DNA from: a virus
Length of the DNA: 47,126 nucleotides
Reading direction: 5' to 3' (one strand)
Virus record (IMG/VR): IMGVR_UViG_3300034418_011649
Coordinates: 1-47,126 of that record
Part shown: piece after piece, positions 1 to 47,126 of the stretch
Layout of the letters: the number at the start of each line of letters is the position of its first letter
Numbering within the stretch: position 1 is the first letter of the stretch
Position numbers and translations under genes: made by a program
Notes under the pieces: generated by a model
Database searches by the model: none
What the model was told of the DNA's origin: nothing
The model's input: the letters and a program-made list of their open reading frames with translations, nothing else

Positions 1-988
1 CTTCATCATCTGCATGATCTTCTGCAACTTCTCTAGCTACACCTATTACGCTTTCATCTGTAGCTTCTTCAATAGTAATATATCTATTTCTAAGAGAGCG
101 ATATAAAATATCAAATGCAAGAGGTTCTAAATCTGTGGGAATACCTTCTTTTAAAGTATATTCTTTTTCTTCAGGGGTTTGTAACATAGCAATTGCTTTA
201 TCAATTTTATTAAGCATATCACCATATTTGTCTGCGATTGGACCACCTTCTATTTCGGCTTCTTGTTCCATATCGCGCATGATTTGGGCACGTTTATCTT
301 TTAATGCTTTTAATTGACTTAATCTTTTAGCATTTTTTGCAAAGAATTTATCGTTACCATCACCACCAGCATTAGCAGCTTTCATTTTAGCAGCTCTCAT
401 TTTCATCATGATTGGATCATTGATGTCCATTTCATCAATTGGTTCCATCATTTTAGAAGCCATAGCCATAAATTTTGGGTGGTATTGTCTAGCGTATCTT
501 TGGGCTGCAGACATGATTAAACCATCTCTATCTGTTTTATACTCTTCCCAATCGTCCCAATAAAAATCAACTGCATCTTCTGCAGCAGACATAATTTGAG
601 ATAAACCAGGGAATTCTGTTGGGTTACCTAAATCTCTATGAATGGATTGGTTCATGATTGATTGATCTGAACTACCCCATTCTTTCATCATTGATTTCTC
701 GATAGCGGCACCACGTTTTTCTTCGTAGTCTGACAATTTACCATCTTTATTTAGATCTGCTTTTTTAGGATTTTTTAAAGCATCCTTAATCATTTCTTTA
801 AGTCTAGAATTAGGTTGTTCCATATTTTCTGTTTGTTTTTTTGCTATATTAGTTGCTCTTCCATATAATACCTTTTCAGCATCCTTACCGTACTTTTTAA
901 CTAAGGCACGCTTGTTTTTTTTCATGTCTTTGATAATGTCCTCTCTCTTGTTGAGTTCAGCTTTGGTAAGTTTGCGTTCGTTAAGCAT
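1..988 (-). CDS. Virion-associated-type protein with EF-hand motif, 3' end outside the window
   Basis: The open frame starts at ATG 988 and runs off the left edge, giving about 329 residues. An in-frame TAA lies four codons upstream, so the start is firm. It begins MLNERKLTKAEL, an LNE motif right at the N-terminus. Residues 78-89 read DLNKDGKLSDYE, which fits a calcium-binding EF-hand loop (D1, N3, D5, G6, L8, E12). The rest is helical and charged, with Met-rich stretches and a late TLKE-G motif. I do not recognise the family. It follows the Hc1-like gene by 9 bases and belongs to the block of leader-bearing proteins. A packaged or prohead protein is the likely role, by context only. Confidence 0.7.
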   Translation of the reverse strand, partial: MLNERKLTKAELNKREDIIKDMKKNKRALVKKYGKDAEKVLYGRATNIAKKQTENMEQPNSRLKEMIKDALKNPKKADLNKDGKLSDYEEKRGAAIEKSMMKEWGSSDQSIMNQSIHRDLGNPTEFPGLSQIMSAAEDAVDFYWDDWEEYKTDRDGLIMSAAQRYARQYHPKFMAMASKMMEPIDEMDINDPIMMKMRAAKMKAANAGGDGNDKFFAKNAKRLSQLKALKDKRAQIMRDMEQEAEIEGGPIADKYGDMLNKIDKAIAMLQTPEEKEYTLKEGIPTDLEPLAFDILYRSLRNRYITIEEATDESVIGVAREVAEDHADDE

Positions 989-997
989 GTGTTCTTT

Positions 998-1153
998 TTA
1001 CTTGTGGTTTCTTTTGAAATCAGCAGAAAAGTTTTTAATCTTGTTAGCAGCAGATCTACATCTACCTTTAGCAGCAGCTGATGTTTTATCAATTTCTGCT
1101 TCGATTAATAATACTTGTTCTTTAATTCCTTCTAGCAATTCTTTAGTTTCCAT
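998..1153 (-). CDS. Histone H1-like (Hc1-type) small basic protein
   Basis: A 51-residue frame with ATG at 1153 and TAA at 998-1000. It starts METKELLEGIKEQ and has a basic second half: AAAKGRCRSAANKIKNF, then KRNHK. The N-terminal acidic helix, then a small-residue/basic hinge and a Lys/Arg helix, resemble the short Hc1-type histone H1-like proteins of Bacteroidota, which bind DNA. It lies 9 bases before the start of the next gene and 32 after the 1186-1563 gene, in the same direction. A role in condensing phage or host DNA is inferred. An LLE-G motif at residues 6-9 could be a processing site, or chance. Confidence 0.65.
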   Translation of the reverse strand: METKELLEGIKEQVLLIEAEIDKTSAAAKGRCRSAANKIKNFSADFKRNHK

Positions 1154-1185
1154 AATTCTTATTTTTTATAAATTTTATTGTTTGT

Positions 1186-1563
1186 TTACTTTTCTTTTTG
1201 ATATGAAAGAAGACCAATCTTATTTCCTAAAACTTTAGGTCCACTTTCAATATCACCCTCAAGGCTGTCAAAAAAAGTTTTAATGCTTTTTAAAGCATCA
1301 AATTTATCTTTATTAACTATTATTTCAATGCGTTCAGCTTTATCATTTTCAGAATAAGCAATAGCTGCTTTTGTAGGATCATTAGCAACTGTATCTCGAG
1401 CATTATTTGGGACAGACAATTGCCCTTTAAAGAGTTTTGAGTCTATACCCAGACCTTTTAATCTACCAACTAAATCAGGGCCAAAATCTCCTAAAGTTTT
1501 ATAATCTTCCTCTTTTAATAGCCTACCTTCTGCTATATATTTTTTTAAATCGAAATTTTCCAT
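1186..1563 (-). CDS. Protein with capsid-targeting-like leader
   Basis: 125 residues, family not recognised. The N-terminus MENFDLKKYIAEGRLLKE closely resembles in form the T4 internal-protein leader (a short amphipathic stretch ending FIAE before A). Here the candidate cut is IAE|G at residue 12. The same leader, with near-identical DNA, opens the gene at 3791-4231. The body is a soluble mixed alpha/beta sequence of about 110 residues (valine/isoleucine strands around residues 75-85) without Cys or a visible catalytic motif. I infer a packaged internal protein processed by the prohead protease. Confidence 0.75.
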   Translation of the reverse strand: MENFDLKKYIAEGRLLKEEDYKTLGDFGPDLVGRLKGLGIDSKLFKGQLSVPNNARDTVANDPTKAAIAYSENDKAERIEIIVNKDKFDALKSIKTFFDSLEGDIESGPKVLGNKIGLLSYQKEK

Positions 1564-1571
1564 TTTATTTT
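1537..1571. repeat. 35-bp direct repeat covering a gene start, copy 1
   Basis: Perfectly matches 4205-4239. It covers the first eight codons of the leader (MENFDLKK) plus the A-rich upstream bases, so the leader cassette is duplicated at DNA level while the bodies differ. Confidence 0.85.
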
Positions 1572-1584
1572 ATTTTATTATTTG

Positions 1585-2544
1585 TTATTTTAAAATCCCA
1601 GCTAAACGTTTCATTCTTTTCATTTCAAATAGATCTTCTTCTTTTACAACATACTGACGAGTAAAGAATGTAATAGTATTACCTATTTGGTTTATTAATT
1701 TTTCATCACCCTTTGCCCTAGCAGCTTCTAATGCTGATTCTAAATGGGTTAAAATATCTTGAGTATCTCCTTCTAATTCAGGAGCAATTTCTTCTTCAGT
1801 GTCGTCTACAGTTACTTCTTCTTCAGTATCATCTACAGTTACTTCTTCTTCGTCGCCTTTAGCTTCTTCTTCTTGTTCTTCTAAACCACGTTCACGACGT
1901 AAAGTTTCTTCATCATGATCCATTTGTTGTTGGGTTAACATATTTATGAATTCCGCTTTAGGATCTTCTGGGAGTGTATCGATTTCACCTCGTTTTACTT
2001 TTTCAAGGAAATATGCTTTAGCTTGATCATCTAAAGACATATCAAATTCAGAAAGAGCATCTTCTTGTAAAAATGCTTGACGAATCATTTCTTTTAATTC
2101 TGATTTTTTTATTTTATTTGATTTTGGAGCTTCTTGAGCTTCATCTATTGTAGTCATTGCATAGCCAAGCATTGCAGCTGCCATACCAATACCCGCTGTT
2201 ATAGCACCTACATCAGTACCACCAAATCCATGACCTGCAACAAATGCTGTTGGTAATCCTAGTCCTACTAAGACACCACCAATTTTCTTTATAAGGTTTT
2301 CATCTAATTGTTGTGATTCATCTAAACCACCTGAAATGATTTTACCAATTTCTTTAGCTTTATCTAAAGTAATATCTTCTTTGCTGTAGTTAGGGCCTAA
2401 TACCTTTTCAGCAGCTGCCTTCATTGATGCTTGTTCTTCAGGTGAAAACTTATTTAAAAGTTTTTTACCTACAGACATTAATTTATCCTTAATAGTATCA
2501 ATAATACCTTCGTTTAACATTTCTTTTGATTCAGATTTTTTCAT
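1585..2544 (-). CDS. Putative processed polyprotein with a glycine-rich membrane segment
   Basis: 319 residues. Candidate [L/I]-x-E sites split it: MLNE|G at 12, QLDE|N at 82, TIDE|A at 135, with weaker FLQE at 161 and LSE at 166. The piece 83-135 is hydrophobic and Gly/Ala-rich (VLVGLGLPTAFVAGHG, then AITAGIGMAAAMLGYAM), like a membrane-inserting helical hairpin. The second half is acidic, with a tandem repeat EEEVTVDDT at about 232-250, and it ends in FEMKRMKRLAGILK. A similar ending (FDRMTQLAGL) closes the product of 2863-3789. No enzyme motif is seen. A packaged protein with a membrane-active fragment is inference from layout. Confidence 0.7.
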   Translation of the reverse strand: MKKSESKEMLNEGIIDTIKDKLMSVGKKLLNKFSPEEQASMKAAAEKVLGPNYSKEDITLDKAKEIGKIISGGLDESQQLDENLIKKIGGVLVGLGLPTAFVAGHGFGGTDVGAITAGIGMAAAMLGYAMTTIDEAQEAPKSNKIKKSELKEMIRQAFLQEDALSEFDMSLDDQAKAYFLEKVKRGEIDTLPEDPKAEFINMLTQQQMDHDEETLRRERGLEEQEEEAKGDEEEVTVDDTEEEVTVDDTEEEIAPELEGDTQDILTHLESALEAARAKGDEKLINQIGNTITFFTRQYVVKEEDLFEMKRMKRLAGILK

Positions 2545-2569
2545 TGTAATTTTTTATTGATAAATATGG

Positions 2570-2863
2570 TTATTTCTTTAAACTATACGTTCCTTTTTTA
2601 TATTTTGCGGGTTTTGTGTTTTTAACAAACTGTTTTCCTTTTTTACTACCTTTAACTTTTTTAGCTACTGTAGCTTTTCTTTCTGCTTTAGTTAAAGATT
2701 GAGCTTTTTTTCTAGGTAAACATCTAGTAGTTGCTTTACCTTTTTTCATTGTACCACAAGGACCAGTAATATTGCCAGAAGTATTAATACGTACCCAATC
2801 TTCTTTTTTAAACCAATCGCGGAGTGATTCTTTTATTATTTCTTGTAGTCTTTCGTTTGTCAT
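2570..2863 (-). CDS. Small very basic protein, probable DNA-associated virion protein
   Basis: 97 residues. An N-terminal amphipathic helix (MTNERLQEIIKESLRDWF) is followed by a short domain reading WVRINTSGNITGPCGTM...RCLPRKKA, then a Lys-rich tail (KKVKGSKKGKQF, KYKKGTYSLKK). From memory, this pattern recurs in small proteins of marine T4-like phages; function unknown. The paired Cys in GPCGT and RCLP could bind metal or form a disulfide. IIKE|S at residue 12 is a possible leader cut. The start ATG overlaps the stop of the upstream gene by one base (TAATG), so the two are translationally coupled. Confidence 0.75.
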   Translation of the reverse strand: MTNERLQEIIKESLRDWFKKEDWVRINTSGNITGPCGTMKKGKATTRCLPRKKAQSLTKAERKATVAKKVKGSKKGKQFVKNTKPAKYKKGTYSLKK

Positions 2864-3789
2864 TACAATCCAGCTAATTGAGTCATTCTATCAAATTCAA
2901 TAGATTCTTTTTGAGGAAGTGGACAATAATTCCAAGCACCTTTAAATCCGTCTATTTCTTTATCTTTAGCTTCTTTTTCTTTAGCTTTAATATCTGCTGA
3001 GATTTTAGAGGCATCTTTAGCTTTAATAGCAGCACTGGTGCTACTAAAGATACCTTTATATAAGCTACCGTGGCCTAATTTTGCTAAAATAGCTTTGATT
3101 GGAGCTAACATTGCTATTAAACCTCCATATAATGCTTTACCACCAACTGCGGCTTGTTGAACACCAGTTCCGACAGCTGCACCTTTAGCAACCATAGCTG
3201 TGATTACTGGCCAAGCTGTTATGATTAATTTGATTACGAAGAATGCTATCAAAGCGATAATAATCCATTTATAAACAATTTTACCAGCTAACTCCATACA
3301 TTGTTTTTGTTCGTCACTTGGTCTGAAGGTTCTATAACGAATCATAGCAAACATTTTTGCGAAACCTTTATATGAGAAAGTATTATATACTTCTTTTATA
3401 AATTTTGTTACTGCTGATGCTCCATCTTTAGCTAGATCTTGAACTTTTTGGGGTACAAATTTATCTACTAGAGGAGCTAATTTTTCAGCTAATTTAGCCA
3501 GTATACCTTTAATCCATTCCGTAATATCTTTAACTATTTTAGTGCCTGTAAGGAAATCTTTTACACTACCCAGTACATTTAAAAATACCTTAACAATTCC
3601 TATGCCCTCATCTAATGGTTGTTTTTTTTCATCTACGAAGCCTTCTTTAAGAGCACTGTAGAATTCAAGATTGAGTTTCATTTCCTCTCTAATATCCCCA
3701 TTAGTTTTAGCTTCAGATAAAGTAACACCTTGGTGAGATTCCATCACCATTTTTACTACTGATTTTTGTTCTTCTCTTGTAAGTGTCAT
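2863..3789 (-). CDS. Putative processed membrane-active virion protein
   Basis: 308 residues from ATG 3789. An upstream ATG at 3852 is open, but it would overlap the previous gene by 62 bases, while 3789 sits one base after that gene's stop. Candidate cuts: TLSE|A at 26, LKE|G at 49, PLDE|G at 61. The segment after 61 is a series of amphipathic helices (IGIVKVFLNVLGSVKDF, WIKGILAKLAEKLAPLV). A strong transmembrane stretch follows at about 174-200 (WIIIALIAFFVIKLIITAW). The C-terminus FDRMTQLAGL matches the ending of the 1585-2544 product. Amphipathic helices plus a membrane anchor suggest membrane permeabilisation or DNA entry. That role is inference. Confidence 0.7.
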   Translation of the reverse strand: MTLTREEQKSVVKMVMESHQGVTLSEAKTNGDIREEMKLNLEFYSALKEGFVDEKKQPLDEGIGIVKVFLNVLGSVKDFLTGTKIVKDITEWIKGILAKLAEKLAPLVDKFVPQKVQDLAKDGASAVTKFIKEVYNTFSYKGFAKMFAMIRYRTFRPSDEQKQCMELAGKIVYKWIIIALIAFFVIKLIITAWPVITAMVAKGAAVGTGVQQAAVGGKALYGGLIAMLAPIKAILAKLGHGSLYKGIFSSTSAAIKAKDASKISADIKAKEKEAKDKEIDGFKGAWNYCPLPQKESIEFDRMTQLAGL

Positions 3790-3790
3790 T

Positions 3791-4231
3791 TTATTTATCT
3801 TCTTTTCTTTCTTGCCAATCATAAGATACACTATCTTCTGTGATAGGACCACCTTTAGCCCAAGTTCTACAAGTACGAGCTGAATGGCATTTAAAGTTAT
3901 GCATCCAACAGTAACCTAATCTACCACTATCATCTGAGACTTTACCAGGCATACATTCATCCATTCTAGGAGAAATATCAAAAGCAACACAATTACCACA
4001 TAGTGATGATTTAGCTGCTTTAACTGTTGTGTCCCAATATTCAGCTAATTCTTCCCAATAATCTCCTGGTTCATCTACATTTAATGGACCATATTTGATA
4101 TAATCAGCTTTAATTGAAGCATCTCGATTTTTAGTATTTACTTCTAAGTCTTGAGTTGCTATGGGGCAAGCCATTGCTGCTTCAAATAAGCGACCTTTAG
4201 CTAAATATTTTTTTAAATCGAAATTTTCCAT
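3791..4231 (-). CDS. Cys-rich protein with capsid-targeting-like leader
   Basis: 146 residues from ATG 4231, one base after the upstream stop. An in-frame ATG at 4384 is rejected because it lies deep inside the neighbour. The leader MENFDLKKYLAKGRLFE|A copies that of the gene at 1186-1563, with the possible cut at LFE 17. The body carries Cys 22, 78, 81, 93, 108, 115 and 121, in the pattern CGNC, ECMPG, GYCWMHNFKC, RTCRTWAKGGP. This Cys spacing suggests a metal or Fe-S site; similar small proteins occur, to my memory, in marine T4-like phages without known function. Confidence 0.75.
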   Translation of the reverse strand: MENFDLKKYLAKGRLFEAAMACPIATQDLEVNTKNRDASIKADYIKYGPLNVDEPGDYWEELAEYWDTTVKAAKSSLCGNCVAFDISPRMDECMPGKVSDDSGRLGYCWMHNFKCHSARTCRTWAKGGPITEDSVSYDWQERKEDK

Positions 4232-4239
4232 TTTATTTT
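4205..4239. repeat. 35-bp direct repeat covering a gene start, copy 2
   Basis: Second copy of 1537-1571, at the start of the Cys-rich protein gene. It supports the start choice at 4231. Confidence 0.85.
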
Positions 4240-6197
4240 TTCTTTGATTTACGTTTTTTTCTTCCAGACATTTGTCCTTTACATACTTTAACTGCACGAC
4301 CTGATAAATAAGCAGATGATTTTTCTCCTGCTGCTTTACGTCTTTTAATATATGCCTTACCTTTAGGGCATAATTCTTCTTCAATTACACCTTCACCTAA
4401 TTTAATAGTTTCGGCTAATGTTTGAGCTATTGATTTTTTCTTCTCATCACTACTGTGGCCAAAAGTTTTGTGAACTAGTTTGTCTAGTTTTTTGTGAAAT
4501 TCGTTTTCTTCTTCTTTAGAAGCTTCTAATAAACCTTGATCTTCTAATTCTTTTTCTAGTTTTTTTCCTTTTTTTCTAATATCAGATAATTTTTTCCAAT
4601 TTGCATCTGTTTTATCCTTATTATATGCTTTTGTTAATTCATATTCTTTATCTAATAAAGCATTATATTCTTCTTTAGTAGCATTGTTTAGGTCAGCTTC
4701 ATTCAAGGATTCATTCATACCTTGAAATTTTTTATTTACTTCTTTTTCTTTCTCACTGTTAAAAGCCTTAAGTTTTTCAAATTGTTGTTGAGTAAAATTA
4801 TAATCACCCCAATTAATTGATTTTTCTGGTATCCATTGATCTTTAGGTACCCTAAAATGCTCCCAATATTTATAACCATCATATGGAATTAAATAATACC
4901 CCCCAATTGTAAATCCTTGTAAAACAAATTTTTCACCTTGTTTATTTGTTATAATAGGTCTTTTACCTGGGTTAAGAAATTCTTCATTTAATTGCTCTAA
5001 TTCACCAACTAACATATCATAATCGTCCATCTGGAGTATACCTTGTTGTTTAGTAGCGGCAATTGCTTTTTCAGTTAAATCGTGTAAATCCATATCTGCT
5101 TGAGCATCTTCTCTAGCATACTCTAAAACACGGATAAACAATGGAACATCCATTGTGATAATATCAATTTGGTCTTCGTTTTCTTCTTCTTCTGTAGCTT
5201 CATTCATACCTAATCGAGCGTGTAATACTTCCATAAATGGAGTAAAATTATGGGTACCATATTCATCAATGAGAATTGAAGCAACTGCATTCGCAAAATC
5301 TGTGTAGGACATTGAATCATCAATTTGAAGCATAGCTGAATTAATAGCATTAGCTAAGGATTGTGACTTAGTACTACCTAAACTAGCTTCAAATAAATCA
5401 TCTACACTAGCACCTTGAAGATATCGATTATATAAATATTTTGCGTCTTTTCTTACTCGTTCATCACTTGGATATTCATCAGGTGCTGCCCCAGCCATCA
5501 TATCGTCTCTAACCATTTGAACAAAATTATTGTAGGTTAGTTTTTTATCTTCGTTTACTGATTCAAAATGAGATGATTGTCTGCCGCCTTGGGGTTTAAT
5601 AGTATCTTCAGCACTTGCCTTAAGTTGGTTTACTGTACCATATACTCTACTTCCTGTCTCCCAGGTTTTACCTGTTTCAGCATCTATAAGTTCATATTTT
5701 GCTCTATCAGGCATTACTTTAACTAATCTAAAAATAATATCTCCATATCTTGAAGGTACTTCTTTAGGCCAATTTGTGGTATTTTCTTCTAAAGATATGT
5801 CTTTAATATCTACATGGGATAAAGGCACTTTGAATGTATCTGTAGTGGCCATAAAATCCTCACCAGTAGTACGAGAAACATATCTTAAGGGTTTTGTAGA
5901 TGTAGTTTTAAATGGAATGCCTTTTTGTTTTAAATAAGCTGCAAGTTTTTCTTTGTTTTCTTCATAATTTGGGGTGGGTGTACCATCATTCATATGAGAT
6001 GAAAAAGGGAATGAAATATGGTCTTTATATTTTCTTACATAATCTTGACCTTCTTTACCTGTGAGATAAAATTCTAGACCCGGGTTATCTTCTTTATATA
6101 AATCAGCAGTTTTATCTGTGGTATTATACATTCTAACCACTATATTTTCTTTTAAAGGTTTAGAGAAGAATTCTTGTATTTTTTTTAAATCTTCCAT
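4233..6197 (-). CDS. Second putative prohead-processed polyprotein (654 residues)
   Basis: Unrelated short segments are separated by [L/I/M/V]-x-E motifs: PLKE|N 17, SLEE|N 138, SVNE|D 216, LFE|A 270, GMNE|A 333, QLNE|E 405, GMNE|S 496, SLNE|A 500, LLE|A 558. Segment 18-138 is mixed alpha/beta, 139-216 is a small beta-type domain, and 217-270 and 271-333 are helical. 406-496 is aromatic-rich (YYLIPYDGYKYWEHF), 501-558 is a coiled coil, and 609-654 is a basic module (CPKGKAYIKRRKAAGEK, GRAVKVCKGQM, then a Lys/Arg tail). I recognise no catalytic motif. The last module looks nucleic-acid binding. The layout parallels 6992-10750, so packaging and cleavage are inferred. Confidence 0.75.
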   Translation of the reverse strand: MEDLKKIQEFFSKPLKENIVVRMYNTTDKTADLYKEDNPGLEFYLTGKEGQDYVRKYKDHISFPFSSHMNDGTPTPNYEENKEKLAAYLKQKGIPFKTTSTKPLRYVSRTTGEDFMATTDTFKVPLSHVDIKDISLEENTTNWPKEVPSRYGDIIFRLVKVMPDRAKYELIDAETGKTWETGSRVYGTVNQLKASAEDTIKPQGGRQSSHFESVNEDKKLTYNNFVQMVRDDMMAGAAPDEYPSDERVRKDAKYLYNRYLQGASVDDLFEASLGSTKSQSLANAINSAMLQIDDSMSYTDFANAVASILIDEYGTHNFTPFMEVLHARLGMNEATEEEENEDQIDIITMDVPLFIRVLEYAREDAQADMDLHDLTEKAIAATKQQGILQMDDYDMLVGELEQLNEEFLNPGKRPIITNKQGEKFVLQGFTIGGYYLIPYDGYKYWEHFRVPKDQWIPEKSINWGDYNFTQQQFEKLKAFNSEKEKEVNKKFQGMNESLNEADLNNATKEEYNALLDKEYELTKAYNKDKTDANWKKLSDIRKKGKKLEKELEDQGLLEASKEEENEFHKKLDKLVHKTFGHSSDEKKKSIAQTLAETIKLGEGVIEEELCPKGKAYIKRRKAAGEKSSAYLSGRAVKVCKGQMSGRKKRKSKKK

Positions 6198-6206
6198 TAT
6201 TATAAT

Positions 6207-6392
6207 TTAAATAATTTTTTTCTTTTTAGCCTTAGGTTTAGGTAAATCTTCGATTATTGGGGTTTCCTCAATAGATTTTTCTTCTTTTACCTCTTGTTTA
6301 GTTTCTTTTGGATATTGTTTTACTACAGTATCTTTAATTGAAACTGTTCTACCAAAAGTATTACCATATTTTAATTTGTCAAATATTCCCAT
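6207..6392 (-). CDS. Small Lys-rich protein, unknown
   Basis: 61 residues, beginning MGIFDKLKYGNTFGRT and ending in a basic tail KPKAKKKKII. The middle is charged and probably disordered. No family recognised. An ATATTTATA motif lies four bases upstream of the ATG, and it is followed after 9 bases by the 654-residue polyprotein in the same direction. A packaged or assembly role is possible from context only. Confidence 0.65.
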   Translation of the reverse strand: MGIFDKLKYGNTFGRTVSIKDTVVKQYPKETKQEVKEEKSIEETPIIEDLPKPKAKKKKII

Positions 6393-6416
6393 ATATTATA
6401 AATATAAATATTAATT

Positions 6417-6995
6417 TTAAGAAACTTTCATACTTTCAAGAAAAGTAATACCTTCCTCTAATCTTTTAACTAAATCTTCTTTATTAGTATTTTCTTTCCA
6501 AGTCTCTATATCACCATTTTCAGCAATGTATGATTGTGTATTACCCTCTAAGAAATCTTTAATCCATTTTTTATAATCTTCAATAATAGAATCAATTTCT
6601 TTATTCTTCATTTCTTTTTCATACTCTCCCCATCTCCCTTCAACACGGATTTGATGTTCCATATCAATAACACAGTTTAAACATTTTTTATGTATTTTGT
6701 AATACTGTTTATCAATATGGGGAGTCATTTTAGATTTACAAGAAGGACAAAACATTGGAAATAAATGTGCTTTTTTAGCTTTATCTAATTTAGTTACATT
6801 TTGTTTTAAACCATTTTCAATAGTCCAAGTTCTACCATCTTCTTCCCACACATCTCCTTCTTTATGAAACTCTTGTTTTTTAGAATAACCTACACCTTGA
6901 GTTGTTCTATCCCCAGCATTTCCTTTTACTAGGTTACGCATACGTTCTACATCTCGTTTACTAAACTCTTTTTTTAAAACATTATCTTTTTTCAT
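6417..6995 (-). CDS. Zinc-binding phage protein of unknown function
   Basis: 192 residues. After a basic N-terminus comes a segment FSKRDVERMRNLVKGNAGDR, then WEEDGRTWTIENGLKQNVTK. Two Cys pairs follow, C83/C86 and C105/C108 (CPSC, CLNC), about 18 residues apart, consistent with a zinc ribbon. The last 80 residues are helical and acidic. I recall similar proteins in marine T4-like phages, unnamed. The start overlaps the end of the upstream polyprotein gene by four bases (ATGA-type), so expression is coupled. No [L/I]-x-E leader is present, unlike its neighbours. Confidence 0.75.
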   Translation of the reverse strand: MKKDNVLKKEFSKRDVERMRNLVKGNAGDRTTQGVGYSKKQEFHKEGDVWEEDGRTWTIENGLKQNVTKLDKAKKAHLFPMFCPSCKSKMTPHIDKQYYKIHKKCLNCVIDMEHQIRVEGRWGEYEKEMKNKEIDSIIEDYKKWIKDFLEGNTQSYIAENGDIETWKENTNKEDLVKRLEEGITFLESMKVS

Positions 6996-9900
6996 AGATT
7001 CATAATCTTTTTTAACTCATCAATAACCTGATCTGTAGATTTAAATAAAATACCAATTCCACCAGCATCTTTCCACTGTTGAATATTTTTTTCTCTGTCA
7101 TCAATTAATATGTTAGATTTATCAGCATAATTTTGTTTGTTAACAGCGGCAGCTAATATTAATTGAGTTCCTGGGGTATTTTTCTTAGCCCATATTCTTT
7201 TACCTGTTTTAGAAGCATCATTTCTAGATGGAGCTGATAGTAATTTATGGTCAAATTGTTTAATAAAATTGTATAATTTTTTACCCTCGGGCATCCATTC
7301 TATACCTGTCCAAAATTTAACACCATGTTTATTATCAATAAAATCCCAGAATTTTTCAGTACCAAAAGAATCTTCATATTCTCTAGGACCCATACCTGCT
7401 AATTCTTTAAATCTTTTATCAAAATCAGCTATAACACCATCTAAATCTAGATAAATAGTAAATAATTCACTTGTATCTTCACTTAAGGGTCTAATCATTG
7501 CATCTTTAGTAGTAAAATCCTTATTTTTTCCTTTATTAGGAACAAAACCAAAACGTTTGTAAAACTTTTCTAATCTTGATTTAGAAGCTCCAAAAGTATC
7601 TGAAGGGGTTAGTGTTAATATTTTATTATTTTCTTGGGCATATTCGGATAAATCATCTAATATTTTAGTAGCCCACCCTTGTCCTTTATATTCAGGTTTA
7701 ATTTTAATTAAATTAAGTTCAATATAATTACCTTTTTCAAATAAAAAAAGTTTTTCTAATACTTCTGAGTATTTTTGTTTTAGTTGGTTTTCAATTTTTG
7801 AAGATTGGAACATTTCTTCCTTAACTTTTTCATACCCTGAACCATAAGGGGTAGCTTTACCATCATCTTTGGCACTAGGAACATTTTCATTTATAGGAAC
7901 TTGTCTTACGTTTTCTACATTAAAATTTTGAGGATAATTTTTATCAATACCACTTATTACTATATTATCATTCTTAGTAGTAATATCAAAAATAGAAGGA
8001 GATAAGTTAATATAATAATTTTTATAATATTCTAATTTTTCTTGGGGGTTTTGATTTTCACTTAAGTTTTCTTTACGTAAACGTTTAGTTTTTTCTTTAG
8101 ATGCTTCTTTACGAGATTCAATGTAATCTAAACCACGTTTTAATCTTGCTTTAGTTTCAGCATCCTTAGCATTTTGATATGCTGCTCTTACTCTTTGGTG
8201 GATTAAATTAATAATTTGAGATTGACGAGCATGGGGTTTGTTTTTAAAAGAAGTTTTGTTTAAAGTGTTAACTATATCTTCTTTAGTTCTAAATTCTATA
8301 CTTACAGTATCACTTGGGTCTTCATCTGTGTATAATCTACGGTCAGAACCTTTAGGTTTTTTACCTGTACCTTTTTTAGGGTCAGGTTTCTTTTTACGAC
8401 CTTCGTCTAATTCTTCTTCTAAACCTTGAGCTAATTCACGAGCATATTGACTTAAGCCAAATGGGTCGCTTACTTTATCGCTTGGGTTATTTGACTTTTT
8501 ATAGTCATCCATGTTTTTTTTAGCAATTTTTTGACCACTTTCTGCTAAAGTATTTGTTGGAATAGCTTTAAAAATATCTCCGGGTTTATTACTTTTTGTA
8601 GTCTCTATACCACTATTAGATAATACTATTTTTACAAAACTACCACAGTTTATAGCTTTTTTATTAGGATCTTTTATATCACAAGCAACGTTAGAAGGTA
8701 TTTCTATAGGTTTAGGTAATGATTTTTCTTTATATAAACCTTTCTTAATAGCCTCATTTTTATCTTTAGGCATTTGAAATAATTCTTCAGTATCCTCATA
8801 TTTGTATGTCATAGGAGGCATAGGTTGATCTTTATCATATCTATGACCACTCATATCTTTTAGCATACCATTATCTAATACAAAACCTATATGATCAAAA
8901 TCCCATCCTTTAGGAGTAAATGGGGATTTCATTACAAAAACTTTTGTTGCTTTTGAATTTTGATTTTCATTTAAATTATTATTTGTTTTAGATACTAAAA
9001 TAGCTTTAATTTTAGGAATACCTAATATTGTATGTACAGCATGTCTATGATTACCATCCAATATCTCCATAGTATCTTTATCTACTATAATAGGATAAAA
9101 ATCTTCTTTTCTTAGATCTTTAACTTCAATTTTACCTTCTATATATTTTTTATACTGTTCTGCTTCATATTCCGAAGAAGCATTTATATAATCCTCACCA
9201 AATTGAGTTGGTTTTACTTTATCTATTGGTAATATTTTTACAGTATAATCTTTTAAATTATATTTTTCTTTTTGAGGTAGGATAGATAGAGCTTTTTTAA
9301 CTAAATCTTGACCATACTCTTGAGCGAATTTTTCTTGGGGTAAAACATTTTCATTTAAACTATCAGTCCAATTTCTAAACGTCATTGTACCATTTAAGTT
9401 AGCCTCAGCTTCAATATCATTTAAATAATCGTCTTCTTGAGTATTTGTTGTTTGAATATCACCTAAACGACCATCTAAATTTTGTTCATGATGAACCATC
9501 TCATGGGAAAATGAGCGTACTATATCTTTAGGATGTCTGCCTTCAGTGTATAGCACGATGGTTTGGTTATTTGGGTTATAATACGCTGTTTTACCAAAGA
9601 AATCTCTAGCGTTTTCTGAATCACCATGTTTAAATATTACTTTAGGTAATGGTAAAATATTCCAACCATCCTTAATCATATATTTTGTTAATTCTTTAAT
9701 AAGAGATTTATAATCTATATCTGAGGAATATGAAGCATTTTCATTTAATTCTGATTTTTGTGGTAAATATGCAATTACAGCACTTGTTCCTATATCTCTA
9801 ATCCTAATTCCTGGGATTTGTTTTTGGAGAAAAATTTTATATAATTTATCTCTTTGATTTCCTATATCTCCTTCACCTGATTTTTTATGAGGAGAATATA

Positions 9901-10750
9901 AAATAAATTCTATTTCAGGGTCTTTGCTAAGGTGAGATTTAATTATATCAATAATAGTAGCCATTACCCTAAACAATTCTCCTTTACCAACCTCAATTTT
10001 AGAACTATATCCCTGCATTCCAGGGGTTTTAGCTAAAAATTCAACAGAGATGCCTATTTTATCCCCTTCAGGCATTTTTTCTAAAGAAACTATATATTTA
10101 ACATTATTATCTGTTGTAAAAAAATATTCACCAAAATCTTCTCTCCATTCATAAGGTTTGGAACTACCTTCTCCTACCTCATTTAATGTAGGTATTATAA
10201 TGTTATAAATTTCTTCTTTATCTGAATCTGAAAGTTGATTTGGGAGGAATTGGTAAAATGCTTCTTTAGATTGTTTTGCTGCCTCTCTTGCTTTTGTACC
10301 ACTAATACCCCCTACAGTATAAATAGGCTTTATTTCACCCCCATATTTTTGAAATAAATTAGATCTTTGTTCTACGTCTTTTTCATCTTCTTCATTACCT
10401 TCTCTAGCACCTATTAAAATATAAGTTTTGTCTTCAGGATGATCTTTTAAATAATCTTTTATCCAAGACATAGGGGAACCTGCTTCTATAATTTCAATAG
10501 TTTTAGGAATAAATTGTTTATATTTTTCCCAGATTTTAACAGATTGTTCTTGTGAAATACCATTTCTAACTCCACTACCTACAATAATATAAACTTGGTC
10601 AATTTCAGGATTATCTTGAATAGCTTTTAAAACTACCTCTAAATGACCTTTAGTAGGTGGTTTAAAACCTCCCCCAAATAAAGCAGTAACCACATCAGAT
10701 TCAGCCTCATTTAAAATGCTATCTACTAAAAATTGGGATAATTTACTCAT
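6992..10750 (-). CDS. Multi-enzyme virion polyprotein with LNE cleavage-like sites (1252 residues)
   Basis: The protein is nine segments joined end to end, each boundary marked by [L/I]-x-E: LNE 15, LNE 191, LNE 337, LNE 467, LNE 595, LDE 783, LSE 898, INE 955, LSE 1091. The next residue is usually N (five times), otherwise A, V, G or D. The first 15 residues (MSKLSQFLVDSILNE) form a leader like the T4 capsid-targeting sequence. Recognisable domains are nucleotidyltransferase, HExxH metallopeptidase, ParB-like, permuted cysteine peptidase, GNAT and HAD nucleotidase; each is listed separately. T4 gp21 prohead protease cuts after [L/I]-x-E, so packaging and cutting into mature enzymes is the inference. 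The gene overlaps both neighbours by four bases. No frameshift is seen. An uncleaved multidomain protein is the alternative. Confidence 0.85.
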   Translation of the reverse strand: MSKLSQFLVDSILNEAESDVVTALFGGGFKPPTKGHLEVVLKAIQDNPEIDQVYIIVGSGVRNGISQEQSVKIWEKYKQFIPKTIEIIEAGSPMSWIKDYLKDHPEDKTYILIGAREGNEEDEKDVEQRSNLFQKYGGEIKPIYTVGGISGTKAREAAKQSKEAFYQFLPNQLSDSDKEEIYNIIIPTLNEVGEGSSKPYEWREDFGEYFFTTDNNVKYIVSLEKMPEGDKIGISVEFLAKTPGMQGYSSKIEVGKGELFRVMATIIDIIKSHLSKDPEIEFILYSPHKKSGEGDIGNQRDKLYKIFLQKQIPGIRIRDIGTSAVIAYLPQKSELNENASYSSDIDYKSLIKELTKYMIKDGWNILPLPKVIFKHGDSENARDFFGKTAYYNPNNQTIVLYTEGRHPKDIVRSFSHEMVHHEQNLDGRLGDIQTTNTQEDDYLNDIEAEANLNGTMTFRNWTDSLNENVLPQEKFAQEYGQDLVKKALSILPQKEKYNLKDYTVKILPIDKVKPTQFGEDYINASSEYEAEQYKKYIEGKIEVKDLRKEDFYPIIVDKDTMEILDGNHRHAVHTILGIPKIKAILVSKTNNNLNENQNSKATKVFVMKSPFTPKGWDFDHIGFVLDNGMLKDMSGHRYDKDQPMPPMTYKYEDTEELFQMPKDKNEAIKKGLYKEKSLPKPIEIPSNVACDIKDPNKKAINCGSFVKIVLSNSGIETTKSNKPGDIFKAIPTNTLAESGQKIAKKNMDDYKKSNNPSDKVSDPFGLSQYARELAQGLEEELDEGRKKKPDPKKGTGKKPKGSDRRLYTDEDPSDTVSIEFRTKEDIVNTLNKTSFKNKPHARQSQIINLIHQRVRAAYQNAKDAETKARLKRGLDYIESRKEASKEKTKRLRKENLSENQNPQEKLEYYKNYYINLSPSIFDITTKNDNIVISGIDKNYPQNFNVENVRQVPINENVPSAKDDGKATPYGSGYEKVKEEMFQSSKIENQLKQKYSEVLEKLFLFEKGNYIELNLIKIKPEYKGQGWATKILDDLSEYAQENNKILTLTPSDTFGASKSRLEKFYKRFGFVPNKGKNKDFTTKDAMIRPLSEDTSELFTIYLDLDGVIADFDKRFKELAGMGPREYEDSFGTEKFWDFIDNKHGVKFWTGIEWMPEGKKLYNFIKQFDHKLLSAPSRNDASKTGKRIWAKKNTPGTQLILAAAVNKQNYADKSNILIDDREKNIQQWKDAGGIGILFKSTDQVIDELKKIMNL
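6995..7477 (-). other. Predicted mature chain 9 (residues 1092-1252): HAD-family 5'(3')-nucleotidase-like phosphatase
   Basis: YLDLDGVIADFDKRF carries HAD motif I (D-x-D-G-V). LLSAPS at 1170-1175 fits motif II, KTGKRIWAKK motif III, and ILIDDREKNI at 1214-1223 motif IV. The DLDGVxxDF form is typical of small nucleotidases acting on deoxynucleotides. Confidence 0.75.
7478..7885 (-). other. Predicted mature chain 8 (residues 956-1091): GNAT acetyltransferase
   Basis: LNLIKIKPEYKGQGWATKIL at 1012-1031 is GNAT motif A with the pyrophosphate-binding loop QGWA. FYKRFGFVPN at 1063-1072 is the typical GNAT C-terminal motif. Acetyl acceptor unknown. Confidence 0.75.
7886..8056 (-). other. Predicted short chain 7 (residues 899-955)
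   Basis: 57 residues between LSE 898 and INE 955, with a helix (QEKLEYYKNYYINL) and a short strand pair. Too short to classify; it may be a linker. Confidence 0.4.
8057..8401 (-). other. Predicted mature chain 6 (residues 784-898): basic helical domain
   Basis: Begins GRKKKPDPKKGTGKKPKGS and is followed by RRLYTDEDPSDTVSIEF and long Lys/Arg-rich helices up to KTKRLRKENLSE. It is a probable nucleic-acid-binding or packing peptide; no family named. Confidence 0.5.
8402..8965 (-). other. Predicted mature chain 5 (residues 596-783): permuted papain-like cysteine peptidase/amidase
   Basis: DHIGFVLDNG (His 620) precedes NCGSFVKIVL (Cys 702). His before Cys is the circularly permuted order seen in YiiX/LRAT-type members of the NlpC/P60 superfamily. 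An internal TLAE|S at 737 may be a further cut. Peptidase, amidase and acyltransferase roles are all possible. Confidence 0.5.
8966..9349 (-). other. Predicted mature chain 4 (residues 468-595): ParB/sulfiredoxin-like domain
   Basis: Reads YPIIVDKDTMEILDGNHRH at about 552-570, the DGNHR box of the ParB/sulfiredoxin fold, followed by an LGIPKIKAILV strand. Members bind or hydrolyse nucleotides or DNA. The exact activity here is open. Confidence 0.65.
9350..9739 (-). other. Predicted mature chain 3 (residues 338-467): HExxH metallopeptidase-like
   Basis: HEMVH at 416-420 is the zinc-binding, catalytic HExxH motif, and a downstream acidic helix DIEAEAN at 445-451 could give the third, gluzincin-type ligand. 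The chain is short (130 residues), like minimal zincins. The target is unknown. Confidence 0.65.
9740..10177 (-). other. Predicted mature chain 2 (residues 192-337): unknown domain
   Basis: An alpha/beta domain of about 146 residues opening with GEGSSKPYEW. It carries EFILYSPHKKSGEGD and NQRDKLYKIFLQKQIPG near 281-314. It is flanked by LNE on both sides. I recall similar text in phage proteins but no assigned function. Confidence 0.55.
10178..10705 (-). other. Predicted mature chain 1 (residues 16-191): nucleotidyltransferase
   Basis: Reads TALFGGGFKPPTKGHLEVV at 22-40, the nucleotide-binding motif with GH of the cytidylyltransferase/NMNAT superfamily. It ends with ISGTKAR near residues 149-155, the matching C-terminal ISxTxxR motif. 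The substrate cannot be told from sequence; NAD or coenzyme precursors are typical for the superfamily. Confidence 0.75.
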
Positions 10751-11712
10751 TTTAAAAAAGAATTAAATTTAGATTTAATGTCTTCTTCAGAATTAGGTTC
10801 AGTAATTTCTTTAAATTGAGGGGAAGTTAATTTATTTACTATACCTTCTAAATCTTCATTATAGTTTTGTTCCCTTTTTTCTTTACTTTTCCTTTTAGCT
10901 TGAACTCTTTTTTCTAGTAATTCAGAACCTGGATCTTCATTCTTTTTTAAATAATCCTTTTGGAATTCTTTTTTAACATCTTTTAAAATGCCACTATCTT
11001 TTTTTTCATCAAATGATGTTTCTGGTAGGGCATTATTAAATGCCTGTTCAATTTCTTTGTTTTCAAATTTAAATTCTTTTGAGAAAGATGATTTAAATTG
11101 TTCAGCATTGTCTGAAATTAAATTTTCTAGGTATTGTTTTAAACTATCTTTACCCCCAGCTACAGCTTTATCAAATTCTTGAACTTGTTTTTCATATCCC
11201 GGAATAATATTTTTAATTAAAACAAAATTATTACCAAATAATTTTTTATACTCCTCTATATTACTATAAACCCCATCCCAGGTTTTAATAGCAGCATCCA
11301 TAGGTAATGTTCTTTCCCTTTTAGCATTTTGAAATAATGAAATTATAGGATGGGTATAAACCATAACCATAAATTTATCATATCCTGGCATTTCAGCCAT
11401 TGTATTTTTAATATTGGCTGCTGTGGTATCCCAAATTATATTTTCTTTTTCATTTTGAGTATTTTGAAATATTTCTTTAAATTTCCCCATTGCGGCCCCT
11501 AAAGAAGTTCCTTCTTTTTCTACAATATCATCGGGGTTCATATATTTAAACTTTAAATTTGAACCTTTAGGGGTAAAAATTCCAGTTTTTTCATCTAAAT
11601 TACCTAGTAATTTTTTAACAGCATATGTTTTACCAACACCTGCCCCTCCAGCTAATATTATTCCTTTAGGAATACCCTCAGCCTCTAAAATTAATTTCAT
11701 TAATGATATCAT
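10747..11712 (-). CDS. P-loop kinase (zeta-toxin/polynucleotide-kinase-like) with processing leader
   Basis: 321 residues. Walker A GGAGVGKT is at 22-29 and a strand with Asp (NIIWDTTAAN) at 91-100, the layout of zeta-toxin/AAA-type small-molecule or polynucleotide kinases. The C-terminal third is Lys/Glu-rich and probably extended. The N-terminus MISLMKLILE|AEG ends in L-x-E before A, like the capsid-targeting leaders of its neighbours, so it may be packaged too. Translation could also start at the second Met (11700). The end overlaps the polyprotein start by four bases. Substrate unknown. Confidence 0.7.
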   Translation of the reverse strand: MISLMKLILEAEGIPKGIILAGGAGVGKTYAVKKLLGNLDEKTGIFTPKGSNLKFKYMNPDDIVEKEGTSLGAAMGKFKEIFQNTQNEKENIIWDTTAANIKNTMAEMPGYDKFMVMVYTHPIISLFQNAKRERTLPMDAAIKTWDGVYSNIEEYKKLFGNNFVLIKNIIPGYEKQVQEFDKAVAGGKDSLKQYLENLISDNAEQFKSSFSKEFKFENKEIEQAFNNALPETSFDEKKDSGILKDVKKEFQKDYLKKNEDPGSELLEKRVQAKRKSKEKREQNYNEDLEGIVNKLTSPQFKEITEPNSEEDIKSKFNSFLK

Positions 11713-11754
11713 TTATACGGGTTTATGTATAAATATATAAAAAAATGATAATAT

Positions 11755-12528
11755 TTACAAATTACGTTTTGCTGAGGTGCGGAATTCAGTAAATATAGGT
11801 TTATGTTGAGGATTTTCTAAATCAAATAATTTTTTAACAGTTAAAAATATGTCTAGATTTTCTTCATATGAACGAGAAGATTCATACATTTCCCATCCTT
11901 TACCTTGCATTTTACCTGTGGCATGTTTTCTTTTATTTGATTTTAACCAAAGAATTCCAAAACGCTTTGGAGTTTTACCATAACATTCTTCATAACATTT
12001 ACCATAAACTGCTGTTTGTAAATCATAAGTAGTTTGTAAATTGTTAGATGTTTTAAAATCTATGATCCAAAGTTCACCATCAATCTCACAAACCATATCA
12101 CAAGTACCTGCTACTTTAAGTTCATCTGAAAATAGGTGTACTTCGGTTTCTATTAAAGTTGGTTTATATTCTTCCCACCATTCAACAAAACGTAAGAACA
12201 TTTGCCAAACATCAGGATGATATGAAGGACGTCCATATGAATTTAAAAAGTTTAATTCTTCTCCATTAAGATAAGCTTCAATCATTTCATGGACTTGAGT
12301 ACCTTCTTCTCCTGCTTTTTTTACAATGTAATCAGAAGAATAACCTACTTTTTTAAGCCAATCTTCAAAAAATTTCCCTTTAGGGTAGTAAGATAAAACA
12401 TAAGTTACTGAAGGGTAATATTCACCATTACGTCTGTAATAGCGTGAATCTGGCATTGTAATTTGCTTGGCATCCTCAGAAATTTCTAGAATTCTATCAT
12501 AGGATTTTTTAATATTTCTTTTACTCAT
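11755..12528 (-). CDS. RecB-like PD-(D/E)XK exonuclease
   Basis: 257 residues. The RecB-family nuclease signature is complete: GTQVHEMIEAYLNG (His 80), AGTCDMVCEID (Asp 144), and WIIDFKTS (Asp 157, Lys 159), followed by a YDLQTAVYGKCY helix. This is the single-domain form common in phages, which degrades or resects DNA during replication and recombination. Its ATG overlaps the stop of the primase gene by four bases, so the pair forms a replication unit. The gene lies between the GIY-YIG/primase pair and the P-loop kinase. Confidence 0.88.
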   Translation of the reverse strand: MSKRNIKKSYDRILEISEDAKQITMPDSRYYRRNGEYYPSVTYVLSYYPKGKFFEDWLKKVGYSSDYIVKKAGEEGTQVHEMIEAYLNGEELNFLNSYGRPSYHPDVWQMFLRFVEWWEEYKPTLIETEVHLFSDELKVAGTCDMVCEIDGELWIIDFKTSNNLQTTYDLQTAVYGKCYEECYGKTPKRFGILWLKSNKRKHATGKMQGKGWEMYESSRSYEENLDIFLTVKKLFDLENPQHKPIFTEFRTSAKRNL

Positions 12529-13454
12529 ATAAGTTCGAGTTTCTTTTCCATCAAATCATATTGAGTGAGAGGAAAAGTATTTTGTATTAAGTTGGTGAAT
12601 TGTTTAAAACCCATCTCACTTGGATCTTTATCTTTAAGTTCTATTAAATATACTTCTTTACCTTCATTCATAAACCTTTCAACAAATTTTATAGCTTGTT
12701 TTTTAGCATCAGAATCTAAAGCGATGTATATTTTTTTTACTTTTGAAGTAACAATTTTTTTCATTAAATTTTGTTGAATATTCTTGCCTAATAACGGAAT
12801 AGCATTTCTTTTAATGGCTATGGCATCAAATGGTCCTTCGCAAAGAATTAACGGTAATTCCCAATTAATAAATAATTCAAATGGTATTATATCACGTGAT
12901 GTTTCTGGGTTACGATATTTTATAAATGGTTCTTTTTCAAATGAACGACCTGTAAAATAATTTAATTGTCCTTCCTCATCATATGAAGGGATAATAATCA
13001 TTTTAGAATACCTTCCAGAATCACAATACCCCATCCCATATTTTAAAATATCTTCTTCTGTAATACCTCTATTTTTTAAATATGATAAAGCATGTCTAGC
13101 TAAAATATCTCTATTATTTAATATTTCTTTAAATTCAGAAGGTAATTTAACTTGAGTTTTCGGAATTAAATTTTCTTTAATTTCAGTTTCAGACCCTACT
13201 ATTTTTTTTAATTCTTCAAATTTTTCAGGAGATGCTCCTACCTTTTTAAATAAAGAAGATATTCTAGAACCTCTTTTATCACAAACCCAACAGTGAAAAG
13301 GATTATACCCTTTTTTATTTTGAGAAAAATTAATCTCTAATTTAGGTTTATGGTGGTTGCAATAAGGACAATGATAGGCTACATTACCTCTTGCTGTTCT
13401 TTTACCTGCTCCTAAAACCGAGTCTACTAGATTTACTAGAAGTTCATTTATCAT
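12525..13454 (-). CDS. DNA primase (DnaG/T4 gp61-type)
   Basis: 309 residues. The N-terminal zinc-binding domain has C29/C32 (CPYC) and C55/C58 (CWVC). The central RNA-polymerase-type core leads into a TOPRIM domain with LCEGPFDAIAI (Glu 206, Asp 210) and IALDSD (Asp 247, Asp 249). Length and domain order match phage primases that make RNA primers for lagging-strand synthesis. No helicase motor is fused, so a separate helicase is expected elsewhere. It is coupled by overlap to the RecB-like exonuclease downstream. Confidence 0.9.
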   Translation of the reverse strand: MINELLVNLVDSVLGAGKRTARGNVAYHCPYCNHHKPKLEINFSQNKKGYNPFHCWVCDKRGSRISSLFKKVGASPEKFEELKKIVGSETEIKENLIPKTQVKLPSEFKEILNNRDILARHALSYLKNRGITEEDILKYGMGYCDSGRYSKMIIIPSYDEEGQLNYFTGRSFEKEPFIKYRNPETSRDIIPFELFINWELPLILCEGPFDAIAIKRNAIPLLGKNIQQNLMKKIVTSKVKKIYIALDSDAKKQAIKFVERFMNEGKEVYLIELKDKDPSEMGFKQFTNLIQNTFPLTQYDLMEKKLELI

Positions 13455-13478
13455 AACGGCTAATGTAAAAAAATTTAT

Positions 13479-13925
13479 TTACACATCAAAGTCTTTTGTG
13501 AAAAATTTTCCGAGGATGTTATCATTAAAAAATTCATCTGGTTTTTCTAGAACTTCATATACTATTTGGTATTTTAACTCATAATAAGTTAATAATTTTT
13601 TAGTAGGAACAAACTTTAAAATATTTTTTTCAAAATTTTCTTTAGATTCAGTTTTTAATAATTCTTTTAATTCTTTATTTGAACCCCAATAAGTTTTCCA
13701 ATCAGATTCTTTAACTGCTATTTTATAAGCTGGTCTTCTACCTACTATTCCTTCATACTCAGCTAATTGTTTTTTAGTTAATTTAACTTTTCTGTTATGA
13801 AATAATACTTTTTTTCCTACATAAGATTTACCTGTTGGTTTATGAATTATTCTATAAATAAAACCAAATGTATTATTGGGAAAATCAGTAATTTCGTTTA
13901 TTTGTTGATCTTTATATGTCCACAT
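13479..13925 (-). CDS. GIY-YIG family endonuclease
   Basis: 148 residues. TFGFIYRIIHKPTGKSYVGKK at about 19-39 carries the two GIY-YIG strands (GFIYR and YVGKK). It is followed by a Lys/Arg segment, a WGSNKELKELL helix and Glu in the final helix (YYELKYQIVYE). The size fits a stand-alone domain. It may be a homing or recombination nuclease. It lies just after the fibre-associated genes and 24 bases before the primase gene. The exact role is unknown. Confidence 0.75.
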   Translation of the reverse strand: MWTYKDQQINEITDFPNNTFGFIYRIIHKPTGKSYVGKKVLFHNRKVKLTKKQLAEYEGIVGRRPAYKIAVKESDWKTYWGSNKELKELLKTESKENFEKNILKFVPTKKLLTYYELKYQIVYEVLEKPDEFFNDNILGKFFTKDFDV

Positions 13926-13937
13926 ATAATATATATA

Positions 13938-14237
13938 TTAACAAGGATATTCACCTACCCATCCTGTTGATGAATTCCACCCATAATTAGTAGTTCCAAT
14001 AGTATCTGTATAAAAACCAGTTGTTGCTAAAGTAGTCAAAGCACTATCAGTATAAAGAGATTCATCATTTAAAAAAGCACTAGCTATAGTAGAAGAGGTA
14101 GCAGTATAAACTACTTGAGTTGTAGAATCACCCCCACATAATCTATCTGAACGAGTTGCATTATATTCTGCTGTTATTTCAATAAAACTAGGGGTGTTAG
14201 CAATTTGTCCTGCCCTAGCATATATTCCTAATTTCAT
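13938..14237 (-). CDS. Small Ser/Thr-rich protein, possible fibre-associated
   Basis: 99 residues, rich in Thr, Ser and Tyr, with no charged helices. It starts MKLGIYARAGQIANTPSF and ends STGWVGEYPC. It follows the 1007-residue fibre gene by 4 bases in the same direction, so a fibre tip, cap or adhesin accessory is possible. One Cys near the middle and one at the C-terminus. I recognise no family. Confidence 0.6.
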   Translation of the reverse strand: MKLGIYARAGQIANTPSFIEITAEYNATRSDRLCGGDSTTQVVYTATSSTIASAFLNDESLYTDSALTTLATTGFYTDTIGTTNYGWNSSTGWVGEYPC

Positions 14238-14241
14238 ATTG

Positions 14242-17200
14242 TTAAGGTTGTAAACTTCCTACTAATGCCCAAGTATTTGTTCCTCCTATACTACCCAAAA
14301 ATTTAGCTGTTATAGCAGAACCCGTAGAATTTGCTTTTAATCCATTTTCAGAAATAACACTTTCACCCCCAGTTACTGTAAAATCAATTTGATTAGTTAA
14401 ATCTAATACAAAGAAATCCCATTCTTCCCCTCCTAATAAACTTGCTCCTCCTGCATTTAAAGTAAAAGTAATAGTACCTGTGCTTGAATCCATAGGATAT
14501 AAAAACCCCGGAGGTGTATTAGTTGTATCTTTATTATTAGTTATAGTAGTTCCTACTTCTTTATACCAAGCACTAGGGTTTAATTTATTAGCATAAGAAG
14601 CTGTAGTAGCAGTTAAAGCATTACCACTTAAAGCTCCTGAAAATGTTGTTGTTGTAAGTGTATTAGTTGAGGCATTATAAGATAAATTAGTATTATCTAT
14701 AAAAGGTGATTGGGCTCCTACACTATTATTTCCTACTAATACAGGGTAAGCTGTTGTATCAGTAGAGGTAACAGGATCAATTGTAATTTTAGAGGCAGAA
14801 TCAGATGTTAAGGCAAATGATGATGTTGGTACAGTCCCAAAAGAAAGAACACCGCTACCGTTTGTAATAAGTGATTGTCCGTTTGTTCCGTCTGTGGTTG
14901 GAAATGTGAATCCATCACCGTCTGGATTAACTGTAATAGCACCACTTGCACCTATTGTGACTACTGGAAAACTATTGTAGGCTATTTTTACATCATTGGC
15001 GCCAACAGAACCAAGCACCGAAGCAGTGGCACCACCTTCAATAAAAGTAGAAACACCGTCAGTCCTATCTAATACTAATAATGCGTTTGCACCAGTGTTT
15101 TCTATTTCTACTTGGTACGCAGGACTTGTTGTTCCAATGCCAATTCTGTTATTTGCTGCATCAACATAGAGTGTGTTTGTATCAACTGTTAGTCCTGTGA
15201 ATGTTGGAGAACCTGTAAAACTTAAAGCTCCTGCACCATTTGTTTGCAATATTTGATTGGCACTGCCATCACTAGTTGGAAACTTATATGCGTTGTTGAA
15301 TGTGATTGCGCCACCATCATTACCATCAATCTTAAATTGTGTTTTACTTGCGTCGGCTGGATCTGCTGAGGTGCCATCTGTGGTAACTGAAACTGTAAAC
15401 TGTGTTCTATTAGCATCATTAGTATTATCAAAAGCAAAAGAACCCCCAACGATAAGTGCCGAACCATTCCAATATTCGTGATTACTTCTATATAAATAAT
15501 CACCTGCTTGAATAGAAGAAGATAATGCTATTGTACCTCTATATCTTCTTGTTCTTAAATCTGGGGCATCAGCACTGTCATTGTACTGCTCCATGCGAAT
15601 CTGTGCGGTTTGGGCACCTTCGCCTGTCATATGAAGTGTTACCTCAGGGTTAGATTGATTAATACCGACATAATTATTTACTGTATCTAATGATAAAATA
15701 TTTGAAGATACTACTGAGTTTATACCATCGGCAACTATTAGTTCGTTTGTAGTAAAATTAGCACTTTTTGATATAAACCCATCTAACTGAGCACTACTTG
15801 ATATTAAAGAAGGTTTATTTGCAATATTAGCATATTCAACATAAGAAGCTGTTGAAGCAAATGATGCACTATCTATAGTACCTTCTAATAAAGAAGCTGT
15901 AGCTGCATAGGAAGCACTTGTTGCATTAGTAGATGTAGTAGCTGTTGAAGCATTACCACTTAAAGATCCAACAAAGATGTCTGCTGTAAGAGTATTAGAA
16001 CCCGGGTTATAGGTTAAAGTGCTACTGTCAACTTTTAGATTATTATAACCTGAGGTGTTATCCACAAAAGTAACATAGTAAGAATCTTCTACACCATCTT
16101 CATCAGTTATCGAAGATGAATTAGCATTAATTGCTAAAGAAGCTGTTTCAGAGGTAGAAGAGTTATCAGCATGTGAGGATGAAAGTGCACCATTGGCTGT
16201 TAAAGCATTTCCTGTTAAATTACCATTAAAGGTAGTAGCAGTTAAGGTATTGGTTGAAGCATTGTAAGATAAGTTAGCATTATCTATAAATGCTGCTTGA
16301 CCTGTTGCTGTATTTGCTCCTACTAATACAGGATATGTAGTAGTATCAGTAGAAGTATTAGCAGTTATTTTTATATTATTAGCTAAAGAAGCTGTTTCAG
16401 CAAATGATGCACTATCTATAGTACCTTCTAATAAAGAAGCTGTAGCTGCATAGGAAGCACTTGTTGCATTAGTAGCTGTAGTAGCACTCCCACTTAAACT
16501 ACCCGTAAAAGAAGTAGCTGTAACATTACCTGTTACTGATAAAGTAGAATTATCAAATGTAAGATTTGAGGATCCAACAAGTGTATCAGAATCATTAAAT
16601 GTAGCAACTTGATATTGAACGGGTGTTCCTTGTTTATCAACTAAGTTTCCTGCCCATACTTTAGGATCAATTTCATCTGTTACTAATTGATTAGAAGAAT
16701 TTTTTACTACTACTGAGTTGTCAGTACCTGTTCCAATTGTAGCGGTTATTCCTCCTGTTACTGTTAAAGTAGAACCATTAAATGTTAAATTAGCTTCCCC
16801 ATTTATACCCCCTGCTCCTGTAGATGTAATAACCCTATTATTAGTAGCATTAGTGTAAGAAGTTACGGTATCTGAACCTGTATCAACTGTTATATCAAAA
16901 GTTGAAGTATCACCTTTAGTAAAGGTAATAGTATTTAAAGAAACAGAAGCGGTTTGAAGTAAAGATCCAGTATTTACTGTAGCAGCAGAACCTGTATCAA
17001 CTGTTATATCAAAAGTAGTACTATCTCCTCTTTGAAATGTTATAGTATTTAAAGAAACAGAAGCATTATTTAATAAAGAACCTGTATCTACAGTTCCTCC
17101 CCCACCACTACCACTAACTGTGGTTAAAACTACTCTACCATCATCATTTATAGATAAGGCTTTTGGTCTATCTTCTTCAGGGACAGAAAGTAAAAAAACA

Positions 17201-17265
17201 TCAGAAACAAAAACATTCTGTCCTGTTCCATCTGTTCTTACGGAGAATTTTTTATTTTCAGCCAT
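14242..17265 (-). CDS. Tail fibre protein with internal repeats
   Basis: 1007 residues, rich in Ser, Thr, Asn and Ala. The N-terminal 130 residues hold two copies of an ASVSLNTITF...STFDITVDTGS unit. Long repeats follow, such as TNATSASYAATASLLEG (twice) and NLSYNASTNTLT (twice). The centre has fibre-type motifs VGINQSNPEVTLHM and IGIGTTSPAYQVEI, and the C-terminal 110 residues form a distinct domain (WYKEVGTTIT, then WALVGSLQP). This is the composition of trimeric beta-fibre shafts with a receptor-binding end. DNA for residues about 535-815 is clearly richer in G+C than the flanks, pointing to module exchange. It starts one base after its upstream neighbour ends. Confidence 0.85.
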   Translation of the reverse strand: MAENKKFSVRTDGTGQNVFVSDVFLLSVPEEDRPKALSINDDGRVVLTTVSGSGGGGTVDTGSLLNNASVSLNTITFQRGDSTTFDITVDTGSAATVNTGSLLQTASVSLNTITFTKGDTSTFDITVDTGSDTVTSYTNATNNRVITSTGAGGINGEANLTFNGSTLTVTGGITATIGTGTDNSVVVKNSSNQLVTDEIDPKVWAGNLVDKQGTPVQYQVATFNDSDTLVGSSNLTFDNSTLSVTGNVTATSFTGSLSGSATTATNATSASYAATASLLEGTIDSASFAETASLANNIKITANTSTDTTTYPVLVGANTATGQAAFIDNANLSYNASTNTLTATTFNGNLTGNALTANGALSSSHADNSSTSETASLAINANSSSITDEDGVEDSYYVTFVDNTSGYNNLKVDSSTLTYNPGSNTLTADIFVGSLSGNASTATTSTNATSASYAATASLLEGTIDSASFASTASYVEYANIANKPSLISSSAQLDGFISKSANFTTNELIVADGINSVVSSNILSLDTVNNYVGINQSNPEVTLHMTGEGAQTAQIRMEQYNDSADAPDLRTRRYRGTIALSSSIQAGDYLYRSNHEYWNGSALIVGGSFAFDNTNDANRTQFTVSVTTDGTSADPADASKTQFKIDGNDGGAITFNNAYKFPTSDGSANQILQTNGAGALSFTGSPTFTGLTVDTNTLYVDAANNRIGIGTTSPAYQVEIENTGANALLVLDRTDGVSTFIEGGATASVLGSVGANDVKIAYNSFPVVTIGASGAITVNPDGDGFTFPTTDGTNGQSLITNGSGVLSFGTVPTSSFALTSDSASKITIDPVTSTDTTAYPVLVGNNSVGAQSPFIDNTNLSYNASTNTLTTTTFSGALSGNALTATTASYANKLNPSAWYKEVGTTITNNKDTTNTPPGFLYPMDSSTGTITFTLNAGGASLLGGEEWDFFVLDLTNQIDFTVTGGESVISENGLKANSTGSAITAKFLGSIGGTNTWALVGSLQP
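15856..15932. repeat. 77-bp direct repeat, copy 1, in fibre gene
   Basis: Identical to 16399-16475, both in the same frame of the fibre gene, encoding ATSASYAATASLLEGT and onward. Perfect identity at 77 bp suggests recent duplication or gene conversion. Confidence 0.9.
16399..16475. repeat. 77-bp direct repeat, copy 2, in fibre gene
   Basis: Second perfect copy of 15856-15932. Recombination between the two would remove 543 bp, 181 codons in frame, shortening the shaft without breaking the protein. Confidence 0.9.
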
Positions 17266-17266
17266 T

Positions 17267-18202
17267 TTATCTATCTAGGTTTACATAAATAACAGTATCT
17301 GTGGTAGGAGAACTTTCTAAAGGTTGAGATAATTTTCCTACAGCTATTAAATTGTTGTTATCATCATATAAACCTACAGTAGTAATGTAAGGAGCAAATA
17401 ATGAACCTGTAGCAAAATCATATATTTTATGTTCACTTCCTGTTAAAGGGGCACTTCCTGAGATAAGTGAAGGATTTAGGGATAAATTAAATTCATTTTC
17501 TCTAATAACACACCTATATTGGGTTTCTAATATTTTATAAGAACTTTTAAATGAGCATGTAACATTAGATCCTGTAATAAGACCATCTATTAAATCTAAA
17601 TGGGTGTCTCCTGAATTTCCTGTAAAAATTACTAATCCATGAGGATAAATAATATTTCCTATTATTTCACTTCCTGAGATTAAGTTACCTTCTCCATCAT
17701 CTGTTAAAACATCTGTTCCATTTATTGTATAAGAAAAACTTTCAGGTTGAATAAATTCTCCAAATAAAGTAGAAGGAATAGTAACTATCCCTATTACAGC
17801 ATCAGAAGATGTTGGAAAATATTTAGCATAAGATAATGTTGTTTGAGGATAATTATATCTAGTTGGTCCTAAATAAGGTCCTACTTTAACATCACTATTA
17901 GCACCAGGAACTCCTAAAATTAAACTTGCAGTTGTTACACTATCACCATAACTACTTGATAAAAAATTTGAATAATATAAATGTTTAACAGATTCATAAA
18001 CTAATTTTTTATATCTAGTAGTATTATCTCCTGTGGTTTCTTCATTAGCAGGAATAAAATTTAAATTTGTATTGTTTTTTCCGTAATACCTATCAATTCC
18101 TGAACCAGTAATATTAGCTGCTCCCTCTAAATTAAATTGTTTATTAGATGTAAAAGGAGTGACTATAGCATCTCCCGGTGTAAGTTGTTTGTAGGCACTC
18201 AT
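17267..18202 (-). CDS. Virion structural protein with shared C-terminal adaptor domain
   Basis: 311 residues, beginning MSAYKQLTPGDAIVTPFTSN. The C-terminal 45 residues contain TTVGLYDDNNNLIAVGKLSQ, matched by the C-terminus of the next upstream gene (18213-19235). The pair appears to share an attachment domain. It sits between the baseplate genes and the fibre, which suggests a baseplate-to-fibre connector. The start is preceded by AAGGAGG five bases upstream, the only strong Shine-Dalgarno I noticed in the window. Function is inferred from position. Confidence 0.75.
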   Translation of the reverse strand: MSAYKQLTPGDAIVTPFTSNKQFNLEGAANITGSGIDRYYGKNNTNLNFIPANEETTGDNTTRYKKLVYESVKHLYYSNFLSSSYGDSVTTASLILGVPGANSDVKVGPYLGPTRYNYPQTTLSYAKYFPTSSDAVIGIVTIPSTLFGEFIQPESFSYTINGTDVLTDDGEGNLISGSEIIGNIIYPHGLVIFTGNSGDTHLDLIDGLITGSNVTCSFKSSYKILETQYRCVIRENEFNLSLNPSLISGSAPLTGSEHKIYDFATGSLFAPYITTVGLYDDNNNLIAVGKLSQPLESSPTTDTVIYVNLDR

Positions 18203-18207
18203 TCATT

Positions 18208-18215
18208 CCTCCTTA
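18208..18215 (-). promoter_or_regulatory. Strong Shine-Dalgarno sequence
   Basis: The minus strand reads TAAGGAGG, then five bases, then the ATG at 18202. The TAA is also the stop of the upstream gene. Spacing is optimal for base pairing with 16S rRNA. Other genes here have A/T-rich leaders without such a site. It also decides for ATG 18202 over the out-of-frame ATG at 18206. Confidence 0.6.
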
Positions 18216-19235
18216 AAAGTCTAGTTTTATTCTAATTGCTAATTCTTTTGTAAAATCTTTAGGAATTGGTCTCGATAATTTAGCTACAGCTAATAAATCA
18301 TTATTATCATTATATAAACCTACTGTAGTAGCGTATGTTCTAGGGTTAAAGTTAAATCCTTGATCTAAATAAATTATTTCTCCTGTAGAAGCTGAAATGA
18401 ATGAAGGGTTTTCAGAATAGTTCATCTCACTATTAGGGACTTTAATAAAAGCATAATTTGAAGAAATAGTTTCTTCAGAATTTAATTGAAATGAAGCAGC
18501 TCCTGAAATACGTGCAAATAATCTAGTATTATTAACTCCTGTATCTCCATCAAAAGATCTTGTAGTATTTAAAGCTATACCCCCATTAGCAGCAGATAAA
18601 TCTAAAGCTGGGGCGTTTAAAATAATAGTTCCAATATCTGGTAAGAAATAACCATAAGAACCTGAATTAGTAGTATATCCTGTACCTGAATAAGCGGCTC
18701 CATTAGAACCAGAAACAATTTGAAAAACCCTACCAGCATCATTGAAACTTACAGAAGCAATATCTTTACTATCATCTGTTAGTTCTAAAGTTCTACCTGA
18801 ACCTGAGAGTTGAAGATTGAAAGTTCCAGGAAATAATTTTTCTTTATATCTTGTTCTATCTATAGAAAGAATATAAAAATCAGATTGTGTAACTCCTCCA
18901 AAATTAAAATCAGCATTTTCATCTCCTAAAACTAAAGTCCTATATTGACCATAAATTGTTCTTGAATAAGAATTACCTCCTACAGCACTATTATAAAGAG
19001 CACTACCACTACCTTGTTTATTAGCATAAGCAATAGCAAACTGAACTTCAGAAATAGTTTCTGATGAAGCTGTTTGATAAATATTTAGATAATAGTTACC
19101 TGCTGAGCTAGCTTCTTGGGTAGAAGAAGTAAAAAAAGTAGCTAAAGTTGGAACTGTTCCTGACCACAAAGTAGCTGTAATAGCTTCTGAGTTAACTATG
19201 AAATCTGTTCCGGAATTTAATGGTAAAAATGACAT
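18213..19235 (-). CDS. Virion structural protein, paralogous C-terminus to the 17267-18202 product
   Basis: 340 residues, Ser/Thr/Gly-rich beta-type sequence starting MSFLPLNSGTDFIVNSEA. The C-terminus carries ATTVGLYNDNNDLLAVAKLS, clearly related to the neighbour's TTVGLYDDNNNLIAVGKLSQ. The N-terminal parts differ, so these are probably two proteins built on a common anchoring domain. It lies between the 221-residue and 311-residue structural genes. Expected in the baseplate or fibre network; no enzyme motif. Confidence 0.75.
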   Translation of the reverse strand: MSFLPLNSGTDFIVNSEAITATLWSGTVPTLATFFTSSTQEASSAGNYYLNIYQTASSETISEVQFAIAYANKQGSGSALYNSAVGGNSYSRTIYGQYRTLVLGDENADFNFGGVTQSDFYILSIDRTRYKEKLFPGTFNLQLSGSGRTLELTDDSKDIASVSFNDAGRVFQIVSGSNGAAYSGTGYTTNSGSYGYFLPDIGTIILNAPALDLSAANGGIALNTTRSFDGDTGVNNTRLFARISGAASFQLNSEETISSNYAFIKVPNSEMNYSENPSFISASTGEIIYLDQGFNFNPRTYATTVGLYNDNNDLLAVAKLSRPIPKDFTKELAIRIKLDF

Positions 19236-19252
19236 TTTTATATAATTTTATA

Positions 19253-19918
19253 TTAAGCTGATTTTGTAATTGTAATAGGTACTTGTAAACGAGCTCCTGA
19301 GGTATTTCCTTGAATAATTAACAAAGAATTAATTGAGGTAGAACTACCAAATAACACATTAGTTGAAGTAGCTGTTAGAGTAATACCTGTTCCAACATAG
19401 GTTCTAGAAACATTAGTACCTAATGAAGCAGCTATTTCTTGAGCTACATTAACTGTGCTAGGTTGGGATGTTCCTGGAACTCCTGCTATATTAATAGTAG
19501 AATATAACCTAACATCAGATAAAGTAAATGAATAAGTTTCAGCTACATTACCTAAACTACCTCCTCTCGAAGTAGTAGGGGTAATAGTTTGAGAATTAGC
19601 TTGAACAATTTTATAATTTCCTGCCACACTCGCAATAAATGGTAAAATATAAGTACCACGAGTAGCTGTGGTTAATTTATATTTCATAATTTGAGTTTCA
19701 TCAGGGAATGCTTCTAATAAAGGCATGTTTTCAATTGCCTCTCCATAATATGCTGAACCTGATGGGTGAGAAGGATTATATAATGTATAATCAATTTCAT
19801 CGTCAGATAAAGCAAACTTAGTAATGTTAAAAGCTCCTGCCCCCTGAGCTAGTAATTCTCTTCCTTTTTTGGTTAATATAGCATCAACTGTTACAATAGT
19901 ATTATTTAAGTATCCCAT
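19253..19918 (-). CDS. Structural protein of the tail module
   Basis: 221 residues. It starts MGYLNNTIVTVDAILTKKGR, with a short helix (KKGRELLAQGAG) and then FNITKFALSDDEIDYTLYNP, a pattern I associate with small phage tail or fibre-network proteins. The second half is beta-rich with many Thr and Ser. An ATATTTATA motif lies 21 bases before the ATG. The gene follows the 2287-residue protein by about 70 bases. Specific function unknown. Confidence 0.65.
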   Translation of the reverse strand: MGYLNNTIVTVDAILTKKGRELLAQGAGAFNITKFALSDDEIDYTLYNPSHPSGSAYYGEAIENMPLLEAFPDETQIMKYKLTTATRGTYILPFIASVAGNYKIVQANSQTITPTTSRGGSLGNVAETYSFTLSDVRLYSTINIAGVPGTSQPSTVNVAQEIAASLGTNVSRTYVGTGITLTATSTNVLFGSSTSINSLLIIQGNTSGARLQVPITITKSA

Positions 19919-19987
19919 TTTTTATTAATTTTTATCTCGTATAAATATCGTTAATTTAAGTATTTTTTATTTTATTCCAAAGTATTT

Positions 19988-22900
19988 TTAGGAGGTTAGA
20001 GTTGAAGGACTTATACTATTAGATGATCCTAGAAAATCTGATAGTGCTTGGGATTGGTATTTAGGAGTTAAATATCCCCTAGAAGTTGTTCCAACACTAG
20101 GTTTTTCACCTTTTAGTAAAATAAATCTTGCATCATCAGTATATCTTCTAATCATAAATTGAGTAATATTACTACCAGATGGTGGTGGAGCATTTAATTG
20201 AATTTGAAGATTAGGGGCATATGATACTTGGTATTGTGTTTCTCCCCCAATAAGCCCTACAACTGTAGTAGATCCATCCCATTGTACTACATTTAAAATT
20301 ATTCTAGTGTAATTTTCTTTTCCTTCAAATCTAATTTCATCCCCAATTTTAATTTCAAAAGGTTCTATCAAAGGACCAAATCCTGAATTTGGGATACCTG
20401 CTGGGACTTTACCATAAGAACCAGCTAATGCCACTGAACTAGTTAACCATGTACTAGTAACAGATCCTGTTGTCCATATTGAAGCAGTAGTAACCCCCCC
20501 TATAGGTGATTCATTTTGTTCAGACTTAAAGAAATCATTATTATAAGCATTAATTGTTACACTTCCTGTATATCCAACTTCTTCAGGGATTATTACTACT
20601 TTTACAGTATCACCTGTTTCAAAGAAACTAAATTCTTCTTGTTCTAAAGTAATACTACTTGTAGCTCCAAATGCAGCTAAACTTATTAATCCTTCTTCTA
20701 AAGTTTCATCACTATTTTTTAATAATTTTACAGTAAATAAACTATCTTTTTTAGATAAAGTTTGGGTAGATAATGTTACTTTAGTAAAAAATTTAACACT
20801 TGTAATTGAAGCACTTGTAAAAGTATAAGTATCTGTAGAGATATTAAAATTAGCGTCAACTCCACTTGTAGCATTACTTTGGGTAGTCCAATTATAAGTA
20901 ATTTGAGAAGAAGCAGTAGGAACAAATGTGTAACTTCCTGTGTTTCTAGCTATAAAAACATAATCAGTACCAAAAGGAAGGGATTGGATAAAAGGAATTG
21001 AAGAGGTAAAGATACTATCTTTAGTAACTGCTTTGAACCCACCACCCCCAGAATCAGATATTGATGGGTTATATATCTCATTATATAATACAGGATCAAC
21101 TCTTTTTCCCCCTTTAAGGACTTGTTTTTGTCCTACTAAGTTTCTTTGATCTGATTCAAATTCTTGGGTATCAAGTACTTCAACATTGACATAATCATTA
21201 TAACTAAAATTATTAGCTATATCAGGTTGAGCATATGAAAATCCATCTAATTGTGGATAATTACTTACATCTAATACTCCAGAATTATCTGAAATTCTTG
21301 AGGATAAATTATTTGTTTCTCTAATAGGCCCAGGATCTAATGAAGTAATACTGAAAATTGAAGGGGTTAATATTTTATCAACTTGGACTATTGAAGCATT
21401 TTTAATTTCAGGAGCAGCATCATTAATATTTTTAAATGAAACAGCTAACGATTTTAGTGATTTAAGAGGAATTCTGTCACCAACAACCATAGTATTAATG
21501 GGTTTAGGAGTAATTATAGGCCCATTAATATTTAATAATTTATTATCAAAAAATAAATTTTTATTATTTTTAATTCTTATAGTAATTCCTCCTGAAATTT
21601 GATTAACATCAGGTGCTATAATTTTAGTACCATTATATCTTGCCCTAATGTGAGGAGTATAACTATAATTATAAGGTTTTACATTTGACCTAATAGCAGT
21701 ATTATTTAATATCTTAGTAAAGTTTTGAGGAGTAAATGAGCTTGAAGGTGAAACTGTAAATTGGGGTCCTATAGCCGGGTATCTGGATTCTAAGTAAATC
21801 TTATTAGTTTCATATTTATCTACTAACCCTGATAAAACATCACAATCTGTATTATAAAAAGGTTGTGTTAAATAAGGTTCTACAATTGTTGAAGAAGTAC
21901 TAAAAGATTGAGTAATTATTAAATTACCTGATGCATCTGAAGCAGTTAAAGTTACTTTAATTTCTTCAAAGAATTGATCTAATGAAGAAGATATAATTCT
22001 TCCAGGTTCTTGTCCAGGTGGCTCTCCACCAGGTGTAATTTGACCCACACCTACTCGATTTGCATCTTCAATAAAGAAAGTTAAATTATCTAAAGGATTA
22101 AAATCTGTAATATTAGAAGATGAAATTGAATATTGAAATACAACATTTTCATCAAAGGAAGCAGTAAGTCGAGAACCTGAAGTATATGCGCTTATAGGTA
22201 AATTAATTAGTTGGGAGGATGCTATATTAGATGTTTCTTTAGCAATACCAAAAACAAAATTATAACCGTCTTCGAAAGTTAAATTATCATTATCATAAGT
22301 TACGGATCCTGAGAAATTAACTTTAAAATTAAAATTAAATATAGAAAAATCATTAGCTTCTCCTGATTCGGTTATAGCTGAAGTATATTTATAGGCTGTA
22401 ACTTTAGTGCCTGTTTCATCAAGTGTAGTATCAAAAATAAATGTTCCTTCTGCATCCGAACTAATAGAAGCAGTACAAGAACCTGTTGTATTATAAGAAT
22501 CATCACCCTCTACAGGGAAATCAAAATATAATTTTGTTTGTCCTAATTTAGAATTAGTACTATCTATAGGTTGATTATTTTCAGCATTAAAATTATAGGG
22601 TTTAGTAGGATCTTGACCATTTAATCCTGAAGGTTGAAAACCTGTGGTTATTACGTCAGTAAAAGATTGGGAATAAAATTCAACATCATATTGACCCGTC
22701 ACCCAACTTGTAGCACCTGCTGAGGATGAAAAATGAACTAAATTGTATTCATGATAATCTGTACCACCCGCTCCTTTGCTTGAAATCACATATAATACTT
22801 GATCAGTACCAGCATAATTAAGATTAGAGAAAGAAGCTGTCCAACCAGCACCAACATTATTTAATGAGGCACTACTATTAATTAAAGAAGTTTGATCAAG

Positions 22901-25900
22901 ATCACTAATTTCTATTCTACCAGTATCTTCATAAGCAGAATTATCTGTTAAAACTTCACCAATACTAGGATCCTGGCTTGTAATATCTTTATTACTATAT
23001 TGTCTATTATTACTTCCTGTTAAACTAATTAATTGTTCAATATTAGAAATTGAAGCAGTAAAAGGTCCAGGAGTATCTGATAGGGTGTAAGTAACACTAC
23101 CTGTTATAAAATTACTTGGTTTTCTATAAGTAGTATCATTAATAATACTTGTAATACCATTTTCAGCAATTTGATAAGTATAAAAAGTAGAAGCCTCCGA
23201 AATTGTTTCTACAGGTAATTCATATAAGTTATTACTTGCAAATAATAATCTTAAATTATTAACATTTTCTATAAAAGAAGATTTATTATCTCCATTAATA
23301 TCTTCTTTATGTATTTTTACATATTGAACTCCTTTAAAACCATTTTCATAAGTTTCACCCGAGTATAGGATTAATATTTGACCTGATTTTGGGGTTAGAG
23401 AGCTAAACTGTTCAATAGTATTACCAAAAGTAGAAGAAAATACTATAGGAGAATATTGTAAAGCCTCATCAGTTGCATCTAAAAATATAGCACATTCAGG
23501 ATTTAATGATTGAGTAGTTGTTATTAAAGTAGAACCACTAAATTCCCCTGTATAAAATTCTGCTTGGGTACTATTAATTTCTGGGGTACTCCCACTTATA
23601 GTGGCAAAACTTTCACTAAAAGATTGTGTTAGATTCATTATAAATGAACCCGTAGCAGGATTAATTCCTTCAGATTGACCTTCAGGACTATAAGCGTATT
23701 GATTATATTGTTCAAAAGATCCTAAAGTACCTCCTTTAACATTACCTATATTAGTAGAACCTGAGTATAGTGTATCAATATATGTTGGTAAAGGAATAGG
23801 TGCTCTGTTTCTTTCTAATAAATGTTGTTTTACTACTAAACCTGTAGAGGCTTCAACTCTAGCAGGAATAAAATCTTTAAGTAATTTAAATAAAGAATTA
23901 TCAAAATATTTAATTAATCTTGTATAATCTTTTAAATTATAATTATGTGTATATTTTTCAAAGAAATTATTTCTAAATTTTTCTAAATCAGGATATTGAT
24001 TAGAACCTGTAGTAGATAGTAAAGAAGGATTACCTAAATATTCTCCTATATTAAAGAAACCTAATTGATTTATAATATCATCATTAATCTCATTTTGAGG
24101 AGAAAATGCAATTTCTAAAGTAGTTAAATCTCTAGTATATGTTTGATCTTGTGGAGGATTTTGTTCTATTCTAACTAAAGGTGATAAAATATCTCCGGAT
24201 GCTGTTGATTGAACATCAATCCTAATTTTATCATTTATTCTATTTTTAACACCTGCTACTACTTGATCTAAGAAAATATATTCCTCATTTGTAGAAAAAG
24301 TATAAGAACCACTAATAGAATATGAATTTCCACTTGCAAATGATGAAGTTGGAGTGTAAGAACCTGTAACTGAAGGGTGAATTGATGTTCTTGATTGATT
24401 CCCCGTTCCAGAATTATCTAAAACTGCTCCTAATGAAGCTCTAAAAAATAATGAGTTAAATGAAGAATCAGATCCTTCTAAAGAATTACCTTCTATTGAT
24501 AAAGGATTCATTGTGTAATCCTCAAATGATTGAGTATTTAAGGCTATACTATAATATCTAACTTCTTGGAATGAACCTGTAAAGGGTTGATAGGTTTTAC
24601 CTCCATAAGTATAAGAACTACTATAAGGTAATTGTAATGTTCCTTCATCCTCCCAAGCTGTACTTCCGGTACATGAAGCAGATTGATAAAATCCTATTTG
24701 AGAACCATCATTACCTGTATAAAGTTTGTTAGCAACATATAAATCATACACATAATCACTACCTTCTAAAGTTTCTGTAACCATTAAAGATACCCAAGTA
24801 TCATTAAATACAGGTACATATACACTAGCAGAAACATCATTAGTTTCATTTATATATTTAATAGTAGCAAATGTGTTTTCAGGATCCACTACCGAACCTG
24901 AATAAGATCCTGAGGTAAATAATGACCCGGTATATTCAATAACTACGGCAAAATCTGTTGAATTCTCAGTTACAGCTAATGATTGACTATATGTTGTGAC
25001 TGTTGCAAGATTTGGTGCTTTAAAACGAAATTCTACAGTTTTAGGAAAAACCTCAGCATGTGAAGATGTTTGCCAAGGGATTTCTACCCAACCTCCCGAG
25101 CCTGAAGGGGTAAATGCATAATTAGCTTTATTATACCAATAATCCCAATCATTTGAATTATCTCTATCTTTACCCCCAAATTCAGATATTCTTAAAACAG
25201 TATTAGGAACTCCATAACAGTTAATAATAGTTCTTAGAGCATCTATTGTACCTTTTTTCTTTAAAATAGTAGGTAAATTATGATATAATCTACTGTAAAT
25301 TTCTTCATTTACTTCTGTTAAGGGAATTATATCAGAAGAAGCAGTTACATAATTAGTAATTAATTCTGAGCCTGTAGGGGGTAATGTACTACCACTAACT
25401 CCTATACCTAAAAAAGCACTATATAAATCTTGATTACTAAAGTTGTTTTGATAAATTTTAATACCAAAATCCCTTAATATATCAGCAATTAAATCCCTAG
25501 AAGCTCCATAACCAACTCTATTATCTCTATCATATTTGTTACTAATATCTTTAATATAAGTCCAAATAGTATCAAAATGTTGACCTACCATTTCAACAAA
25601 TAATTCATAATTAGAATTATCTGCGTCTTCTCTAATAAAATCAGGTATAGTATAAACTAAATTATTAACATTTTCCCTGTCATAATCAGAACCACTTGTT
25701 AAATTTTCTGTTAACCAATTTAATGCTTGAGAAGAAGTAGTATTATATAATGTGTAGGGTTTAGATGAATTAGATTTTGGATAAGCTTTACTACTAGATT
25801 CAAAATACATATAACGTTCAAATCCATCAAAATTTTCTACAATACCAGAAATTAAATTTTGATAAATAGCAGAACTTGCTGATATAGGGGTAGTAGGAGT

Positions 25901-26851
25901 AGAAGTTGCTAGACTACTACTTGCTTCATAATTTTCTAATAATTGTAACTTATAGTAGAAATTCTCAATACGAGTTTCGATTGAAGAAAAATATGCAAAT
26001 TCAGAATAATTTGTATAATCAATATTAGGTTCAATTCCTTTTTTATTTAAGATATTACCTAATTGGTTATATAAACTAGCACTTGGGGAATTTCTTAATT
26101 GAGATAAATTTAAAAAGTCTGAAGAATTATTTACCTCATCTTGGATTTTTAAATTAAAATTAGGACCTTGTAAAAATGGAGTAGTTGTTGTAAAAACTGT
26201 ATCATCTCGTAATTCTATTTGATATGCTACAGAATCTGCTACTTTATCTACTACCCATAATTTACTTTTTAAATCAAATTCTGAGGGTAAAGGTTCATAT
26301 AATTTAATAAAAATTCCAATGTTATTAGGATCAGAATTATCAATTAAAGCATTGTTAGCTATAACTAACTTATTATCACCAAAATTTAAAAAGAAATCTT
26401 TATAATAAGTAGCAGTAGATAAAATTTGTTTTAATACATTATAACCTGAGGAAATTTGGGGTCCTGTTAATTGGTTAGTATTAAGTTTTAATTCTGTTCT
26501 ATCAGAAGATATTTGAGAGATATAATAATTTATATCAATACTTGAAGAAAGTAAAGGATTAAAGAAATGGTATAATGTATTAAAAGTACCCTCTACAAAA
26601 CCTAAATTTTGAATATCTTGATCAGGGTTTATTGATAATCCTTTATCTGTACTTAAATAATTTTGAAGATCAAGATCAGATTCAATAACATCTCCATTAA
26701 GATTATAAACATAATATTCTATATAATCTTTATTATCTGACCATGTTGAAGTATAAATTGAACTGGAAATTAATGAAGTATCATCTATAGAATAATCTTG
26801 ATATTCTAACGTAACTGGGTCTAATGATTGAATATTTTGTACTACAGCCAT
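19988..26851 (-). CDS. Giant baseplate/tail structural protein with lectin-like domain (2287 residues)
   Basis: The largest gene in the window. The N-terminal 560 residues are mixed helical with Tyr/Asn-rich segments. Around 585-770 is a LamG/concanavalin-like beta-sandwich (GGWVEIPWQ, TVEFRFKAPN, FNDTWVSLMVTE, YDLYVANKLYTG). After this come many beta-type segments, rich in Ser and Thr, to the C-terminus. It is third after the gp6-like gene, where T4 encodes the wedge protein gp7 (about 1030 residues). A gp7-like organiser, extended by glycan-binding modules, is the best guess, by position only. No frameshift is seen despite the length. Confidence 0.7.
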   Translation of the reverse strand: MAVVQNIQSLDPVTLEYQDYSIDDTSLISSSIYTSTWSDNKDYIEYYVYNLNGDVIESDLDLQNYLSTDKGLSINPDQDIQNLGFVEGTFNTLYHFFNPLLSSSIDINYYISQISSDRTELKLNTNQLTGPQISSGYNVLKQILSTATYYKDFFLNFGDNKLVIANNALIDNSDPNNIGIFIKLYEPLPSEFDLKSKLWVVDKVADSVAYQIELRDDTVFTTTTPFLQGPNFNLKIQDEVNNSSDFLNLSQLRNSPSASLYNQLGNILNKKGIEPNIDYTNYSEFAYFSSIETRIENFYYKLQLLENYEASSSLATSTPTTPISASSAIYQNLISGIVENFDGFERYMYFESSSKAYPKSNSSKPYTLYNTTSSQALNWLTENLTSGSDYDRENVNNLVYTIPDFIREDADNSNYELFVEMVGQHFDTIWTYIKDISNKYDRDNRVGYGASRDLIADILRDFGIKIYQNNFSNQDLYSAFLGIGVSGSTLPPTGSELITNYVTASSDIIPLTEVNEEIYSRLYHNLPTILKKKGTIDALRTIINCYGVPNTVLRISEFGGKDRDNSNDWDYWYNKANYAFTPSGSGGWVEIPWQTSSHAEVFPKTVEFRFKAPNLATVTTYSQSLAVTENSTDFAVVIEYTGSLFTSGSYSGSVVDPENTFATIKYINETNDVSASVYVPVFNDTWVSLMVTETLEGSDYVYDLYVANKLYTGNDGSQIGFYQSASCTGSTAWEDEGTLQLPYSSSYTYGGKTYQPFTGSFQEVRYYSIALNTQSFEDYTMNPLSIEGNSLEGSDSSFNSLFFRASLGAVLDNSGTGNQSRTSIHPSVTGSYTPTSSFASGNSYSISGSYTFSTNEEYIFLDQVVAGVKNRINDKIRIDVQSTASGDILSPLVRIEQNPPQDQTYTRDLTTLEIAFSPQNEINDDIINQLGFFNIGEYLGNPSLLSTTGSNQYPDLEKFRNNFFEKYTHNYNLKDYTRLIKYFDNSLFKLLKDFIPARVEASTGLVVKQHLLERNRAPIPLPTYIDTLYSGSTNIGNVKGGTLGSFEQYNQYAYSPEGQSEGINPATGSFIMNLTQSFSESFATISGSTPEINSTQAEFYTGEFSGSTLITTTQSLNPECAIFLDATDEALQYSPIVFSSTFGNTIEQFSSLTPKSGQILILYSGETYENGFKGVQYVKIHKEDINGDNKSSFIENVNNLRLLFASNNLYELPVETISEASTFYTYQIAENGITSIINDTTYRKPSNFITGSVTYTLSDTPGPFTASISNIEQLISLTGSNNRQYSNKDITSQDPSIGEVLTDNSAYEDTGRIEISDLDQTSLINSSASLNNVGAGWTASFSNLNYAGTDQVLYVISSKGAGGTDYHEYNLVHFSSSAGATSWVTGQYDVEFYSQSFTDVITTGFQPSGLNGQDPTKPYNFNAENNQPIDSTNSKLGQTKLYFDFPVEGDDSYNTTGSCTASISSDAEGTFIFDTTLDETGTKVTAYKYTSAITESGEANDFSIFNFNFKVNFSGSVTYDNDNLTFEDGYNFVFGIAKETSNIASSQLINLPISAYTSGSRLTASFDENVVFQYSISSSNITDFNPLDNLTFFIEDANRVGVGQITPGGEPPGQEPGRIISSSLDQFFEEIKVTLTASDASGNLIITQSFSTSSTIVEPYLTQPFYNTDCDVLSGLVDKYETNKIYLESRYPAIGPQFTVSPSSSFTPQNFTKILNNTAIRSNVKPYNYSYTPHIRARYNGTKIIAPDVNQISGGITIRIKNNKNLFFDNKLLNINGPIITPKPINTMVVGDRIPLKSLKSLAVSFKNINDAAPEIKNASIVQVDKILTPSIFSITSLDPGPIRETNNLSSRISDNSGVLDVSNYPQLDGFSYAQPDIANNFSYNDYVNVEVLDTQEFESDQRNLVGQKQVLKGGKRVDPVLYNEIYNPSISDSGGGGFKAVTKDSIFTSSIPFIQSLPFGTDYVFIARNTGSYTFVPTASSQITYNWTTQSNATSGVDANFNISTDTYTFTSASITSVKFFTKVTLSTQTLSKKDSLFTVKLLKNSDETLEEGLISLAAFGATSSITLEQEEFSFFETGDTVKVVIIPEEVGYTGSVTINAYNNDFFKSEQNESPIGGVTTASIWTTGSVTSTWLTSSVALAGSYGKVPAGIPNSGFGPLIEPFEIKIGDEIRFEGKENYTRIILNVVQWDGSTTVVGLIGGETQYQVSYAPNLQIQLNAPPPSGSNITQFMIRRYTDDARFILLKGEKPSVGTTSRGYLTPKYQSQALSDFLGSSNSISPSTLTS

Positions 26852-26896
26852 ATGGTTCTAAATATTAGCTTTTTAAAAATGTCTATTAAAATTTTA

Positions 26897-27259
26897 TTAA
26901 CCTAAATTTTCAGTTGCAGCATTGATTTGAACCTCAGCTAATTCTTGTTGTTTTGCAACAAGTTCATCTATTACTTCAGTTAATTCTAACATTAACTCAC
27001 TTATAGTATTATTAATAGCTTCTTCATAAACATAATTTCCACTTCTTTGAATTAAATATTGTTTAGAATTAAATTCACCCTCATCAGGTATAGAAGGTAA
27101 TAACCTACTATAATCTTTAAAAAAATCATAAACAGTATAACCTGGATCAATTGGGGTAGCTGTTGGGGCTATCCCAAATTCAGAAAATTTAGTATTAATA
27201 GTTTTTACATATTGATCTCTATTAAAAACTTGATCATTTAATTGAATTTTTTCAGCCAT
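26897..27259 (-). CDS. Small baseplate-module protein, unknown
   Basis: 120 residues: MAEKIQLNDQVFNRDQYVKT, a central aromatic segment VYDFFKDYSRLLPSIP, and a C-terminal acidic coiled helix (ELMLELTEVIDELVAKQQEL). The same plan (short N-terminal strand, then FFDKYNTLFFDIP, then helix) is seen in the next upstream protein at 27270-27722, so the two look like distant paralogues. It sits between the gp6-like region and the giant protein. A role in baseplate wedge assembly is inferred. Confidence 0.65.
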   Translation of the reverse strand: MAEKIQLNDQVFNRDQYVKTINTKFSEFGIAPTATPIDPGYTVYDFFKDYSRLLPSIPDEGEFNSKQYLIQRSGNYVYEEAINNTISELMLELTEVIDELVAKQQELAEVQINAATENLG

Positions 27260-27269
27260 AATTTTTTAT

Positions 27270-27722
27270 TTAGGAAGTTGCAAAATTTTCATTGCTATTG
27301 CTATTTTGAGCTAAAGTACTAAAAGCACTACTTGCAGCGCCTGTTTCAGCAGCATCAGGGTTTAATGCAACATATTCAGGGTCTGAGATTTCTAGTATTT
27401 GTAAATTTATACTTAATATTTCTTCTCTAATATCGTTAATTTGTTGTAATAAATCTTGAATTATAGGATCATTTACTGGGTTAAAAGTTGCAGCTATTAA
27501 AGCATGAGAACCTGAAGGTAAAACTGATAAACTAGTACTACCTGATCGGGGTATATCAAAAAAGAGGGTATTATATTTATCAAAAAATTCAGGAATACTA
27601 AGAGAAGAAGTAGGGGTTGTAGTAATTAAAGAACTAGTTAATTGAGAAAAAGTCGTATCAATATTTTGTTTATATTGATTTGTTTCAAAAACACTAGCTT
27701 TTAATTTTATATTTTTTCTCAT
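27270..27722 (-). CDS. Small baseplate-module protein, paralogue of the 26897-27259 product
   Basis: 150 residues. It starts MRKNIKLKASVFETNQYKQN, contains FFDKYNTLFFDIPRSGS, and then has a helix (IIQDLLQQINDIREEILSIN) and a Ser/Ala-rich tail. Shared order with the neighbour (QYK/QYVK, FFDKY/FFKDY, IP, helix) supports an old duplication. Spacing to both neighbours is under 11 bases. Function unknown; probable wedge component. Confidence 0.65.
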   Translation of the reverse strand: MRKNIKLKASVFETNQYKQNIDTTFSQLTSSLITTTPTSSLSIPEFFDKYNTLFFDIPRSGSTSLSVLPSGSHALIAATFNPVNDPIIQDLLQQINDIREEILSINLQILEISDPEYVALNPDAAETGAASSAFSTLAQNSNSNENFATS

Positions 27723-27724
27723 TT

Positions 27725-28897
27725 TTAATATTGGTTACCATAGCTTCCAAAATTTGACCCTTCTCTATTTACTTTAAAATACATACCATCATCTACAATC
27801 AATTGATTACCTCCTAAACTACATGAAATTAAAACCTTATAATATCTTTCAGGTTCTAAACCATTCATGTAAATATCAAAATAACTAGATTCAGAGTCAG
27901 CACTTATTTTAGTATAAGTAGAATCAAAGTTAACGATATATTCATTAGTATCCAAATCTTTTAAAGCAAAAGAAGAAGAATCTGGTAAGTAATAATTAGT
28001 AGCGGTTAACGATGATGTTTGGTATACTCTTGCAGGGTATTTTGGTCTAGAATAAATTCTAAATCTATTCACAGAATTTTCATTAAAAACACCAGGATTT
28101 TCTTGTAAAGAAAAATATGCTTGAGAAGCAGTAAGAATTGTAGAAGTTGAAGATCCGGTATCAAAATTATAATCATCCCATCTAAATTCTAAATAAGGAG
28201 GATATATAGTATGAGTGTCTCTAGAAAAATATTTTAATTCTACTTGATATTCACTGTTATTAATAAATTCGTGACTATTAGGTTGTTTTAAAATAAACCC
28301 ATAATTAGATAAACTTCCACTATACCATTCTTTAACAGCAGAAGATACATTTAAACTTAAATCTTTACTACCATATAAAGTAAAATCCTGAGAAGCAGAA
28401 ATAATAGGATTAAAACTACTTCCTGTTATATACCATAAACCTCCACCAATAACTGAATATGTTGTATTATATGAAGATGTTGTATTAGAATCAAAAATAC
28501 CTGTTGTCCAAACTGTACTTCCTGAATAATCAGAAAATCTCCAACTAGCTCCATCTTCTGTTAAGGGATTATCTAGATATTTTCCAGTTCCATTTTGCCA
28601 TTCTTTAGCTAAAGGATGAGCTACGATTGAAGAACTTAAAGTTAAACCTGTTACTGTAGAAACTAAACAATTTAAATAAATATCAAAATTTGAACCTGAT
28701 ATTTTATTATCTATAATATTAGTAATGTCTGATTGATCAAATTGAATTAAAAATCTACTTACTTGGGGGTTTATAGTATTATTAGCACCAAATGTTGTAG
28801 TTGTAGCTTCAAGGATTTCATCTAATCCTGTATTCATTGAAGGAAATAAGGAATATATAGTTGTATCTTTACTTGGAAATAATTTATATACAGCCAT
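27725..28897 (-). CDS. DNRLRE-like beta-sandwich virion protein
   Basis: 390 residues. The N-terminus YKLFPSKDTTIYSLFPSMNT, followed by RFLIQFDQSDI, YLNCLV, HPLAKEWQNGTG, and later SAVKEWYSG with NYGFILKQ, follows the DNRLRE/carbohydrate-binding module pattern (D-T-x-I-Y-S, strands, W-x-x-G). Such domains bind glycans or act as structural sandwiches. The C-terminal 140 residues form another beta region. It directly follows the gp6-like gene, where T4 has wedge genes. Baseplate component with possible surface binding; moderate certainty. Confidence 0.6.
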   Translation of the reverse strand: MAVYKLFPSKDTTIYSLFPSMNTGLDEILEATTTTFGANNTINPQVSRFLIQFDQSDITNIIDNKISGSNFDIYLNCLVSTVTGLTLSSSIVAHPLAKEWQNGTGKYLDNPLTEDGASWRFSDYSGSTVWTTGIFDSNTTSSYNTTYSVIGGGLWYITGSSFNPIISASQDFTLYGSKDLSLNVSSAVKEWYSGSLSNYGFILKQPNSHEFINNSEYQVELKYFSRDTHTIYPPYLEFRWDDYNFDTGSSTSTILTASQAYFSLQENPGVFNENSVNRFRIYSRPKYPARVYQTSSLTATNYYLPDSSSFALKDLDTNEYIVNFDSTYTKISADSESSYFDIYMNGLEPERYYKVLISCSLGGNQLIVDDGMYFKVNREGSNFGSYGNQY

Positions 28898-28905
28898 TTT
28901 TTATT

Positions 28906-28914
28906 TATAAATAT
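28906..28914 (-). promoter_or_regulatory. ATATTTATA motif, possible late promoter element
   Basis: ATATTTATA on the minus strand, 8 bases before ATG 28897. Overlapping it is TATAAATA, the T4 late-promoter core. No TTTGG box lies upstream. The nearness to the start means a very short leader or a translation-related A/T element instead. Confidence 0.35.
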
Positions 28915-30776
28915 TAAAATGATACAACTTTACCTTGAATATCTGTTGTGGGGTATTTAATTTCAAAAATCATAGGATCTAAAGAAGGATATATAATACC
29001 CGCAGAAGTAGCTCCTAATATATCATATCCAAATCTTGAATAACCTAGATTTTCACCTGCTTTATTTACTATTTCTACATTTTTAACAGTTTGAACCCCT
29101 TCTACTCTATCTAACAATACATTTAATTCTTTTAAAATTATAGGTTGATTAATTTGCCATTTATCAATACTAAAATATTCTACTAAAGAATTAATACAAT
29201 TTAAAATTACTTCACTACTGTTATAATCAGGTAAAACTATAATTTCAAAGTTAACACCTATATTAACAATAAAAGCTTCTTTTATATTAACAGTATCACC
29301 TACCATTCTATATTGAGAAAGATAAGTTCTAAGGTTTTGTTTTAATGTAGTTGTAGGAACTGCTAATCTTTTATTTTGATCATAAGTTAAAACATATAAA
29401 TCTAAAATTGGAGTATTTTCAGCATTAGGTGAATCTTTTAAAGAAACAGGAGTAATGTGAGCTTTAGAAATAGATCCATAATTAGAAGGCATACTTAAAG
29501 CTCTAACTAAATAATCATCTGCAGTTACTGTTCTTTGTTGAGTAGCAAAATTAGAAATAGCATTTTGTCTTATTTCATTTATTGTATCTCCATCTCCACC
29601 ACCACTAGAAGCAGTTGGGTTAGTTACAGCTACTGAATTAAATATTGTTTGAGAGGTTGTTGGATCTAAATTACTATTTAAAAATTCAATATTAGCTGTT
29701 AAGGTAGTCAAATCATTAGAAGGCACATTAGCTTCTACTCCTCCACCTGTTAAATATCTAATAGTTAAAGTTGTATTAGAAGGAGCTATACCATAAGTAT
29801 TAGTAAATATAAAATTTGTTGGTGAAAAAGCAGTTGTTAATTTTACTTTTTCAAAAGGTAACCCAATACCTACATTATCAGGATTTGGGATTATACTTTC
29901 ATCATCATCTGTAGTTTTACCTGCACCAAATTGGAGTTGAATAGATCCCGAGTCTACAAACTTAGTTGCAAATCTTCTTTGAACTTTTTTTAATCTTAAA
30001 AGATAAGGAACATCACCTGAATCTGCTGTAAAATTGGGATCAAAAGCATTTGCATTTCTTATAGTATCAAAAACAGTTTCTTGACCTAAAGTATCTACTT
30101 CATACCATTCATTACCATCAGAATCTATAATATCTAAAATTCCTACAATATTAGAATCATTAATGGTAGTTGTAAAAAATGATTGAGGAGCACCTACGGA
30201 AACTGTTGTAGTATTAATAGTTGCTGAGATTGATTTTCTTGATTTCTTTAGTAGGAAAAATGTTGGGTTACCACTCCCATCAACTGAATAAACAGTAACT
30301 TCGGTTGGGTCTATAGAACCTGAGGAAGCAAAATTTAAATCGTCTTGTACTAAAAACCTAACAGCACTATTACTTGTAGATTTTATTGAAGCGTTTTGGT
30401 TTACAAATAAAGCATAAGAATAATCAGGAACATAATTTCCAGAGCCACTTTCTATAGAGGGTACTTGTTGGTAAAAATCCATAGTAGTAGTTGCAACCCC
30501 TGTTACTCTTGGCTTATAACCAAACATATAAGCTAACTCAAATAAATTATTTTCTTGACGAGCAAATTGTAAAAAAGTTTCTTGTAATTGATTATCTAAA
30601 TAAAATGAAAGGACATCACCTACGTAGGCCGCCATTTCCATAAACATCATACCTGGAGAAGCAGGGGAAAAATCATTATATGATGTTGGAAAATAAGTTC
30701 TTGAATAATCAATAAGACTTTGTCTTAAAGAACCAAAATCTCTGTTTATATATTTTATATCTCTACTCTTAGCCAT
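28914..30776 (-). CDS. Baseplate wedge protein, gp6-like (baseplate J family)
   Basis: 620 residues. The N-terminus IKYINRDFGSLRQSLIDYSR...FTPTSYNDF-type text and SPASPGMMFMEMAAYVGDVL then FYLDNQLQETFLQFARQENN matches the N-terminal helical part of T4-like gp6/baseplate J proteins. A beta domain follows, and then the C-terminal part (TVTADDYLVRALSMPSNYG, then LTYDQN and NVLLDRVEGVQTVKNVEIVN), which fits the J-family core. Gp6 forms the ring of wedge dimers around the hub. Its ATG shares one base with the stop of gp25 (TAATG), the conserved T4 gene order. Confidence 0.87.
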   Translation of the reverse strand: MAKSRDIKYINRDFGSLRQSLIDYSRTYFPTSYNDFSPASPGMMFMEMAAYVGDVLSFYLDNQLQETFLQFARQENNLFELAYMFGYKPRVTGVATTTMDFYQQVPSIESGSGNYVPDYSYALFVNQNASIKSTSNSAVRFLVQDDLNFASSGSIDPTEVTVYSVDGSGNPTFFLLKKSRKSISATINTTTVSVGAPQSFFTTTINDSNIVGILDIIDSDGNEWYEVDTLGQETVFDTIRNANAFDPNFTADSGDVPYLLRLKKVQRRFATKFVDSGSIQLQFGAGKTTDDDESIIPNPDNVGIGLPFEKVKLTTAFSPTNFIFTNTYGIAPSNTTLTIRYLTGGGVEANVPSNDLTTLTANIEFLNSNLDPTTSQTIFNSVAVTNPTASSGGGDGDTINEIRQNAISNFATQQRTVTADDYLVRALSMPSNYGSISKAHITPVSLKDSPNAENTPILDLYVLTYDQNKRLAVPTTTLKQNLRTYLSQYRMVGDTVNIKEAFIVNIGVNFEIIVLPDYNSSEVILNCINSLVEYFSIDKWQINQPIILKELNVLLDRVEGVQTVKNVEIVNKAGENLGYSRFGYDILGATSAGIIYPSLDPMIFEIKYPTTDIQGKVVSF

Positions 30777-31189
30777 TAATTAAAAAGTATTTCTAAAGAA
30801 TCTGTTGTATTAGTGTTTGCTACATTATAAACCATTTTTATTGTAACTTGTTGTTCTTGAGTTCCTTGACCTTGAAAAACAGATAATTCTTTAACTATAA
30901 CATTAGGAAAATATTGAGAAACTTGAGATTGAATATCTTGTTTTAAAAAATCTAAATTTCCATCTGTTATTTGTGTAAAAATAAATCTACGTAAATCACC
31001 TCCAAATGAAGGGTTTAAATATCTTTCACCTTTATTAGTTAAAAAGAAATTAATTAAATTAGATTTAATAGCATCTTTTGTAGTATAAGTAGTTTTAAAA
31101 GCTGTAGGTGAAGAAAAAGGTAAAGATACCCCAATACCTGTGCTAGGTTTTAAATCTAATGGTGATATTTTTCTAGGACTAAAAGCCAT
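30776..31189 (-). CDS. Baseplate wedge subunit gp25
   Basis: 137 residues. TNKGERYLNPSFGGDLRRFI at 51-70 is the hallmark of the gp25/GPW lysozyme-like-fold family (NxGER...P.FG..L...F), followed by the helix and the closing beta pair VIVKELSVFQ and QVTIKMVYNV. Gp25 joins the wedge to the sheath and is conserved in contractile phages and related secretion systems. It is coupled to the gp6-like gene by a one-base overlap. Confidence 0.93.
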   Translation of the reverse strand: MAFSPRKISPLDLKPSTGIGVSLPFSSPTAFKTTYTTKDAIKSNLINFFLTNKGERYLNPSFGGDLRRFIFTQITDGNLDFLKQDIQSQVSQYFPNVIVKELSVFQGQGTQEQQVTIKMVYNVANTNTTDSLEILFN

Positions 31190-31192
31190 TTA

Positions 31193-31519
31193 TTATTTCA
31201 TTAAACTTGAAATTTGATCTAAACTTAATTCACCTGCAGGTAAATTTCCATTTATAGGATCAACTCCAGGTTGTCTAGGATTAAATGTTTGTGCATTTGA
31301 AGAATTAAAACTTAAAGCTGTTTCATTCATTACATCCATATATGCTTTTTTAGAATCAATTGTGGGTTTTGATGAAAGTTGTGGGGTTGGAATAGAAACG
31401 TTTTCTTGTACAACTTGTTTTGGAGAACGAACTGCTTCAAGTAGAATATCTTTTAATTCCTCTTGAATAGCTTCTTTTACTGATTCTTTAACTATTTTCT
31501 TTAATTCGTTAAGTTTCAT
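31193..31519 (-). CDS. Small protein with helical leader in the baseplate operon
   Basis: 108 residues. The first 28 form an amphipathic helix (MKLNELKKIVKESVKEAIQ...) ending ILLE|A, the same type of [L/I]-x-E before A found in the packaged-protein block. The rest is low-complexity and probably disordered, with PTPQLSSKP, FNPRQPGVDP and LSLDQISSLMK. It is three bases upstream of gp25. It may be a scaffolding or hub-assembly peptide, or a packaged protein out of place. Function unknown. Confidence 0.65.
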   Translation of the reverse strand: MKLNELKKIVKESVKEAIQEELKDILLEAVRSPKQVVQENVSIPTPQLSSKPTIDSKKAYMDVMNETALSFNSSNAQTFNPRQPGVDPINGNLPAGELSLDQISSLMK

Positions 31520-31531
31520 TATTATTTTATT

Positions 31532-31540
31532 TATAAATAT
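31532..31540 (-). promoter_or_regulatory. ATATTTATA motif, possible late promoter element
   Basis: On the minus strand ATATTTATA is followed by AATAAAATAAT and ATG 31519. TATAAATA, the T4 late core, overlaps at 31528-31535. No TTTGG box upstream. A gp55-like sigma is encoded at 35.7-36.4 kb. Confidence 0.4.
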
Positions 31541-31555
31541 TAAAAATTATTTTTT

Positions 31556-34042
31556 TTATCTTGCTTCAAAAAGTTTTTTAGCTAATCTTTTTTGTTCTTC
31601 ATCAAAATTATTTTGGCTTAAGTTATCATAATCACGGGTTATACTAGTAATGGATACAGAAGGGGGTGAACCATATTGGTATTTCTTTTTTATAGAAGGT
31701 ACTATTCTAAGTAAAGGATTTACAGGAGAAATATAAGTCCAAGTCAATGAATAATAGTAAGAATATGGACCCGGATTAATATCATTAAAACAAGCACTTA
31801 CATATGCGTTATCTACATCTGCTTGTAAAATAGTAGACCATTGACCTCCTCCACCAGGAATATAATTTTGATTAATTGAGATATCTAACTTATTATTACT
31901 GGTATTCCAATTACTGGGGTTCCAATACTCATTGTCTGTTGGTTTTGTATAAGTTAAAAGAGTACCTAGATTTTGAGGAACCCATTGTACAAGTTCTTCA
32001 TCCCATTTCCATATAGCTCCTCTTAAAGTATCAATAGGATTATCTTTATCATCATTATTATCATTTTCATTTGAAATATAATATATAACGCATGTATAAT
32101 CGGTTCCTGCTGAGGGTCTAGGTACATTATATAATGCCCCCCAATCTCCACACATCCTCCACATATTCCCTACACGAGCTTTCCAATCATCTGAGTTTAC
32201 TGGAGACCATTTAGGATAATTTTGTGGGTCTAATTGACCATCATTTGTATAAACTCCTTCTATCCACCTATAATATGAATTTTTACCATCTTCTCTTTTA
32301 ACTTTCCAATCCCCATCTTTAACACCCTCTATATAACTAAAAGGTTTTAAATCTAAAATTTCCCACCTTTTTTCCTTCACATCCCAAGCATAAAAACCTT
32401 TAGTAAATTCATCTCCATCATATTCTTTAATTTGGGGGGCTTTAGTAATATCTATATTTTCAGGGATTTCTTCAAATGGAATTCCTTCTTTAGGAAAATT
32501 ATCAAAATTATAGTAATCTTCTCCTCGTTTAGTACCTGTGGTTTCAACTATACCCTTAATAGTTGAAGCATTTACAATCTTTAATGTGGAGGATGTTTTA
32601 CTACTACTTTGAATCACTGGGCCAAAACCACCACCACCTGTAATCTGGTCTGATACTGATTTTTGAAATAAATTCAATAAAATACTATTACCTGATGTTA
32701 TCGAAGGATCTAAAATATTTATTTTCTTTGCATTTAAAAAATCTTCATAATGTGTTTTAAATGCTGTGTTTTCTTCAACTTCTAACTCAGCGTTTCCCAG
32801 GGGTAAGTTTAAAACTGATCCATTTTCTATAGGTACCCCATTATATTTAAATTTAAAATATGTATCAGGTATTTCTTTTAAAAGATCTTCTCCTTCTTCT
32901 ATTAACTCAGAAAGATCTAATTCAGGGTATTGATCTTCCCAACCTTGTAACCAATCAATTTGAGATTGTATTTGACTTCTAAAATCAGGTTGCTCATAGT
33001 TAAAAGTTACTTCATATCTAACATAATCTTCAGTTTTACCATTTAAATAATTATCAATTTTATTTTTAATTAAAGTTAGTAAAGTTGAATTATTAGAACT
33101 ATAAGTATAAGAAGAATCATAAAAATTACCTTGAGATTGTAATTCTTGAATTTCTTCCTCAGTTAAAGGTAAGGGTTCAGGATAATATAACTTTATCCCT
33201 TCTATAGGAATATCAGCTTCTCCTCCTTCTACTAAAATTTCAACTGCAGTATTTGATAAACCTGTAGCTTTAATTCTTTTACTAGGTAAAAGAGTAGTAG
33301 GAGTAGGATCATATTCTATAGTTAATCTAAAACCTTGATAGGTTAAATCCCCATTAGTTAATTGTTCTTCTAATTCATTTTCTATTTGTGTATCTTCTTC
33401 TAATGTTGAATTAGCATTTTCAGGATCAAATAAAAGAGCATCTCGTATATTATTTATAAGTTCTGCTTCTTGAGTATCATTAAAATTACTAGCACATAAA
33501 TTTACTATTTGTAAAAGAGTATTTTCTACAGTTTGTAATAAATTATCTAAAGTTCGAACATATTCAACTATAATACCTGAGGTTGTAGATAAGGATTTTG
33601 ATCCTGTTTCTAACCCATCTGTAAGTTTTTTTAAAACATCTATAGCTTTACTTATTCCTAAAATTACACTTACAGGTAATCCAGGGGGGATAGGTGCAGG
33701 TAAAAACTCTAAAACCAAAGTAGCAGTATTGATTGCAGGTAAAGGTTTTTCTATTTTAGTAGTTATATTATTAATGGTTCCTGCTAATTTATCTATATTA
33801 GAAAGTACACCTCTTAAAGTATTTAATTTAGGTAATATTCTTTCTATTTCAGGTATAATAACAGGACATACTACTGTAGGACCTTTTTCATTAATTTGAT
33901 TTATACCATCTTCTTGTAATTTAACTAAATAATCATCCTTTAATTTCAATAACATAGATTGAAATTTAGTGGATTGAGCTACTAATAATTTAGTAGCTAC
34001 ACCCATTAAAGCTGTTTTTAATTTAGTATCAATTGTAGGCAT
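31556..34042 (-). CDS. Large baseplate-module protein, unknown
   Basis: 828 residues. The first 230 are helical (MPTIDTKLKTALMGVATKLL, IPEIERILPKLNTLRGVL, LDNLLQTVENTLLQIVNL), with a proline-rich hydrophobic stretch FLPAPIPPGLPVSVILG. The middle has beta segments with many Glu. Residues about 550-740 are Trp/Tyr-rich (FYAWDVKEKRWEILDL, DWKARVGNMWRMCGDWG), perhaps a binding module. It overlaps the gp5-like gene by one base and precedes gp25. A hub or central-spike partner is likely from position; I cannot name a T4 counterpart. Confidence 0.7.
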   Translation of the reverse strand: MPTIDTKLKTALMGVATKLLVAQSTKFQSMLLKLKDDYLVKLQEDGINQINEKGPTVVCPVIIPEIERILPKLNTLRGVLSNIDKLAGTINNITTKIEKPLPAINTATLVLEFLPAPIPPGLPVSVILGISKAIDVLKKLTDGLETGSKSLSTTSGIIVEYVRTLDNLLQTVENTLLQIVNLCASNFNDTQEAELINNIRDALLFDPENANSTLEEDTQIENELEEQLTNGDLTYQGFRLTIEYDPTPTTLLPSKRIKATGLSNTAVEILVEGGEADIPIEGIKLYYPEPLPLTEEEIQELQSQGNFYDSSYTYSSNNSTLLTLIKNKIDNYLNGKTEDYVRYEVTFNYEQPDFRSQIQSQIDWLQGWEDQYPELDLSELIEEGEDLLKEIPDTYFKFKYNGVPIENGSVLNLPLGNAELEVEENTAFKTHYEDFLNAKKINILDPSITSGNSILLNLFQKSVSDQITGGGGFGPVIQSSSKTSSTLKIVNASTIKGIVETTGTKRGEDYYNFDNFPKEGIPFEEIPENIDITKAPQIKEYDGDEFTKGFYAWDVKEKRWEILDLKPFSYIEGVKDGDWKVKREDGKNSYYRWIEGVYTNDGQLDPQNYPKWSPVNSDDWKARVGNMWRMCGDWGALYNVPRPSAGTDYTCVIYYISNENDNNDDKDNPIDTLRGAIWKWDEELVQWVPQNLGTLLTYTKPTDNEYWNPSNWNTSNNKLDISINQNYIPGGGGQWSTILQADVDNAYVSACFNDINPGPYSYYYSLTWTYISPVNPLLRIVPSIKKKYQYGSPPSVSITSITRDYDNLSQNNFDEEQKRLAKKLFEAR

Positions 34043-35292
34043 TATACTGTTTTACTTACTTTAGATTTATAATTTTCAATTTTATTAATTATATTTTGAG
34101 CAGCTGTAGCCATTGTAGGGGCTGTTGATGCTGCAGCCGCATTTGGAGCAAAAGGTACAGGAATACCTGATGCTACTAATGCTGAGCTTAATTTAACCAT
34201 TTCTTGTAAAAATATCTGTAAGTCGGTTAAAAATTTATCTCCTAATATAACAGATTCTTTTGCTTCTTTATCACCTAATAATACTTTACTATTATTTCCT
34301 ACTTTAAGTATAGTATCATTTTTAGAATCAATATTAACTGAACCTAAAGTATTTAAACCTATAGATTTTTCAGCACTTAAAAGTAAATGATTTGAATTAG
34401 CATTAAAAACTAATCGACCAGAATTAAGTATAATTTGCTTACCTGAAAACTGATTAATTTTTTCAGGGGGTGAATTATAACTATTATAATCTGTTACTGA
34501 AGGGTTTAAGGGAATGGTTTGGGTAGAAGTTAAATAAATAGAAGATAAATCTTTATTTATATCTTCTTTAATAGGAATCCAACCTTCATCTGAACTATCA
34601 GGGTCTTGCCCATTTCTAATAATAGTAATAGGATCACCATTTTCACCACTAGAAGACCATGTATTTTCTTTTTCTGTTACTGTACTACCAAAGCGAATCG
34701 AATTACCCCATCTACCTTCATATATAATATCTCCCTCAAATGGTAATAACGGATGGATATTTAATTTTTCTTGAAAATATTCTCCTAAAGTAATTTCTGT
34801 AGATTGATCTGTAGACCTTCTAACTGAACCTCCTTCTGTTTGTTGGTAATCTTGTTGTTGATTTTCAGGTAAAGCATCTACTATAAAAGGAGAGGCATTA
34901 TGGTGAGGTGAATTCCATAAACTAATAGGAGTCATATAATATAGCTGGGTTGCTGTTACCTTTTCTCCTAAGTCTGATGATGGTAGTAAAACCACATAAA
35001 CTATTTCATTAATTAAAGGGTAATTTTTTAGGTAAGGGAATAAAGGTTGAGCAACACCGTCAAAAGTATTACTATTAATAGATTTAGGAGTTTTAATATC
35101 TATAAATTCTATAGTACCTAAACCATTCCACTCACCATAAGTTTTCCATTTTGGGTTAGTTTCATCTAAGACAATATTCTTTACTCTAACTGCTTTAATT
35201 CGATTAAATAAAGCTTGTAAAGTATTAAAATTATTATCCTTATTACGATTTAAATTAGAATTTAAACCTGAAAAACCAAACCTAGAAGCCAT
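34042..35292 (-). CDS. Baseplate hub/central spike protein, gp5-like
   Basis: 416 residues. An N-terminal OB-type region (IKAVRVKNIVLDE...GTIEFIDI, LFPYLKNYPLINEIVYVVLL) is followed by EGDIIYEGRWGNSIRFGSTV at about 180-200 and GDPITIIRNGQ, then a stretch of short strands (IILNSGRLVFNA, HLLLSAEKSIGLN, NIDSKNDTILKVG) typical of a gp5/VgrG-type beta-prism. No lysozyme domain is present, unlike T4 gp5 itself. This resembles the gp5-like proteins of marine T4-like phages. It should form the membrane-piercing spike base. Confidence 0.78.
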   Translation of the reverse strand: MASRFGFSGLNSNLNRNKDNNFNTLQALFNRIKAVRVKNIVLDETNPKWKTYGEWNGLGTIEFIDIKTPKSINSNTFDGVAQPLFPYLKNYPLINEIVYVVLLPSSDLGEKVTATQLYYMTPISLWNSPHHNASPFIVDALPENQQQDYQQTEGGSVRRSTDQSTEITLGEYFQEKLNIHPLLPFEGDIIYEGRWGNSIRFGSTVTEKENTWSSSGENGDPITIIRNGQDPDSSDEGWIPIKEDINKDLSSIYLTSTQTIPLNPSVTDYNSYNSPPEKINQFSGKQIILNSGRLVFNANSNHLLLSAEKSIGLNTLGSVNIDSKNDTILKVGNNSKVLLGDKEAKESVILGDKFLTDLQIFLQEMVKLSSALVASGIPVPFAPNAAAASTAPTMATAAQNIINKIENYKSKVSKTV

Positions 35293-35630
35293 TACTTTTT
35301 ATTATTGTTAAGCTTATCTATTTCTTGAAGTAATTGAGCTTTTTCTTCTTCAGAAATTCCAAGACTACCATCATCCCCCTGATTTTGGATTGCTCTTTGA
35401 ACAATAGTAGCCATTTTAATTAATTGCTCATCATTCTTAACTCCAATTTCTAAATATTCTTTAATTAAAGGGACAATAAGAGTAGCATCACCAATTTCTT
35501 GAACTAAAGGTTTTAATTCAGAAATTAAAGATGATACTTGATCTTCTCTTCTTTTTTGATTTTTATAAATTTCCTCTAATAAATCAGAAAATTTCTTTTT
35601 TCCAAAGATTACTGAATCTAACTTACCCAT
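35292..35630 (-). CDS. Conserved small protein of marine T4-like phages, unknown
   Basis: 112 residues: MGKLDSVIFGKKKFSDLLEE, then helical text including ELKPLVQEIGDATLIVPLIK and a Gln/Glu-rich C-terminal helix. I recall close relatives next to gp5-like genes in marine T4-like phages, without assigned function. One-base overlap with the gp5-like gene and a helical nature suggest a hub-assembly chaperone, which is inference. Confidence 0.7.
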   Translation of the reverse strand: MGKLDSVIFGKKKFSDLLEEIYKNQKRREDQVSSLISELKPLVQEIGDATLIVPLIKEYLEIGVKNDEQLIKMATIVQRAIQNQGDDGSLGISEEEKAQLLQEIDKLNNNKK

Positions 35631-35640
35631 ATATTTTATT

Positions 35641-35649
35641 TATAAATAT
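35641..35649 (-). promoter_or_regulatory. ATATTTATA motif, possible late promoter element
   Basis: ATATTTATA on the minus strand, 10 bases before ATG 35630, in the gap between the sigma gene and the baseplate operon, where a late promoter is expected. TATAAATA overlaps it. Confidence 0.4.
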
Positions 35650-35654
35650 ATAAA

Positions 35655-36371
35655 TTAAGAAAACTCAACATAACCATATTCTATATAAAAAACATAATTA
35701 GTTTTAAATATATCATATAATTGATTAGCTATTTTTGTTATTTTAGGAGTTTTTACATCTACCATTTCACGAATGTAAATGTACAAAGCTTTTTTATTAA
35801 AAATATCTATATCTTCTCTTTTACGAAATAATTCTAATATAGCATCAGCTACTTTAGCATCTTCTTCTTTTGGGAATAAATTATAAATATTAATCGTAAC
35901 ATATTCTACATATAAATCTATAAATTTAGATATAAAATTTTCACTATTATCCTCATCTATATTATATGAATGATTTTCATCATCATATAATGATTCTAAA
36001 GGTGATTTATCTACTCTTTTTTTATAATTTTTTTGGTTAGAAATTATTAAATAACGTTTGGCAATAGTACCAAAATATGAGTATGCTTTAGCTCCTTTAG
36101 ATGGGTCAAATAAATGGATTTTACTAAGAAGAAAAGTAATTACTTCATGTTGTAAGTGTTCTATTTCATCTACTTCAGTATAATAAAATTTAAAGGTATG
36201 GATTATATTTTCTGTAAGTTTAAAGAAAGGATAATGAATAAATTGTTCATATATCTGACTTTTAATTACAGTATCCTTTGTATTATTATATAAAATAATA
36301 GCCTCTTCTGTTTCTGAAGTGAAATAATTTTTTGATTTTTTTCTTCTTTTTTTAGTCACAGTATGTATCAA
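35655..36371 (-). CDS. Late-transcription sigma factor, gp55-like
   Basis: 238 residues. A basic N-terminus is followed by region-2-like text (IHTFKFYYTEVDEIEHLQHE, FDPSKGAKAYSYFGTIAKRY), the characteristic FDPxKGxxAYSYF-type motif of T4 gp55-related sigma factors. The C-terminal third is more divergent and helical. Gp55 directs host RNA polymerase to simple late promoters with only a -10 element. That fits the ATATTTATA/TATAAATA motifs seen before several virion genes. The gene overlaps the small membrane-protein gene by four bases. Confidence 0.82.
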   Translation of the reverse strand: MIHTVTKKRRKKSKNYFTSETEEAIILYNNTKDTVIKSQIYEQFIHYPFFKLTENIIHTFKFYYTEVDEIEHLQHEVITFLLSKIHLFDPSKGAKAYSYFGTIAKRYLIISNQKNYKKRVDKSPLESLYDDENHSYNIDEDNSENFISKFIDLYVEYVTINIYNLFPKEEDAKVADAILELFRKREDIDIFNKKALYIYIREMVDVKTPKITKIANQLYDIFKTNYVFYIEYGYVEFS

Positions 36372-36649
36372 AGTTCTTCTATAGTAAATTCATTCAAAAT
36401 CATTTGAATTTTTTTAATTTCAATAAAAAACCACCCAATTTCATCATCAGATTTAAATGAACCTCTTTCATCTATTTCTTTAATTTTTTTATCTGATTCT
36501 TGGATTGCAATATCTATTTTAGAAAGATACCCCATATAAGAAACTAAAATATCTTCTTGTTTCTCATTCTTGCGTAGTAGATTAAAGGTCGTATATCCTA
36601 AGATTACGACCAAAATCGATAAAATTGTAATAATTATTTCTAGTATCAT
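36368..36649 (-). CDS. Small membrane protein with C-terminal coiled coil
   Basis: 93 residues. One N-terminal transmembrane helix (MILEIIITILSILVVILGYT) is followed by a charged helical domain ending IQMILNEFTIEEL. The N-out or N-in topology is not clear. It overlaps the HD gene and the sigma gene by four bases on each side, so all three are co-translated. Relatives occur in marine T4-like phages, to my memory. Function unknown; a membrane anchor or lysis-timing role is speculation. Confidence 0.7.
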   Translation of the reverse strand: MILEIIITILSILVVILGYTTFNLLRKNEKQEDILVSYMGYLSKIDIAIQESDKKIKEIDERGSFKSDDEIGWFFIEIKKIQMILNEFTIEEL

Positions 36650-37440
36650 AAATTATCTAACATATTTTTTAATCCTTCACTTTTAATTGAGCTTAAAGCT
36701 TTAGATTTAGTTGGAGTAGTTTTATTTCCCCCTTTATTATCCCCTAATGTAAAATTACTTTTTGTATTCTCCAAATTATTTTTTTCTTTTTTTAACTTAG
36801 GTAACCATTCACGCTCAAATTCAATACGAGCTGCCATTAAATCTGCCTGATGGAGAATAAATGGTAGTGAGGTTCTTGGTTTTTGTTCGGGCATATATCC
36901 CATAAGGTATTTTTTATTAGCATCATCATATAAACCATCATGAGTCTGAATTGCTAACATTTCATTAAATGTATAAGGAATACCATGTGATTGGAGTAAA
37001 TAAAGTCCTCTATCTGGAACTGAAGCAAATGGAATCTGGGTGTTATGGGTATAATCCTCTCCTAACTTTTCCTTTCTCCATTTATCAGTCTGGGGGATAT
37101 ATGATTCGTTTTCTTCGTCACCCATTTTACCTAAATCATGGTTAATAGCAGAGAATACGAGTTCTTCGGTTGTGAAAGTAGTCATATCTGCTCCTTCCTC
37201 ATACCAAAGATTAGATTGTTTTAAAGCACAACGTACTACGCGATTTACATGCTCAATATAACCTCCAGGAAAGGCATTGTGGTACTCTTTTTTATGGGAT
37301 GCCGGCATTAACATAATACGTTCTTGATATTTATTATAAAAATCAAGAAGTTTTTGTTTACGATCCCCAGTAATATAGGTTTCAATGTTGGAGATAAATT
37401 CTTCCCAATTTGATTGGATTTGTTCTGCTGTTAGGCTCAT
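36646..37440 (-). CDS. HD-domain phosphohydrolase
   Basis: 264 residues. The metal ligands of the HD superfamily are visible: H64 (GGYIEHVNRV), H101-D102 (INHDLGKMG), H167-D168 (THDGLYDD), and D200 in HQADLMAARIE. HD enzymes hydrolyse nucleotides or cyclic nucleotides. The last 50 residues are a disordered Lys/Asn tail ending in a short helix (IKSEGLKNMLDNL). Operon position with the late sigma suggests a nucleotide or signalling role during the switch to late expression. The substrate is unknown. Confidence 0.8.
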   Translation of the reverse strand: MSLTAEQIQSNWEEFISNIETYITGDRKQKLLDFYNKYQERIMLMPASHKKEYHNAFPGGYIEHVNRVVRCALKQSNLWYEEGADMTTFTTEELVFSAINHDLGKMGDEENESYIPQTDKWRKEKLGEDYTHNTQIPFASVPDRGLYLLQSHGIPYTFNEMLAIQTHDGLYDDANKKYLMGYMPEQKPRTSLPFILHQADLMAARIEFEREWLPKLKKEKNNLENTKSNFTLGDNKGGNKTTPTKSKALSSIKSEGLKNMLDNL

Positions 37441-37457
37441 AACTATTTTAATTAAAA

Positions 37458-37655
37458 TTATCTACGATTAATCTCAGAAGGTGAAAGCTCTTCTCTTTCA
37501 ACCATATCCTTAATATCCTTTAGGATTTCAGTTGATTGGTTTAGTGTTTTAATAAATTCATCTACAGAACTACCTCGTGTTACCATAAATTCTAAATTCT
37601 TGAATCTAGATTCCAATATCTCGATTCTACTAATAATAATATCTCTTTGTCTCAT
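37458..37655 (-). CDS. Small coiled-coil protein
   Basis: 65 residues, nearly all helical heptads: IISRIEILESRFKNLEFMV, then IKTLNQSTEILKDIKDMVE. It ends EELSPSEINRR. It is 17 bases upstream of the HD gene. No family recognised; a dimerising regulatory or adaptor peptide is possible. Confidence 0.6.
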   Translation of the reverse strand: MRQRDIIISRIEILESRFKNLEFMVTRGSSVDEFIKTLNQSTEILKDIKDMVEREELSPSEINRR

Positions 37656-37787
37656 AATAATATTAATTAATTTTTACATATGGGGAGTATCCATTATACC
37701 CTATTCCCCTTTATTACCCTTATTTATTCCTAATTTTCTTATTTTCCCTGTAATAATAAGATATTAAAGGAAATCTAATAGGCCAAG
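37656..37787. other. Intergenic gap with G-rich minus strand
   Basis: 132 bases without a credible gene. The minus strand has spaced G tracts (AAGGGTAATAAAGGGG, AATAGGG) just upstream of the 37458-37655 gene. No host-type promoter boxes and no clear hairpin seen. Confidence 0.4.
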
Positions 37788-38222
37788 CTATTTTATAAAA
37801 AAAAATACTAAATCTTCTAAAACCTTAATTTTAGCACATTTTTCATATTCCTCTCTTTCCTCAAAAAACTTAATAGCCAGCTTGCAAGCAGTTAAAAGTT
37901 CTTCATCTGAGGCTTGTTTTATGTAATTTTTATCATTTTCAAAGTTAATATCTTCTAATTGGTTATATGCCCTATTATATATCATTAACTCGCTAAATTC
38001 TTTTATTTTCTTTGATTCTTTATCACCATCACTGGAAGCGGCATCTAATAAAGAAAATAGCAGTTTTTTATTGAAATTTACATGATTAAACACTAATTTT
38101 TTAAACATTCCCAATTTAAAAATAGGATTATTATAAAAATCAGTATAAGAAGCAATTACTTCATCTTGGGTTGATGAAGAAGGATCATTGGTGAATTGAT
38201 TAAAAAATTTATTTAAATCCAT
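37788..38222 (-). CDS. Small protein with UVR-like C-terminal motif
   Basis: 144 residues from ATG 38222. An in-frame ATG at 38258 would add a hydrophobic stretch encoded by the A/T-rich leader, and it is rejected. The sequence MDLNKFFNQFTNDPSSST leads into helices and closes with FEEREEYEKCAKIKVLEDL. The ending E-x-YE-x-C-x-x-I-x-x-L is shared with the products of 43312-43611 and 45309-45629, and resembles the UVR motif of UvrB/UvrC. An ATATTTATA motif lies three bases before the ATG. Function unknown; a protein-protein contact is likely for the shared end. Confidence 0.65.
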   Translation of the reverse strand: MDLNKFFNQFTNDPSSSTQDEVIASYTDFYNNPIFKLGMFKKLVFNHVNFNKKLLFSLLDAASSDGDKESKKIKEFSELMIYNRAYNQLEDINFENDKNYIKQASDEELLTACKLAIKFFEEREEYEKCAKIKVLEDLVFFFIK

Positions 38223-38225
38223 ACT

Positions 38226-38234
38226 TATAAATAT
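38226..38234 (-). promoter_or_regulatory. ATATTTATA motif upstream of ATG 38222
   Basis: The minus strand reads ATATTTATA, AGT, ATG. It is part of the set of A/T motifs close to virion and late-type starts. With a leader of only three bases it could mark a leaderless transcript or a translation-initiation element. Confidence 0.3.
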
Positions 38235-38274
38235 AAGTAATAGAGGAAAATAAACCAAACATAAATTATACAGG

Positions 38275-38383
38275 AAAAAAGAGGGAGACTAAACGTTAGG
38301 GGCTTTAACCCTTTCAGCTTTACTCTCCATTTAATGGGTATATTTTTGTATAAAAATTTAAAAAATATATTCTCCCTCTTTTT
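38275..38383 (-). ncRNA. Long inverted repeat downstream of tRNA-Leu (terminator or structured RNA)
   Basis: AAAAAGAGGGAGA (38276-38288) pairs perfectly with TCTCCCTCTTTTT (38371-38383), 13 base pairs enclosing an 82-base loop. The loop has a smaller GGGG/CCC hairpin near 38299-38314. In the minus direction the second arm ends in a T run, so the structure could terminate the tRNA transcript. In the plus direction the T run is also present. The loop is long for a simple terminator, so a structured RNA is possible. Confidence 0.5.
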
Positions 38384-38398
38384 ATTTTAAAACATTAG

Positions 38399-38483
38399 TA
38401 CCGAGAGCGGGACTTGAACCCGCACGACTGTAATAGTCAAGGGATTTTAAGTCCCTCGTGTCTACCAATTCCACCACCTCGGC
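38399..38483 (-). tRNA. tRNA-Leu (anticodon TAA)
   Basis: 85 bases on the minus strand. Acceptor GCCGAGG pairs with TCTCGGT (two G-T wobbles), with discriminator A at 38399 and no encoded CCA. The D-loop reads GGAATTGGTAGAC. The anticodon stem GAGGGA/TCCCTT holds loop CTTAAAA, anticodon TAA, reading UUA. A class II variable arm (GACTATTACAGTC) and GGGTTCAAGTCCC T-arm follow. UUA should be the dominant Leu codon in this A/T-rich genome, so the tRNA probably supports late translation. Confidence 0.95.
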
Positions 38484-38512
38484 ATTTTGTATATGATCCT
38501 ACAACCTACCTA

Positions 38513-38761
38513 TTATAAAACTGTATGGTTTTTAATTAGTTGGTCATTTATTTGATCAATTCGTTCACTTAATTCTTTTACAACTTTAATTAAGTTTTTT
38601 CCTTCGGGGTTGTTAGGATGATATTCCCATAATTCATCACGTTTTTGGGTTAAAAAAACTAATTCATTAATTAAATTTTCTTCTTCCATTTCTTCTTGGT
38701 TTATTTGATTTTTTAAATTTTCTAATTCTTCGTATCTATCTGCTAAAACTTCTATATCCAT
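38513..38761 (-). CDS. Small coiled-coil protein behind a host-type promoter
   Basis: 82 residues from ATG 38761 (MDIEVLADRYEELENLKNQI). The frame is open upstream to ATG 38818, but those codons lie over the promoter at 38788-38819 and would not be in the transcript. The whole sequence is Glu/Asn/Leu-rich helix, with a short NNPEGKN turn. No family recognised. It is immediately upstream of the tRNA gene and may share its transcript. Confidence 0.65.
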   Translation of the reverse strand: MDIEVLADRYEELENLKNQINQEEMEEENLINELVFLTQKRDELWEYHPNNPEGKNLIKVVKELSERIDQINDQLIKNHTVL

Positions 38762-38787
38762 AACTTTTATTTTTATCTCTTTATATG

Positions 38788-38819
38788 TAAATGTACAAAT
38801 AATATTTCGAATATCCAAA
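38788..38819 (-). promoter_or_regulatory. Bacteroidota-type promoter
   Basis: Minus strand TTTGG, 19 bases, then TACATTTA. It is 26 bases before ATG 38761. One of five with the same boxes and the same 19-base spacing. It fits the Bacteroidota housekeeping promoter (-33 TTTG, -7 TAnnTTTG) with A for the last G. Confidence 0.75.
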
Positions 38820-38867
38820 TTTTAATATGACGTTTTTTACTAAAAATATTACTCTAATATGACTGTA

Positions 38868-38876
38868 ATATTTATA
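38868..38876 (+). promoter_or_regulatory. ATATTTATA motif upstream of the plus-strand lipoprotein
   Basis: ATATTTATA on the plus strand, 29 bases before ATG 38906. No clear TTTG box at the expected distance. It could be the -7 element of the only plus-strand gene. Confidence 0.35.
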
Positions 38877-38905
38877 ATTGTAATAACCCCTAAAATCAAT
38901 ATACA

Positions 38906-39124
38906 ATGAGAAAAATACTTATTTTAGTTTTGGGGTTGGTTGGTTTGATTTCATGCTCAACCCCAAAAGCTGTAACTGTTGAAAAAATAGACATTGATAG
39001 AGATGCTATTATTTATGATAACCAAGAAGTTGTCATCGTTACTCGTACTTTTTTAACTTTAGATCAATATAATGATTTAAAATTAAGAACTAAAATTAAT
39101 AGAGAAATTTGGGGAAACCCATAA
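38906..39124 (+). CDS. Small lipoprotein (only plus-strand gene)
   Basis: 72 residues. A type II signal peptide MRKILILVLGLVGLISC with lipobox LISC|S predicts cleavage before Cys 17 and lipid attachment, giving a mature 56-residue polar protein anchored in a membrane. The mature part is mixed charged with no other Cys. It is transcribed against all neighbours and closes at a terminator. Candidates are an outer-membrane spanin-like lysis protein or a superinfection-exclusion lipoprotein; neither is supported beyond size and lipobox. Confidence 0.75.
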   Translation: MRKILILVLGLVGLISCSTPKAVTVEKIDIDRDAIIYDNQEVVIVTRTFLTLDQYNDLKLRTKINREIWGNP

Positions 39125-39128
39125 ATAG

Positions 39129-39152
39129 AAGGAGGGTAAAACCTCCTTTTAT
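39129..39152. terminator. Bidirectional rho-independent terminator
   Basis: Stem AAGGAGG / CCTCCTT (7 bp) with loop GTAAAA, followed by TTTATA on the plus strand. On the other strand the stem is flanked by A/T bases. It lies between convergent genes, the lipoprotein and the 39149-39367 gene, and overlaps the latter's stop codon. Confidence 0.75.
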
Positions 39153-39367
39153 AATTTATATTTAATTTTATATTTTTCAATAAATTTTGCACCCACTGCT
39201 AATTCTAAAATTTCAGCATTTTGAGGAACACCAGCTAACTTTTCTTCTTGAACTTGGTCTATATTTTTATTCTTCCAAACTTTCATTTTAACTTTAGCAT
39301 TTGAACGATTGGATGTTTTAAACACCATTACCACAGGAGAGTTTGGATATGCTTTTTCTCTAGCCAT
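39149..39367 (-). CDS. Small basic protein, unknown
   Basis: 72 residues, beginning MAREKAYPNSPVVMVFKTSN, with a basic middle (KVKMKVWKNKN) and a C-terminal helix ending KYKIKYKL. No family recognised. It starts directly after the stop of the 39368-39634 gene (TAAATG), so both form one operon under the promoter at 39683-39714. Confidence 0.6.
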   Translation of the reverse strand: MAREKAYPNSPVVMVFKTSNRSNAKVKMKVWKNKNIDQVQEEKLAGVPQNAEILELAVGAKFIEKYKIKYKL

Positions 39368-39634
39368 TTAACTTAATTTATATGAATATTTCCAACCACA
39401 ATCACTATCAAAATCTTTAAAATCTAATTCAACTTTGAATCTTCCATCCAATGCTTTTTCAAGCCCTTCAATGTCAATTTTTTCCCAATATCCGAATCTA
39501 AGTGTTAGATAGGTTTCAGCGAACTTATAATCACCTCTACCATCTTTAACTTCACCACCATGGCCTACTTCGAAATGATCAGATCCAAAAAATTCTTTAA
39601 TCTTTTCTAATTGTGTAAAACTAATTCTTTGCAT
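39368..39634 (-). CDS. Small protein, unknown
   Basis: 88 residues: MQRISFTQLEKIKEFFGSDH, then FEVGHGGEVKDGRGDYKFAE and a beta-type second half (TYLTLRFGYWEKIDIEGLEK, FKVELDFKDF). It reads as a compact alpha/beta domain. It is first in its operon, about 49 bases downstream of the host-type promoter. Function unknown. Confidence 0.6.
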   Translation of the reverse strand: MQRISFTQLEKIKEFFGSDHFEVGHGGEVKDGRGDYKFAETYLTLRFGYWEKIDIEGLEKALDGRFKVELDFKDFDSDCGWKYSYKLS

Positions 39635-39682
39635 AACCTTTATTTTTTAATAACAACTCGGCTTTGTGCCTCATTTACCCTG

Positions 39683-39714
39683 TAAATATACGAACAATAT
39701 TTCAGGGAGCCAAA
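39683..39714 (-). promoter_or_regulatory. Bacteroidota-type promoter
   Basis: Minus strand TTTGG, 19 bases, TATATTTA, then a 40-base leader containing GGCACAAAGCC, a weak hairpin, before ATG 39634. Confidence 0.8.
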
Positions 39715-39718
39715 TCTA

Positions 39719-40099
39719 TCAGCGATTGTTTTTAGAAATATAATCTCCCTCATCATATGATTTTAATATATGACATTGTTTACATAATAACTGATAATTT
39801 GAGGGTTGTTCACCTTCAGGTGTGTGTTTAATATCCGAAATAATATGATCAACATCGAATAATCCCGCTAATTCATTTATAGGTCTATTAGGAAAAAATG
39901 TTTGTGCATCGTACCCACACCCTTCACATTTTAATTGATTATCCAAGATTTTTTCTACTTTATACATCAACCAAGGTCTACGTGCAGCATTAGACGCATA
40001 TTTTTTATAGTGGTAGTGTTTTTTACAATATGAATGACGTTGGGTTTTGTTGTAAAATTCGGTTTCTTCGTTACACCATGAAACTTTACAACAACTCAT
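39719..40099 (-). CDS. HNH endonuclease
   Basis: 126 residues. Zinc pairs CEGC (58/61) and CKQC (106/109) frame the HNH core: DVDHIISDI (His 85), NYQLLCKQCH (Asn 101, His 110). An additional N-terminal Cys/His cluster (CC at 3-4, C9, C25, H28) may bind a second zinc. The family ranges from homing endonucleases to packaging-associated nucleases; this one is in an early-type operon and is more likely a homing or host-DNA nuclease. It overlaps the SWIM gene by four bases. Confidence 0.8.
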   Translation of the reverse strand: MSCCKVSWCNEETEFYNKTQRHSYCKKHYHYKKYASNAARRPWLMYKVEKILDNQLKCEGCGYDAQTFFPNRPINELAGLFDVDHIISDIKHTPEGEQPSNYQLLCKQCHILKSYDEGDYISKNNR

Positions 40100-40539
40100 A
40101 TACCTAATTGTTTTTTAACATCTTTTATGTGACGACATTGCCTATCTTTTGCTCTCCACTTTCCAGCACAAGTACAATCTACGATATCACCTTTTACAGT
40201 AACGTTATAAAAGTACCCAGGATCACTCTTTGATTCAAATTTGAATTCCTGCTTTTCAACCTTAATTTTTTTAGGTTTAGGTTTATGCCATTCAATATCA
40301 TTAAGAGTAGTTTCGGGGTGAACTTCTTGCCAAGTTGGAGTAATATATTTTTTTCCCTCAGAGTTAATATATAAACCTGGAGGTAAAAAATCATGTTTAT
40401 AAGTGTATTTAAATGGACGAACAGCAATAAATTTACCTAAACCCTTAGGTGAATATGAGAATTGAGAAGTAGGACGATACATAATTCGTTTCCTTAAATT
40501 CCCATGCTTGTTTAAGTTTGTAAATACAAATAATGCCAT
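40096..40539 (-). CDS. SWIM zinc-finger protein
   Basis: 147 residues from ATG 40539. A longer in-frame start at 40662 is excluded because the promoter at 40561-40592 lies between. The N-terminal beta-type region (MALFVFTNLNKHGNLRKRIM) leads to a basic linker and a C-terminal SWIM finger, VDCTCAGKWRAKDRQCRHIK (C122, C124, C135, H137). SWIM domains bind DNA or protein. A regulatory or DNA-processing role next to an HNH gene is plausible. Confidence 0.75.
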   Translation of the reverse strand: MALFVFTNLNKHGNLRKRIMYRPTSQFSYSPKGLGKFIAVRPFKYTYKHDFLPPGLYINSEGKKYITPTWQEVHPETTLNDIEWHKPKPKKIKVEKQEFKFESKSDPGYFYNVTVKGDIVDCTCAGKWRAKDRQCRHIKDVKKQLGI

Positions 40540-40560
40540 AACCTTAATTTCTTTATATTG

Positions 40561-40592
40561 TAAATATACGAAACATGGTTTAGGTATCCAAA
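40561..40592 (-). promoter_or_regulatory. Bacteroidota-type promoter
   Basis: Minus strand TTTGG, 19 bases, TATATTTA, 21 bases before ATG 40539. It fixes the start of the SWIM gene. Confidence 0.8.
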
Positions 40593-40603
40593 CCCCCCCA
40601 CTT

Positions 40604-40822
40604 TTATTTTTTAGGTCTACCTCTTCGTTTCTTCCCTTTAGCTGCGTCTTTGACATCAGCAATTTGGTTTTTTACTTCTTTAGCTGATTGGACTACATCA
40701 TCAACTTCTTCTTTAACTCTATCGATTCTTTTTTCTACTTCTTCCACTAGTTCAACAACTTTTTCATCTAAAGTGGTTCGGTTTAAAACCCAATTCCACA
40801 ATTTTTTTAATTGATTTTTCAT
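40604..40822 (-). CDS. Coiled-coil protein with C-terminal AT-hook
   Basis: 72 residues. A short N-terminal Trp-containing helix (KKLWNWVLNR) is followed by a long heptad coiled coil (VVELVEEVEKRIDRVKEEVD). It ends KKRRGRPKK, an AT-hook core (RGRP) that binds the minor groove of A/T-rich DNA. It overlaps its upstream neighbour by four bases. A small dimeric DNA-binding or nucleoid-organising protein is likely. Confidence 0.7.
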   Translation of the reverse strand: MKNQLKKLWNWVLNRTTLDEKVVELVEEVEKRIDRVKEEVDDVVQSAKEVKNQIADVKDAAKGKKRRGRPKK

Positions 40823-41016
40823 TCCTCTCTAAATTTTCTTAGTTTCTTTTTTTCTTTAAATTTTGGGGCTTTAGGAGCTTTTATCATTTCAACTTCTTCC
40901 CCACATTCTACACATTTATAAATATCAAAGTCTAAATAAAATTCTGTGGTTTTACATTTATCACAAGGATAAAAATTTTCATCCATTAATATTTCTTCAT
41001 AATCTACTCGTGGCAT
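40819..41016 (-). CDS. Small zinc-ribbon protein
   Basis: 65 residues. Two Cys pairs CDKC and CVEC about 17 residues apart form a zinc ribbon. The C-terminus is basic (APKFKEKKKLRKFREE). The start overlaps the upstream gene by 13 bases. It may bind nucleic acid or RNA polymerase; no specific family. Confidence 0.65.
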   Translation of the reverse strand: MPRVDYEEILMDENFYPCDKCKTTEFYLDFDIYKCVECGEEVEMIKAPKAPKFKEKKKLRKFREE

Positions 41017-41225
41017 AATTCTTCAAATTCAATTTCTTCAATAGTTTCAACAAATAAAAAATGTGATTCTGTTTTTAAGGTATGATCCGCTCCCAGATGG
41101 TTTTGCATTCCTTTTACAAATTCTAAATGCAATTTTCCCTGTTTGTCAGTAAATGAGGAAATAGGAGCTTTGGCCTTAATGATATATAATTTATCATTAT
41201 GTTTGAATAATTCTCGATAACCCAT
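41004..41225 (-). CDS. Small protein, unknown
   Basis: 73 residues: MGYRELFKHNDKLYIIKAKA, then LHLEFVKGMQNHLGADHTLK and SHFLFVETIEEIEFEEL. A compact beta-rich protein without recognisable motif. Four bases separate it from the upstream membrane-protein gene and it overlaps the zinc-ribbon gene. Confidence 0.6.
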   Translation of the reverse strand: MGYRELFKHNDKLYIIKAKAPISSFTDKQGKLHLEFVKGMQNHLGADHTLKTESHFLFVETIEEIEFEELCHE

Positions 41226-41229
41226 AAAA

Positions 41230-41571
41230 CTATTTATAAAATACTTGTATTAACACAATAGCAATTGCTAAAATTAAGGTTATTAATGTTTTAAGAGATA
41301 ATCCCTCTCCCAAATAAATATAGGTAAGAAAACTAAAACTTATTATCCCTGTGGCAAATCCTATAAGTCTTGAAGGCCACAATTGCCCATCATAATATTC
41401 TACAATATAGGTAGTAGCCCATATATAAGCAAAACTTATAGGAATACCTAAAATTGATATCAATAGAGGATGACTTTTTATCCAAGGAGATATAAATTGC
41501 CCATTAGTTTGAAACCATACTGCAATTTGCCCTAAAGCAAATAAAAATATTCCTAAAAATAAAGATCTCAT
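41230..41571 (-). CDS. Small four-helix membrane protein
   Basis: 113 residues with four hydrophobic segments: SLFLGIFLFALGQIAVWF (3-20), LLISILGIPISFAYIWATTY (about 36-55), RLIGFATGIISFSFLTYIYL (about 68-87), LITLILAIAIVLIQVFY (96-112). The size and WFQTNGQFISPW loop recall small membrane proteins seen in phages of marine bacteria. Function unknown; the four-helix size is like small multidrug transporters, but no conserved Glu in helix 1 is present. It overlaps the upstream gene by four bases. Confidence 0.7.
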   Translation of the reverse strand: MRSLFLGIFLFALGQIAVWFQTNGQFISPWIKSHPLLISILGIPISFAYIWATTYIVEYYDGQLWPSRLIGFATGIISFSFLTYIYLGEGLSLKTLITLILAIAIVLIQVFYK

Positions 41572-41882
41572 ATTCTACCTTTTCTTCCTGTTACTCTATA
41601 TTGTTCCCTAGGATCAACCCCCCCTGAATAATTGTATCCTTCACATAATTCATTTTCAGGAACTTTATTATTAGTACCATAAAAATATATGGGACCTTCA
41701 TAACATTCGTAAAAGGAATTTGATGGATCACTAACATTTAAAATTCTACGATTTCCATTAAAACTTCTAAATTCACGAGATGTTACTCTTCCCCATCTTC
41801 CAGGTTTCCATTCTATCTCACAACACTTAGAAGTATCAAAATCATACTTCATTTTACCTGTAAATCCTTTTTTTTCAGACAT
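41568..41882 (-). CDS. Small protein, unknown
   Basis: 104 residues, aromatic and Gly/Arg-rich: KCCEIEWKPGRWGRVTSREF, RRILNVSDPSNSFYECYEGP, ending REQYRVTGRKGRI. Several Cys (two adjacent near residue 20) but no classic pairing. It overlaps both neighbours by 4-8 bases. No family recognised. Confidence 0.6.
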   Translation of the reverse strand: MSEKKGFTGKMKYDFDTSKCCEIEWKPGRWGRVTSREFRSFNGNRRILNVSDPSNSFYECYEGPIYFYGTNNKVPENELCEGYNYSGGVDPREQYRVTGRKGRI

Positions 41883-42042
41883 TTTTTAAAACTTTTTTAT
41901 TACGTTGCATCACAAACCAATCTCTTGAAGTATTTAAACGAGTATGATGTTTTGATATCCTTTCATATTCTATATTATTTAGTATACAATAAAGTATAGC
42001 CTCATAATATTCATTAAATATCTGTAGCTTTTTTTTAGCCAT
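41875..42042 (-). CDS. Small basic protein, unknown
   Basis: 55 residues from ATG 42042 (MAKKKLQIFNEYYEAILYCI), overlapping the upstream stop by eight bases (ATGGCTAA). An in-frame ATG at 42090 lies further inside the upstream gene and is less likely. The C-terminal half (YERISKHHTRLNTSRDWFVM, then KKVLKNV) is basic. Unknown function. Confidence 0.6.
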   Translation of the reverse strand: MAKKKLQIFNEYYEAILYCILNNIEYERISKHHTRLNTSRDWFVMQRNKKVLKNV

Positions 42043-42412
42043 TATAAATTTGGTGATCAAATTCTTCTTCGTTAAAAAAGTCCTCTTCATTTAAAGATTC
42101 CCATTCATCTACAATTTCTTCCTCAGAATCTTTTTGCATTGATTTAGGTAATGGTGGTAATAAACCTGCGTTTTCACATAAATTCCAAATTCTATCTTTC
42201 CACAAATCTAATTTCACACCATCAATAATACATCTAAAACCATAATGTTCGGTAAGTTTTCCTAATTTATCAATAAACTCCTCAATCATTACATCTAATT
42301 CACCCCCAATTTTAAAATTTTTACCATACTCTGAGTTACCATTAGTATTAGTATCATAAATTGATTTGATTTTTAACCATTCTTGGGCAATAGGACCTAA
42401 ATTTTTACTCAT
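42035..42412 (-). CDS. Acidic protein, unknown, first gene of a promoter-led operon
   Basis: 125 residues. It starts MSKNLGPIAQEWLKIKSIYD; the middle is helical (GELDVMIEEFIDKLGKLTEH) with one Cys pair not close in spacing; the C-terminal 40 residues are strongly acidic (EEEIVDEWESLNEEDFFNEE). The LNE here is inside an acidic tail and not taken as a cut site. It lies 20 bases downstream of the promoter at 42433-42464. No family recognised. Confidence 0.6.
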   Translation of the reverse strand: MSKNLGPIAQEWLKIKSIYDTNTNGNSEYGKNFKIGGELDVMIEEFIDKLGKLTEHYGFRCIIDGVKLDLWKDRIWNLCENAGLLPPLPKSMQKDSEEEIVDEWESLNEEDFFNEEEFDHQIYNG

Positions 42413-42432
42413 AACTTTTATTATTTAATATG

Positions 42433-42464
42433 TAAATATACGAAAAATATTTTAAGTATCCAAA
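42433..42464 (-). promoter_or_regulatory. Bacteroidota-type promoter
   Basis: Minus strand TTTGG, 19 bases, TATATTTA, 20 bases before ATG 42412. The TTTGG box lies inside the last codons of the upstream gene. Confidence 0.8.
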
Positions 42465-42619
42465 TGAAATCTATGTTTTTTTATTTCTTTTTCCATTTGG
42501 ATATCTAATGTTAATAGTATACAAAATTGTTTTAAACTTTCTCCTCCCTCAAATTCTGCCATTTTAGTTAAAGTTTTATCATCTAAGGAATAAAATACTG
42601 AAATTATAGAATTAATCAT
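42452..42619 (-). CDS. Small helical protein, translationally coupled
   Basis: 55 residues from ATG 42619 (MINSIISVFYSLDDKTLTKM), ending HRFHLDT. The frame stays open upstream to 42715, but that stretch is covered by another gene in a different frame (42612-42743) whose stop overlaps this ATG by eight bases (ATGATTAA). The coupling decides the start. Short amphipathic helices, no family. Confidence 0.6.
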   Translation of the reverse strand: MINSIISVFYSLDDKTLTKMAEFEGGESLKQFCILLTLDIQMEKEIKKHRFHLDT

Positions 42620-42743
42620 TCTTAATTTTAAGATATGGAGGAATTTCCTTTTTTTTCTTCTTTTTTCTTTTAGAATTATAATGGATATAACTGTTAAAGA
42701 TTTTAATTTGCTCATAAAGAGCTTTTGGTGAATTTTTACTCAT
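42612..42743 (-). CDS. Very small basic protein (43 residues)
   Basis: ATG at 42743, TAA at 42612-42614. It reads MSKNSPKALYEQIKIFNSYI, then a Lys/Arg run (NSKRKKKKKEIPPY) and ends LKIKND. It begins 2 bases after the endolysin stop, and its end overlaps the next ATG by eight bases; both facts support it as a real gene. Function unknown; the basic run could bind nucleic acid or a membrane. Confidence 0.55.
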   Translation of the reverse strand: MSKNSPKALYEQIKIFNSYIHYNSKRKKKKKKEIPPYLKIKND

Positions 42744-42745
42744 AA

Positions 42746-43309
42746 TTAAAATTTAGTTTTTAGATTTTCTTTTTCTATAATTGATTTTAGTTTATTTACA
42801 TAAAGTGGATCTTCGGCATACCTTTCTTTTAAGTATTGAAAATATTCTCCATCATTATTAATTTGGGACAAATATCTGCACTGGTAAAAAGCATAATCTA
42901 AAATACTCTCTCTCCAGGAATTATAATAAGCATGACCATTGTAAGTACCTTTAGCAGTATTAACCCTTACTCTTGCTTGCCTCATCCCAAATAAATTATG
43001 ATTTTCTAAAAAAATATTACTTTTAAAATATCCTGTTTCAAGTAAAGCCTGGGCATAGACTATATGGGGGTACTTAATATTTATCCTTTTTAATTCCCTT
43101 TTAAATCTTTCAGGAGAAAAATCTAAGGAATCATTTAGTTTATTTAAAATAATTTTAGTTTCTAAAGGAGTATAGTGTATGATTTGACTTTTTCTTCCTA
43201 AATCATAAAAAGATATAATTGTAATCCCTAATACACAAAATATCAATGTGTAAAATTTCCAATTTAAAGAAAGAAATTTTGCTTCTTTTTTATTATAAAT
43301 AAACAACAT
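42746..43309 (-). CDS. Membrane-anchored GH73-type peptidoglycan hydrolase (endolysin candidate)
   Basis: 187 residues. One N-terminal transmembrane helix at about 16-36 (NWKFYTLIFCVLGITIISFY) is followed by a glucosaminidase domain. PHIVYAQALLETGYFKSNIF carries the catalytic Glu 91, then NHNLFGMR and YNSWRESILDYAFYQCRYL, the standard FlgJ/GH73 layout. Such enzymes cleave the glycan strands of peptidoglycan. The uncleaved N-terminal anchor suggests a signal-arrest-release type or a membrane-tethered lysin. No separate holin is identified near it. It could also serve in cell-wall entry. Confidence 0.85.
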   Translation of the reverse strand: MLFIYNKKEAKFLSLNWKFYTLIFCVLGITIISFYDLGRKSQIIHYTPLETKIILNKLNDSLDFSPERFKRELKRINIKYPHIVYAQALLETGYFKSNIFLENHNLFGMRQARVRVNTAKGTYNGHAYYNSWRESILDYAFYQCRYLSQINNDGEYFQYLKERYAEDPLYVNKLKSIIEKENLKTKF

Positions 43310-43311
43310 AA

Positions 43312-43611
43312 CTATTTGGTTTTTAAAATTTTTAAAGCTTTAACAATCTCAGAACAGGTTTCATACTGTTCCCATTTTTCCATTATTATTAAATTTTTTT
43401 CTAAAGTATCTATAAAATCTTCTCTATCACAAGTGATATCAAAAATTGTACCATCTTCTTCAATTGTAATTTCTAATATATAGATATGACGTTTTTTAGT
43501 ATGCAAATTACTCAAAATACCTTGCACACAAGCTTCAGAAATTTGTAAATCTAAATTTTTTGCTCGATTTTCAAATTCTTCTTGTGTTTTAACTTTTATT
43601 TTATGCACCAT
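43312..43611 (-). CDS. Small protein with UVR-like C-terminal motif
   Basis: 99 residues: MVHKIKVKTQEEFENRAKNL, a beta-type centre (HIYILEITIEEDGTIFDITC), and a final helix EKWEQYETCSEIVKALKIL. The ending resembles those of the 37788-38222 and 45309-45629 products (YE-x-C-x-x-I). ATG shares a base with the stop of 43611-43766 (TAATG). Function unknown. Confidence 0.65.
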   Translation of the reverse strand: MVHKIKVKTQEEFENRAKNLDLQISEACVQGILSNLHTKKRHIYILEITIEEDGTIFDITCDREDFIDTLEKNLIIMEKWEQYETCSEIVKALKILKTK

Positions 43612-43766
43612 TAGAATAAATCTAAAAAATTTCCTTTTATTTTCTTATCCCTCAATATACGAAATTTTTCTTCGTTTTCTAACATTTTGGTTGCTAATTT
43701 TTCAAGATTTTTTTGTTTTTGGGTATCGTAATCTTTTATAATTTTATTATGTTTTTTATGTTTCAT
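43611..43766 (-). CDS. Very small Lys-rich protein (51 residues)
   Basis: ATG at 43766, TAA at 43611-43613. It reads MKHKKHNKIIKDYDTQKQKN and continues LEKLATKMLENEEKFRILRD, ending GNFLDLF. ATGA overlap with the HNH-type gene upstream and TAATG overlap with the gene downstream strongly support translation. A single charged helix is predicted. No family. Confidence 0.6.
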   Translation of the reverse strand: MKHKKHNKIIKDYDTQKQKNLEKLATKMLENEEKFRILRDKKIKGNFLDLF

Positions 43767-44392
43767 ATTCTAGAAATATATTGGTTTATATCATCTTCAT
43801 CATTATCTAAACCTAATTCTTTTAATCTTCTAAGATGGTAATCATCAACATCCCAATCATTTTTCCCTAAATTAACGGGTTTATGATCTTCCATTCCTTC
43901 AATTTGTTTACTAGTAAATATATCACCTATAAATAGATAGAAACAATTATAACATAACAATTCAGTATTTTCTTTTCTGTAATTTTTTTTATTGTTATCT
44001 TTAAAATGCAACAATAGAGGCATTTTATAATCAAATACTCGTCTTTCACAAAAACCACAATTAGCACATTTTTCTTCCAAATGTCCCTCTGAAATTAAAC
44101 GGTATTTAATTTTAGCAGGGTTAAATGAAGAAGGATCTACTCTACCTTCAATTATATCAATCAATGCTGGTTCTTTTCCACTCCCCCTTAAAAATTTAGG
44201 GATTCCTTTCCCTTGTTGATTTTTATGTTTTTCAAATAAACTTTGACCTGTTTCTTCGTCTGTATAAATCTTAGCCCATTTTTTATAGTGTTGGTAAGAA
44301 ACATTTAAATACCTACTAGCTGCTCTATTAGATAGAGTTTTATCCATTGCTGCTAAAATTTGTTCCTTACTTAAGGGTTTAGCTTTAGGCAT
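43763..44392 (-). CDS. HNH-type nuclease with N-terminal helix-turn-helix
   Basis: 209 residues. Residues 8-42 (EQILAAMDKTLSNRAASRYL, then VSYQHYKKW) form an HTH of resolvase/homing-nuclease type. The HNH core is CANC (109/112), LLLHFKDNNKKNYRKENTEL (His 129, Asn 142) and LLCYNC (147/150). This is the architecture of phage HNH homing or regulatory nucleases that carry their own DNA-binding helix. It overlaps the 51-residue gene by four bases. Confidence 0.72.
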   Translation of the reverse strand: MPKAKPLSKEQILAAMDKTLSNRAASRYLNVSYQHYKKWAKIYTDEETGQSLFEKHKNQQGKGIPKFLRGSGKEPALIDIIEGRVDPSSFNPAKIKYRLISEGHLEEKCANCGFCERRVFDYKMPLLLHFKDNNKKNYRKENTELLCYNCFYLFIGDIFTSKQIEGMEDHKPVNLGKNDWDVDDYHLRRLKELGLDNDEDDINQYISRI

Positions 44393-44395
44393 ATT

Positions 44396-44704
44396 TTAAA
44401 TATCTTCTGGGGTTAAAATAGTAAAGGGGCCTTGAAGATTAGAATCATCATCATTATAATCATTTGATAAATCTCTAAGTTTATTAGCAATTTTTTCTTC
44501 TTCCTGGTTGTATCTTTTATATTGCTCATCAGTAAGGATTTGGATATCATTCCAAGTGTGATCTCCATCACCCCCAGTTGTAATTAATGCCTTATAGGTT
44601 TCTGTGGTTGAACAATTTACACAACTTTTATATCCATATTTTTCTAACCTTAACTTAGGCATGTCTTGTTTACATTGAAGACAAGGTATCATTTCTAATT
44701 TCAT
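44396..44704 (-). CDS. Zinc-ribbon protein with acidic C-terminus
   Basis: 102 residues. CLQC and CVNC near the N-terminus, about 19 residues apart, form a zinc ribbon (MIPCLQCKQDMPKLRLEKYG). GDGDHTWNDIQILTDEQYKR follows, then an acidic helical tail. It heads the operon behind the promoter at 44730-44761. Similar DksA-like ribbon proteins occur in Bacteroidota phages, to my memory. A role at RNA polymerase is possible but unproven. Confidence 0.65.
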   Translation of the reverse strand: MKLEMIPCLQCKQDMPKLRLEKYGYKSCVNCSTTETYKALITTGGDGDHTWNDIQILTDEQYKRYNQEEEKIANKLRDLSNDYNDDDSNLQGPFTILTPEDI

Positions 44705-44729
44705 AACTTATAATTATTATTATTTTTGG

Positions 44730-44761
44730 TAAAGATACGAAAGAATTTGGTACAATCCAAG
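44730..44761 (-). promoter_or_regulatory. Bacteroidota-type promoter
   Basis: Minus strand CTTGG (one change from TTTGG), 19 bases, then TATCTTTA, about 25 bases before ATG 44704. Confidence 0.7.
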
Positions 44762-44766
44762 TTTTT

Positions 44767-45153
44767 TTATAAAAAACGGTATTTTACATAACTCCATAGG
44801 TCATGAGGAGTATTAAAAAGGTATCTTTGTTCTTTATCATCTATGTAGTATTGTACTTGTTCTTCTTCATCTTTTCTATCATAAAGATACCACATAATTA
44901 AATCAGTAACATCACCTCCATAAAAAGCAACACATAAATTTTCAATTACAAACCAAAGAGGATCAGTAAAAGGATTAAGATTCATTCCTAATTCTTCAAT
45001 TTTCATTTCTTTTTGAAAACAAAGTTCTAATTGTTGCACACAAAAAACAAATAAATCTTTTTCATTTATATCTATTTTTTTTTCTACAGTATTAACTTTA
45101 GAACCTAAAATTAAACTAAATAACTTTTGAATATCTTCTTTTGGGTTATCCAT
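44767..45153 (-). CDS. Acidic protein, unknown
   Basis: 128 residues: MDNPKEDIQKLFSLILGSKV, then helices (FVFCVQQLELCFQKEMKIEE) and an aromatic C-terminal part (LIMWYLYDRKDEEEQVQYYI, LWSYVKYRFL). It reads as a conserved small helical phage protein; no family named. Its ATG follows the previous stop directly (TAAATG). Confidence 0.6.
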   Translation of the reverse strand: MDNPKEDIQKLFSLILGSKVNTVEKKIDINEKDLFVFCVQQLELCFQKEMKIEELGMNLNPFTDPLWFVIENLCVAFYGGDVTDLIMWYLYDRKDEEEQVQYYIDDKEQRYLFNTPHDLWSYVKYRFL

Positions 45154-45312
45154 TTATAAACTTTTTACTCCAAATATTTTTTTAAATTTTTCAAGAGGTA
45201 AATTTTTAATTTTACTAAAAAATAATTCTGCTTGAGTTTGAGTTTGAGCATCTGTCATACCTAAAACTTCTTCTTTAGAATCTTGTAAATAAAAAAATTT
45301 CCACTTTCTCAT
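45154..45312 (-). CDS. Very small protein (52 residues), unknown
   Basis: ATG at 45312, TAA at 45154-45156. It reads MRKWKFFYLQDSKEEVLGMT, then DAQTQTQAELFFSKIKNLPL and EKFKKIFGVKSL. An N-terminal strand (WKFFYL) and two helices suggest a small folded domain. The start overlaps the upstream gene by four bases (ATGA), and the end abuts the next ATG. I recall relatives in marine phages, unnamed. Confidence 0.65.
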   Translation of the reverse strand: MRKWKFFYLQDSKEEVLGMTDAQTQTQAELFFSKIKNLPLEKFKKIFGVKSL

Positions 45313-45629
45313 AAATTATTTATTAAATTTTGTATGTCAATACATTCATTGTAATCTTCTTCTTTTTCATAATGTTTAAGTATTCGTTTTAAAGCATTAG
45401 AAAATTCAGATTTAGGTAGTTCAACACTTAAAGATAAATTATCAACAATAAATAATTCTGCTTTATTCAATTTATTTTCAATAGCATATTTAATAGCTTC
45501 TAAAGTATACCTTAAAATGGGGGTGATAAAGGTATCTTCAAATATCAAGTGTTGTAAATCTTCCCATTCTTCATATTCAAATGATATTAAGGGAACTTCT
45601 CTTTCTTTAGTTTTAATATTTTTTCCCAT
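45309..45629 (-). CDS. Small protein with UVR-like C-terminal motif
   Basis: 106 residues: MGKNIKTKEREVPLISFEYE, a central helix (ITPILRYTLEAIKYAIENKL), a short beta pair, and the final helix ILKHYEKEEDYNECIDIQNL. The ending is related to those of 37788-38222 and 43312-43611. Third member of this family in the window. Function unknown. Confidence 0.65.
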   Translation of the reverse strand: MGKNIKTKEREVPLISFEYEEWEDLQHLIFEDTFITPILRYTLEAIKYAIENKLNKAELFIVDNLSLSVELPKSEFSNALKRILKHYEKEEDYNECIDIQNLINNL

Positions 45630-45663
45630 GAGTAAATAGTATTAATGGGTTTAATAATAAATA

Positions 45664-46542
45664 TTAAAGAATTTCATATTCTATTTCAATATCTGAAAAT
45701 CCCCATGTTTCAGAATTTTTAGTTTGATTTGCGAAGGTAACCGCTTGATTAATATCATTTCCTTTTTTATTAACACCATCAGCAATTCCACCACCACCCC
45801 ATCCTTTAGAACCGTGATTTATATGGAACATAGGAGGATTATAAATTGCTTTTAATCCAAAACCATGTTTAACAGATTTTTTCTGTACATTAGTATCAGC
45901 AAATAGAGGGTAAATTAATTCTTCTTCAAATCCACGGATTCCTTCCCAAACATGACGAGGTGCTAATTGAAAATCCCCACAACAATTAATCAAACTATAG
46001 TCATCACCTTTTACTGTTTTTTCTTCATATTTTCTTTCTTCAGAATTTACATAAATATAATCTCTTAATTTATTCCATTCTTGGAACTTCATCTCTCCAC
46101 CATGAAATTTTTTAATAATTTCCCATGTAACTTCTCTTCTACTCAAAGTAATAAAAGTATTACCATCACTTTCATTAATTACTTTTTCAATATCTTCACG
46201 TTTAGGATGAATAATATCAATATTAGTAGAAACAATATAATCTCCAGTTGCTCTCCTAATACCAATATTACGTGCTAATACTTCACAACATTTTTGAGCT
46301 TGAGGGTCAAAATTAGTAAGTTGAGTAGCAGCCTCAGGGGGTATTACAAAATGTTTTAAATTACCTTTTAACTGTAAATTGTCTTGGATATCATAAAGTA
46401 AACTATGGGTAGGTGAATTCCAATCTATATAAAATACTTCATCATAAGTATTAATTGCTGAATTAATAGCATAAGTTGCTCTTTCATTTAAATGGCCTCC
46501 ATAATTGTCATTTCTAGAAATTATAACTGCTGATATTTTCAT
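45664..46542 (-). CDS. Glycosyltransferase, GT-A (family 2-like)
   Basis: 292 residues. The N-terminus MKISAVIISRNDNYGGHLNE and the later ARNIGIRRATGDYIVSTNID are the nucleotide-sugar-binding strand and the acceptor-side motif of GT-A enzymes, NID standing in the DxD position. Further on, CCGDFQLAPRHVWEGIRGFE and a His in FHINHGSKG complete the GT-2-like pattern. Product unknown; phages use such enzymes to glycosylate DNA or alter surface glycans. One-base overlap (TAATG) with the upstream gene points to a pathway pair. Confidence 0.75.
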   Translation of the reverse strand: MKISAVIISRNDNYGGHLNERATYAINSAINTYDEVFYIDWNSPTHSLLYDIQDNLQLKGNLKHFVIPPEAATQLTNFDPQAQKCCEVLARNIGIRRATGDYIVSTNIDIIHPKREDIEKVINESDGNTFITLSRREVTWEIIKKFHGGEMKFQEWNKLRDYIYVNSEERKYEEKTVKGDDYSLINCCGDFQLAPRHVWEGIRGFEEELIYPLFADTNVQKKSVKHGFGLKAIYNPPMFHINHGSKGWGGGGIADGVNKKGNDINQAVTFANQTKNSETWGFSDIEIEYEIL

Positions 46543-47126
46543 TATTTAAAAGAATTTCTGTAAACATCCCAAAACTTTTGAGTAGCCTCAGGAAGATAAT
46601 TATAATAATTTTTTAGATCTTGAATTAAATTTAATGTGTTCCTATACCCAATAACTTCATTTTCTAAATTAGTAACTAAATCTTGTTCATTTCTATCTTG
46701 ATAAACTGTTGCTTTATTATAAACTACTGAACGTGGAAAATAATGTTGTACAATGTAAGCCCCCCAAATATCATCCATCCTACCAGCATGGGGTAGTACT
46801 GCGTAATAAGGCAAGACTTCACGTGATAAAAACGTATTTTGTGAGTTAAACGGGGCTATATCAGGACTACCAAAAGGTTTAAATTCATCAAATTTACATA
46901 CTGGTAATTTACTTAACCTACATAAAGCATCAATATCAGGATCCCCATCCCAAAAATCAGCTTGAATTAATACTTTACGTAAACGTTTTCCTTTATATTC
47001 AATGTTATTTTTTTCAGGAACTAATTCAATAGGATAACCTCTATGCCATAAATCATTATGATTAGTAGGAGAAATAGGATCAAATACTATAAAATCCTTA
47101 TGTTCATAGATATCAATTTCAATTTC
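46542..47126 (-). CDS. Glycosyltransferase-like protein (STELLO/RGP-type), 5' end outside the window
   Basis: 195 codons stay open to the right edge, so the start is outside. Visible text includes HRGYPIELVPEK, QADFWDGDPDIDALCRLSK, then FNSQNTFLSREVLPYYAVLP and GRMDDIWGAYIVQHYFP with VVYNKATVYQDRNEQD. This order of D-x-D and WGAYI...VY motifs recalls STELLO/reversibly glycosylated polypeptide-type glycosyltransferases. The identification rests on motif memory and is moderate. It is coupled to the GT-A gene downstream. Confidence 0.55.
   Translation of the reverse strand, partial: EIEIDIYEHKDFIVFDPISPTNHNDLWHRGYPIELVPEKNNIEYKGKRLRKVLIQADFWDGDPDIDALCRLSKLPVCKFDEFKPFGSPDIAPFNSQNTFLSREVLPYYAVLPHAGRMDDIWGAYIVQHYFPRSVVYNKATVYQDRNEQDLVTNLENEVIGYRNTLNLIQDLKNYYNYLPEATQKFWDVYRNSFK

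Follow-up and report, generated by a model that had tools for sequence, protein, structure and literature searches.

The 47,126-nucleotide stretch of viral DNA analysed here (the window; IMG/VR record IMGVR_UViG_3300034418_011649) encodes a 1,252-residue protein that we interpret, with good confidence, as a polyprotein that a marine T4-type phage targets to its capsid. Judged from its sequence and by analogy to T4, it would be cut in trans by a gp21-type protease into pieces that are probably injected into a host, probably one of the Flavobacteria. Comparison with its relatives places the protein in a family of mix-and-match polyproteins. We also consider it likely that such genomes carry two modular polyproteins, strings of exchangeable enzyme cassettes, every one with a capsid-protease site at its end, that are packaged as one chain and released by gp21 in the prohead.

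The open reading frame proposed in a first-pass annotation of this DNA proved real and lies on the minus strand (Table 1); the plus-strand reading of the same interval contains many stops and was ruled out. Disparate domains are joined in it: a HIGH-type adenylyltransferase core (residues 22-155, best E 2e-4), a HExxH zincin core (351-465, weak matches obtained via a relative), a ParB-like core (546-590, E 0.005), a GNAT core (1005-1087, E 4.9e-6), and an NT5C nucleotidase core (1097-1249, E 1.9e-23). Five of the six folds that the annotation had recognized found support, two of them through weak matches, and the sixth did not. The MPTase-PolyVal Pfam model matched a relative's zincin weakly (E = 0.079, below the model cutoff). 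The 192-337 module gave a good structure model (pLDDT 84), which matched nothing in PDB at E <= 0.001; its top hits were weak ones to GNAT-like and RNase E domains (TM about 0.4). The 596-737 module is possibly papain/LRAT-like; no Pfam, PDB, phage, or IMG/VR relative of it was detected, and the structure model of residues 596-898 was poor (mean pLDDT 58). A phmmer search of PDB with the entire protein returned nothing beyond low-quality designed-repeat matches.

Table 1. Polyprotein gene, its modules, and neighbouring leader- or tag-bearing genes in the window
Feature	Residues	Coordinates	Strand	Basis or remark
Polyprotein gene, 1252 aa		6992..10750	(-)	ATG start, no internal stop
Putative capsid-targeting leader, MSKLSQFLVDSILNE, site at its end	1-15	10706..10750	(-)	relatives' leaders, T4 CTS length
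HIGH-superfamily nucleotidyltransferase (NMNAT/CoaD-like), ends LNE-191	16-191	10178..10705	(-)	TKGH and ISGTKAR motifs
Alpha/beta module, ends LNE-337	192-337	9740..10177	(-)	weak DUF6934 match via a relative
Zincin-like metallopeptidase (HEMVHH), ends LNE-467	338-467	9350..9739	(-)	motif, relatives
ParB-like domain (DGNHRHAVH), ends LNE-595	468-595	8966..9349	(-)	profile match
Module with H...NC motif, ends LAE-737	596-737	8540..8965	(-)	motif
Short module, leader-resembling helix DPFGLSQYAREL, ends LDE-783	738-783	8402..8539	(-)	
Basic helical module, ends LSE-898	784-898	8057..8401	(-)	65-83% identity to relatives
Short module, ends INE-955	899-955	7886..8056	(-)	
GNAT acetyltransferase, ends LSE-1091	956-1091	7478..7885	(-)	kin to domains in DarB-like virion proteins
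NT5C 5'(3')-deoxyribonucleotidase (DLDGV)	1092-1252 and stop	6992..7477	(-)	profile match
Second polyprotein, 654 aa, without HExxH, 18 [LIVM]xE sites		4233..6197	(-)	leader MEDLKKIQEFFSKPLKE at 6147-6197
P-loop kinase-like gene, leader MISLMKLILE		10747..11712	(-)	directly upstream of polyprotein gene
Leader-bearing gene in same island (MENFDLKKYIAE)		1186..1563	(-)	
Leader-bearing gene (MKKSESKEMLNE)		1585..2544	(-)	C-terminus RMKRLAGILK resembling the scaffold's
Small basic protein, leader-like start (MTNERLQEIIKE)		2570..2863	(-)	
Gene with scaffold-like C-terminal tag EFDRMTQLAGL		2863..3852	(-)	

All eight inter-domain gaps of the 1,252-residue protein hold an [L/I]xE tripeptide, as the first-pass annotation had claimed, and its nine positions are correct: LNE at 15, 191, 337, 467, and 595, LDE at 783, LSE at 898 and 1091, and INE at 955. 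It had overlooked LAE at 737, likewise at a border, and had left uncounted a third LSE (1036), inside the GNAT domain. LNE occurs five times, against 0.45 expected (P = 1.5e-4 by shuffling). With domain cores delimited by us from HMM and BLAST matches (core 600-733 is bounded by its own sites, without independent support), the gaps make up 20% of the protein and contain all five LNE (P = 3e-4) and 11 of the 17 [LI]xE (P = 7e-5), the remaining six lying inside domains. By the same test, the gaps were not enriched in the decoys [LI]xD, [LI]xK, E-x-[LI], and [VFYMA]xE, and the decoy [LI]xQ reached P = 0.04 at most. Asparagine, described as usually following the site, does so at five of the nine positions here; across the family, P1' varies (G, L, V, A, N), and Asn was dropped as part of the site. 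The short [LIVM]xE motif is also found within folded domains.

The comparison set comprised 62 IMG/VR relatives, the cultured Flavobacterium phage vB_FspM_immuto_2-6A (immuto), and a single MAG contig of Winogradskyella. Homologues lacking the motif at their linkers had been named as an outcome that would speak against the polyprotein reading; instead, [LIVM]xE stood at module borders far above chance. Among 45 dereplicated relatives, homology broke at [LIV]xE in 61-64% of well-supported junctions versus 24% expected, with flat decoys; the z-scores overstate significance because the relatives were collected by window-derived patterns and are not mutually independent. A motif-free check ranked glutamate first among the residues that close an alignment (57 versus 17.9 expected), preceded two positions earlier by a hydrophobic one; about a third of the homology edges had no site nearby. 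Single-linkage module clustering merged families via fusion proteins and was replaced by border tables. Raw counting of [LI]xE was likewise dropped, since it gave no family-wide excess (454 versus 438 expected), the signal residing only in LNE, INE, and VNE and in position.

Individual modules show the same pattern. Different flanks end in hydrophobic-x-E before the basic module in 27 of 28 cases, before the 192-337 module in 14 of 14, and before zincin-2 in 9 of 9. The site after the zincin depends on a following module: it is absent from all 30 copies at a C-terminus and, where a further module follows, lies within 16 residues in 14 of 19 copies and within about 25 in the other five. NT5C is in most relatives a gene of its own with its own leader (MANLFDLYKLIKE before ND), and the fused form has LSE before D; NT5C of phage Cr30, which adjoins ribonucleotide reductase genes, has neither. 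From joint to joint, both the codons and the residues change (P3 is L, I, V, or M; P2 is N, K, E, Q, T, or D) around a constant P1 glutamate, which, at the level of the sequences compared, is a sign of constraint on the protein.

The first 15 residues had been likened to a T4 capsid-targeting leader, and this reading is supported by their length, within the 10-19 residues of T4 capsid-targeting propeptides (PMC9026906), and by the second polyprotein, encoded in the same gene block, whose leader is strongly conserved before unrelated sequence. In the latter family, residues 1-17 share 77% identity between phages and residues 18-37 share 9%, with 23 distinct starts; the site that ends the leader is variable at P3 and P2 and fixed at E. 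Leaders of polyprotein-1 relatives (M-x-x-L-T-K-x-L...L-L) contain or end in [LIV]xE, and of the 44 relatives whose start is visible, 41 were judged by eye to have a comparable leader. On three contigs (L006, L007, and L012), the open reading frame begins directly at the adenylyltransferase, and no clear leader could be made out in gp088, the polyprotein of immuto. Sites in the polyprotein 2 family coincide with 73-79% of homology ends versus 40% expected, and HExxH was found in none of its 32 members.

Leader-like starts extend to neighbouring genes. They were counted in 60 of 103 open reading frames within 30-kb regions holding polyprotein and head genes and in 95 of 418 elsewhere (P = 1e-11), the regions having been picked after the gene map was seen. 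The P-loop kinase-like product, whose Winogradskyella homologue begins MISLAQLLNE, is possibly another packaged enzyme.

T4 gp21 cleaves after L/I-X-E (PMC9026906). Of a gp21-type protease, whose absence from the genome had been held to tell against the reading, the window itself offers no trace; at 47 kb it is only part of a genome and contains no head genes, so neither gp21 nor gp23 of the source phage is seen there. Peptidase_S77 was present in all seven relatives longer than 120 kb, whose gp23 retains V-x-E at the position of the T4 maturation cut, and in two fragments; across nine records, gp23 carries QLV-x-E there, with QIVSE in immuto, whose gp21 homologue is gp070. The polyprotein gene adjoins tail genes in the window; that of immuto sits between tail genes and the terminase, portal, gp21, and gp23 genes. 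Both the linker motifs and the gp21 genes of the relatives speak, at the sequence level, for the first-pass interpretation of an enzyme set matured by the capsid protease.

By analogy to T4, the leader would bring the chain into the prohead core, where a gp21-type protease, encoded elsewhere in the genome, would be active and would cleave the leader and every linker on the C-terminal side of the glutamate in [L/I/V/M]-x-E. About ten folded pieces might thus be freed, including the NMN-adenylyltransferase-like enzyme, the zincin, the ParB-like domain, GNAT, and the 5'-nucleotidase. Those retained in the head would leave it together with the DNA on ejection, like T4 Alt and the internal proteins. 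It is tempting to speculate, one step further, that ejected pieces act in the new host ahead of any phage gene expression; the NMN-adenylyltransferase-like piece suggests an immediate counter to NAD-depleting defences, against which it might restore NAD+.

A different protease is offered by the chain itself. The embedded zincin might process the polyprotein, in the head or after injection, with [LIVM]xE as its recognition site or a by-product; HEMVHH is present here, nearly all members carry a zincin (one dereplicated polyprotein-1 open reading frame lacks HExxH), and Iyer et al. (PMC5512222) propose MPTase autoproteolysis for polyvalent proteins of other phages, taking P1 DdrB as their example. 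We regard self-processing as unlikely, considering that the polyprotein 2 family, devoid of HExxH, has equal site-bounded modules and that the motif also ends leaders of non-zincin proteins and occurs at the gp23 maturation position, a gp21 site in T4. We know of no zincin with an [LIVM]xE residue preference. It also seems improbable that the protein is an uncut multidomain polyvalent effector, packaged whole, with [LIVM]xE marking flexible linkers or recombination joints that ease module exchange. The most frequent coding of LNE, TTAAATGAA (39 of 58), could act as short homology, and N4 virion RNAP and plasmid ArdC/TraC1 are described as transferred unprocessed (PMC5512222). However, the joints differ in codons and residues with P1 E kept, decoys are flat, terminal zincins lack the site, and the leader-end site of polyprotein 2 also varies at P3 and P2 around its fixed E.

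Still another possibility, which we hold to be very unlikely, is that the protein is no virion cargo at all. It might be an ordinary enzyme with several functions inside the cell, or a scaffold-like core protein that gp21 shreds and the head loses, as T4 gp22 and gp67 are cut by gp21 into fragments that mostly leave it (PMC9026906), and the unclear leader of the immuto copy would fit this. Yet enzyme motifs are retained and modules differ between phages, as expected of delivered cargo and not of a scaffold; the genes adjoin head genes in a block of leader-bearing genes; and the GNAT module is common to DarB-like proteins, of which P1 DarB is packaged in the virion (PMC9024508).

The first-pass statement that no phage polyprotein of this kind had been described was only partly right, since it overlooked the closest prior art, the polyvalent proteins that Iyer et al. 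(2017, PMC5512222) described in phages and conjugative elements; a search of the open-access literature found no case in which a prohead protease cuts a phage polyprotein. Polyvalent proteins bring together, in a single polypeptide, 2-15 domains with disparate activities and are encoded with late or packaging genes. They share with the capsid-targeted polyprotein proposed here a chain of unrelated domains (zincin, ParB-like, GNAT, ART-like, nucleotide metabolism) in shuffled order and predicted co-delivery with DNA. Their proposed processing is in cis, through either a zincin within the chain or a C-terminal assemblin-like peptidase, whereas here a repeated short site fitting a trans-acting capsid protease lies at the borders, together with a T4-type leader; a term search of the paper returned no mention of such border sites.

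T4 IPI-III and Alt likewise begin with a short propeptide that ends in L/I-x-E and is conserved before differing mature parts (PMC9026906, PMC3012670), amid T4-type capsid genes and gp21 (here seen in relatives, not in the 47-kb fragment). In T4, however, each gene yields a single mature effector through one cut near the N-terminus (plus a C-terminal one in Alt), as opposed to many modules per chain with a site at each join. The polyprotein combines, in a new form, the polyvalent effector proteins and the internal proteins of T4. P1 Dar proteins, especially DarB, are comparable as large head-packaged anti-restriction proteins with an N-terminal packaging signal (PMC9024508), packaging being predicted here. 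The DarB-like protein of phage Parlo has a related GNAT domain (40% identity) but one [LIVM]NE in the 3,068 residues read and no series of sites around GNAT. Giant-phage head proteins such as SPN3US gp245 have a short E-terminated capsid-protease motif, several cuts per protein, and ejected proteins among the substrates; those cuts strip propeptides from single proteins and do not separate unrelated enzymes (PMC10052503). Polyproteins of eukaryotic RNA viruses also carry viral protease sites at the joins of one chain, an analogy already drawn in PMC5512222, without common descent; the phage modules, unlike theirs, are swapped between phages, and cleavage would occur inside the capsid.

If the proposed reading is correct, the capsid maturation protease has a second task, splitting a single packaged chain into a set of individual enzymes, and a single targeting signal loads many effectors in fixed ratio. 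Free gene shuffling would be explained as well, since any cassette ending in hydrophobic-x-E would work; it would amount to a genuine bacteriophage effector polyprotein processed in trans, and to a general way of loading cargo that evolves as cassettes are exchanged at protease sites. A literature search for virion proteomics of immuto led to a paper on Baltic Flavobacterium phages that does not mention it; as immuto is a cultured relative, the system is open to test now. On the proposed reading, leaders and sites would also make it possible to predict from sequence, by a simple rule, which proteins a marine T4-type phage sends into the cell along with its DNA. Most such proteins are currently annotated as "hypothetical."

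Polyprotein 1 is encoded on a 47-kb IMG/VR virus fragment without head genes, and its pieces are listed in the table together with other features discussed here. LNE occurs five times in the protein against 0.45 expected, each time in an inter-domain gap; [LI]xE is present in 8/8 of these gaps, and decoy motifs are mostly flat. The GNAT piece is akin to domains of DarB-like proteins. An internal leader-like segment, DPFGLNxxAREL, recurs in many relatives, often directly before the zincin, and is perhaps a leftover leader from the fusion of once-separate packaged proteins.

Pieces of polyprotein 1 (residues) and other features (nucleotide positions in the window unless a record is named)
Feature	Position	Strand	Closing site	Motif or remark
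Polyprotein 1 gene	6992-10750	minus		1252 residues
Leader	residues 1-15		LNE	
HIGH-type nucleotidyltransferase	residues 16-191		LNE	TKGH, ISGTKAR
Alpha/beta module, no assigned function	residues 192-337		LNE	
Zincin	residues 338-467		LNE	HEMVHH
ParB-like	residues 468-595		LNE	DGNHRH
Module without assigned identity	residues 596-737		LAE	
Short module	residues 738-783		LDE	
Basic helical module	residues 784-898		LSE	
Short module	residues 899-955		INE	
GNAT	residues 956-1091		LSE	
NT5C nucleotidase	residues 1092-1252			DLDGV; last piece
DPFGLNxxAREL segment	8402-8539	minus		
Polyprotein 2 gene	4233-6197	minus		654 aa
P-loop kinase-like gene	10747-11712	minus		directly upstream of polyprotein 1
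Genes ending in close variants of the scaffold string	1585-2544, 2863-3852			
tRNA-Leu (TAA) gene	38398-38483	minus		
gp079 of Flavobacterium phage immuto	L002 (piece of immuto) 15048-17573 = NC_055915.1 114006-116531			841 aa

An IMG/VR scan with window-derived patterns yielded 62 distinct relatives. The 45 proteins left after dereplication were compared all versus all, and an edge was scored if homology stopped internally to both proteins and three or more pairs supported it. In these comparisons, whose scores are inflated by kinship among the sequences and hence weigh less than tables of individual borders, [LIV]xE was nearby at 61% of edges where homology starts and at 64% of those where it ends versus 24% at random positions, [LI]xD, [LI]xK, [LI]xQ, and [FYMA]xE did not exceed chance, E-x-[LI] was slightly raised, and a motif-free test of end edges gave as top enrichment E at the last aligned residue (57 versus 17.9), with a hydrophobic residue two positions N-terminal to it.

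The basic module (A/GDPKKGTGKKP) is preceded by 28 distinct 16-residue flanks from differing upstream modules, 27 of which are closed by hydrophobic-x-E; in the exception, the related record L004, LEE stands 5 residues earlier. Terminal [LIV]xE was found in 14/14 distinct flanks preceding the alpha/beta module and 9/9 preceding the second zincin. As last module, the first zincin ends in RNW[TE]DxIKNV or similar, with a site in 0/30; when another module follows, a site lies at most 16 residues away in 14/19 distinct cases and, as read off the sequence by eye, within about 25 residues in the other five. Outside the test set, L127 (JABDKL010000076.1), a related locus inside a Winogradskyella MAG contig, is arranged likewise and has NT5C as its fused last module; it hints at a host in Flavobacteriaceae. 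Extra cassettes in relatives comprise a HYD1-type ART-like domain and a roughly 41-residue zinc ribbon (both L027), an M78/IrrE-like metallopeptidase (L031, L055), and a second zincin (L053).

Peptidase_S77, the family of the T4 prohead protease gp21, was detected in 9/20 records searched, comprising 7/7 over 120 kb and two shorter ones, and the major capsid protein gp23 in all nine records carrying it. At what homology assigns as the T4 maturation-cut position, the nine gp23 starts read have QLV-x-E, or QIVSE in the case of immuto, and the next residue is A, N, S, T, or F. T4 gp21 cleaves after L/I-X-E (PMC9026906); V at P3 in the relatives' gp23 agrees with V and M at some joins, so the site family is slightly wider than that of T4.

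Polyprotein 2 (N-terminus MEDLKKIQEFFSKPLKE) is unrelated to polyprotein 1 and contains 18 [LIVM]xE but no HExxH, which was found in 0/32 dereplicated members of its family. Sites occur at 73-79% of homology ends, where random positions give 40%; the signal at starts is weaker. Across 27 relatives, mean identity is 77% over residues 1-17 and 9% over the next 20, the leader consensus M[KE]D[IL]xKI[KQ]EFFSKP[LMIV]xE being followed by different sequence in each phage. The leader ends in LEE, MNE, LNE, INE, LKE, VNE, MKE, LDE, LQE, LGE, or IEE in 26/27, with E alone fixed. This constant leader with variable remainder matches what is described for T4 internal proteins, in which a conserved capsid-targeting sequence stands ahead of diverse mature parts (PMC3012670, PMC9026906). 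Immuto gp079, in which LNE occurs four times, MNE twice, and VNE once beside other sites, is possibly the counterpart of polyprotein 2.

Leader-like starts cluster around these genes. In immuto and the related records G017 and G009, [LIVM]xE ends at residue 8-20 in 60/103 ORFs of a 30-kb region surrounding the head genes and the polyprotein, picked with the gene map already known, compared with 95/418 outside (P = 1e-11). Stand-alone NT5C genes adjoining the polyprotein begin with MANLFDLYKLIKE|ND and similar, and those of Melnitz and HTVC008M also have leader-like starts; NT5C of Caulobacter phage Cr30, located beside ribonucleotide reductase genes, begins directly at the domain, with no leader. 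The immuto polyprotein gp088 has no clear leader, and three related contigs have none. The scaffold-position protein upstream of gp23 carries a C-terminal [FV]-x-R-[WM]-Q-x-L-A-G-I in 8/8 head regions read (L083, L079, L077, L075, L076, L078, L080, L082), and this string is also the N-terminal leader of other genes (SEEFQRMQKLAGIITE|; RMQKLAGIITE). These occurrences, together with close variants at the C-termini of two window genes, are consistent with a putative prohead-core binding tag.

The main rival explanation is that the embedded zincin processes the polyprotein itself, as has been proposed for polyvalent proteins (PMC5512222); it is weakened by the zincin-free polyprotein 2 family and by the common motif in gp23. 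The sites might instead be linker scars in an uncut effector, a reading weakened by variation of P3 and P2 while E stays fixed and by the fact that zincins in last position lose the site. A scaffold that is later discarded, or an enzyme that stays out of the virion, is made less likely by enzyme motifs that remain intact and by the cluster of leader-bearing genes. Both components have precedents, in polyvalent effectors and in T4-type capsid-targeted proteins. A search of open literature turned up no description of the two combined, as a polyprotein built from cassettes with capsid-protease sites between them.

The probable mechanism is processing by the capsid protease, its steps from targeting onward being modelled on T4 precedent. 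The leader would direct polyprotein 1 into the prohead core, where gp21 would cut after E at leader and linkers, sites within folded domains being shielded. The folded pieces, roughly 5-20 kDa, would stay in the head and leave it together with the DNA. Restoration of NAD+ against NAD-depleting defence has been discussed as a phage strategy (PMC9503650), and the NMN-adenylyltransferase-like piece would fit such a role. The P-loop kinase-like gene carries its own leader, MISLMKLILE, so its product may be packaged too; its Winogradskyella homologue (L127:4204) begins with MISLAQLLNE.
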